A DNA stretch of 30,098 nt from a virus. Below are positions 1 through 30,098 of the stretch, piece by piece. How positions within the stretch are numbered: position 1 is the first letter of the stretch; each line of letters opens with the position of its first letter. The stretch is taken from positions 1 to 30,098 of IMG/VR virus record IMGVR_UViG_3300042350_002746; one strand, given 5' to 3'. A program made the position numbers and the translations under genes. The notes under the pieces were generated by a model, which was not told the DNA's origin, made no database searches, and worked only from the letters and a program-made list of their open reading frames with translations.

Positions 1-828
1 TGCAGTGTATGCTTTACTGCCTGTTAGTTCAGCAATATTAGTTGTTACACGACCAATATAATCAAGTCCATCGAACTCTGCGCTCTTATTGGATTTGCCT
101 CTACTTGCTGCTATAGCATATGTAAGGCCAGGTTTTGGCACACCATGTAACATGAAACCAGTTTCTTTTGCAGGAATAAATTCAGTATCATTCTGACCAA
201 TCAAACTACGTTCCATAAAATCTAGATTGTTTGAACTTGTCATTTGCTCAAGACTAAATGGCATCTTGAACAAACCAAATTGAAATTGCATTTCTGGATT
301 TGCTGCATAGTTCACCCACATTTCGTCGGCTGTAGATGATGTAGAACTAAAGCCATCACTTGCACCAAAGTTTGCTAGTAATTGATATTTAAAGTCTTTT
401 GCAAACTGACCACGAACACCAAATCTAGCACGACGAACTTCGGCTAAGTTTTGATACGAATCCGTGGTTTGACCGACACCATAATCTGGTGTGTATTGGC
501 GATAGTCCATATGAATTCTACCTGTAAACTGTGCCGTATTGTTTCCATCTTTTGATTTGAGTCCAAGTCCATTTTCTGTGACTGAACCATCGTTTGCTCT
601 TGCTTGTCTATATTTGACTGAATCGCTAACATCTTTGTCAATTCTTTGCTCTGCAAACTTTTTGTTTTCTTCTCTCTCTTCATATGCTTTAAGTTTTGAT
701 TCATACTCTTGTTGAGTGATTACATTTTTCTCTTTCAGAATATTCAATGTGTCCTTATACTCATCAGCATATGCAGGAATTACTGCTGCTAGTGCAACTA
801 CGATAGAAAGTTTTTTAAATAATTTCAT
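1..828 (-). CDS. Phosphate-selective porin (OprP/OprO-like), C-terminus cut off by window edge
   Basis: The ATG is at 826-828 and the frame stays open to base 1, giving 276 residues with no stop, so the C-terminus lies outside the window. Residues 1-21 are a signal peptide ending in A-Y-A. Residues 22-65 are charged and coiled-coil-like, as in OprO/OprP N-termini. After that come alternating beta-type segments (for example AQFTGRIHMDYRQY, RARFGVRGQFAKDFKYQLLANFG, QFQFGLFKMPFSLEQ) typical of the Porin_O_P family, which forms outer-membrane channels for phosphate or polyphosphate. It starts 9 bases after the pstS stop, with an AAGGA ribosome site between, so the two are probably one transcript. 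Family assignment is from recalled sequence pattern; strict phosphate specificity is inferred from the pstS neighbour. The mature protein would have to be exported to the host outer membrane. Confidence 0.8.
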   Translation of the reverse strand, partial: MKLFKKLSIVVALAAVIPAYADEYKDTLNILKEKNVITQQEYESKLKAYEEREENKKFAEQRIDKDVSDSVKYRQARANDGSVTENGLGLKSKDGNNTAQFTGRIHMDYRQYTPDYGVGQTTDSYQNLAEVRRARFGVRGQFAKDFKYQLLANFGASDGFSSTSSTADEMWVNYAANPEMQFQFGLFKMPFSLEQMTSSNNLDFMERSLIGQNDTEFIPAKETGFMLHGVPKPGLTYAIAASRGKSNKSAEFDGLDYIGRVTTNIAELTGSKAYTA

Positions 829-837
829 GATATATCC

Positions 838-1860
838 TTATTTCCAAATTGGGCTGTTGTCTGGTCCACGAAAATCTTTTTTCCAGTTTTCCTGAACTAA
901 TTTAATTACATCGGCTGGCATGTGGACATATTCTAATTCTGTTGACATTTGACCACCATTCTTATATGACCAATCAAAGAATTTAAGAATTGCACGACCT
1001 GTTAGTGCATCTGCTTGTTGTTTGTGCATAAGAATAAAACTTGCACCTGTTGCTGGCCAAGCATCCTTGCCTGTCTGCCATGTGAGTAACAAATACATGC
1101 CTGGTGCATTCACCCAATCTGCGTTCGCTGCTGCTGCTTTGAATGTTGAATCATCTGGTAATACGAAAACACCATCACGATTCTTTAGCTGTGCATAAGC
1201 AATTTTATTTCTCTTTGCGAAAGCATACTCCACATATCCAAAAGCACCTTTGATACGCTGCACTTGTACAGCAACACCCTCATTACCTTTGCCACCTACG
1301 CCGACTGGCCACTTAACTGCTGTGCCTTCACCGATAGATTTTGCAAACTCAGCATTTGCTTTACCTAAGAAGTTTGTCCAGATAAATGTTGTGCCTGAAC
1401 CATCTGCACGATGAACAACTGTGATTGCTAATGCTGGAAGATTTACACCAGGATTTAAATCAGTAATTGCTTTATCATTCCATTTTGTAATTTTACCAAG
1501 GTGGATATTTGCAATAACTTCTGGTGTCAACTTCAATTGACCTGGCGCAACACCATCAAGGTTGAAAACTGGTACTACACCGCCGATGATTGCTGGAAAT
1601 TGAACAAGACCTTCTTTGTCTAATTCTTCTTTCTTTAATGGCATATCAGATGCACCAAAGTCAACTGTCTTTGCTTTGATTTGTTTGATGCCACCACCTG
1701 AACCGATGGATTGATAGTTTAGACCAATGCCAGTTTGTGCTTTATAAGCCTCAGCCCATTTACTATAGATTGGAAATGGAAAAGTCGCACCAGCGCCAGT
1801 AAGTTCTGCTGCTGATACGACTCCTGTAAACAACATTAATGATACTAAAAACTTCTTCAT
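838..1860 (-). CDS. pstS: Phosphate ABC transporter substrate-binding protein PstS
   Basis: This 340-aa protein is the periplasmic phosphate-binding subunit of the host PstSCAB importer. It has a signal peptide of about 18 residues (MKKFLVSLMLFTGVVSAA), then the PstS phosphate-binding segments: GAGATFPFP at 22-30, SIGSGGG at 51-57, FGASD at 68-72 and RADGSGTTF at 151-159, all matching the ligand loops known in E. coli PstS. Length is normal for the family, so it appears intact. An AGGAG ribosome site lies just before the ATG. No pstC, pstA or pstB is nearby, so the product must work with host permease components. Phage pstS genes are well known in marine T4-like cyanophages. It is followed directly by the porin, which would bring phosphate across the outer membrane. 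The upstream region of 114 bases holds a possible promoter and operator. Confidence 0.95.
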   Translation of the reverse strand: MKKFLVSLMLFTGVVSAAELTGAGATFPFPIYSKWAEAYKAQTGIGLNYQSIGSGGGIKQIKAKTVDFGASDMPLKKEELDKEGLVQFPAIIGGVVPVFNLDGVAPGQLKLTPEVIANIHLGKITKWNDKAITDLNPGVNLPALAITVVHRADGSGTTFIWTNFLGKANAEFAKSIGEGTAVKWPVGVGGKGNEGVAVQVQRIKGAFGYVEYAFAKRNKIAYAQLKNRDGVFVLPDDSTFKAAAANADWVNAPGMYLLLTWQTGKDAWPATGASFILMHKQQADALTGRAILKFFDWSYKNGGQMSTELEYVHMPADVIKLVQENWKKDFRGPDNSPIWK

Positions 1861-1888
1861 ATTATCTCCTATAAGTTAGACTACTAAA

Positions 1889-1917
1889 ATTATTCTAGTG
1901 TAACGAAACCGTCACAA
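1889..1917 (-). promoter_or_regulatory. Possible sigma70-type promoter of pstS-porin
   Basis: On the minus strand TTGTGA (1912-1917) is followed after exactly 17 bases by AATAAT (1889-1894). The -10 matches consensus at five of six positions and the -35 at four of six. It lies 29 bases upstream of the pstS ATG, in the longest non-coding stretch of the window (1861-1974). The -35 overlaps the dyad at 1898-1915. A CTAAATA motif resembling a phage late-promoter box also occurs at 1966-1972, just after the nrdB stop, so late transcription of pstS is an alternative. Confidence 0.4.
1898..1915. promoter_or_regulatory. Dyad / PHO-box-like site upstream of pstS
   Basis: The plus-strand 18-mer GTGTAACGAAACCGTCAC resembles the E. 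coli PHO box arrangement (two CTGTCA-like 7-mers around a 4-base A-rich spacer); the second half CCGTCAC matches CTGTCAC at six of seven positions, the first half is weaker. The same bases also form an inverted repeat, TGTGACG and its near complement around GTTT. The site overlaps the possible -35 region of pstS. PhoB control of phage pstS is known in cyanophages. Here the direct repeat points away from the gene and the spacing to a -10 is not canonical, so the call is tentative. Confidence 0.3.
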
Positions 1918-1974
1918 TTTGGAATTTTTTTTAATAGTCCGACCACAAAAGATAATCAGACTTTATATTTAGTA

Positions 1975-2967
1975 TTATGCGGCTTTACCCCATACAGTTT
2001 CCCAATTACCAGACAAAGCACCCTTTGAATAATCCGTTGCACGATTTTCAAAAAAGTTTGTGTGTGTTGGTGCATTAATCATCTCTTCAACCCATGGTAG
2101 AGGATTCTTTTTAACTTTGAATACACCTTTGAGTCCAAGTGAAATAAGTCTACGATCAGCAATGTAACGAATGTATTGCTTCACATCTGCCGCCGTTAAT
2201 CCTGTCATCTCACCCATGTTAAACGCTAAATCAATAAACTTATCTTCAAGTTCAACCATCTTTTCTGCAATGGTATAAATCTTGCTCTTCAGTTCATCAT
2301 TCCAAATTTCTTTGTTCTCTTCAATGTATGTACGGAATAATTTAATCATAGACTCTGCGTGTTGTGTTTCATCTACGATTGACCATGTAATGATTTGACC
2401 CATGCCTCTCATTTTACCTGTGCGTGGAAAGTTAAGTAGCATGATAAAGGAACTGAATAATTGCATCCCTTCGGTGAAAGCAGAGAATACTGCAATATGA
2501 GCAGCAGTAGAAGCCCTATCGCCATTCTGTGTGCTAATACCAAGAACGTAATCATGTTTTGAACGCATTTCGTCATATTCCATAAACTCCGTGTAAGTGG
2601 TATCTGGCATACCAAGTGTTTCAATCAAATGTGAATATGCTGCAATGTGTAATGCTTCACGTGCTGCAAAACCTAACAACATCATTCTCACTTCAGGTTG
2701 AGGGAAATAAGGCAAGTAATTATTAACATAGCCACCTGCAACATCAATGTCACCCTGAGTAAAGAATCTGAATATATGTGTGAGAAAATTCTTTTCGTCT
2801 TGTGTAAGTTTATTTTTCCAATCCTTAACATCTTCAAGCATTGGTACTTCAGTGTGTAGCCAGTGTGATTGTTCATGCTTGAGCCATGATTCATATGCCC
2901 ATGGATATGCAAATGGTTTGAATGATGTTCTTTCATCCGTTAGTTTTGTGTCGTGCTTTTTAATCAT
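1975..2967 (-). CDS. nrdB: Ribonucleotide reductase class I, small (beta) subunit
   Basis: This 330-aa protein carries the di-iron/tyrosyl-radical cofactor that NrdA needs to reduce ribonucleotides. Ligand residues of a class Ia-type subunit are visible: D73 (TQGDIDV), E104 and H107 with the radical tyrosine Y111 (REALHIAAYSH), E166 (FTEGMQLF), and E200 with H203 (VDETQH). Length is normal. The ATG overlaps the thioredoxin stop by 8 bases, so translation is probably coupled. nrdA lies about 2.1 kb upstream in the same run of genes, separated by small conserved proteins and an amidotransferase-like gene. The C-terminus (NWETVWGKAA) is short and does not show the classic E. coli tail. The gene is followed by the 114-base pstS upstream region. 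Confidence 0.95.
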   Translation of the reverse strand: MIKKHDTKLTDERTSFKPFAYPWAYESWLKHEQSHWLHTEVPMLEDVKDWKNKLTQDEKNFLTHIFRFFTQGDIDVAGGYVNNYLPYFPQPEVRMMLLGFAAREALHIAAYSHLIETLGMPDTTYTEFMEYDEMRSKHDYVLGISTQNGDRASTAAHIAVFSAFTEGMQLFSSFIMLLNFPRTGKMRGMGQIITWSIVDETQHAESMIKLFRTYIEENKEIWNDELKSKIYTIAEKMVELEDKFIDLAFNMGEMTGLTAADVKQYIRYIADRRLISLGLKGVFKVKKNPLPWVEEMINAPTHTNFFENRATDYSKGALSGNWETVWGKAA

Positions 2968-3205
2968 TGATAAACGCCTCTATTTCTTGTTTTGTTTTAT
3001 TTCCTACTATTCTTTTTGATGGGATATTATCTTCAACGATTACCATTGTTGGTACACTACGAATGCCAAACTCTGCTGCAATTTCAGGATGAATGTCAAT
3101 ATCAACAACTTCAACGGGTAATTTTAAATCAACTTCATCTAAAGTTTTTGCAAGCATCTTACATGGTCCACACCACGATGCTGTAAAACGTACTATCTTC
3201 TTCAT
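2960..3205 (-). CDS. Thioredoxin/glutaredoxin-like protein
   Basis: This 81-aa thioredoxin-fold protein has the active site WCGPC at residues 11-15 and the cis-proline loop SVPT at about 50-53. At 81 residues it is shorter than bacterial thioredoxin (about 105) and lacks the first beta-alpha unit; phage thioredoxins and glutaredoxins are commonly of this size. It lies between the 44-aa basic protein (4-nt ATGA overlap) and nrdB (8-nt overlap). Its likely role is to re-reduce the C-terminal cysteine pair of the phage NrdA, which depends on such an electron donor. The CGPC site is the thioredoxin type rather than the glutaredoxin CPYC type. Confidence 0.9.
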   Translation of the reverse strand: MKKIVRFTASWCGPCKMLAKTLDEVDLKLPVEVVDIDIHPEIAAEFGIRSVPTMVIVEDNIPSKRIVGNKTKQEIEAFIND

Positions 3206-3336
3206 TTACCTTGCCCTCTATACTTCTTGTGTGAACGTTTTTCGGTTTTGTTCATGCTTGAAGTTTTTTTATGACCGCCCTGTTTAGTTAATTTATGAAC
3301 TTTTTTATGTTTGCTTGTGCCTGTTTGCTTTGCCAT
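3202..3336 (-). CDS. Small basic conserved phage protein (44 aa)
   Basis: This short ORF begins at the ATG at 3334-3336 with a strong AGGAG ribosome site 5 bases upstream and ends with TGA at 3202-3204, overlapping the thioredoxin ATG in an ATGA junction. The 44-residue product is extremely basic, rich in Lys, His, Thr and Gln (MAKQTGTSKHKKVHKLTK at the start, KYRGQGK at the end), with no acidic residue except one Glu. Such composition suggests nucleic-acid binding, but no domain is recognised. I recall similar short MAKQTGT-type proteins near nrdB in marine T4-like phages, which supports a real gene. Confidence 0.75.
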   Translation of the reverse strand: MAKQTGTSKHKKVHKLTKQGGHKKTSSMNKTEKRSHKKYRGQGK

Positions 3337-3344
3337 ATTATCTC

Positions 3345-3980
3345 CTATTCATACATTACGGTATTAGTATCACCTAATGCCCACTTTGGTTTTTGTTCTA
3401 CAACATACTTCTTGGTGCATACTTTAAAATCTGGAAATTTCATTTCTTTTGGATTACTTGCTGCGTCTAAAAATAAACAACGATTGTTTGGTTGTGCTGC
3501 AAACTGTCCATTATCTAGTTGCATGAAATTGAAACTCTTATGATCTTCTGGCCACTCAGCATAACTTGTATCTATAATATTTAAGTCGGGTGCAGAATGA
3601 TCTACAGTAAACAGGTATTCACCCTCATAGAAGTTTTTATCTTTTGCATAAAACTTGCAAGTCAAATTGCGTAGAAATGCTTTTTGTATGACTGTAAAAT
3701 CATAACTAAAACAATCCCAGATTTGAAGAGTGTCTAAAGGTAAAAACTTCTTAGTGTCAAGATTCTCTGTGCGTGATACATACGCATGGAGAGGTAGTTT
3801 GTCATAAATTGCGCCATAGTTTGGTAAGTATGCCTCTATTCTAAATGCTTGACCACGAATACTTTTAATTGAAACCCATATACAAGGTTCATATTCTCCA
3901 TGACCTTTTTGAAAGTCATAGAGAAATTCTTTACGAATGTAACAGTATACAGGTGGTATGTTTGCGACTAAATGTGCCAT
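3345..3980 (-). CDS. Conserved T4-like phage protein of unknown function
   Basis: This 211-aa protein begins MAHLVANIPPVYCYIRKEFL. It is rich in aromatic residues and looks like a soluble, mostly beta protein with no signal peptide or membrane segment. The pattern (KGHGEYEPCIWVSIKSIRG, then NYGAIYDKLPLHAYVSR, and near the end LDNGQFAAQPNNRCLF and PDFKVCTKKY) corresponds to a hypothetical protein that I recall as well conserved in marine T4-like phages. No catalytic motif is evident. It overlaps the upstream membrane-protein gene by 13 bases and sits in the nrdA-nrdB gene run, suggesting expression with the nucleotide-metabolism genes. Function unknown. Confidence 0.8.
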   Translation of the reverse strand: MAHLVANIPPVYCYIRKEFLYDFQKGHGEYEPCIWVSIKSIRGQAFRIEAYLPNYGAIYDKLPLHAYVSRTENLDTKKFLPLDTLQIWDCFSYDFTVIQKAFLRNLTCKFYAKDKNFYEGEYLFTVDHSAPDLNIIDTSYAEWPEDHKSFNFMQLDNGQFAAQPNNRCLFLDAASNPKEMKFPDFKVCTKKYVVEQKPKWALGDTNTVMYE

Positions 3981-4222
3981 TTTTTCTCATGTAAGTGAAA
4001 TTTCATACCAACATATGTTCCTGCAAATGCGCCTAGAACTGCTGGTATAATCATTGTATGATCTGTGGTGTAATTGATTATTGCTACACCACCCAAAAAC
4101 GTGATTGCTGATGCCCAAATACTTGATGCTAACGGTTTATCATTCTGTACTGATTTGAGTAACTGTGTATAAACAATGTCTGTAAAAAACATACAAATGA
4201 ATGTAAAAATATATGCCCACAT
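3968..4222 (-). CDS. Small membrane protein (84 aa)
   Basis: Three hydrophobic segments are visible: residues 1-20 (WAYIFTFICMFFTDIVYTQL), about 34-52 (SIWASAITFLGGVAIINY) and about 57-75 (MIIPAVLGAFAGTYVGM), ending with a charged tail KFHLHEKKWHI. It is therefore a small inner-membrane protein. The last segment has a glycine-rich GAFAGTYVG stretch. Its ATG overlaps the stop of the 42-aa gene by one base (TAATG) and its end overlaps the next gene by 13 bases. No function is recognised; its place among nucleotide-metabolism genes gives no clear clue. Confidence 0.75.
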   Translation of the reverse strand: MWAYIFTFICMFFTDIVYTQLLKSVQNDKPLASSIWASAITFLGGVAIINYTTDHTMIIPAVLGAFAGTYVGMKFHLHEKKWHI

Positions 4223-4350
4223 TATTTTTTCTCTTCAACTTTCTTCTCTATTGGCGGTGGTTCTGGTGGCCAAACTTGATCTTTAATATAACTGGCACCA
4301 AACCAGCCCCATGCACTAAAAAATCCCCACATCATAATTTCTAATATCAT
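4222..4350 (-). CDS. Very small membrane-anchored protein (42 aa)
   Basis: The ATG at 4348-4350 lies 1 base after the stop of the upstream amidotransferase-like gene, and the ORF ends with TAA at 4222-4224, sharing one base with the next ATG. The product has one aromatic membrane segment (MILEIMMWGFFSAWGWFGAS), then a proline- and charge-rich tail (WPPEPPPIEKKVEEKK). This looks like a single-pass protein with a short cytoplasmic or periplasmic tail. Gapless junctions on both sides support a real gene; otherwise 130 bases here would be empty. Function unknown. Confidence 0.65.
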   Translation of the reverse strand: MILEIMMWGFFSAWGWFGASYIKDQVWPPEPPPIEKKVEEKK

Positions 4351-4351
4351 T

Positions 4352-4990
4352 CTATCTCTCCATCAACCTGTTCACGAAGTCTAGTAATAGATATTCTTTA
4401 CTACCACTCCATCTTTTTTTCATCCATGAATAGTCTTCGCACCAATGTTTCTCCGCTTCTGGATGACAACCAATCAAACCAATTCTGTTTTGCATGATAG
4501 CCATTGCATCACCATTAGGATATCTTGCAATCACATCATACTTTGATTCATCACCGAAAATTGCACAGCCATCATAAAAGAAAAGTTCCTCGGGCTTATC
4601 ATCCCATGTAACACTCATTTGCTTTGCATGAGGTCTTTTCGTGTCTGTGTTTGGTCTTTTAATATACTGATCTGTACGGAAGTCTGAAGATAACCCAAAA
4701 TAATCGTGATCAGCCCAATAGGCACCCATGCATATTCCCAAATAGTATCCACCTCTTGCAACAAAATCCTGTATTCTGGATTTATGAAACTTGAGAAGAG
4801 AATCCCAAGAATCAGCATCGCCGACACCACCAGGAAATAAGACCATGTCAACGTCATCAAAAAAATTGTCTTCAACTTCATGCTTTGTAAATATTTTAAA
4901 CTTATAGTATGGGTGTAGTGCTTTTATAATTCCATTACCAGATTGAATAGAACATTTCGGTTGATGTAAAAAGAGTGCTATAGTTTTCAA
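4352..4990 (-). CDS. Class I glutamine amidotransferase-like protein (biotin-protein-ligase N-domain type)
   Basis: This 212-aa protein has a GATase1/DJ-1-like layout: VLFPGGVGD at 50-58, the nucleophile elbow GICMG with C87, and GCHPEAEKHW with H176 and E178 completing a Cys-His-Glu triad. The order and N-terminus (MKTIALFLHQPKCS) fit the BPL_N family, whose substrate is not established. The start is TTG at 4988-4990: it overlaps the TGA of the preceding 41-aa gene as TTGA, and no upstream ATG keeps the frame. It lies between nrdA and nrdB. A role in nucleotide or cofactor amidation is possible but is only inference; a hydrolase or peptidase role is equally open. Confidence 0.7.
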   Translation of the reverse strand: MKTIALFLHQPKCSIQSGNGIIKALHPYYKFKIFTKHEVEDNFFDDVDMVLFPGGVGDADSWDSLLKFHKSRIQDFVARGGYYLGICMGAYWADHDYFGLSSDFRTDQYIKRPNTDTKRPHAKQMSVTWDDKPEELFFYDGCAIFGDESKYDVIARYPNGDAMAIMQNRIGLIGCHPEAEKHWCEDYSWMKKRWSGSKEYLLLDFVNRLMER

Positions 4991-5112
4991 TTTTTTTTAT
5001 TCTTATCATTGTCTTTTTTCTCCTGCTCTTTTGACGGAGCAGGAGTTTTTTCTTTGTATATCGGTCGCTTCGGATGTGGTTTTGGTTTTTTAGGATTTAA
5101 TTCAAATGACAT
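4987..5112 (-). CDS. Lys/Pro-rich micro-protein (41 aa) following nrdA
   Basis: The ATG at 5110-5112 directly follows the nrdA TAA with no gap, and the TGA at 4987-4989 overlaps the TTG start of the amidotransferase-like gene. The product starts MSFELNPKKPKPHPKRPIY and ends in a run of Lys, Glu, Asp and Asn; it should be disordered. The perfect junctions on both sides are the main support. Its codons for TPAPSKEQEKK also contain a 9-bp perfect inverted repeat that would act as a terminator on the opposite strand. No function is recognised. Confidence 0.55.
   Translation of the reverse strand: MSFELNPKKPKPHPKRPIYKEKTPAPSKEQEKKDNDKNKKN
5020..5051 (+). terminator. Intrinsic-terminator-like hairpin facing the plus strand, inside a minus-strand ORF
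   Basis: Stem CTCCTGCTC (5020-5028), 8-base loop, then perfect complement GAGCAGGAG (5037-5045) followed by six T (5046-5051). Read on the plus strand this is a textbook rho-independent terminator. Read on the minus strand the stem is followed by A residues, so it would not terminate the sense operon. No plus-strand gene precedes it, so its target would be antisense transcription. Confidence 0.6.
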
Positions 5113-6906
5113 TTATCCCTCACACGCTAAACAGACCTCCTCAGTAGCCAATTGTTTCAAGTCAATCTCTTGTATAATCTCACGTTCAATTTTCTTGGAT
5201 ACTTTGTCAGCCTTTGCTAGTTTTTCTGAACGGCAGTAATACAACGTTTTCAAACCTTGTTTCCATGCTTGAAAGTGAACTGCATGAAGGTATTTAACAT
5301 TTACGTCAGGTCTGAAGAAAAGGTTAATGGATTGCGCTTGGTCAATGTAATGTTGTCTGTCAGCGGCGTGGTCCACAACCCATCGTTGGTCAATCTCCAT
5401 ACCAGTTTTGTAGACATCTTTGGTATAGTCATCCAAGAAGTCCAAATGTTGGACGGAACCGTCATTTGCAATGATGCTTGACCAGATTTCTTGATAATCC
5501 AATTTGCTGTCTGCATTACATTTCTCCTGAATAATTTTATCTAGAAATTTATTCTTGTTCAGGTATGCACCTGAGAGTGTATCTTGTCTGTAGGCGTTTG
5601 CACGGTACGGCTCCACGCTAGGAGAAGTATTGCCCATGATAATGGAAGATGAAGCATTGGGTGCAATAGCCATGAGATGAGAAAAGCGTTTGCCAGTACC
5701 AAGTGCATCAGGAGCCTCACCACGAATTTTGCCGAGTTCAAGATTTGCATTATCTAGTTCTTCACGAATGTGTTTGAATACTTGATTGTTGAATGATTTT
5801 GCTACTGCTGATTCAAACGCAATATTTTTTTTCTGAAGAAGAGCATGATAACCAAGAGCCCCCACACCAATACTGCGCTCTTGTTGAGCAGAGTACCTGG
5901 CTCTGTGAATAGCATCAGGAGCATTGTCAATAAAATGCTGAAGTACATTATCAAGCATTTCCGCCACGTCCCGCAGAAAAAGTTCATTATCTTTCCAATC
6001 ATCATAATACTCCAAGTTTACAGACGACAAGCAACATACTGCTGTGCGTTGTTTATCTGTAGGTAAAATAATTTCACTGCACAAATTAGATTGTTTGATG
6101 CTCAGACCTTTTTGTTTCTGAAAATCTGGCATTGCACGATTGCTTGTATCAATGAAGTGAATGTATGGCTCACCTGTCAACATACGTGTTTCAAGTATGC
6201 GCTGCCACAATTCACGTGCAGATACTTTATCTTTGACTTCACCACTGTGTGGATCTTTCAGTTCCCATGTATCATCAGCATCATGATCTAACATGCACTT
6301 TTCAATCAACAGCATGAAGTCATCGGTAATGTTAATGCCGTGATGAAGATTCAAAGTTCGCATATTTGGATCACCAGTAGGCTTACGCATTTCTAAAAAT
6401 GAGATAATATCAGGATGAGATATATCCAGATAAGCAGCATAAGACCCACGGCGTGTACGACCCTGTCTATATGCCAATGAAGATGCATCGTAAGTACGTA
6501 AATGAGGCATAATGCCAACGGATTTATCATCAGCAGAACGAATACCCAATCCAATTCCAACTCCGCCTCCTAACATTGATAACCAGTTTACTTCCGAAAG
6601 AGTATTGACCAAACCTTCTGCTGAATCATCCAAATAGGGAAGAAAGCAGCTAATAGGCAAGCCGCGCTTACTACGACCAAAAGATAAAATAGGAGTAGAA
6701 TAAGATAACCAATGCTTACTAGAATAATCGTAAAGGCGTTGAGCATGAGCATTATCAGTTGCGAAAGCAGCGGATACAAATGCAAATCTTTCTTGAGGAC
6801 TTGATTCAGTTTCACGCATGTATGATTCTTGTAATCTTTTGATTCCGAGTTCATCAAATAATCCATCCCTAGTTAAGTCTATTTTAATGCTGCTGACATC
6901 TACCAT
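5113..6906 (-). CDS. nrdA: Ribonucleotide reductase class I, large (alpha) subunit
   Basis: This 597-aa catalytic subunit reduces NDPs to dNDPs together with NrdB. The redox cysteine C87 (ISCFLP), the active-site loop N274-L-C276-S-E278, the second redox cysteine in CCLSSVNL (C291/C292), the glycine-rich GGGVGIGLG segment and the paired radical-path tyrosines in LKTLYYCR are all present. The C-terminal shuttle cysteines are CLAC at 592-595, the site reduced by thioredoxin. At 597 residues it is about 160 shorter than E. coli NrdA; it begins close to the catalytic domain, so the N-terminal ATP-cone (overall activity control) is missing, a common state in phage enzymes that avoids dATP inhibition. 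A GGAGAG site precedes the ATG. It follows thyX by 13 bases. Confidence 0.95.
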   Translation of the reverse strand: MVDVSSIKIDLTRDGLFDELGIKRLQESYMRETESSPQERFAFVSAAFATDNAHAQRLYDYSSKHWLSYSTPILSFGRSKRGLPISCFLPYLDDSAEGLVNTLSEVNWLSMLGGGVGIGLGIRSADDKSVGIMPHLRTYDASSLAYRQGRTRRGSYAAYLDISHPDIISFLEMRKPTGDPNMRTLNLHHGINITDDFMLLIEKCMLDHDADDTWELKDPHSGEVKDKVSARELWQRILETRMLTGEPYIHFIDTSNRAMPDFQKQKGLSIKQSNLCSEIILPTDKQRTAVCCLSSVNLEYYDDWKDNELFLRDVAEMLDNVLQHFIDNAPDAIHRARYSAQQERSIGVGALGYHALLQKKNIAFESAVAKSFNNQVFKHIREELDNANLELGKIRGEAPDALGTGKRFSHLMAIAPNASSSIIMGNTSPSVEPYRANAYRQDTLSGAYLNKNKFLDKIIQEKCNADSKLDYQEIWSSIIANDGSVQHLDFLDDYTKDVYKTGMEIDQRWVVDHAADRQHYIDQAQSINLFFRPDVNVKYLHAVHFQAWKQGLKTLYYCRSEKLAKADKVSKKIEREIIQEIDLKQLATEEVCLACEG

Positions 6907-6919
6907 TTTCTCTCCGTTG

Positions 6920-7573
6920 TTATTGTTCTAATGCTGCCACTACATTTGGAAATTTTTCTGAAATGATTTTCCAACATTCTGATGCTACTCCTGCGTGTTC
7001 TTTTTGTGTGCCATTTTCCATACGCAACTGACAGTAATGAATCCAACTACGCAAAGTGCCATTCATATACAGCCTTGACTGTGTGTTACCTTCTGGTAAT
7101 ACTGAACGCGCTTGTTCTTTTGCAATACCATTCTCAATCGCCCATGTATATGCATTTCTAGCCTCAGTGATGACATTCATCTGTTTAATCATCCACTCAG
7201 AGTGTAGTTCATTATCATCAACTTCAATGCTATTCTGACGATTCTTTGTATCTTGCAGTCTTGCTTCTCTCAATTCAAAACTCAACTCTTTTGTTGGATC
7301 AGCATAACGTTGGCTGAATTCCTGAAAAGAAAAACTACGATGTCGCAAGATTTGCCTTGCGATGTCTCTTGTTGTGTTTATTTCCATAACGACATTGACC
7401 ATTTCAAATGGTGACCAATGTTGATTTTTGATAAGATAACGAATCAGCTTCTCATCACTCCGTGTCATATCCTGGTTATTAGGATTTGACACACGTGCCA
7501 TGTAAACAATCATATCTTCAGCAGAGTTGTGACCTGCAAATGGTGCTGTTACACCAATTAATTTCACTTTCAT
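6920..7573 (-). CDS. thyX: FAD-dependent thymidylate synthase
   Basis: This 217-aa enzyme methylates dUMP to dTMP using FAD and methylene-tetrahydrofolate. The ThyX signature RHRxxSxxxxSQRY is present as R77-H-R79 to Y90, preceded by H52 (QHWSPFE) and followed by the substrate-binding region containing SRLYMNGTLRSW. Length is typical of the family. The ATG overlaps the primase stop in an ATGA junction (7570-7573) and nrdA follows, so dTMP and dNDP synthesis are expressed together with DNA priming. ThyX with class I NrdAB is a usual set in marine T4-like phages. Confidence 0.95.
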   Translation of the reverse strand: MKVKLIGVTAPFAGHNSAEDMIVYMARVSNPNNQDMTRSDEKLIRYLIKNQHWSPFEMVNVVMEINTTRDIARQILRHRSFSFQEFSQRYADPTKELSFELREARLQDTKNRQNSIEVDDNELHSEWMIKQMNVITEARNAYTWAIENGIAKEQARSVLPEGNTQSRLYMNGTLRSWIHYCQLRMENGTQKEHAGVASECWKIISEKFPNVVAALEQ

Positions 7574-8619
7574 AATTTTTTCCAGAATGTAAATTTCGCT
7601 ATCGCTTCTAAACCAAAAAATGTATTACTATCTATAATACTTTGAATTTCGCCAGACGAAAATCCATTTAATATCATCTCATTGATGTCTTTGCCATCTA
7701 TGTTATCTGGCCAAATTACAACATCATGATTTGATTTGATCGCATTTTCAATTAACTTGCAAACTTCTTTATTACGTGGTTCATTGTCAAATATCAAGGT
7801 AATTTTTTTTGCTTGAATATTTTTCACTGTCAATGCAAGGTTTGCATCACCAGAGGCCACACAATTTTTCAAAAACAAACTATCAAGTGGACCTTCAACA
7901 AGATATACACGTTCTTCTAAATTCAAACGATCCATGCCATACACCAATTTGTTTTCTGAATCATTTGTTCTCAACGTAACATAGCGTAGTGTGCGGTCGC
8001 TTGTCTCTAATGCACGACCTGACACTGCAACTAATTCATTCTGATAATTAAAGAATGGAATGACCAATCGTGCATCTTCAATTAATTTTTTATCGTGATT
8101 AGGAATTAATGCATCACAAAATGCTTTATAGTTTGAAGTGAACAACAACTTATCATAATGTTCTTCAGGTATCAGTCTATTTTCAGCGTATGTTAAACAA
8201 AAATGTTCACTTGGTAAATCACTGAGCCATTCTCCATGTTCAAATATCGTGCGCTTTTTGATGTGACCAAATTTGGGTGGGTTGGTGATGATTCTTGGTG
8301 TACTACCACTTTTTCTGTGATACGTGTTGGACGAGCCGGCTGTACCCGTTCTGTATTTTTCAAGTACATATTCTCCATGTAGTGATGGGTCAACATGCTT
8401 GATGAAATTGGCTGCATTTGTTCCTACTCCACAGTTATGACAACGGTAAAATAAATCATTGCCCTTGGCATATATGTAGCCACGGGCTTTGAGTTTGTTG
8501 GTTTGGGAATCTCCACAGTATGGGCATGAGAAGTTCCAGAGATTGGTGTTCTTTTGCTTGAAGTTACGCAAGCGTGAAGAAACCATTCTCACATATTTTG
8601 CATCAATGTATAGAGCCAT
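7570..8619 (-). CDS. DNA primase, T4 gp61-type
   Basis: This 349-aa primase makes RNA primers for lagging-strand synthesis with the gp41-type helicase, whose end is at the other edge of the window. An N-terminal zinc ribbon is formed by C32-x2-C35 (CPYCGDS) and C60-x2-C63 (RCHNCG). A TOPRIM core follows with VYLVEGPLDSLFL (E242) and ITLIFDNE (D278, E280), the metal-binding acidic residues. Layout and length fit the T4 gp61 family. The ATG at 8617-8619 has no ribosome site; a consensus sigma70 promoter at 8626-8654 would start transcription at or next to this ATG. First gene of the primase-thyX-nrdA run. Confidence 0.9.
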   Translation of the reverse strand: MALYIDAKYVRMVSSRLRNFKQKNTNLWNFSCPYCGDSQTNKLKARGYIYAKGNDLFYRCHNCGVGTNAANFIKHVDPSLHGEYVLEKYRTGTAGSSNTYHRKSGSTPRIITNPPKFGHIKKRTIFEHGEWLSDLPSEHFCLTYAENRLIPEEHYDKLLFTSNYKAFCDALIPNHDKKLIEDARLVIPFFNYQNELVAVSGRALETSDRTLRYVTLRTNDSENKLVYGMDRLNLEERVYLVEGPLDSLFLKNCVASGDANLALTVKNIQAKKITLIFDNEPRNKEVCKLIENAIKSNHDVVIWPDNIDGKDINEMILNGFSSGEIQSIIDSNTFFGLEAIAKFTFWKKL

Positions 8620-8625
8620 GTAATC

Positions 8626-8654
8626 ATTATATCAATACTTCTCACAGAAGTCAA
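8626..8654 (-). promoter_or_regulatory. Strong sigma70 promoter (extended -10) driving primase-thyX-nrdA
   Basis: On the minus strand: -35 TTGACT at 8649-8654, a 17-base spacer, and -10 TATAAT at 8626-8631 with the extended-10 TG directly before it (TGATATAAT). Five of six and six of six consensus matches at ideal spacing. The expected start lies 6-7 bases downstream, at about 8619-8620, which is the primase start codon itself, so the mRNA would be almost leaderless. This is the best sigma70 match found in the window. Confidence 0.8.
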
Positions 8655-9086
8655 TCAATTTAAAATACTTGCCAAAAACTCTAGTTTGACGTTTGCTATA
8701 ATCCACGCTAGTACAACAACACCACCGGCAATCATCCAACGCCACTGAAGCATGGACTTCATGTCATCATCTTCTTTTTGATTATGCTCGGTAATGTGAT
8801 CACGCAATGATTTTATTTCATCCATAATTCTACGTTCAGTCAATTCAATCTTATCAGAAAGATTTCTATCGGTCGTGGTAATCCTTGAATGAAGTTCTTT
8901 GATATCACTTACGGTATCCTCTTTTCGTTTGTCCATGTCTTTGTAAATCTGATTGACACTGTTTGTATTGTTGTCCGCAAGTTTTTCAATAACACGATCC
9001 ATCTTCTCACAGAGGTCGGCAATAGTGCCGACTTTCTCTTTGAGAACGCCAACTTCCACTTTAAGTGCTACTTCTCCGTCTATCAT
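8655..9086 (-). CDS. Coiled-coil protein with C-terminal membrane anchor
   Basis: This 143-aa protein has a long charged helical region (about 8-112) with heptad character, for example EVGVLKEKVGTIADLCEKMD and LSDKIELTERRIMDEIKSL, then one hydrophobic segment at about 117-135 (MIAGGVVVLAWIIANVKLE). It would be tail-anchored in the inner membrane. The layout recalls XhlA-type phage proteins that assist holins, but the similarity is only in architecture. The ATG shares one base with the stop of the preceding gene (TAATG). It is the last gene of the lysis and envelope run and ends at the primase promoter, with the -35 box adjoining its stop. Confidence 0.7.
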   Translation of the reverse strand: MIDGEVALKVEVGVLKEKVGTIADLCEKMDRVIEKLADNNTNSVNQIYKDMDKRKEDTVSDIKELHSRITTTDRNLSDKIELTERRIMDEIKSLRDHITEHNQKEDDDMKSMLQWRWMIAGGVVVLAWIIANVKLEFLASILN

Positions 9087-9283
9087 TATTTCTTGTCGGG
9101 AATTTTAGTGCCTTCTAGTTTCTTATGCACCTTAATTGTCTTGCAAACTTCTTTTTCTTTTTTAGTTTTGTTGTCATACTCTTTGACACACACTTTCTTT
9201 TCTTCAGCGGCAAATGCTGCATTTGTAAGTGGTGCAAAAAGCAGGAACAAAATCATTGACGCTAACGCAATTTCTTTTTTCAT
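9086..9283 (-). CDS. Small secreted cysteine/lysine-rich protein
   Basis: The first 26 residues are a signal peptide (MKKEIALASMILFLLFAPLT, then NAAFAA), leaving a mature peptide of about 39 residues rich in Lys and Glu with two cysteines (KVCVKEY, KEVCKTIKVH) that could form one disulfide. It would act in the periplasm. It overlaps the upstream holin-like gene by 4 bases and the following coiled-coil gene by one. Similar short signal-peptide proteins occur near lysis genes in marine phages, as I recall, but no function is known to me. Confidence 0.7.
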   Translation of the reverse strand: MKKEIALASMILFLLFAPLTNAAFAAEEKKVCVKEYDNKTKKEKEVCKTIKVHKKLEGTKIPDKK

Positions 9284-9507
9284 TTCTTTTCCTTTGAGAC
9301 AAATTTTTCGGATGCGGTAAAACCTAATCCACCTAGCACAACATACATGATAGCATCAAGTGTTTGTGGATTCAATCTTTTTTCAAAAAATAATTCTGAA
9401 ATTACACCAGTAGCAAGCAAAAGAAAAGCCAAAAAGGTTATCAATCGCTTACTACTGGGATTACTTTCACCTTCACCTGAAAGGGTTTTGGATAAAAAGT
9501 TTATCAT
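9280..9507 (-). CDS. Two-helix membrane protein, holin candidate
   Basis: This 75-aa protein has a short charged N-terminus, a first membrane helix at about 21-38 (LITFLAFLLLATGVISEL), a short loop FFEKRLNPQTL, a second helix at about 51-65 (DAIMYVVLGGLGFTA) and a lysine-rich tail. Size, two helices and charged tail are those of class II holins, and it lies in the lysis run with endolysin and spanins. It is one of two such candidates (the other is the 153-aa protein just upstream). Both ends overlap neighbouring genes by 4 bases. Holin function is inferred from architecture and context only. Confidence 0.65.
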   Translation of the reverse strand: MINFLSKTLSGEGESNPSSKRLITFLAFLLLATGVISELFFEKRLNPQTLDAIMYVVLGGLGFTASEKFVSKEKK

Positions 9508-9965
9508 TTTTCTGGATGATCAGGTTGTGCTGGTGCTGGTTTACCACCAAAGCCCGATACTGCCGCAACAAATGATGCCGCTGGTTCAAATGCTGTTGAT
9601 GCTACTGATCCAAATCCTCCACTTAGACCAACTGGTGCCGAAGATACGGGTGGTGGTGGCGGTGGTGTGTAAGGCTTGTTTGCAGCATCAAGTGCTTTTG
9701 CTCTTAATTCTTTGTCATCACCTGCTAACATGATACCTGACAATGTACCTGTCAAGAATGTAGCAATAGGAATAATCAATTCAAAAAATTTGTTGTCAAC
9801 TGGACTCATTCCATTCATTGGCTGAGTTACAAAAATAAGACTATACAGAACAACAAAAACAATTCCGAACAGTGTTAAACCCAAAACGACACCAATGAAA
9901 AACTTCAGTCGTGCATTGAGTTCTTCTGTCGTATATCTTTCTCCTGACCATAAATCCTTAATCAT
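9504..9965 (-). CDS. Two-helix membrane protein with Pro/Ala/Gly-rich tail
   Basis: An ATG at 9963-9965 is chosen over one two codons upstream because AAAGGAG (9973-9979) is 7 bases from it and because it forms the usual ATGA overlap with the lipoprotein stop. The 153-aa product has two membrane segments (about 22-46, FFIGVVLGLTLFGIVFVVLY; about 63-82, FFELIIPIATFLTGTLSGIM), then a low-complexity tail with seven consecutive prolines and Ala/Gly-rich repeats to the end. A holin or envelope role is possible from its position in the lysis run. Function not recognised. Confidence 0.65.
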   Translation of the reverse strand: MIKDLWSGERYTTEELNARLKFFIGVVLGLTLFGIVFVVLYSLIFVTQPMNGMSPVDNKFFELIIPIATFLTGTLSGIMLAGDDKELRAKALDAANKPYTPPPPPPVSSAPVGLSGGFGSVASTAFEPAASFVAAVSGFGGKPAPAQPDHPEK

Positions 9966-10192
9966 TTGCATTCTCCTTTACTTGGAACTTGTGGTAATTG
10001 CATTGTCTGAACAGGTTGACCGTTTTTATTTTTTTCGTAATGAGTCAAATCTTCAGGGCAAGTTCCGTTTGCACTACAATATGGTTTTTTACATTGCTTA
10101 GTGTCCCAATTTTCTGGGTCTTGGCATGGGTAGCGATAGTTTTCTTCACACGCTACTAATAATGGTAATAACAAAAAAGCTAGATATTTCAT
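9962..10192 (-). CDS. Small cysteine-rich lipoprotein
   Basis: This 76-aa protein has a lipoprotein signal peptide with lipobox LLVAC (Cys15), so the mature part would be lipid-anchored on the periplasmic side. The mature 62 residues contain four more cysteines before the end and one near the C-terminus (RYPCQDPENWDTKQCKKPYC, NGTCPEDL, GECK), suggesting disulfides. It follows the endolysin with a one-base overlap and overlaps the next gene by 4 bases. It is not the o-spanin, which is found upstream of the endolysin. Its role is unknown; superinfection exclusion or an envelope function are possibilities only. Confidence 0.75.
   Translation of the reverse strand: MKYLAFLLLPLLVACEENYRYPCQDPENWDTKQCKKPYCSANGTCPEDLTHYEKNKNGQPVQTMQLPQVPSKGECK
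9973..9979 (-). promoter_or_regulatory. Shine-Dalgarno site that decides the start at 9965
   Basis: AAAGGAG on the minus strand lies 7 bases before the ATG at 9965 but only 1 base before the in-frame ATG at 9971, which is too close. This fixes the start of the two-helix protein at 9965. Confidence 0.7.
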
Positions 10193-10809
10193 TAGTGGAC
10201 TCCTAGAACATGAAGAGCATGTGCATAATGTTTTTTGCGGTCTTCAAGTCCTATGGTGCCACCATTAATTCTCTTTGTCATCGTAAGAATATCGCCCGTA
10301 TCTGCAAATTGATTCAGTTTGTTTGTTTCCCAGAACCAACATGCTGACTGTGCAGCACCTTCAAATGTTTGTGTATACTCTGCTGCTTCTTCTGGTGTAA
10401 TTTCTAATGATGCAGCAAACCATGTATAGTTTGTTTTACCAGTCAGTTGAATTAATCCACGACCACGATATTTGTAGCCATCACCAGATGCTTCGTTGCC
10501 GTTGCCCATACGGTCGGCATAAATTTTGTTTGCAATCTTTTCTGGCTTCTTTTCGTATGCTTTTGCAGTAGCCATATCTTTGAAGTATTTTGGAAATACC
10601 TTCACTAGGCTTTCTGCTTTGTAATTTAGATTTTCTGTGAGAAAAATAAAACCACCAGATTCGTGAGCGCATTGTGCAATGAATGCTGCGATTCTTTGTG
10701 GAGTATTGATGTCGTAATCCGGCAGTAATTGACTTAATGCTTTGTGCCACTGGTCAATATATGGATTTTTTGGTAGTAATTGTTTTAATTGTTCTTTTGT
10801 AAGTTCCAT
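10192..10809 (-). CDS. Endolysin, GH19 chitinase/lysozyme-like
   Basis: This 205-aa protein is a glycoside hydrolase family 19 type muramidase/chitinase fold that cuts cell-wall glycan at lysis. The catalytic glutamate is E50 in AQCAHESGGF, and the substrate-groove segment YRGRGLIQLTGKTNY lies at 114-128, followed by the conserved region around ACWFW and the terminal helix. No signal peptide or membrane segment is present, so it needs a holin for export. It starts 14 bases after the o-spanin stop with a GAGG ribosome site. With the adjacent spanins and membrane proteins it forms the lysis cassette. Confidence 0.9.
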   Translation of the reverse strand: MELTKEQLKQLLPKNPYIDQWHKALSQLLPDYDINTPQRIAAFIAQCAHESGGFIFLTENLNYKAESLVKVFPKYFKDMATAKAYEKKPEKIANKIYADRMGNGNEASGDGYKYRGRGLIQLTGKTNYTWFAASLEITPEEAAEYTQTFEGAAQSACWFWETNKLNQFADTGDILTMTKRINGGTIGLEDRKKHYAHALHVLGVH

Positions 10810-10823
10810 GTGTATCCTCAGAT

Positions 10824-11084
10824 TTATTTTACAGAGTCAAAAATTTCCTTTTGTAATCTATACCATTCTATCCACATATCAACTTTATCACTACACAAAT
10901 GATACTCTGTGTAGTTATCTGCTACAACCGTAATCACATCACTCAGTTTGGTTGTGCCTTCTTTAATCTGTGCCAGTGGCGCGCAAGAGTTCTTAAATGA
11001 ATCTGGTATTTCAGGAAACTTACGTGCCACTGGTACAGTAGTGCTACAGCCAGTCAACAATAAAACTATAAGTAATTTTTTCAT
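10824..11084 (-). CDS. o-spanin (Rz1-like outer-membrane lipoprotein)
   Basis: This 86-aa lipoprotein has a short signal peptide with lipobox LLTGC (Cys13). The mature part is about 74 residues with a helical C-terminal half. It overlaps the end of the i-spanin gene by 4 bases (ATGA at 11081-11084), the usual arrangement of separate spanin genes, and lies directly before the endolysin. The o-spanin sits in the inner leaflet of the outer membrane and joins the i-spanin across the periplasm to fuse the membranes in the last step of lysis. Function rests on lipobox, size and position. Confidence 0.8.
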   Translation of the reverse strand: MKKLLIVLLLTGCSTTVPVARKFPEIPDSFKNSCAPLAQIKEGTTKLSDVITVVADNYTEYHLCSDKVDMWIEWYRLQKEIFDSVK

Positions 11085-11518
11085 GGCTTCTTGGCTGCTT
11101 CGTTCAAAATACTTACTGCGTTGGGATCAAGTTCACATTTCGCATCAATAACTTTTTCCACTTCTTTAATCTTTTGTACAACGATCTCTCGTTTTTCAAC
11201 GACTCTCTTAACTCTCTCTCTGATTTTCGTTTCAATAACAACATTTGTCTGCTGTGATTTCGCTTCTGCATCTTTCACTTTCTCCTCTAGTTCAGCCACT
11301 CGTTGACGCCATTCTTGCTCTACGCTATAGCCTCCTTTCCAGTAAATACCGATACAGAGTAATACTATGGAAACATACTTGATGATGTTTGCATAGTTGC
11401 CAATTAATGGCAATCTACTACCTAAAAAACCAATTACGGCACCAATGGCACCACAAACTAAAACTGCGTTGATGATGAATAAAAGAAAACCAGAGGGCAG
11501 AAAACTAAGAAGCCACAT
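11081..11518 (-). CDS. i-spanin (Rz-like inner-membrane protein)
   Basis: This 145-aa protein has hydrophobic segments at about 5-33 and 46-60 (NIIKYVSIVLLCIGIYW), then a long coiled coil at about 66-125 (EQEWRQRVAELEEKVKDAEA onwards). The C-terminus contains KCELDPNAVSILNEAAKKP, a tail type known in Rz-like proteins of T7-like and T4-like phages. One membrane helix more than classical Rz is predicted; the first may be a re-entrant or a second anchor. It overlaps the o-spanin ATG by 4 bases and its own start lies inside the end of the upstream gene (14-nt overlap). Confidence 0.8.
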   Translation of the reverse strand: MWLLSFLPSGFLLFIINAVLVCGAIGAVIGFLGSRLPLIGNYANIIKYVSIVLLCIGIYWKGGYSVEQEWRQRVAELEEKVKDAEAKSQQTNVVIETKIRERVKRVVEKREIVVQKIKEVEKVIDAKCELDPNAVSILNEAAKKP

Positions 11519-11756
11519 TTGACTTTCTCTTCATAAATGAAATGAATGTTGCTGTCTTACGTTTCTTCACACCGGGTTCGCCTTGTGGACCGACGCCTAG
11601 TCCTGCTACGGCACCACCACCAACAGCGTTTACAGGAGCATCTTCTTCTTTAACGCTTTTTGCATTTTTATCCCAATATTCTGGACCAAAGCCACACTCA
11701 TTGCGTTTTTCCATCTTTCTACAAGCTGGACAGTATTTTGATTCGTTATTTTTCAT
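11505..11756 (-). CDS. Small protein with Cys-rich N-terminus and GGG/GVGPQGEPG motif
   Basis: This 83-aa protein starts with a possible zinc-binding CPAC-x8-C segment (residues 8-20), then an acidic stretch KEEDAPVNAVGGG and a glycine-rich AGLGVGPQGEPGVKKRK, ending basic (FMKRKSNVAS). The VGGG...GVGPQGEPG element resembles a peptide module that I recall in marine phage virion-type proteins. No ribosome site precedes the ATG at 11754-11756; a perfect TATAAATA late-promoter box at 11764-11771 lies so close that the mRNA would be nearly leaderless. An alternative start is Met15. Function unknown. Confidence 0.6.
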   Translation of the reverse strand: MKNNESKYCPACRKMEKRNECGFGPEYWDKNAKSVKEEDAPVNAVGGGAVAGLGVGPQGEPGVKKRKTATFISFMKRKSNVAS

Positions 11757-11763
11757 AGTAGTT

Positions 11764-11771
11764 TATTTATA
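11764..11771 (-). promoter_or_regulatory. T4-type late promoter (TATAAATA)
   Basis: An exact minus-strand match to the T4 late consensus TATAAATA, overlapping the end of the LamG-type gene, immediately upstream of the 83-aa gene and the spanin-endolysin run. In T4 such a box, recognised through the gp55 sigma factor, is sufficient as a promoter. Lysis genes as late genes fit this. The start point would fall at about the next ATG. Confidence 0.6.
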
Positions 11772-12510
11772 TACCGTAGATTGACTTTACCGCATTATAA
11801 TTCTGAGTTATCTCAGCACCAGACAATGCTTTGTTATACACTCGCATCTGATAAAAAACTGGATATAGTGCAGAATTTGAGTTGTTCATTGCATCCGTTG
11901 AACCTGTACCATTATTACCGTGCCTTGCTCCAAAATAAAACTCACTTGTTGCAAAGGTTGTTTGATTACCAATAGTATCAGTTGTTCCAATCTGTGAACC
12001 ATTTAAAAATATACTAACTTGTGTGCCATTGATAACAAAAATCCATTGTCTTATAGCATTACTTGCGGTTATGGTTACTGCGGTTTCACCATAAGGGATA
12101 CCATAAAATATATTTGTTGAACCATCCACATAGGCTACGTATCCCCCGCTAGTATCATAAATGTCATTACCCCAAATAGCTCCCCAAAATGATGTTGGAT
12201 TAAATGAAGCAACCACTTCAACTGTTACAGTATTTGAAGCAATATTGTAAGGAACACTAATATAATCCGTACCATTTGCATCCTCATTGTTTAGTCTTAT
12301 GCCACCACCATTGTTTGACACATACGAAGGAGAACCTACAAGTGTTGCATTACGACCATTGCCACTAGAATCAGTCCATGTTGAACCAGATGATGGTGCA
12401 GTTGCTAAGTTAAATTGCAGACCTGAAGTTACTATTGATGGTGGCGGCGCAGCAGCGTTAGAATCTACATAAACACCACCTGTGATTGTGATACCTGGTC
12501 CGATTATCAT
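11767..12510 (-). CDS. LamG/concanavalin A-like lectin domain protein (putative virion adhesin)
   Basis: This 247-aa protein begins MIIGPGITITGGV, an N-terminus that I recall in phage fibre-type proteins, followed from about residue 32 by a jelly-roll LamG fold: LQFNLATAPSSGSTWTDSSG, TVTVEVVASFNP (the sheet that carries the family pattern), RQWIFVINGTQVSIFLNGS and the closing YQMRVYNKALSGAEITQNYN. These are typical LamG_3 landmarks. Asn, Thr, Ser and Gly are abundant and there are no cysteines, as usual for tail-fibre proteins. It probably binds carbohydrate on the host surface or decorates the virion. The ATG overlaps the preceding gene in an ATGA junction. Confidence 0.75.
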   Translation of the reverse strand: MIIGPGITITGGVYVDSNAAAPPPSIVTSGLQFNLATAPSSGSTWTDSSGNGRNATLVGSPSYVSNNGGGIRLNNEDANGTDYISVPYNIASNTVTVEVVASFNPTSFWGAIWGNDIYDTSGGYVAYVDGSTNIFYGIPYGETAVTITASNAIRQWIFVINGTQVSIFLNGSQIGTTDTIGNQTTFATSEFYFGARHGNNGTGSTDAMNNSNSALYPVFYQMRVYNKALSGAEITQNYNAVKSIYGI

Positions 12511-12899
12511 TTTAGATTTCTGAGTTCGTTGGCAATATTCATATCAACCATAATATCAGATGATAGAATATCTTTACCATTGATACCTCTGACTCTTTCT
12601 GGCATGATATTCAAGAATGTCAAATAAGTTTTGAGAATACTATAATCATCTTTGTTCATATTAAAAAATAACAGTCTTGTTGTTACTTCAGGACCAAAAA
12701 GATTATAAAGAACTACGATATGATTGATGATAAGACGTTCACGCATCTCACCATGTTTACGATATCTACGAAAAAGTCTTTTGAGATAATTCAATCGTTT
12801 CATGTCTTCAGTAAATTCACTCATGATGCAATTAGGCCTATCATAGGCTTTTGCGGCATATAACATTATATTGTCTTCAGTTAGATTCTCAAATGACAT
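12507..12899 (-). CDS. Conserved phage protein of unknown function (130 aa)
   Basis: This is a helical, charged 130-aa protein starting MSFENLTEDNIMLYAAKAYD, with RLNYLKRLFRRYRKHGE and LIINHIVVLYNLFGPEVTTRL segments. I recall homologous proteins (a DUF-type family) beside structural genes in marine T4-like phages. No membrane segment or catalytic motif is seen. The start codon has no ribosome site; instead a 9-bp hairpin with a UUCG loop ends 7 bases before the ATG. Expression may therefore depend on read-through or be kept low. It overlaps the LamG-type gene by 4 bases. Confidence 0.75.
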   Translation of the reverse strand: MSFENLTEDNIMLYAAKAYDRPNCIMSEFTEDMKRLNYLKRLFRRYRKHGEMRERLIINHIVVLYNLFGPEVTTRLLFFNMNKDDYSILKTYLTFLNIMPERVRGINGKDILSSDIMVDMNIANELRNLK

Positions 12900-12906
12900 A
12901 ATAAAT

Positions 12907-12928
12907 GCGGCTAACCGAAGTTAGCCGC
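12907..12928 (-). terminator. 9-bp hairpin with cUUCGg tetraloop (terminator-like)
   Basis: A perfect inverted repeat, GCGGCTAAC and GTTAGCCGC around TTCG (minus strand), just after the stop of the structural-protein gene. It is followed by ATTTATT rather than a clean T run, then directly by the next ATG. The cUUCGg loop is one of the most stable RNA tetraloops. Terminator, mRNA 3'-end stabiliser and translation-limiting hairpin are all possible. Confidence 0.7.
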
Positions 12929-12937
12929 TACTTTCAA

Positions 12938-13516
12938 TTAAGCGTCAGGCGCAATTGCGTCATCAGATGCATCGCCAGTCATTGAACCCATTGCAACCAG
13001 CGTTTCAAATGTTGTGCGACCATTACGACCGCCCATAGTGAAAGTGAATGCTGTGTTACCAAACGTATTTGCTGTTGGTGTACCAGTATACAATCCACCA
13101 TCTGTTACGCTAATCGTTGTAATTCTACCAGTAGCGGCAGTTGTTACAGAAACTTGTGCTGAAGTGTTGTTTGTGCCACCTCCAGAAATAACTAGTGTGT
13201 ACGTACATGCTGATGCTGCTGGACCAACCGCGTTTGTGTTTGCTGCTACTGAATCAACAGGACCTGAACCTTTAGTACGTGCTACCCAACCAGCGTGTGT
13301 TGGTGTACCATCAGTGATGAGTCCCTCTTCTGTTGTATCAATACCGAATACACCAAACTCAACATTAGTTCTTGTGGCGCTCATGTATGTGTTACCAAAT
13401 ACTGAAGATGGCTGTGAGTTAGCCAAGCTTTCGCCAGTAGTTGATGTATCATAGCCAGTTAGACCTGAAAAGTTTGGAGCATTGTTAGATGCGTCTAAGT
13501 TTCCCCAAAGTGACAT
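12938..13516 (-). CDS. Putative virion structural protein
   Basis: This 192-aa protein starts MSLWGNLDASNNAPNF and is rich in Gly, Thr, Ala and Ser, with alternating beta-type segments and no cysteine apart from one. Landmarks are FGVFGIDTTEEGLITDGTPT, HAGWVARTKGSG and near the end GRNGRTTFETLVAMGSMTGD. I recall this combination in small structural proteins of marine T4-like phages. A central insertion (about 95-155) has repeat-like TTISVTDGGLYTGTPT sequence. It has its own late-promoter box (13545-13552), a strong AGGAG site, and a stable hairpin after the stop, so it looks like a separately and highly expressed late unit. The exact place in the virion is unknown. Confidence 0.75.
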   Translation of the reverse strand: MSLWGNLDASNNAPNFSGLTGYDTSTTGESLANSQPSSVFGNTYMSATRTNVEFGVFGIDTTEEGLITDGTPTHAGWVARTKGSGPVDSVAANTNAVGPAASACTYTLVISGGGTNNTSAQVSVTTAATGRITTISVTDGGLYTGTPTANTFGNTAFTFTMGGRNGRTTFETLVAMGSMTGDASDDAIAPDA

Positions 13517-13544
13517 ATTTTTCTCCTATAAATCTTTGATTGTT

Positions 13545-13552
13545 TATTTATG
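13545..13552 (-). promoter_or_regulatory. T4-type late promoter variant (CATAAATA)
   Basis: CATAAATA on the minus strand matches the T4 late consensus TATAAATA at seven of eight positions. It lies 28 bases upstream of the structural-protein ATG, with an AGGAG site in between, and overlaps the last codons of the preceding modular gene. Confidence 0.5.
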
Positions 13553-14942
13553 TTTTCTGCATATCGCTAGACAATTCGGGGTTTTTTTGAAACTTGTCCG
13601 ATGCCTCTTCTTGTTCTTGCTTTTTACCTTTTGCAGCATCTCTGACGATTTGTGCTTTACGTGACAGAGTTCTTGCTGCTGCACTTGGTTCATCAGTATT
13701 TTCGTTCACGGACTTCCAACCACCACCCATTTCTTTGTATTTCTTTGCAGCCCAACCGTTAGCATATGCTGAAGGATATACATCAAACTTAGACTTTGCT
13801 TGTGCTTTAGCTTGCGCCCACTTCTCAGGTGATGTTGGCACATTCTTTTCTTCAAGTTGTTCAACCTCTTCCTTGACATGGCCATATTTCTTTTTGTACC
13901 AGTCAGGCATACCACTCTTTTGACGGAAGTATCTTACTGTCGCAGAATCATTTGCTTGATCACGATATTTGTTCTCGGATTGTGGACTGTGACCTTTCAT
14001 TGCTTCAGCAGCAGCATGTGCATCTTTAGCAATACCAATCAACTCAGCATTAGACTTTTTATGATAATCATGACCTTCTAATGGATGTCTTTGTGATGGA
14101 CGACCCTCTTCAAGTGTGTCTTCATCCATACGTCCATTCTTTGCAAGTCTTTCTTTACGTCTTTGTGCTGCAAATAACGCACCTTGTGGTTGTTTGTCTT
14201 TACCGTATTTCTTTTTCAAGTATTTGTCCACTTTACGTGCATATTCATCTTTTACTTCTTCAGTCAGTTCACCACGCAAGTAGTTTGCTGCGGTAGAAAT
14301 GTAATCTTCAGCAAGCGTAATCTTTGATTGCACCCATTCTGGCAGATTTGTATTCTCTTCCATCAAATCCATCATGTCTTCAGCATTGAAAACAAGTGAA
14401 CGAAGTTGTGACATTGCCATATCACCTTCATAATCATATTCACGTGGGTCTTTTGCTTCTCTTATCGGTGTTACTACCGTAGGAGATTTATATGGTTTTT
14501 TGACTGGTCCAGACACGAATTTTCCTTTCTGTTGTAATTGCTCATCAATTTCAGCTTCTTCGGAAACTCTTGATGCTTTCATGATGCCACGAATCAAAGG
14601 TGCTTTTAATTGATTGTGTCGTGGCACTGGAATAGAATGCTTTGCTTTTGGATGTTTATATACATCATGACCACCAGACGAACGTGCTAAAGCCCAACCT
14701 GATTTTTTTAAGTGAGCATGAACGTCACGTGTTTTCATACTTGATTCTGGCATCTCATCAAGCATTTCAACATCTTCTTTTCTTAAATCATCAATTTCTT
14801 TCTGCTTTTGTGCAGCAAGTTTTTTGTAATGATCTGGATCAGGCAATCCAGATTTCTTACGCAATTCTTGATGTTTACGATACATTTTTTCAGCCGCCGT
14901 TTCTGGCGGCATCTTAAAGTTGACTTTGATTTTGCCAGGCAT
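13548..14942 (-). CDS. Modular virion-type protein with HicA-like mRNA-interferase domain
   Basis: This is a 464-aa Lys/Glu-rich protein built of modules. Residues 12-50 are a helical PETAAEKMYRKHQELRKK-type segment. Residues 69-126 have the HicA toxin pattern: VHAHLKKSGWALARSSGGHD, VYKHP, then SIPVPRHNQL and IRGIMKAS, with H92 at the place of the HicA catalytic histidine. Residues 165-225 (EYDYEGDMAMSQLRS, LPEWVQSKITLAEDYISTAA) and 365-411 (NVPTSPEKWAQAKAQAKSKF, YPSAYANGWAAKKY) are modules that I recall in marine phage structural proteins. (L/I)-x-E sites separate them: LDE 61-63, IDE 132-134, IRE 160-162, LEE 277-279, LEE 363-365. No HicB antitoxin is seen. Probably a head-associated protein; RNase activity is inference. 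Confidence 0.75.
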   Translation of the reverse strand: MPGKIKVNFKMPPETAAEKMYRKHQELRKKSGLPDPDHYKKLAAQKQKEIDDLRKEDVEMLDEMPESSMKTRDVHAHLKKSGWALARSSGGHDVYKHPKAKHSIPVPRHNQLKAPLIRGIMKASRVSEEAEIDEQLQQKGKFVSGPVKKPYKSPTVVTPIREAKDPREYDYEGDMAMSQLRSLVFNAEDMMDLMEENTNLPEWVQSKITLAEDYISTAANYLRGELTEEVKDEYARKVDKYLKKKYGKDKQPQGALFAAQRRKERLAKNGRMDEDTLEEGRPSQRHPLEGHDYHKKSNAELIGIAKDAHAAAEAMKGHSPQSENKYRDQANDSATVRYFRQKSGMPDWYKKKYGHVKEEVEQLEEKNVPTSPEKWAQAKAQAKSKFDVYPSAYANGWAAKKYKEMGGGWKSVNENTDEPSAAARTLSRKAQIVRDAAKGKKQEQEEASDKFQKNPELSSDMQKT

Positions 14943-14944
14943 GA

Positions 14945-16153
14945 TTAGTCTTTCTTTGCCATCTTGGTTGCAGTTGCATACATTACTGATTTAGCACGTT
15001 CACCATAACGTTGTTTGAAACCAGAAAGACCTTTCTTCATGCCCATTACATAATCTTCTTTCTTTTTGGATTCACCTTTTGTCAGTTCACGCTCATCAAT
15101 TTGCTGAACACTTTCTGGCATTTCTTTTACACCAGTTGTCTTACCTGCTGCAACTTTTGGTTGTTTCTTTTTGCCTTCAAAGCTTGCTTTTTGATCTTCA
15201 AACTCTTTTGTGAATTCATCGTTTGTTGGTTCTTCAACAATTGTTTCAACATATCCATTGATTTTGTCGCCATCAATAACTTGAATAGTTGTGCCGTCAA
15301 TATCCATTTCCTCAGACTCAATTGGTGCCAAAACTTTCAAACCATGCTCATTGTAGAGTTCAAGCATTTCTGTGAATGACAGTTGTTCATTGACACGTGT
15401 TGAACGCTTATAGTTCTGACGAGCCCCATAGCCTTTTGCTTTCTTTTGCATATCATCAGATTCATCTTCATCTTTATAATCACGCTTATGAACAAGACCA
15501 GTTTTAGTTTTTGTTACAGAGCCATGTTCTGTTTTTCCAGCATCCATGCGTTTCTTTGCATCTGCTACAGTTGGAAATGCTTCATCAAGTTCAACTTCTT
15601 CTTTTTTCATTAAAGCTTTCGCTCTTTTCTCTTGAGTTGAATGATACTTAGCTTCAGCATCTTTTGCATAAATTTTTGCAGATTTTTCTTTAGGTACAGG
15701 TACAGTAGTATTGGTGTTTCTAATTTTTTCCATCTTACCTTTAGCCTCAGCACCTTTTTCTTTATGATAGGATGCAATTTGTGGTAATTTGCCTTTTCCA
15801 ACCAATTCATCAAGCTGTTCAACTTCTTCGTTTGTTTTCTTACCATAGTAATTGTCTTTGTAAAGGCGTGATGTTGCTTTACGCAGACCTTTCTCACGAT
15901 TTTTATCATTCAATGATTTCATTACATAACTACTGAGTGCTTTTCTGCCTGCTGGTGTATCACCAACTTCATCAAGTTGTTCAACATCTTCTTTCATACC
16001 TTTTTTAGCACGAAGGAGTTTAAAGTCATGAGCATCAACTTTGCCATTTTTGTTGGCATCAATTTTATGCTGATTACCTTTCAACTGTTCTCCCATAATT
16101 TTAGCTGCTGCTTCTGCTACACCTTTCAGTGCTTTGTCGTTAAAAATTGACAT
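14945..16153 (-). CDS. Modular virion-type protein with EF-hand-like loop and repeated QLDE motifs
   Basis: This 402-aa protein is rich in Lys and Glu and mostly helical or disordered. Residues 32-43 (DANKNGKVDAHD) fit an EF-hand or dockerin calcium loop: D1, N3, N5, G6, D9, D12. Linker motifs VEQLDE (57-62, 111-116), VELDE (187-191) and VQQIDE (349-354) separate modules such as DTPAGRKALSSYVMKSL (65-81) and, at the end, ESKKKEDYVMGMKKGLSG with AKSVMYATATKMAK. These module types recur, as I recall, across marine T4-like phage proteins. It lies 2 bases before the HicA-bearing gene and shares its linker type. Probably packaged or structural; no enzyme domain is recognised. Confidence 0.7.
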   Translation of the reverse strand: MSIFNDKALKGVAEAAAKIMGEQLKGNQHKIDANKNGKVDAHDFKLLRAKKGMKEDVEQLDEVGDTPAGRKALSSYVMKSLNDKNREKGLRKATSRLYKDNYYGKKTNEEVEQLDELVGKGKLPQIASYHKEKGAEAKGKMEKIRNTNTTVPVPKEKSAKIYAKDAEAKYHSTQEKRAKALMKKEEVELDEAFPTVADAKKRMDAGKTEHGSVTKTKTGLVHKRDYKDEDESDDMQKKAKGYGARQNYKRSTRVNEQLSFTEMLELYNEHGLKVLAPIESEEMDIDGTTIQVIDGDKINGYVETIVEEPTNDEFTKEFEDQKASFEGKKKQPKVAAGKTTGVKEMPESVQQIDERELTKGESKKKEDYVMGMKKGLSGFKQRYGERAKSVMYATATKMAKKD

Positions 16154-16168
16154 TTGAGTCTCCTGTTT

Positions 16169-16429
16169 TTAGTTTTTATATGCAATTGATACGGCTCTGA
16201 CATCACTTCCACTATTAACTTGAAGTGTATCCGTTATTTTTTTTTCTATAACTATTTCTGAATTGTTTAACATCGTAAAAGTTCCTATATTTGAACCAAT
16301 ACCATCAGCAATCGTAATTAAATGTTCTTGTGATCCAGTATGCACTAACCTAACAACAACCGCATTATTTACAGTAGTATTTGATGATGCATTTAAAATT
16401 ATTTCATTTGTTAAGACTTTAATCAGCAT
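16169..16429 (-). CDS. Small beta-rich putative structural protein
   Basis: The ATG at 16427-16429 (TAATG overlap with the upstream stop) is preferred over an in-frame GTG four codons earlier. The 86-aa product starts MLIKVLTNEIILNASSNTTV, has beta-strand-like stretches (AVVVRLVHTGSQEHLITIAD, SEIVIEKKITDTLQV) and ends VRAVSIAYKN. I recall similar short proteins (IKVLTNEI...TDTL...VAYKN) among structural genes of marine T4-like phages. It has no cysteine and no signal peptide. Likely a decoration or fibre-accessory protein, inferred from composition and its place among virion-type genes. Confidence 0.65.
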   Translation of the reverse strand: MLIKVLTNEIILNASSNTTVNNAVVVRLVHTGSQEHLITIADGIGSNIGTFTMLNNSEIVIEKKITDTLQVNSGSDVRAVSIAYKN

Positions 16430-17121
16430 TAACAATTCCACTTTCTTAAACTTTTGTTGATGCGTGAATCTGGATCGTTCGCAGTCTTAGCTGATGTTAA
16501 TCTTTTCTTCATGCCGCCCATTCTTGCACAAAATGACTTGCGGCGTTTTGCTGCTTTAGAATCTGGATCAAGTTTGGATGGCTTTGTTGTCACCGCCATT
16601 GATAACTTTGAACCAGGATTAGCACGACGATATGATTCAATGCCTTTACGATTCAAACCACCAGATTCAGATTGACCTTCTTTGCGTGTCCATGCTTCAC
16701 CTTCATCAAGTTCAATTTCTTCTTTTTTTAAATCGGAAGAAGAATGATGTTGTATTGCGTTTGGATAATATGAATTTGTGCCTTTTACATGAACTTCATC
16801 ACCATTTACAAATACAACAGAACCTTTTTTATTGTCCTTAGTTTTCACTGTATCACCAACCCTTATATTGTGAGTTGGTTGTTCAGTTTTATTTCCAGAT
16901 TGTTTTCGTGTAGCCGCATACATACTTGTTGCGGACGTAAATGATGCTTCATTAATATATTCAACTTCTTCTTTCTTCAGCGGCTTGCCTTGTCTGATTC
17001 TTTTGATATCATCATGAACATTCTCTTTGACACAAGAGCCAGGAGAATATGCTTTTTTGCCAGGCACTGATTTATAGCCCGGCCAGCATCTCTCATCTAA
17101 GTGTTGTTTGAACGATTTCAT
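16429..17121 (-). CDS. Modular protein with capsid-targeting-like N-terminus, KOW-like and DUF6321-like modules
   Basis: This 230-aa protein begins MKSFKQHLDE, resembling the T4 internal-protein targeting peptide MKTYQEFIAE and ending in L-D-E. Next come a Cys-containing module (CWPGYKSVPGKKAYSPGSC, 12-30), INE at 56-58, an SH3/KOW-like strand set (VGDTVKTKDNKKGSVVFVNG at 88-107), LDE at 138-140, and a C-terminal module starting WTRKEGQSESGGLNRKG and containing RRKSFCARMGGMKKR and a terminal RKWNC. That last module matches the DUF6321 type as I recall it. The four-base overlap with the upstream 906-aa gene ties them together. Function unknown; packaged head protein is the working idea. Confidence 0.7.
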   Translation of the reverse strand: MKSFKQHLDERCWPGYKSVPGKKAYSPGSCVKENVHDDIKRIRQGKPLKKEEVEYINEASFTSATSMYAATRKQSGNKTEQPTHNIRVGDTVKTKDNKKGSVVFVNGDEVHVKGTNSYYPNAIQHHSSSDLKKEEIELDEGEAWTRKEGQSESGGLNRKGIESYRRANPGSKLSMAVTTKPSKLDPDSKAAKRRKSFCARMGGMKKRLTSAKTANDPDSRINKSLRKWNC

Positions 17122-19838
17122 ACGTAGTTTCTCTTTTTGAATGTTGTAAGTGAGATACCTTTTTTCTTCAACTCATCTTCTTTCTGATCACCGATAGATG
17201 CTGTTGTTTCATCGCCAGTAAGTTCACTGATATTCTTTGGCACAACTTGTGTTGCTTTGCCCTTCTTACTTAGCTTCTCACCCATATCACGTGCAGGTGA
17301 TTCACCAGCTGCTGCCATAGAAATGCCGGGCTCTATGCCTTTGTCGATTGATTCTTCGATTTTTTTCTGGAAGTTTTCTTTAATGGTGCCGAGGCTGATT
17401 GTTCTTCGTTCTTCGGCAACGGGTTTGTCGAGGGCTGGTCGTTCTTTTCTTCCAGTACCGGTTCTAACTTTTCCAAGTTCTTTTGCTGACGGGGTGGACA
17501 TATTCTGTCCATAAACTGCTTCAATTGCAGAATTATCTGGTGAATGAATTTCATTTAAATCCTCTCTAAGTTTGACTGCATATTTGCTGCCGACTTTTAC
17601 TACGGTGCCGTTTTTTTGGTGTGCTTCTTTTGCTGCTGTACCACGAATATAAAACAATCTTGGATTGCCATTTTTATCCGACAAAAGTTTTTGTTTCTTT
17701 GTCTCTGTTTCTGTTTCTTCAAATTGCTTACCAATTAACTTTGTGCCAGAAACGTGTTGAATCATTTTCCATGCTTCTTTGTGATTCTTGTTTGCAAGGT
17801 GTTCTTTGAATTTTTTCTTTTGATCTGGTGTAGCTTTCTGATGAAACTTCATGACTTCCATCATGCCGATGTTGCCCTCATATGCAGCTTCACTGATCTT
17901 GCCCTTACCATAATTTGACACGTTGATTGGCTCACCTTTGCGTTCTGGATTTGGATCATGTTTGCGTTTTGCTGCAACGGCTGATGCACGTTCTTTCTTG
18001 GACAGTGATGCTCGTTTTTCGTTTGACATACATTTTGGTTTTGGTTCACCTGGTTCTCTAGCACAAGGACCAATTGCCTCACCTTTGCTATTGATGCGTT
18101 TCCAACCACCTTCAGGATCACTTTTACTAAACCATTTACGCAAGTCTTCTTTGATCATGCCTCTGCCTAGTGTCAGTAAATTGTATGCTCCAGCATCAGA
18201 CATTGTGTTTACTTCTTCGTGTTCAGTCATCTCTTCTTCGTCTGTTTTCAACAAACGAATTGTGCGTGTGACCTCTTCTACTGTATCGCCAGTAATTGAA
18301 ACTGTAACTGCTTCGTTAATGAATTCGTCAAATGCTTCATTAACCTTTGACATTTTCTTTTGATGCGTTTCAACAGTCTTGTTTATTTTTTCTACTGGTA
18401 TTAAACTACCATGAACAGAACGATGTGTTACTTTACCATCTTTACCATAACGACCGAAACCATAGTATTCAAGCCCCATCGTATTCATATCATCATGTGT
18501 GCCTGCATTTGCATGTGGCTTCATATCACGACGAATTGGCGCAGTATCTTTCTTACTTAACTCTGTAGCAATCCAACCTTTTGCATCATCATTCTTTGGT
18601 GGCTTACTAACAAATTTTTGCATGTTCTTAAAAATACCATCTAATTCTTTTGTCTTTGCTTCTACAACTTCTGGTGCGGCTGTTCGTAAGTCTTCTGAGT
18701 TATCAAATTCTACATAGTTGTCACGAAACAACTTACCAAACATTGGTCGTGCTGCTTGTACCGATTGCCATTTCTCTTTACGAATGTTTTCTGGTACTGT
18801 ACGACCACCACGTTGACCGCGTTCAATGTTTCTTTCTTTTGAAACTTCATCGGCGGTGTTGACCATGACCATAGATGTTTCATAACCCATCTTTTCAAGC
18901 ATCTCTTTGATCTTAGCATATTTTTCTGGATCATCACCAGTGCCATTGATGATAAGACCATTACGACCATGAAGTGCTAAACGCTGACGTAACTCAGTAA
19001 CATTCTTTGCACGTTTACGAACTGCGTTACGCTGTGCTTCTTCATCATCAGGCATTCGTTTATCAAGACCTTCTTTGTCCATCAGATACTCAAGTGCCTT
19101 GTCTGAATTGATTTCTGTCAGACCATGACCATCCAGTGTTTTGCTCAACACATAGTCTTTACCTGAACCTGGACCACCGCCTAGAAACACTGCTTTGAAA
19201 ATACCTTTGTCATGAACACCTTCACGAAGTATTTCTTCATGAAGTCTCATACCTTTGCGAACATCGTTATACATTTGTTTGACTTGAGCAACTGACATCG
19301 TTGATGGCGCACCTTTTTTAAAGGTGTCAAAATCTCCTTCTTTTGCGGCTTCACGCATTTTAGATGCAGAGATACCTTCTGCACCTTCTGCATCAGGATC
19401 ACGTTCACCAGCGGATTCTACACCAATATATTTGAAGTTGAAACGTGCGCCTTTATGTGTACCATTATATTTTTGAAGTAATTTTGCATATTCACCAGCA
19501 CGATCAGAACCAGCAACCATGTGAAGATGAGTTACGCCCTGTTTGTATAGTTTTTCTGCATGATCAAAGAATGTAGGTGCTTCTTTGGATGCTGCTATGA
19601 AGTTTGTATCGGGAAATGCACGTTTGGCGTGTTTGATTTTCTGATCTACCGTGAGGGGATTTTTCTTTGCATCCTGTGAGTGTGACAGGACAATGTGATG
19701 TGAGCCACCAACCTTAGTGGCAAGTTTTTTGACTGTTTTGACTACTTTTTCGTGACCGTTTGTAATTGGATTCATGCGCCCAAATGCTAGGACAGCATGT
19801 TTCTCTTTCTGTTCACGTAGAAAATCTCTAAATTTCAT
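17118..19838 (-). CDS. Large modular protein: NadR-like nucleotidyltransferase + P-loop kinase + DUF modules
   Basis: This 906-aa protein starts MKFRDFLRE (capsid-targeting-like, ending LRE). Residues 14-165 form a cytidylyltransferase-like domain: AFGRMNPITNGHE with TNGH at 26-29 for HxGH, and ISASKMR at 156-162. After a second LRE (204-206) comes a P-loop kinase with GGPGSGKD at 221-228 (Asp where Ser/Thr is usual) up to about 400. Then INE 507-509, a DUF5872-like segment at about 556-640 (WKRINSKGEAIGPCAR, LSKKERASAVAAKRK), ISE 648-650, an AYEGNIGMMEVMKFHQKAT module and a C-terminus SLTTFKKRNYV. NMNAT plus kinase is the NadR layout, so NAD salvage is possible. A GAGGGA site precedes the ATG. 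Confidence 0.8.
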   Translation of the reverse strand: MKFRDFLREQKEKHAVLAFGRMNPITNGHEKVVKTVKKLATKVGGSHHIVLSHSQDAKKNPLTVDQKIKHAKRAFPDTNFIAASKEAPTFFDHAEKLYKQGVTHLHMVAGSDRAGEYAKLLQKYNGTHKGARFNFKYIGVESAGERDPDAEGAEGISASKMREAAKEGDFDTFKKGAPSTMSVAQVKQMYNDVRKGMRLHEEILREGVHDKGIFKAVFLGGGPGSGKDYVLSKTLDGHGLTEINSDKALEYLMDKEGLDKRMPDDEEAQRNAVRKRAKNVTELRQRLALHGRNGLIINGTGDDPEKYAKIKEMLEKMGYETSMVMVNTADEVSKERNIERGQRGGRTVPENIRKEKWQSVQAARPMFGKLFRDNYVEFDNSEDLRTAAPEVVEAKTKELDGIFKNMQKFVSKPPKNDDAKGWIATELSKKDTAPIRRDMKPHANAGTHDDMNTMGLEYYGFGRYGKDGKVTHRSVHGSLIPVEKINKTVETHQKKMSKVNEAFDEFINEAVTVSITGDTVEEVTRTIRLLKTDEEEMTEHEEVNTMSDAGAYNLLTLGRGMIKEDLRKWFSKSDPEGGWKRINSKGEAIGPCAREPGEPKPKCMSNEKRASLSKKERASAVAAKRKHDPNPERKGEPINVSNYGKGKISEAAYEGNIGMMEVMKFHQKATPDQKKKFKEHLANKNHKEAWKMIQHVSGTKLIGKQFEETETETKKQKLLSDKNGNPRLFYIRGTAAKEAHQKNGTVVKVGSKYAVKLREDLNEIHSPDNSAIEAVYGQNMSTPSAKELGKVRTGTGRKERPALDKPVAEERRTISLGTIKENFQKKIEESIDKGIEPGISMAAAGESPARDMGEKLSKKGKATQVVPKNISELTGDETTASIGDQKEDELKKKGISLTTFKKRNYV

Positions 19839-19870
19839 AATCCCTCTACCTCTGCGGCAGTTGTTTCTGT

Positions 19871-19884
19871 TATTTAGTATTTAG
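19871..19884 (-). promoter_or_regulatory. Tandem CTAAATA boxes, possible late promoter
   Basis: Two adjacent minus-strand CTAAATA 7-mers lie 32 bases upstream of the 906-aa gene, in the 42-base gap after the sugar cluster. Each differs from the last seven bases of TATAAATA at one position. The same 7-mer occurs at 1966-1972, 106 bases upstream of pstS. A late promoter for the modular virion-type genes would make sense, but the motif is short and AT-rich. Confidence 0.35.
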
Positions 19885-20588
19885 TAAACTTCTAGCGTGT
19901 TTGTGGTGGCTACGATACCCTGACAGTGAATTGTATCAAGTTCAATCAATAAGTCTTGACCCACATTGAAGAAATGTGCATGTTCGGTGTCAACGCCAGC
20001 ATCTTGGATAACACCTAAATTTCTTCTGCACATGATCATATAGTCATCAATCAGGCTTGGACAAAAAGAAAACAATCTTGTGATGAGAAGGTCAGTAAAA
20101 AACTCTGCTCTTTCACCTTGGATCCAGGTTGGCATTCTTTTCTTGAACACGTATTTACCCCAATGATCGTGTTCGTATTGATTAAAGTCGCTCAATAAAT
20201 CGGTTCTTGCAGATAATTTAAAGATTCTATTTACAGAATGCATCATTTGCATCATGCTTGGCTCTTGTTTGAGTAGCATCATGGTCTTGAGCATGAGTGC
20301 ATTTTCAGCCTCACTCTTTTTATGTCGTGCGGCAAATCCACTGATCACTTCATCCGTAGAAAAATCTGCTACAAAATCAACAAAGTTTGAGATTGCACGA
20401 ATCTTTTCTTCTTCAACTTTTTTTGGTGAGCCGTCAACAAAAAGCACAATTGATTCTGGTATAGATTCTCTCAGTGTTTTGAGTCCTTGAATAGTTTGTT
20501 CAAGTCTCTCTTCAGGTGTAATGACACCCAAAGTTGCATTCAATGCCGATGTTACGATGAATAATTTATTGTTAGGTATCAGTGCCAT
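19881..20588 (-). CDS. Unknown protein at the end of the sugar cluster (glycosyltransferase-like?)
   Basis: This 235-aa soluble protein starts MALIPNNKLFIVTSALNATL, followed by TPEERLEQTIQGLKTLRESI and IVLFVDGSPKK, a beta-alpha-beta arrangement like the nucleotide-binding half of GT-A enzymes. In the middle is NRIFKLSARTDLLSDFNQYE, a segment I associate with uncharacterised viral glycosyltransferase-like proteins. A clear DxD is not visible. It overlaps the SDR gene by 10 bases and is the last gene of the sugar run. A sugar-transfer role is inferred from fold hints and context only. Confidence 0.55.
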   Translation of the reverse strand: MALIPNNKLFIVTSALNATLGVITPEERLEQTIQGLKTLRESIPESIVLFVDGSPKKVEEEKIRAISNFVDFVADFSTDEVISGFAARHKKSEAENALMLKTMMLLKQEPSMMQMMHSVNRIFKLSARTDLLSDFNQYEHDHWGKYVFKKRMPTWIQGERAEFFTDLLITRLFSFCPSLIDDYMIMCRRNLGVIQDAGVDTEHAHFFNVGQDLLIELDTIHCQGIVATTNTLEVY

Positions 20589-21250
20589 TCAAAGTCCGAA
20601 AATAATTTAATTGTTTTATATGTTGCTTTTGAATTTAATACATGAATCATGGTGTCTGTGACTTCTTTTGTGTTCATCATTTTATCTTTTGATGGGTGCT
20701 TGTCTTGCATTGTTGTTTTAATGCCACCAGGATGAATACTTGTCACACGAACTCCATTCATTTGTGTGCTTAGTTCTGCACCTAAAGCACCAGCAAATGC
20801 AGTGATGGCATGTTTAGATGCAGAGTAGACTGCTTCCCATTCCATCTCGTTAAGACCCGCAACAGAGTTGATGAAGAAAATATCACTACCTTTGTTCATC
20901 AATTTAAGTGCTTCTTTGGTCACATACATTGTGCCCTTGACATTTAAATCAATAATTTTGTCTATTTTTTCAATTGTGAAATAACTTTTGAAAAGACCCC
21001 ATTCATATACACCAGCATTATTCACAAGCACATCAATGTATGTGCCGATTCTTTTGAACGCTTCTTCAACTTGATCCGATTTTGAAATATCACATTCTAC
21101 CCACTGAAATGTATCCGGTGCAGAAAATAGTTTTACTGGTGGTTTTGTGCGTGAAAGACCATACACAAAATAACCTTCGTCAATCAGTCTGTCTGCAATA
21201 TCATGCCCAAGACCGTAACTGCAACCTGTTACTACAGCCACTTTACGCAT
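20579..21250 (-). CDS. Short-chain dehydrogenase/reductase
   Basis: This 223-aa NAD(P)-dependent oxidoreductase has the SDR set: TGCSYGLG at 8-15 for cofactor binding, NNAG at 77-80, catalytic S129, and Y142-x3-K146 (YSASK). The ATG at 21248-21250 (TGATG junction with the cyclase stop, GGAG 5 bases before) is preferred to the in-frame GTG one codon upstream, which is too close to the ribosome site. Lying directly after a sugar-phosphate cyclase and before a sugar-transfer-type gene, it probably reduces or oxidises a sugar or cyclitol intermediate. Substrate cannot be read from sequence. Confidence 0.85.
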   Translation of the reverse strand: MRKVAVVTGCSYGLGHDIADRLIDEGYFVYGLSRTKPPVKLFSAPDTFQWVECDISKSDQVEEAFKRIGTYIDVLVNNAGVYEWGLFKSYFTIEKIDKIIDLNVKGTMYVTKEALKLMNKGSDIFFINSVAGLNEMEWEAVYSASKHAITAFAGALGAELSTQMNGVRVTSIHPGGIKTTMQDKHPSKDKMMNTKEVTDTMIHVLNSKATYKTIKLFSDFEWH

Positions 21251-22386
21251 CACATCTCCTCAAAAACATCAATCGCAAGTTTCATTTCATCTTCAGTGAC
21301 ATCATTCACAATCTTATAGTTACCAATTGCAATAGGCAGTGGTGCATATTGATTACCATTACGATGCTTCGTTGCATCACGCAGACTCTCCAACAAATAC
21401 TTCATGTTGGTAAAATCTTTGTGAAATGTTTTTAGTTTCAATCTCTTTGCAACGTCAAAGATTCGTTTAAGTTGAACGGTGTCAATGTAGCCACGAATAA
21501 ATGAAATGCACGAACTATACAAACAATCTAATGCTACTGCTTCACCGTGCAACAACTCTGGTATATTAGCCATCTCAATTACAGGACTGAATGTGTGACC
21601 AAAATCTACGCAACGATCTAGTCGTTTTTCCCATAGATTTGGTCCTAATTCCGCAATCATGTCTGTAATAGCAAGATTGATTACACGAACTGGCACTGCA
21701 CCATACTGAAACTTTTCATCTATCAATATTTCTGCATTCTCTTCTAACAGATGAAATAGTTCTGGTGACTTGATGACTGCAAGTTTGAATATCTCTGCAA
21801 TGCCATTGACAATCTCACGTTCACTTTGCGTATTGATAAACTTTTTATCAATGTATGTTGCAAGTGGTGGATAGTATGCACCAATACGATTGCGTCTGCC
21901 TAGATGATTAACACCAACTTTAGAGCCTACAGAAGCATCAACGATGGCAAGAAGTGTTGTGGGAATTTTAACGTAGGGAATTCCACGACGGTATATGCTA
22001 CAAGCAAAGCCAACAATGTCCAGCAGAACACCTCCGCCAATTGCGATAATAGGTTCACGGCGCAACACTCCATATTGTTCAAAAAAGTCCAAAATACGAT
22101 CAACATTTTTCCAATTCTTGTTTTCTTCTTTACAGTCTACGCAAAGTATTTTACAACTTAACTTGACCGCGCCAAAGTATGCTGCAATACTGTCTTTGTA
22201 TAAATCATGCACCTCAGAATCAATGACAATAATTCTGCGATCACTATTTGTGATGTTTACAATATCTTGATTGCTAGGACTGAAGATATCAGCAGAATAA
22301 GTTAGTTTGAATTCTACTGGTAGTTCTGTTTTCACTGACCAAGTTCTTTTAAACTTGTCGTAATCCATCATAAAGTCTAAACTCAT
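21250..22386 (-). CDS. Sugar-phosphate cyclase (dehydroquinate synthase superfamily, EEVS-like)
   Basis: This 378-aa enzyme keeps the superfamily NAD and metal sites: GGGVLLDIVGF at 117-127, IPTTLLAIVDASVGSKVGVN at 141-160, and metal ligands E198 (NGIAEIFKLAV), H264 (DFGHTFSP) and H280 (LLHGEAVALD). Several segments are closer to 2-epi-5-epi-valiolone synthase (sedoheptulose-7-phosphate cyclase) patterns than to shikimate-pathway AroB: VLLDIVGFA, YRRGIPYVK, NRIGAYYPP and the C-terminal ATKHRNGNQYAPLPIAIG. No other aromatic-pathway gene is present, whereas kinase, nucleotidyltransferase and SDR genes are adjacent. A cyclitol product is therefore favoured, but AroB-like or other cyclase activity is not excluded. 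Overlaps the kinase gene by 4 bases. Confidence 0.8.
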   Translation of the reverse strand: MSLDFMMDYDKFKRTWSVKTELPVEFKLTYSADIFSPSNQDIVNITNSDRRIIVIDSEVHDLYKDSIAAYFGAVKLSCKILCVDCKEENKNWKNVDRILDFFEQYGVLRREPIIAIGGGVLLDIVGFACSIYRRGIPYVKIPTTLLAIVDASVGSKVGVNHLGRRNRIGAYYPPLATYIDKKFINTQSEREIVNGIAEIFKLAVIKSPELFHLLEENAEILIDEKFQYGAVPVRVINLAITDMIAELGPNLWEKRLDRCVDFGHTFSPVIEMANIPELLHGEAVALDCLYSSCISFIRGYIDTVQLKRIFDVAKRLKLKTFHKDFTNMKYLLESLRDATKHRNGNQYAPLPIAIGNYKIVNDVTEDEMKLAIDVFEEM

Positions 22387-23336
22387 CTCATTACCTTACT
22401 AAGCAAATCACATGCATGAACATAAAAATATTTTGCTTTATTGATATCGCCAGCAATTAACTTGAATGGCAGCATACGAATAAACTGTGATGCTTCTAGT
22501 ATATCTATGAGTTTCATTTTGTCTTCTGGCAACTCAGAAATAAAGTGCTTATTAAATACATCAAAGTTTTCTGTACCTCTGTTTGGATTGAATAAGTCAA
22601 TCCCCGTTACACGAACATCACGATCATTAATATATCCATAGTGACTACGTGAACATTGTAGAACTTGTGCATAGTCAAGATACTTAGTGTTCCACATACT
22701 TTCATCATATACATCAATGAAAACTACACGATCTTCTTCAAACGAATACATGATATTCTCAAGTGTTGGATTACCATGTATATTACATTCTTCATCGTTT
22801 TCTAGTTCATTGAAGTAGTTATGAAGATCATACAAATAGCCGCCAATGCCAATTACAATATTGTTGTCTAGACCATATGAACCACGATAAAAGAATTCTT
22901 CAAATGAAGGTAACTTAACGGCATCTTCAATCTTTTGTTGTATTTCTTCTTCAAAATATAAACTTGGTGCGCCGGGAATGAGTTCTTTTTTGATTGAATG
23001 TAGTGTGTTCAAACCTTTCCATACTGCTTGACTCATTCTAAAGATTTGTTCTTCACTCAGTATATCTTTAGTGAGAATAGTTTTGATATCACGAAAGCCT
23101 TCAAGATATTTCAAATCAAACCATGCAGTCTTAGCATTAGAACCAACATTTACAACTTTAGGAAATAAACCAGGATAAAGTGTATTGTATTCCTGTAGCT
23201 TCTTCAATTGAGAATACCAACGAACAAAACCATACTCACGATTCTCTACACGTGAAATTTCCTTACGCACAATTTTCTCATCTGGTATCAGATAAGTTTT
23301 ACTAAGTGAACCGCCTTTTAATGAAATAGTTTTCAT
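22383..23336 (-). CDS. APH-fold sugar/cyclitol kinase-like protein, HGN in place of HGD
   Basis: This 317-aa protein has the aminoglycoside-phosphotransferase/choline-kinase layout: an N-lobe with a possible ATP lysine K25 (KIVRKE), a hinge at about 70-80, and a C-lobe with IHGNPTLEN (186-194) and VVFIDVYDES (204-213). In active family members the catalytic loop reads HGD; here it is H187-G188-N189, with codon AAT at 22770-22772. N194 and D208 (metal ligands) are kept. It could still act, perhaps with D211 or E192 helping, or be a binding protein. It overlaps both neighbours by 4 bases and lies between nucleotidyltransferase and cyclase. Confidence 0.7.
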   Translation of the reverse strand: MKTISLKGGSLSKTYLIPDEKIVRKEISRVENREYGFVRWYSQLKKLQEYNTLYPGLFPKVVNVGSNAKTAWFDLKYLEGFRDIKTILTKDILSEEQIFRMSQAVWKGLNTLHSIKKELIPGAPSLYFEEEIQQKIEDAVKLPSFEEFFYRGSYGLDNNIVIGIGGYLYDLHNYFNELENDEECNIHGNPTLENIMYSFEEDRVVFIDVYDESMWNTKYLDYAQVLQCSRSHYGYINDRDVRVTGIDLFNPNRGTENFDVFNKHFISELPEDKMKLIDILEASQFIRMLPFKLIAGDINKAKYFYVHACDLLSKVMR

Positions 23337-24055
23337 TTTGCATCCAATGTTTGCCTTGCTATCTCTATGCCGTATTCTTGTGGACTGCCCAATACAATAG
23401 TCTCTTGGTTGTTACCAAGCGGATTCATGAATACTTGTTTGTTAGATTCTATCATACTTTGAATCACATTTGCAATATACAATTCACCATCAGTTTGAAT
23501 TAATTTACTGTAGTATTCTAGATATAGATGTCCTGTTAGAAAGCCATAAAAACCTGATGATGCATACGGTGAAATTTGTTTCTTTTCTACGATTTCTGTG
23601 ATGAGGTTTTCATACGCACGAACATATGAATACTTCGGTGAGTTACCCACAAACACATCAATATATGCATCATATTTTGCAGTTAAGTCATCGGCAATAA
23701 AGTCTACACGACGACCCTTGATGATCGTGTCTGCATTATGAATGAACGTTGGTAAATGTTTATTATTGAGTAGTTCAATACCGATTGCTGCTGTGTGTGC
23801 TTGACCCTTTGTATCACCAATGTAGAGAATATTGCTGTCATTCCAACCTAGCGGTTTGATTGCTTCCACAAGTTGATCTTTGAAATAAACATCTCTCTTG
23901 TTTGCTACAAGAATAAGTTGCGTAACCCAACCAAGGTTCTTTAGAATTTCATAAATGATTGTCTTGTCATTCCATGGCAAAAGATATTTGGGTATATCAA
24001 AGCCCACATCGTGAAAACGTGTGTTATAACCTGCCATGCAAATTATCAGATTCAT
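23333..24055 (-). CDS. Sugar nucleotidyltransferase (NTP_transferase family)
   Basis: The ATG at 24053-24055, in an ATGA overlap with the upstream stop, is preferred over one three codons upstream because the protein then starts directly with the Rossmann strand MNLIICMAGYNTRFHDVGF. The 240-aa product has the NTP-binding G9-x-N-T-R-F loop, the conserved lysine K23 in IPKYLLPW, and the metal aspartate D109 in HNADT. These mark enzymes that join NTP and a sugar-1-phosphate to give an NDP-sugar. The kinase immediately downstream could supply the phosphate. The last part (ETIVLGSPQEYGIE) is also typical of the family. Confidence 0.85.
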   Translation of the reverse strand: MNLIICMAGYNTRFHDVGFDIPKYLLPWNDKTIIYEILKNLGWVTQLILVANKRDVYFKDQLVEAIKPLGWNDSNILYIGDTKGQAHTAAIGIELLNNKHLPTFIHNADTIIKGRRVDFIADDLTAKYDAYIDVFVGNSPKYSYVRAYENLITEIVEKKQISPYASSGFYGFLTGHLYLEYYSKLIQTDGELYIANVIQSMIESNKQVFMNPLGNNQETIVLGSPQEYGIEIARQTLDAK

Positions 24056-24765
24056 TTTAGCCATTCTTCCATGTCTTCACGTAGCAATGAGTGCCACGTG
24101 CCGTTGTATTCACCTGGTGGAAACGGATGATTGATATCACAATAGACAAGATTCTCACCAACAAGTCCTTGTTTCTTCCAGTTTGCACTCATAAAATCTT
24201 CCATCATATACTGCACACCAGAATCATAAAATTCATCAATGTGATTATATGCATCGGCATATTTGTTCATATTTTCCGATGAGGAGAATGCAAACTGATC
24301 ATTACCAAAGTCCCGATCAGGTGTCACACGACAGTTTGGTATATACAATTTGTTAGGATTTAAGGTGTCAAATGTTATACGTGTGTTGATCGCAAAATCA
24401 AATCGTGAACGAATAACCCAATCAAATTTCATCTCAAAGTATTTTTCATATTCATACTTTGTTTTGATACACTCTCTTATTGCATACAACTGAGCATATG
24501 TTGACATGCGACCATCTTTTACTTTCCAGTTTGGTGATGGTGGTGGCGTGTTTGTGTATTTTGATAGGTCTACAGTTGGATTCGGTGATGTAATAAAACT
24601 GTATGCATTATATTTTTTTGAGATTTCTCTCATCTTTTCTGCTGGCATTTCCCACGAATGCAGAAATACAGTCACATCATTGCCACTGATAATATTTTTA
24701 TAATGGTACTCGTAACCTTTTTCCCACATTCGTGGTTGACCAGAAATACACAGTGCTATTCTCAT
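24052..24765 (-). CDS. Putative glycosyltransferase-like protein
   Basis: This 237-aa soluble protein begins MRIALCISGQPRMWEKGYEY and contains VTVFLHSWEM, YAQLYAIREC and the segment FDWVIRSRFDFAI, with an R-x-R-x-D arrangement that I recall from capsule and LPS-type glycosyltransferase-like proteins of phages and bacteria. The region DFGNDQFAFSSSENMNKYAD resembles the acceptor side of such enzymes. No membrane segment. It overlaps both neighbours by 4 bases within the sugar cluster. Activity and sugar are not known. Confidence 0.65.
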   Translation of the reverse strand: MRIALCISGQPRMWEKGYEYHYKNIISGNDVTVFLHSWEMPAEKMREISKKYNAYSFITSPNPTVDLSKYTNTPPPSPNWKVKDGRMSTYAQLYAIRECIKTKYEYEKYFEMKFDWVIRSRFDFAINTRITFDTLNPNKLYIPNCRVTPDRDFGNDQFAFSSSENMNKYADAYNHIDEFYDSGVQYMMEDFMSANWKKQGLVGENLVYCDINHPFPPGEYNGTWHSLLREDMEEWLK

Positions 24766-25439
24766 AGTTCGCGTCCGATGTTTGCCAAATTATCTGTAAT
24801 ACCAAACGGCTTCAGTTGTTCTTTTTCCATTACAACCATACTGTTGTAGAATGATACTGAATAAAGATTTCTATATGCTTCTAGTGCTTCATCAGAGATT
24901 GGTGAACCTTGAAAGTGCTGTTGATTCACAATATCACAAACTCTTTTTGAATGCTCAACGAAAGTTCCCGCACCTCTGAATGAACCACCCCAATGATGTG
25001 GCCAATAACTTGTATGTGTATCTTCACAAATATAAACGCCACCTTCTTTGATGTGTGAGAATACTTTGTTGACTGTGGTGATTTGATGATTCATGATATG
25101 TGAACCATCGTCAATTACAATATCAAACTTATCTTGTGTTGGTAAAAATTGATCCCAAAATACAGAATCACCTTGATCACCAATTACGATAAGTGCATCG
25201 CCATCGTATTTGTATTCTAGAGATTTGGGTTCAACATCTAAACCAATAACTGTGGTGCCCTCACCAAAGTATTTCAACCACAGTTCAATAGAACCACCAC
25301 CAAGAATTCCAATCTCAAGAATTCGTGGCTTTTTACCCACAAATTTACTCAGATGTCGTTCATACACATCAAAGTAGCCTGACCATTTGGTGGATGGTTT
25401 TTCTAATTGCCAAAACAACTCTTTAATTTTATTTGTCAT
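24762..25439 (-). CDS. Class I SAM-dependent methyltransferase
   Basis: The ATG at 25437-25439 with a GAGG site 6 bases upstream is preferred over an in-frame TTG four codons earlier. The 225-aa product has SAM motif I ILEIGILGGGS at 40-50, an acidic residue at the end of the next strand (D68 in VIGLDVE), and FDIVIDDGSHIMNHQ at 105-119, as in sugar O-methyltransferases of antibiotic and surface-glycan pathways. It lies between two glycosyltransferase-like genes, so a sugar hydroxyl is the likely target. DNA or protein methylation is less likely because no target-recognition domain is seen. Confidence 0.85.
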   Translation of the reverse strand: MTNKIKELFWQLEKPSTKWSGYFDVYERHLSKFVGKKPRILEIGILGGGSIELWLKYFGEGTTVIGLDVEPKSLEYKYDGDALIVIGDQGDSVFWDQFLPTQDKFDIVIDDGSHIMNHQITTVNKVFSHIKEGGVYICEDTHTSYWPHHWGGSFRGAGTFVEHSKRVCDIVNQQHFQGSPISDEALEAYRNLYSVSFYNSMVVMEKEQLKPFGITDNLANIGREL

Positions 25440-26271
25440 ATTTTGCCTCAATCACTTTCTTCCATTCTGGCACACGATCATACTGATGTACAATGGTATA
25501 CTCCATTCCTGTTGATGTTACAACCTTGTCACCATCTAATTTCGGTGATGGTTCAAGTAAGTAAGGCCTGAAGGAATTGATTTTACTTGGATCAGCAGTT
25601 GTACCTAATTGACATGCCCAACCATCTTCTGACTTGGTATACATTGATGATTTGAGATATGGATGTCTTGAAATCATTACGTTAAATACCGCTTGATCAA
25701 CAATGGGAATTGGACGATTAATACAATTCAAAAACAACTGAAGTGTTAAATCTCTCATCGCATGACCGCGACCAGCAAGAACACCTACATTGAAAATTGT
25801 ATTGTTCTTAAAGTCTTCGTAGATGCCCTGACCATAACATTCTGTAATGTTTTGTCTTCCCCAGGGTTCATCTTTGTACTTAATACTTTCTGAAGAAAAT
25901 ACTAAATCTTCATGTCCTTCTGGTAAATTCTCTTCCAACCATTGTACAGGATTTTTTTGAAAGATCACATCTTTCACATCAGTTGTAATTACGTAACGAT
26001 AGTCATTATCTTTGAGTAATTTGTAAATGTGAATGAAGCGTTCTACGTGTACCATCAATTGTGATTGATGTACCAAGTTGCCTTGATTATCTTGATTGAA
26101 TGCAATAATTGAGAAGCCTGCGTCAGTGACTTTTTGTACCGTATCTCTGTCGCAGTTCATAAGAATCAGAACTTTGTCACCCTCAAAGCCTGATTGATTG
26201 ATTGAATTAATCCAATATTTTAATTTTGACCAATCATAGTTGGTTGAACACCCCACAATACAATCTTTCAT
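25429..26271 (-). CDS. Putative GT-A-type glycosyltransferase
   Basis: This 280-aa protein shows a GT-A-like core: an N-terminal strand CIVGCSTNYDWSKLKYWINS, VLILMNC, then YVITTDVKDVIFQ at 93-105 with D98 and D101 in the position of the metal-binding DxD motif, followed by IFNVGVLAGRG and a DQAVFNVMI segment resembling the acceptor-side motifs of family 8-type enzymes. No membrane helix. It is the first gene of the sugar run, with a GGAGA site, and its end overlaps the methyltransferase by 11 bases. It probably transfers a sugar from the activated form made downstream, which is inference. Confidence 0.7.
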   Translation of the reverse strand: MKDCIVGCSTNYDWSKLKYWINSINQSGFEGDKVLILMNCDRDTVQKVTDAGFSIIAFNQDNQGNLVHQSQLMVHVERFIHIYKLLKDNDYRYVITTDVKDVIFQKNPVQWLEENLPEGHEDLVFSSESIKYKDEPWGRQNITECYGQGIYEDFKNNTIFNVGVLAGRGHAMRDLTLQLFLNCINRPIPIVDQAVFNVMISRHPYLKSSMYTKSEDGWACQLGTTADPSKINSFRPYLLEPSPKLDGDKVVTSTGMEYTIVHQYDRVPEWKKVIEAKYDK

Positions 26272-26286
26272 AATATCTCCAGTAAT

Positions 26287-26472
26287 TTATTTTATATCTG
26301 TCGTTGCCCAGTTTCCTGTATATTTTTTATATGTTTGCGTACTTTGACCAGGTGTATCGTCAAGATATTTAGCAGTCAGTTCTGGTCTGCCCCATTCACC
26401 ACCGCCTGCTTTAGACACAAATTCTTGTCTCTGATCTTTGTTTGCCTTTAAATAGTCTTTGAATGTTTTCAT
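26287..26472 (-). CDS. 61-aa protein with capsid-targeting-like N-terminus
   Basis: The ATG at 26470-26472 is chosen because it forms an ATGA overlap with the stop of the Fe-S carrier gene; a longer frame reaching 26499 would run far into that gene. The product starts [13 protein letters not shown], close to the T4 internal-protein leader MKTYQEFIAE (M-K-T-aromatic, two residues, aromatic, Leu/Ile), though it ends LKA rather than L-x-E. The rest ([20 protein letters not shown] and an aromatic tail [14 protein letters not shown]) shows no known domain. Small size and leader suggest an internal head protein candidate. Confidence 0.6.
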
Positions 26473-26792
26473 ATCGTGAATGATGAACCACAACCACACG
26501 TTGCGGTTACGTTAGGATTTTTGATTGTAAATGATGCACCCATCATATCTTCTTTATAATCAATCTCTGCTTCATTCATATATTGCATACTCATACTATC
26601 TATGACAACACCAACACCATCTCTTTCAAACGTAAAGTCATCGTCTGCTGCCGGCAATTCTTCTAATGAGAAACCATATTGAAAACCAGAACAACCTCCA
26701 CCCTGTACGAATACACGCAATTTCAATGAAGGGTCTTCTTCATCAATAATTGTTTTGATTTTTTTTACAGCCGAATCGGATATGGTAATCAT
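26469..26792 (-). CDS. A-type iron-sulfur carrier (ErpA/IscA/HesB family)
   Basis: This 107-aa protein has the three family cysteines: C34 in [10 protein letters not shown], and C99 and C101 in the terminal CGCGSSF. Length is typical. In bacteria these proteins hand [2Fe-2S] or [4Fe-4S] clusters to target enzymes. HesB-like genes are a known auxiliary gene in marine T4-like phages. The ATG overlaps the 2OG oxygenase stop by 4 bases. Which target it serves here cannot be told; no evident Fe-S enzyme is in the window. Confidence 0.92.
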
Positions 26793-27517
26793 ACAACAAC
26801 TTTTCTGATAATGTTTTGTATAACAGCATCTTTTGGATATCTATCACCTAATAGATTTTTATCCACAGGACTTAGACCATCTATTTCATATGTTCTTGGA
26901 TTTGGATTTAATGACCATCTTGCCCATGCCATAGCCCTAGCATTGATTCGTGGTTTATGACCCATATGCATCTGTCTTGTATCAGCAAAAAACATTGTGC
27001 CAGCAGGACCAAAAATATCTACTCTTTGCCCATCTTTTTGTTCAAAAGCATGTGCGCCATCTTCAATTGTCAACACATCTGTTAGATAAACAAACAATGC
27101 TAAAAAGTTTTCACTGTCGTGGTCTCTGTGCCATGTTTGAACACCCTCATAATTTGGTCCGGCAGGATTGCTGTAAAAAATATTGTAACTGTACAAAACG
27201 ATGTCTTTAGTGCCAAAATATTCTGTAACAATATCTGTCATCTTCAAAGATGCTTCAAACCAATGTGGTGCAAGAACGACATCTTGCATAGCAACGCTGC
27301 TACAATTTGAAGGTGCAGTTCTTCTATCACTTATGGGGTTTACTTGATGACCCTTTACGTGATAATTGTACCAGATGCAGCCATCAAAGTATTCTCTAAA
27401 TTCACGTGCAACATCTTCCTTTAAACGACCTGCATGACTCCAACCTTTTTCGTGAATATTTTTTGCAACTGTTGAGTTGTCAATCATAGTTTCTTGTTTA
27501 AATAAATGATCATACAT
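26789..27517 (-). CDS. 2-oxoglutarate/Fe(II)-dependent dioxygenase (PhyH-like)
   Basis: This 242-aa protein has the facial triad in a double-stranded beta-helix: H130-R-D132 in TWHRDHD and the distal histidine H184 in RQMHMGH, followed by R194 in [11 protein letters not shown] as a likely 2OG carboxylate ligand. The [10 protein letters not shown] and [10 protein letters not shown] segments are PhyH-like. Such enzymes are frequent in marine T4-like phages with unknown substrate. AAAGGA lies 9 bases before the ATG. It is coupled to the Fe-S carrier gene downstream. Candidate substrates are a nucleic-acid base, a protein side chain or a small molecule; no choice is possible from sequence. Confidence 0.85.
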
Positions 27518-27530
27518 AATAAATTTTCCT

Positions 27531-27803
27531 TTAACCTCTAGTTAGAGTGAGTATCTTTTGCATTTGCTTTTCAATGATTGATCCACGGTTAGGCCAGTGA
27601 ATGTATGGTTGATTTGCAGTTTTATATAGATTCGTTAAAAATGGCATGATGATTTTTTCCACTTGTTGAAGTCTTGCTTTATATTCTTCAACTGTTTCAT
27701 CCTTCTCCGCAATAACTGCCTGATATTCTACTTCATCAACTGCGCTAAAACCAAAATCATCGTCTGCATATTCTGCTAAAATTTTATTGATATCGTATGT
27801 CAT
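27531..27803 (-). CDS. Small conserved phage protein (90 aa)
   Basis: The ATG at 27801-27803 gives the usual ATGA overlap with the upstream stop; another in-frame ATG lies three codons upstream at 27812. The product begins MTYDINKILAEYADDDFGFS, has an acidic helical middle (EYKARLQQVEKIIMPFLTNL) and ends with QPYIHWPNRGSIIEKQMQKI, a segment that I recall in a short protein widely conserved in T4-like cyanophages. No membrane or catalytic motif. Function unknown. Confidence 0.75.
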   Translation of the reverse strand: MTYDINKILAEYADDDFGFSAVDEVEYQAVIAEKDETVEEYKARLQQVEKIIMPFLTNLYKTANQPYIHWPNRGSIIEKQMQKILTLTRG

Positions 27804-29023
27804 TTGTCCCATGCCTTTTGTGCTGTAAAATTCTTGTGACTAAATTCTAGTCTGTCTACCAGTTTTAATGCTTTACCTACCTGATCAACAGCAACAAATC
27901 CTTCTGGTGCTGTAATCTTGAATCCATCATCCGTGCGAACAAATGTGCCTATGCTTTTGATTGTCTCAAGTTTGCGAATGATCATCAACTTAGCGTCAAC
28001 AATCAGATTCATCAGATCAAATATTTGTTTCAGTTGAATTGCATTTGAACGGTAGAAACGCATCACTTCATTTTTTTCTTTGATGCGTTTTTGTTTTGTA
28101 TCTTCTTTCTTTGCTGCAAGTATTTCTTTATTGAGTTTTGCTTCAACATAATTCATAAGTTCCTGTGTATGAACTCTGGTATCAGCAATCTTTTTACCTT
28201 CACGAACTTTTGTGTTATTGAAGGTTTTGATTTGTGTGAGATAAGTTTCTGATGCAGCAATACGATTCAGTGTCAATGCAGGTATTGATTGAAATACACG
28301 ACCCGCATTAGACAGAATTGATGTAATTGCGGCTGTTTCTTCTGCGGTAAATGTTGCCGTGCCAGATGCATCAGTAAATGAAGCATCACGAAACCAAACA
28401 TCTTTTGTTGGTTTTAAATGACCAATATCAATGTTGAAGGATGCTTTCATTGTCTCTAATGTTTTACCCGAATATGATGTGTGAAATACTACACCAACTT
28501 GTGCAGCAAGCATCGTCTGTGCTAATTTAGATTTAACTGGCACTGCATACACAATTGTGTTTGGTTGAAAAATAATATACTCTTCACCATCAATGGTTTC
28601 TTTTTTGATGTCGCCTTTTGAAAACATCATATCACCTTGCAACACGCCTTTGATACCCAACTTAGGTAAGAATGCAAGCGCAAGTTTGAGTTTTTCATTT
28701 AAACCACCACTCGGATGATTTTCATCAATGTCTTCATCAGTATAATTCAATTTTGCATTTTTTGCAAATACCGATTTGGTGCCAACGAAAAATTTATCGT
28801 TTTCTGGATTTGTGCCGGCAAAGATAGCAGGCGCACCATCCCATTTTGTAGTCACATTTACTTTTGAGCCTGAATGACCGGCAAGCATATTACGCAAAGA
28901 ACGCAGAAACTCAATTGCTTCACGTGCGCCAGATACACCAGCGTTCAACACATTGTCTTCAAGATGTTCTAGATGAACATTCTTGCCTTCTTTACTTTCT
29001 TTTAGATAATCCATGAATTTCAT
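27800..29023 (-). CDS. Putative nucleotidyltransferase (ligase-like KxDG motif) with capsid-targeting-like N-terminus
   Basis: This 407-aa protein starts MKFMDYLKES, with L-K-E at 7-9. Residues 57-69 (VTTKWDGAPAIFA) contain K60-W-D-G63, the motif I of the covalent nucleotidyltransferase (DNA/RNA ligase, capping) superfamily. Following segments fit the order of later motifs: FVGTKSVFA, LQGDMMF (128-134) and VYAVPVKSK (158-166, K-x-K). The second half (about 250-400) is charged and helical. I recall this family (a DUF in marine T4-like phages) as lacking experimental work. Ligase activity is inference; the motif order supports it. Overlaps both neighbours by 4 bases. Confidence 0.7.
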   Translation of the reverse strand: MKFMDYLKESKEGKNVHLEHLEDNVLNAGVSGAREAIEFLRSLRNMLAGHSGSKVNVTTKWDGAPAIFAGTNPENDKFFVGTKSVFAKNAKLNYTDEDIDENHPSGGLNEKLKLALAFLPKLGIKGVLQGDMMFSKGDIKKETIDGEEYIIFQPNTIVYAVPVKSKLAQTMLAAQVGVVFHTSYSGKTLETMKASFNIDIGHLKPTKDVWFRDASFTDASGTATFTAEETAAITSILSNAGRVFQSIPALTLNRIAASETYLTQIKTFNNTKVREGKKIADTRVHTQELMNYVEAKLNKEILAAKKEDTKQKRIKEKNEVMRFYRSNAIQLKQIFDLMNLIVDAKLMIIRKLETIKSIGTFVRTDDGFKITAPEGFVAVDQVGKALKLVDRLEFSHKNFTAQKAWDK

Positions 29024-29835
29024 TGTTTTAAATCGATTCTAAATGCTAAACTAGTAATACCGCTGCGTGATTTCCCTCTCACATCAAATTTAACATTCCT
29101 TTTTATACTGTCAACATAAGCACCATCTATTTCATAAAAACCTTTCGGGCTGATAATGCTGTCAGCAACAGCGCCTCTATATTGTGATAATGAATATTCC
29201 CCAGTTAGTGCTTCATATAGTAAAGCGGTTTGAAAATCATCATCTTCATCAATGTAATCTATCATTGAATTCAGTAAAATTTCTTTGTTATTTTGTATCC
29301 AATACTCATAATCTTTCGATTGAATAATTTTACCATTTTTAATAAATTCTTCGATAACCTTAGATGAAGATTCTTTTTCCACACGTTGTTTATTTGCAGT
29401 AGATAACAAACGAGTAGGCATGGCGCTTAACTCTTTGATAATTGAGTCTAATACTTTTCTATTTTGAACTAATGGCATATGTTTTGCTGCACACCTAAAT
29501 AATTCTGCGGAAGATGCACCCTGTCCTGACGCTAATTGAACTGGACCTTCCATTTTTACAGAAATCGTGTGTGTTTTTGTTCCAATTTTTGCTACTATAT
29601 CTGTTTTCGGCTCAGGTTTTGCTGATATTGAGCCATATGGACCACTTGCTTCATCTGAATGCCAAATTTCAATTTGTTTACCATTAGCATAATCTTCCAG
29701 ATGTTTTATACATTTTTCGGCTTGCGCTAGAATATTTTTAGAATAAGTTTTTGTAAACTTTTTTTGTTTACCATTCTTAACACGAACTTTTTCTACTATA
29801 CACCATTCTAAATCTACACCCTCAGAAGCGGCCAT
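29020..29835 (-). CDS. Unknown protein, possible PD-(D/E)XK-like nuclease
   Basis: This 271-aa soluble protein is the first gene after the helicase. Residues 74-94 read as P-K-T-D79, a strand, and then T-I-S-V-K94, followed by VQLASGQGAS; a D...x-V-K hairpin with a downstream Gln is how many restriction-endonuclease-like folds appear, but a second acidic residue next to the lysine is replaced by Ser. The C-terminal part (ISPKGFYEIDGAYVDSIKRN, VKFDVRGKSRSG) is beta-rich. A perfect late-promoter box lies 30 bases upstream. It is tied to the ligase-like gene by a 4-base overlap. Nuclease function is only a suggestion. Confidence 0.6.
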   Translation of the reverse strand: MAASEGVDLEWCIVEKVRVKNGKQKKFTKTYSKNILAQAEKCIKHLEDYANGKQIEIWHSDEASGPYGSISAKPEPKTDIVAKIGTKTHTISVKMEGPVQLASGQGASSAELFRCAAKHMPLVQNRKVLDSIIKELSAMPTRLLSTANKQRVEKESSSKVIEEFIKNGKIIQSKDYEYWIQNNKEILLNSMIDYIDEDDDFQTALLYEALTGEYSLSQYRGAVADSIISPKGFYEIDGAYVDSIKRNVKFDVRGKSRSGITSLAFRIDLKQ

Positions 29836-29865
29836 AAATCCTCCAATTATATCAGGTTATTAGAG

Positions 29866-29873
29866 TATTTATA
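29866..29873 (-). promoter_or_regulatory. T4-type late promoter (TATAAATA)
   Basis: Exact match to the T4 late consensus on the minus strand, overlapping the helicase stop codon (TAA at 29869-29871) and 30 bases upstream of the next ATG. It would start late transcription of the nuclease-like and ligase-like genes after the early replication genes. Confidence 0.6.
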
Positions 29874-30098
29874 CTTTGAAGCCCCCGAACTTATTCTTTG
29901 TTCCCGATAATCTTTCACGTTCACCGAATGTATTGAGTGGTTTATCATCTACTTGACCAGAATCTATCAAGTCCTCTTGCGCCGATTGTTCTACATCATA
30001 CAGTTTCATTTTAGCCCTGTCAATACCAACCACAAACCGTTTGAAATAGTTAGGATCATTGTAACGGTTCTTCAGTTGCTTAATTAGTATCTGATTCA
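29869..30098 (-). CDS. Replicative DNA helicase, T4 gp41-type, C-terminal fragment
   Basis: Only the last 75 codons are in the window; the frame is open to the edge. The sequence NQILIKQLKNRYNDPNYFKR, then FVVGIDRAKMKLYDVEQSAQ, fits the end of the T4 gp41 helicase family (DnaB-like RecA core), where K-NRY-D and FxVGxDRxKMKLYDVE are conserved. The tail (ERERLSGTKNKFGGFKV) is basic. With the gp61-type primase at 7570-8619 this makes the phage primosome. Full domains cannot be judged. Confidence 0.8.
   Translation of the reverse strand, partial: NQILIKQLKNRYNDPNYFKRFVVGIDRAKMKLYDVEQSAQEDLIDSGQVDDKPLNTFGERERLSGTKNKFGGFKV

Follow-up and report, generated by a model that had tools for sequence, protein, structure and literature searches.

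In a T4-like aquatic phage, four late genes code for mosaic proteins that are strings of cassettes, small domains or disordered stretches of about 50-140 aa set between short joints of the form K-E-E-V-E-(x)-[L/I]-x-E, or plain [L/I]-x-E. Judged by comparison of related contigs, these joints border cassettes that are gained, lost and exchanged among aquatic T4-like phages. The joints also resemble the sites of the T4 prohead protease gp21, which cuts after the Glu of L/I-X-E (PMC9026906). This suggests that the mosaic proteins are a bacterial-virus counterpart of the polyprotein, the pieces being exchanged from virus to virus and probably housed in the head; the polyprotein idea, cleavage being putative, is well supported as a hypothesis. 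Recognisable cassettes include a nucleotidyltransferase, a P-loop kinase and a HicA-like RNA-toxin domain.

The window, meaning the whole stretch of DNA that was analysed, is a 30-kb IMG/VR fragment (30,098 nucleotides) of a T4-like phage with nrdA/nrdB, thymidylate synthase, primase and endolysin genes. Nucleotide comparison of the window with known phages gave no match, and psbA, sought as a clue to the host, gave none in 7 contigs, all incomplete. A close relative of 133 kb (G004) encodes both gp21 and gp23, the latter with 65% identity to its counterpart in cyanophage P-TIM40. On the minus strand, positions 13548-19838 hold genes of 906, 230, 90, 402 and 464 aa; the 90-aa gene has no relation to the joint finding. 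Orthologues of the other four proteins were taken from 35 related contigs and aligned pairwise, those of the 906-aa protein being L001-L033. A sequence-only reading had listed motifs lying between otherwise unrelated modules in these four proteins, and its motifs were all located on the minus strand at the positions it gave, among the following features.

17118..19838, minus strand: 906-aa protein, comprising leader MKFRDFLRE, nucleotidyltransferase, LRE joint, P-loop kinase and more LxE-bordered stretches
19812..19820, minus strand: LRE closing the N-terminal leader of the 906-aa protein; LxE in 16/16 relatives
19242..19811, minus strand: nucleotidyltransferase module, NMNAT/cytidylyltransferase-like; AF2 pLDDT mostly 70-84
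19221..19229, minus strand: LRE joint at the nucleotidyltransferase/kinase border; [LI]xE in 17/17 relatives
18564..19220, minus strand: P-loop kinase module, Zeta-toxin/polynucleotide-kinase-like by family matches
18312..18320, minus strand: INE joint preceding AVTVSITGDT; [LIM]xE in 16/16, P2 N/S/D
18147..18155, minus strand: IKE joint preceding the DLRKWF module, in 16/16 relatives
17889..17897, minus strand: ISE joint preceding AAYEGNIGMMEVMKFHQKA, in 14/16 aligned
16429..17121, minus strand: 230-aa protein, comprising leader, CWxGYK module, ASFTSAT cassette and DUF6321 C-terminal module (PF19846, phrog_727)
17092..17100, minus strand: LDE closing the leader MKSFKQHLDE; [LIM]xE in 16/16, P2 D/T/E
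16948..16956, minus strand: INE joint (VEYINE) preceding the ASFTSAT cassette; identical VEYINE before the cassette in L250/L251
16702..16947, minus strand: cassette ASFTSAT...SDLKKEEIELDE, with 99% DNA identity to a cassette of a 708-aa protein (L250)
16702..16710, minus strand: LDE joint (IELDE) preceding the DUF6321 module; [LIM]xE in 16/16, P2 D/E/K/R/Q
14945..16153, minus strand: 402-aa mosaic protein; 12 relatives with differing cassette sets
15968..15985, minus strand: joint VEQLDE preceding VGDTPAGRK; L/VxE in 10/10
15806..15823, minus strand: joint VEQLDE preceding the LVGKGKLP cassette
15581..15805, minus strand: cassette LVGKGKLPQIASYHKEK...EEVELDE; DNA homology 83-89%
15581..15595, minus strand: joint VELDE preceding AFPTVADAKK; LxE in 12/12, P2 N/D/Q
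15233..15241, minus strand: weaker joint IVE preceding EPTNDEFTKE; LxE in 9/12
15092..15109, minus strand: joint VQQIDE preceding the C-terminal RELTKGE module; [LI]xE in 12/12
13548..14942, minus strand: 464-aa mosaic protein with a HicA-like module (PF07927 HicA, 38.9 bits against a cut-off of 27)
14754..14771, minus strand: joint VEMLDE preceding the HicA module; LxE in 12/12
14568..14744, minus strand: HicA-like module, residues 67-125, GGHDVY motif present; pLDDT 67-79 over residues 71-120
14541..14552, minus strand: joint EIDE following the HicA module; [IV]xE in 12/12, P2 D/E/N
14259..14267, minus strand: joint LTE; LxE in 12/12, P2 N/T/S, with several cassettes inserted there
14106..14114, minus strand: joint LEE preceding GRPSQRHPLEG; LxE in 12/12, P2 Q/E/N/S/T
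13848..13865, minus strand: joint VEQLEE preceding KNVPTSPEKW; LxE in 12/12

The 906-aa protein matches the families phrog_3041/395 cytidyltransferase, PF06414 Zeta_toxin, PF13671 and phrog_727 and, as that reading had proposed, the same LRE both closes its leader and divides nucleotidyltransferase from kinase. At the dividing joint, P2 is R, T, L, N or S among 17 relatives. Two relatives (L025, L028) have another nucleotidyltransferase-like region at the N-terminus and three (L010, L019, L020) an additional module, yet all of these retain [LI]xE/GVHD (here and below a slash marks the border). Further along the protein, P1 before the DLRKWF module is Glu in 19/19 distinct contexts, and the 57-aa module that begins at the ISE joint is missing from some relatives. 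A family search with the 402-aa protein returned nothing but a weak EF-hand/dockerin match; its LVGKGKLP cassette lies between joints with other neighbours in L245, L246, L248 and L249, and cassette insertions are found at its VQQIDE joint in L013, L017 and L022. The HicA-like module of the 464-aa protein occurs in 29 loci, a joint preceding it in the loci read, and the KNVPTSPEKW module has 27 distinct upstream contexts, with Glu at P1 and L/I at P3 in 27/27.

The number of joint-like triplets in these proteins says little. Plain [LI]xE occurs 9 times in the 464-aa protein against 3.7 expected from composition (p=0.004), and in the other three proteins 5, 3 and 13 times against 3.8, 1.2 and 8.7, an enrichment so weak that the plain count was rejected as an argument. 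The longer form [VI][EQ]x0-2[LI][DE]E is absent from the 906-aa protein and is present 2, 4 and 1 times in the other three, where 0.00-0.03 copies are expected. The position of the motifs was examined with 34 distinct insertions or deletions of at least 18 residues, found with well-aligned flanks among the orthologues from the 35 contigs. The empty site, that is, the shorter form, lies within 9 aa of [LI]xE in 26 of the 34, against 10.0 +/- 2.6 at random (0 of 5,000 simulations reached as high a value), and in 21 this holds for either end of the insert alike, against 3.7 +/- 1.8 at random positions. The proposal that the motifs mark module borders is supported by where the relatives differ in length, and the excess of LxE at borders that it implied is present. 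The control triplets [LI]xK, [LI]xD, [LI]xA, [AG]xE and Ex[LI] have no positional excess at the 34 indels; ExE and KxE do, because both belong to the K-E-E-V-E-x-L-D-E joint.

The joints also keep to the gp21 rule, as had been claimed for them, Glu at P1 and Leu or Ile at P3 being mostly fixed at homologous joints, with Met or Val at P3 in a minority. Immediately upstream of 16 homologous module starts there are 99 distinct 10-mers, in which P1 is Glu in 96 and P3 is Leu in 66 and Ile in 21, while eleven residue types occur at P2 and thirteen at P4; most exceptions arise because a few anchors sit one or two residues off the joint. In a wider set 10 of 12 anchors have only Glu at P1, and the remaining two start off the joint. 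Copies of EEVEQxDE in this wider set have Val at P3 in 26 of 102, which is beyond the strict T4 rule. Conserved [LI]xE also turns up within helices of the predictions (NLPEW, LTLAEDY). A shortage of LxE outside the joints was considered as support and set aside: it is confined to the 402-aa family (O/E 0.25, the other families giving 1.53, 0.78 and 1.36), the mask being imperfect for the 464-aa family.

The AF2 models were made from alignments of 12-17 sequences and have mean pLDDT of 47 and 51. In the 906-aa protein the nucleotidyltransferase (residues 10-199) and kinase (211-425) are better predicted and the joint residues 200-210 fall below 50; in the 464-aa protein the HicA module (67-125) is better predicted and the joints at 53-63, 127-134, 274-279 and 360-365 are below 50. 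The joints examined therefore lie outside predicted folds, a result that, with alignments so shallow, leaves the sequence-only reading unrefuted and goes no further; for the same reason, low pLDDT is weak evidence of disorder.

DNA comparison shows that unrelated proteins have exchanged cassettes and that the breakpoints fall within the joint. The ASFTSAT cassette is missing from most orthologues of the 230-aa protein and shares 99% identical DNA, over 271 nt, with an unrelated 708-aa protein on another contig. The homology begins in KKEEVEY and stops in KKEE(I/V)E, and outside it only 17/60 and 16/60 positions are identical. Homology to the LVGKGKLPQIASYHKEK...EEVELDE cassette of the 402-aa protein has both ends inside joints in L246, L248 and L249; in L245 it continues into a shared AFPTVADA module. 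A catalogue of 161 distinct ORFs with at least 2 joints yielded 633 segments in 311 clusters. Of the 61 clusters with several members, 48 occur beside different neighbours on one or both sides, and there are cassettes that invariably come first or invariably come last. From a scan with one DNA form, the joint is common among viral contigs, among the matches listed.

An N-terminal leader can apparently take the place of a joint, for the same modules are shown to stand elsewhere directly behind leaders ending in LxE. This holds for the kinase, GRPSQRH, AWxRKEG and CWxGYK modules. The border before the kinase reads EEILRE/GVHDKGIFKA within the 906-aa protein and MIPFILKE/GLYDPGIFKA where the kinase starts a separate gene, gp129 of Pelagibacter phage HTVC008M. 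The GRPSQRH module elsewhere follows the leaders MKNFKTFITE/ and MIKFNEYTVLEE/, and further pairs are MLKFKDFILE/VAAWQRKEG and MKSFKQHLDE/RCWPGYK. In cyanophage S-BM3 a gene between gp16 and gp17, T4-GC_119, combines modules that the window distributes over three proteins; three of its module borders have [LIM]xE, and the DLRKWF module stands behind MKE. Leaders of the MKFRDFLRE/MKSFKQHLDE form are rare, beginning 3 of 193 ORFs in G004, 3 of 223 in another relative (G008) and 3 of 40 in the window. Such a capsid-targeting-type leader ending in LxE begins the 906-aa (MKFRDFLRE) and 230-aa (MKSFKQHLDE) proteins and is absent from the 402-aa protein, which begins MSIFNDKALK, and the 464-aa protein, which begins MPGKIKVNFK. 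Because they are without a leader, the latter two cannot, on present evidence, be filed as T4-type internal proteins.

A fitting protease is at hand in the phage group. The prohead protease gp21 (Peptidase_S77) is absent from the 30-kb window and is encoded by the close relatives G004, G008 and G010; in relatives gp21 (PF03420) lies upstream of gp23. Of 17 other contigs with joints, 8 also encode it, and the rest are mostly fragments. The gp23 propeptide site is LxE in 9/9 contigs read and still has Leu in phages with Val at joint P3; co-variation of joint P3 with this site was looked for and none was seen, there being too few copies per contig. Joints and modules also reach into core genes. 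A gp67-like prohead gene of G010 shares the EGIKGAAIGGALG module with a 402-aa relative, EEVELEE, EELTE or EDLNE stands in the adjacent core gene of three relatives, and gp22 is rich in LxE.

Cytidylyltransferases have been found by mass spectrometry in purified virions of S-SM1 (PMC3037559), S-CREM2 (PMC10665884) and S-SZBM1 (PMC9146016), with the caution from the S-CREM2 authors that strongly expressed phage proteins could co-purify with virions (PMC10665884). The S-SZBM1 virion nucleotidyltransferase begins MRFRQFIIE and shares 37% identity with the window protein; its neighbour, likewise detected by mass spectrometry, has a CWKGYK module akin to the CWxGYK module of the 230-aa protein. Similarity between a 192-aa protein of the window and the S-SZBM1 virion protein at a comparable place is not significant.

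The sequence-only reading, by which a protease would free the modules inside the head, finds partial support in these results. The account that we favor, and regard as reasonably probable, is that the mosaic late proteins are packaged, cut by gp21 at the joints, and their cassettes retained and ejected, the joint being also a recombination seam. The 906- and 230-aa proteins would enter the prohead by way of leaders like the T4 capsid-targeting sequence, and the 402- and 464-aa proteins by some other route. During maturation gp21 would cut after the Glu of exposed joints, and the freed cassettes would remain in the head to be ejected with the DNA. The joint would then have a double use, as a cleavage site in the protein and as a short DNA homology for splicing in cassettes, such that new cassettes could be joined there without losing processing. 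In this scheme we infer the packaging of the 402- and 464-aa proteins, the cleavage, the ejection and the functions of the cassettes. A more tentative proposal, quite possible but short of probable, is that aquatic T4-like phages hold hundreds of joint-bounded cassettes, any of which could be spliced in at a joint that is both seam and head-protease site and released for delivery to the host.

The strongest alternative, which we think unlikely, takes the joint for a recombination seam and flexible linker only, with no protease cut. Homology of cassette DNA ends inside the joint, as this would have it, and GTT encodes the joint Val in 53 of 54 copies, where genome use is 42%, which points to shared DNA ancestry or conservation at the DNA level; codon identity for the same residue among joint copies is 0.63 where 0.52 is expected. 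Since the joint is also a DNA recombination seam, which the sequence-only reading did not notice, its conservation need not reflect proteolysis alone, and its DNA may be conserved for recombination too. That said, joint codons and residues vary (LDE, IDE, LEE, LNE, LTE, LSE, LQE, LRE) while P1 and P3 stay constant, the same borders recur behind N-terminal leaders, and the nucleotidyltransferase-kinase border has a joint though the VEQLDE form is absent there. The seam and cleavage views are in any case mutually compatible. It is rather improbable that the proteins are expendable fillers of the prohead core like T4 gp22, gp67 and gp68, cut by gp21 into peptides that mostly exit the head and have no later job. 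T4 offers the precedent (PMC9026906), most cassettes are short stretches, rich in Lys and Glu, that the models fold poorly, LxE abounds in gp22, and a gp67-like gene of a relative shares a module; against this, family motifs can still be recognised in the nucleotidyltransferase, kinase and HicA modules, and relatives of the nucleotidyltransferase were recovered from mature virions. That LxE arose by chance in Lys/Glu-rich linkers is scarcely credible, for while plain LxE is near shuffled expectation in 3 of the 4 proteins, the position test, the control motifs, the invariance of P1 and P3 and the exact cassette breakpoints all contradict it.

Packaging with cleavage and ejection, the reading preferred here, has partial parallels in known systems. 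T4 IPI-III and Alt likewise have a short leader ending in L/I-x-E in a phage group that encodes gp21, vary from phage to phage as internal proteins, and include a packaged enzyme; they lose only terminal propeptides, whereas in the mosaic proteins the site recurs between many internal cassettes and exchange occurs there. The T4 core proteins gp22, gp67 and gp68 likewise have several LxE sites each, but they are degraded, whereas the mosaic proteins bear recognisable enzyme and toxin domains. Polyvalent proteins likewise combine many conflict domains of unrelated kinds in a single chain, proposed to enter with DNA (PMC5512222), and their authors themselves draw the polyprotein analogy (Iyer et al. 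2017, PMC5512222). Effector-type domains are similarly combined here, a nucleotidyltransferase with a Zeta/PNK-like kinase on one chain and a HicA module in the 464-aa protein. Release of polyvalent proteins is proposed to occur through embedded peptidase domains (PMC5512222), whereas family matches revealed no peptidase domain in the four window proteins and the fitting protease, gp21, is encoded elsewhere. In the giant phages phiKZ and SPN3US (gp175/gp245), packaged and ejected proteins are likewise cut extensively after Glu by the prohead protease, but there it is propeptides that are removed, with no cassette strings, and it is the mosaic proteins that fit the T4 (L/I) rule. Shuffling of fragments between phage proteins is likewise described in the accessible part of a study of protein mosaicism (PMC10684548); compared with that part, what sets the mosaic proteins apart is shuffling at a single recurring motif, one that fits a protease site as well. 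A search of the open-access literature for the joint sequence found no description, its 10 matches including no paper on phages, and joint-linked cassette proteins are undescribed there, the nearest being gp21 maturation and the polyvalent proteins (PMC5512222).

Were joint cleavage and delivery true, the proteins would approach a new kind of system. Cleavage would mean that abundant aquatic phages rely on polyproteins, a strategy familiar chiefly in eukaryotic RNA viruses, and that the enzymes and toxins they inject form a payload that can be enlarged; the broader cassette economy would amount to a DNA-virus polyprotein with a swappable payload. With cleavage, many cyanophage and pelagiphage proteins now called hypothetical would gain a role, the cytidylyltransferases in cyanophage virions would be accounted for, and the joint would become a practical marker of packaged effectors.

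As to what such a payload might do, a Foldseek search with the nucleotidyltransferase-kinase pair places NadR (6gyf/6gye) first, with E 1.7e-8 over about 425 columns and TM scores of only 0.13-0.28, and a role for the pair in NAD salvage is speculation. By sequence, the kinase module resembles Zeta toxin/PNK, though NadR tops the Foldseek matches.

The DUF6321 module that closes the 230-aa mosaic protein (SFCARM...WNC; 16429-16710, minus strand) is also present in small podoviruses, namely P-SCSP1k and pelagiphages. These podoviruses are not T4-like, and therefore the role of the module is not tied to gp21, the T4-type prohead protease. In two distant relatives (L025 and L028), the kinase of the 906-aa protein is preceded by a very different nucleotidyltransferase-like N-terminal region, MKFSRFIQEAKGQSKVIVVYGGGFQPFHAGHM... 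The 464-aa mosaic protein (13548-14942, minus strand) contains a HicA-like toxin module, GGHDVY motif included, and no HicB antitoxin was noticed close to it.

The site of the 90-aa gene (16169-16441, minus strand) is a second site of gene turnover. In its place, relatives carry other small genes and a gene for a probable structural product of 436 aa (MAQFRTDLHKIDSGQV...). L008 and L014 also have insertions of HNH-like ORFs in the vicinity.

Adjoining the island is a run of carbohydrate-type genes (20579-27517, minus strand), including a FabG-like reductase, a glycosyltransferase and a methyltransferase, which possibly serve the synthesis of surface glycans. Further along, a 407-aa protein (27800-29023, minus strand), member of a family kept across these phages, begins with MKFMDYLKE, the leader form of the 906- and 230-aa proteins; the comparable gp135 of cyanophage S-SZBM1 begins with MAKNTHLEHLEDD, which is not of this form. 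The 407-aa protein may be a further packaged protein.

What the first reader, a model, noticed from the sequence alone, without database searches (positions are those of the whole stretch)
14565..14738. HicA-like RNase toxin domain embedded in a phage virion-type protein
Residues 69-126 of the 464-aa protein show the HicA arrangement GW-x3-R-x2-GGH-x-VYKHP ... VPVPRH with H92 at the catalytic position. It is bracketed by LDE (61-63) and IDE (132-134), so cleavage there would free a compact HicA-sized peptide. No HicB antitoxin gene is near. A head-delivered mRNA interferase could cut host mRNA at the start of infection, or the fold could serve only to bind RNA.
Basis: partly seen in the sequence, partly recalled or inferred. 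Interest (0 to 1): 0.76.

Follow-up and report, generated by a model that had tools for sequence, protein, structure and literature searches.

The report
HicA toxin cassette in phage-head polyprotein
A bacterial RNA-cutting toxin domain (HicA), normally held in check by a partner antitoxin, sits here as one exchangeable block in a phage protein that looks built to be packed into the virus head, cut into pieces there and possibly injected into the host.

Summary
Residues 72-123 of the 464-aa protein match Pfam HicA_toxin (E 9.5e-10). The AlphaFold2 model of the cassette has the HicA fold, and Foldseek's seven best PDB matches are all HicA structures. G90 and H92 align with residues essential for toxicity in Burkholderia HicA, and all 26 related phage cassettes keep GGH. 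dN/dS is about 0.12. No HicB was found.

The protein is a mosaic of cassettes separated by motifs such as EEVEQLDE, which end in [L/I]-x-E, the cleavage signal of the T4 prohead protease gp21. Homology breakpoints fall on this motif about five times more often than chance. In two large relatives that encode gp21, its clear instances lie in this cargo cluster and in two genes just upstream of gp21. One relative carries the HicA cassette inside a different cargo protein.

Best explanation: a T4-type head-packaged cargo polyprotein whose HicA piece is freed by gp21 and probably delivered as an RNase effector. Domain and mosaic are shown; packaging and cleavage are inferred; RNase activity in the host is untested. 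The 3' cut site is missing in 6 of 26 relatives. Closest concepts: T4 internal proteins, polyvalent proteins, MuF toxins. I found no earlier report of HicA as virion cargo.

The parts
13548..14942 (-). 464-aa cargo polyprotein gene that carries the HicA cassette
   Evidence: ORF; cassette mosaic in relatives
14565..14738 (-). HicA domain, residues 69-126
   Evidence: PF07927 E 9.5e-10; fold match to HicA structures
14667..14669 (-). codon of H92, the HicA active-site histidine position
   Evidence: invariant residue, codon CAC or CAT among 25 distinct cassettes; aligned by the G-x-H turn with essential H24 of B. pseudomallei HicA (PMC3969222)
14754..14777 (-). 5' boundary motif EDVEMLDE, residues 56-63, predicted prohead-protease site
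   Evidence: L-x-E before the cassette kept in all 26 relatives
14541..14561 (-). 3' boundary motif EEAEIDE, residues 128-134, predicted prohead-protease site
   Evidence: exact [LI]xE in 18 of 26 relatives
14265..14465 (-). DYEGDMA module, residues 160-226
   Evidence: shared with cyanophages S-WAM2 and S-SM2 and pelagiphage HTVC008M
13872..14105 (-). RPSQRHPLEG module, residues 280-357, preceded by L-E-E
   Evidence: many viral contigs
13848..13871 (-). boundary motif EEVEQLEE, residues 358-365
13701..13847 (-). NVPTSPE module, residues 366-414
   Evidence: 72.5% identical over residues 361-411 to a protein of cyanophage S-BM3
14945..16153 (-). 402-aa neighbouring cargo gene with three boundary motifs
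   Evidence: EDVEQLDE, EEVEQLDE and EEVELDE
16429..17121 (-). DUF6321 cargo gene with two boundary motifs and a capsid-targeting-like start MKSFKQHLDE
   Evidence: PF19846 E 5.2e-17; shares the module with S-SCSM1 'virion protein' QFG06285.1; its relative in L128 carries the HicA cassette
17118..19838 (-). 906-aa cargo gene: cytidylyltransferase, then Zeta-toxin/AAA_33-like kinase, then cargo modules
   Evidence: related cytidylyltransferases found in cyanophage virions (PMC3037559)

Best explanation
The 464-aa gene encodes a T4-type internal head cargo polyprotein. It is assembled from exchangeable cassettes whose borders are sites for the phage's prohead protease (gp21, cutting after [L/I]-x-E). 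One cassette is a genuine, conserved HicA domain. In the most likely scheme the precursor enters the prohead core, gp21 cuts at the seams, and the pieces, HicA among them, stay in the head and are injected with the DNA. There HicA, without its HicB antitoxin, cleaves host RNA early in infection. Being embedded in a precursor until the prohead closes would keep it harmless to the producing cell, and an RNase would spare packaged DNA. Shown: HicA fold and residues, selection, cassette mosaicism, seam motif. Inferred from homology and motif: packaging and gp21 cleavage. Inferred only: silencing in the precursor, injection and RNase action.
For: HicA by Pfam, PDB profile and fold. G90 and H92 match the residues needed for toxicity in B. 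pseudomallei HicA (PMC3969222) and are invariant; dN/dS 0.12. Cassettes inserted and lost at the motif, breakpoints about five times more often on it than expected. HicA cassette moved into the DUF6321 protein in L128, again between L-D-E and I-D-E. Motif matches the T4 gp21 signal L/I-X-E (PMC9026906) and in two gp21-encoding relatives is concentrated in this cluster and in two genes just upstream of gp21. Neighbour encodes a cytidylyltransferase of a kind found in virions (PMC3037559; PMC9602691; PMC10665884). No HicB found.
Against: No proteomics of this protein or lineage. The 464-aa protein lacks an obvious capsid-targeting N-terminus. The 3' cut site is missing in 6 of 26 relatives. The full-length model has low confidence. 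HicA toxicity and RNase activity are not demonstrated for any member of this group, and HicA is the only Pfam-recognised domain in the polyproteins scanned, so an effector reading of the other cassettes has no support.
Confidence: 0.5

Rival explanations
1. Packaged but not a toxin: the HicA fold serves as a small basic RNA- or DNA-binding piece in the head, for example in the prohead core or in DNA condensation, without RNase action in the host.
For: HicA has a dsRNA-binding-like fold with a positively charged surface (PMC3969222); residues 64-126 carry about 13 Lys/Arg against 3 Asp/Glu (sequence). Head packaging is the better supported part of the case.
Against: A pure binding role would not require the active-site G90 and H92, which are invariant while neighbouring surface positions vary.
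Confidence: 0.22
2. Counter-defence factor: the delivered HicA-like domain binds host HicB-type antitoxins or interferes with a host toxin-antitoxin or other RNA-based defence, as T4 Ip1-3 counter type IV restriction.
For: Injected T4 internal proteins with known targets inhibit restriction enzymes (PMC12373910); HicA domains are proposed to act in anti-phage defence (PMC10865869).
Against: Titrating HicB would free the host's own toxin; no host is known; conservation of the active-site residues is not needed for mere binding.
Confidence: 0.1
3. Not virion cargo: the proteins act in the infected cell and the motif is only a linker that promotes recombination between modules.
For: No direct proteomics of this protein; short in-frame repeats with similar DNA could drive cassette exchange without being protease sites.
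Against: The motif matches the gp21 signal and is concentrated in cargo genes and in two genes next to gp21; cluster relatives are found in virions.
Confidence: 0.13
4. Free HicA is made from an internal start codon at Met64 or Met69 rather than by proteolysis.
For: A Met follows the boundary in all 26 polyprotein cassettes; T4 gene 21 has an internal start (PMC9026906).
Against: No ribosome-binding sequence before Met64 or Met69 in the window (duplex energies -1.5 and -2.7 against -6.6 to -7.4 for several neighbouring starts) and weak values in 25 of 26 relatives; several genuine-looking starts are weak too, so this is not conclusive.
Confidence: 0.03

Closest known systems
HicA toxins of type II hicAB modules (PF07927; B. 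pseudomallei, E. coli, S. pneumoniae HicA)
   Same: Sequence family, fold, and the G-x-H residues needed for toxicity
   Different: No HicB found; the domain is one cassette of a 464-aa polyprotein; not among the 14 HicA gene contexts of PMC10865869 in the passages read
T4 internal head proteins (Alt, IPI-IPIII) processed by gp21
   Same: T4-type phage, [L/I]-x-E boundary sites; T4 members are packed in the prohead core and injected (PMC9026906; PMC12373910)
   Different: Many seams and many cassettes in one protein, against one N-terminal targeting peptide per T4 internal protein; cargo includes a toxin-antitoxin RNase fold
Polyvalent proteins of phages and conjugative elements (PMC5512222)
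   Same: Mosaic multidomain proteins thought to be packaged and injected; Zeta-toxin-like kinases also occur there
   Different: Main text does not mention HicA; processing proposed by zincin-like peptidases, not by gp21; a paucity is reported in cyanobacteria
MuF polymorphic toxins (PMC5576092)
   Same: Toxin domains attached to phage head proteins, proposed to be delivered into bacteria
   Different: Portal-associated MuF proteins of temperate phages, toxin at the C-terminus, usually followed by a small possible immunity gene; HicA not mentioned in the main text
T4-GC119 proteins of marine T4-like cyanophages (S-SM1, S-SM2, S-BM3)
   Same: Share modules with the window's 464-aa, 402-aa, 230-aa and 906-aa cargo genes
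   Different: The three read here show no HicA and few boundary motifs

Membership tests
HicA toxin domain (PF07927) | Profile match above the curated cut-off | tested here: met
   38.9 bits against cut-off 27, E 9.5e-10
HicA toxin domain (PF07927) | dsRBD-like fold, helix-strand-strand-strand-helix | tested here: met
   AlphaFold2 pLDDT 82; top seven PDB matches are HicA structures
HicA toxin domain (PF07927) | G and H of the G-x-H turn required for toxicity | tested here: met
   G90 and H92 invariant; essential residues from PMC3969222
HicA toxin domain (PF07927) | mRNA cleavage and growth arrest | not testable with these tools
   needs expression and RNA assays
hicAB toxin-antitoxin module | HicB antitoxin gene next to hicA | tested here: not met
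   PF15919 and PF05534: no match in the window, none above cut-off in relatives
hicAB toxin-antitoxin module | hicA as its own small gene | tested here: not met
   cassette inside a 464-aa ORF; same in 26 relatives
T4-type head cargo processed by gp21 | Phage encodes a gp21-type protease and T4-type head genes | tested here: met
   found in two large relatives; nine shorter contigs lack it as fragments may, and the 30-kb window was not searched for it
T4-type head cargo processed by gp21 | [L/I]-x-E sites at the borders of the mature piece | tested here: met
   both borders in the window; 5' in all 26 relatives, 3' exact in 18 of 26
T4-type head cargo processed by gp21 | N-terminal capsid-targeting sequence | tested here: inconclusive
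   neighbours start MKSFKQHLDE and MKFRDFLREQ; the 464-aa protein starts MPGKIKVNFK
T4-type head cargo processed by gp21 | Presence and cleavage in virions | not testable with these tools
   only relatives of neighbouring cargo are reported in virions
Polyvalent proteins | Several domains of disparate biochemical activity in one polypeptide | tested here: inconclusive
   HicA is the only recognised domain in the polyproteins scanned; the 906-aa neighbour combines two enzyme domains
MuF polymorphic toxins | N-terminal MuF domain | tested here: not met
   no MuF family in the Pfam scans

The most novel reading that the evidence does not exclude
A T4-type phage lineage uses a toxin-antitoxin RNase as a virion-delivered weapon kept as a zymogen: silent inside the cargo precursor, freed by the prohead protease inside the closed capsid, and injected without any antitoxin. 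The protease-site seams double as recombination seams that let cargo modules be swapped.
Probability: 0.3. Interest if true: 0.85.

Novelty: new variant of a known kind. Interest (0 to 1): 0.66.

Why it matters
If true, a toxin-antitoxin RNase has been recruited into phage head cargo with no antitoxin, and proteolytic maturation of the head would double as its activation switch. It would also explain a family of unannotated cyanophage- and pelagiphage-related proteins as swappable cargo polyproteins with readable cut sites, so that cargo modules could be listed from sequence alone. The packaging part is testable by mass spectrometry on related phages already in culture.

Tried and rejected
Chance resemblance to HicA: rejected by profile, fold and conservation. 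Pentatricopeptide hits in the first PDB search: no aligned stretch was significant on its own, treated as repeat artefacts. Ordinary hicAB module: no HicB; one sub-cut-off HicB-like frame in G001 contains three stops and lies far away. Internal start for a free HicA: no clear ribosome-binding sequence. The first test of cassette junctions, by global alignment, gave no signal (5 of 343 blocks against 3.3 expected); I judged gap placement unreliable there and replaced it, after seeing that result, with ends of ungapped local alignments, so the enrichment figure comes from the second method tried. A genome-contig scan found no bacterial relative of the cassette. Literature searches gave nothing on HicA in virions; one search failed on a term length.

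Full report
Observation. Residues 72-123 match PF07927 HicA_toxin with E 9.5e-10, above the curated cut-off, and PHROG 353 'toxin' with E 1.1e-11. A profile of 19 sequences finds HicA chains in the PDB by sequence. AlphaFold2 gives a helix-strand-strand-strand-helix model with pLDDT 82, and the seven best Foldseek matches in the PDB are all HicA structures, probability 0.99-1.00, best E 1.1e-3.

Is it kept functional? In B. pseudomallei HicA, G22 and H24 are needed for toxicity (PMC3969222). They correspond to G90 and H92 here, by the G-x-H turn. G90, G91 and H92 are invariant in the 19-sequence alignment, and GGH is kept in all 26 polyprotein relatives. Over 25 distinct cassettes mean dN is 0.126 and mean dS 1.02, ratio 0.12; H92 is fixed while its codon varies between CAC and CAT. 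The domain is therefore kept by selection with its active-site residues. RNase activity itself was not testable.

The protein is a string of cassettes. Two scans of viral contigs with the cassette found 25 and 30 loci, and scans with two other modules returned 80 loci each, the limit. Laid side by side, the proteins consist of blocks separated by a repeated motif such as EEVEQLDE, EEVELQE or EETEIDE. Blocks are inserted, lost or reordered between motifs; in L017 the NVPTNP block follows HicA directly. Ends of high-identity local alignments fall on the motif 350 of 1244 times against 68 expected on the right side, and 260 of 1086 against 62 on the left. Counting each sequence context once, the right-side figure is 246 of 926 against 47. 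The counts are not phylogenetically independent and an earlier method gave no signal, so I rely on the ratio, about four to five, together with the visible architectures, and not on the P value. In L128 the HicA cassette lies in another cargo protein, the DUF6321 protein, between EEVEVLDE and EEIEIDE.

What the motif is. It ends in [L/I]-x-E, the signal after which T4 gp21 cuts (PMC9026906). In two large relatives of 133 and 172 kb, which encode a gp21-type protease (E 1.5e-36 and 1.8e-35), 7 of 177 and 6 of 204 ORFs carry the motif, against 1.65 and 1.9 expected from shuffled sequences. The clear instances are in the HicA polyprotein, its upstream neighbour, the DUF6321 protein (G001 only) and one or two genes directly upstream of gp21; the others are weak and near the number expected by chance. 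gp21, gp22 and gp23 are identified by PHROGs. The genes just upstream of gp21 sit where T4 has its core genes 67 and 68; I could not identify them by profile, so calling them core proteins rests on position and motif.

Evidence for packaging. The neighbouring 906-aa gene begins with a cytidylyltransferase. Such proteins are detected in virions of cyanophages S-SM1 (PMC3037559), S-SCSM1 (as an NMNAT-like protein; PMC9602691) and S-CREM2 (PMC10665884). S-SCSM1 protein QFG06285.1, labelled 'virion protein' in its record, shares the DUF6321 module with the window gene at 16429-17121. Modules of the window's cargo genes also occur together in single cyanophage T4-GC119 proteins. Packaging of the HicA protein itself is inferred.

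Weak points. The 5' L-x-E is present before the cassette in all 26 relatives. The 3' one is exact in 18, V-x-E in 2 and missing nearby in 6, so a HicA-sized fragment is not released everywhere. The 464-aa protein lacks a clear capsid-targeting start. The full-length model is of low confidence, pLDDT 50. Nine shorter relative contigs show no gp21, as expected of fragments.

Mechanism. The most likely course is: synthesis as a precursor, entry into the prohead core, gp21 cleavage at the seams, retention in the head, injection with the DNA, and action on host RNA. Packaging and cleavage are well-supported inference; injection and RNase action are inference only. Rivals are a nucleic-acid-binding head component, a counter-defence factor, a non-virion protein, and an internally started free HicA; the last is unlikely because no clear ribosome-binding sequence precedes Met64 or Met69.

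Comparison with known systems. HicA domains have been catalogued in 14 gene contexts (PMC10865869), none of them virion cargo in the passages read. Polyvalent proteins (PMC5512222) are the closest concept and include Zeta-toxin-like kinases, but that text does not mention HicA and proposes processing by zincin-like peptidases. MuF toxins (PMC5576092) are toxin domains on portal-associated proteins of temperate phages, usually followed by a possible immunity gene. T4 Ip1-3 are injected anti-restriction proteins (PMC12373910). Supplementary tables were not read, so an earlier mention cannot be excluded.

Verdict. The domain is a member of the HicA family by sequence, fold and residues; it is not part of a hicAB system. 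It is best described as a new variant of T4-type head cargo. Interest 0.66: the HicA finding is firm, virion delivery and toxicity remain to be tested.

Noticed in passing
window 17118-19838 (-): 906-aa protein fusing a cytidylyltransferase with a kinase that matches Pfam Zeta_toxin (E 1.5e-13) and AAA_33, then cargo modules; in pelagiphage HTVC008M the two enzymes are separate genes.
   Followed up: partly
window 27800-29023 (-): DUF6267 protein (E 7.3e-116) with a capsid-targeting-like start MKFMDYLKES, perhaps another head protein.
   Followed up: no
window 838-1860 (-): PstS-like phosphate-binding protein (PBP_like_2, E 3.1e-36) next to a possible outer-membrane porin fragment at 1-828, suggesting phosphate uptake genes (porin by eye only).
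   Followed up: no
window 20579-26271 (-): Cluster with a dehydroquinate-synthase-like enzyme, a nucleotidyltransferase and other sugar-type genes, perhaps surface sugar modification.
   Followed up: no
L066:2977-3213; L035:3938-4198; L036:3938-4198: Small free-standing HicA-like ORFs in other viruses, the last two (weak matches) in cyanophages QB2 and S-M1.
   Followed up: partly
L033:1438-2097 and L033:2066-2527: Two overlapping genes directly upstream of gp21 that carry EEVELEE and EEIEVDE, with little or no family match; candidates for divergent prohead core proteins.
   Followed up: partly
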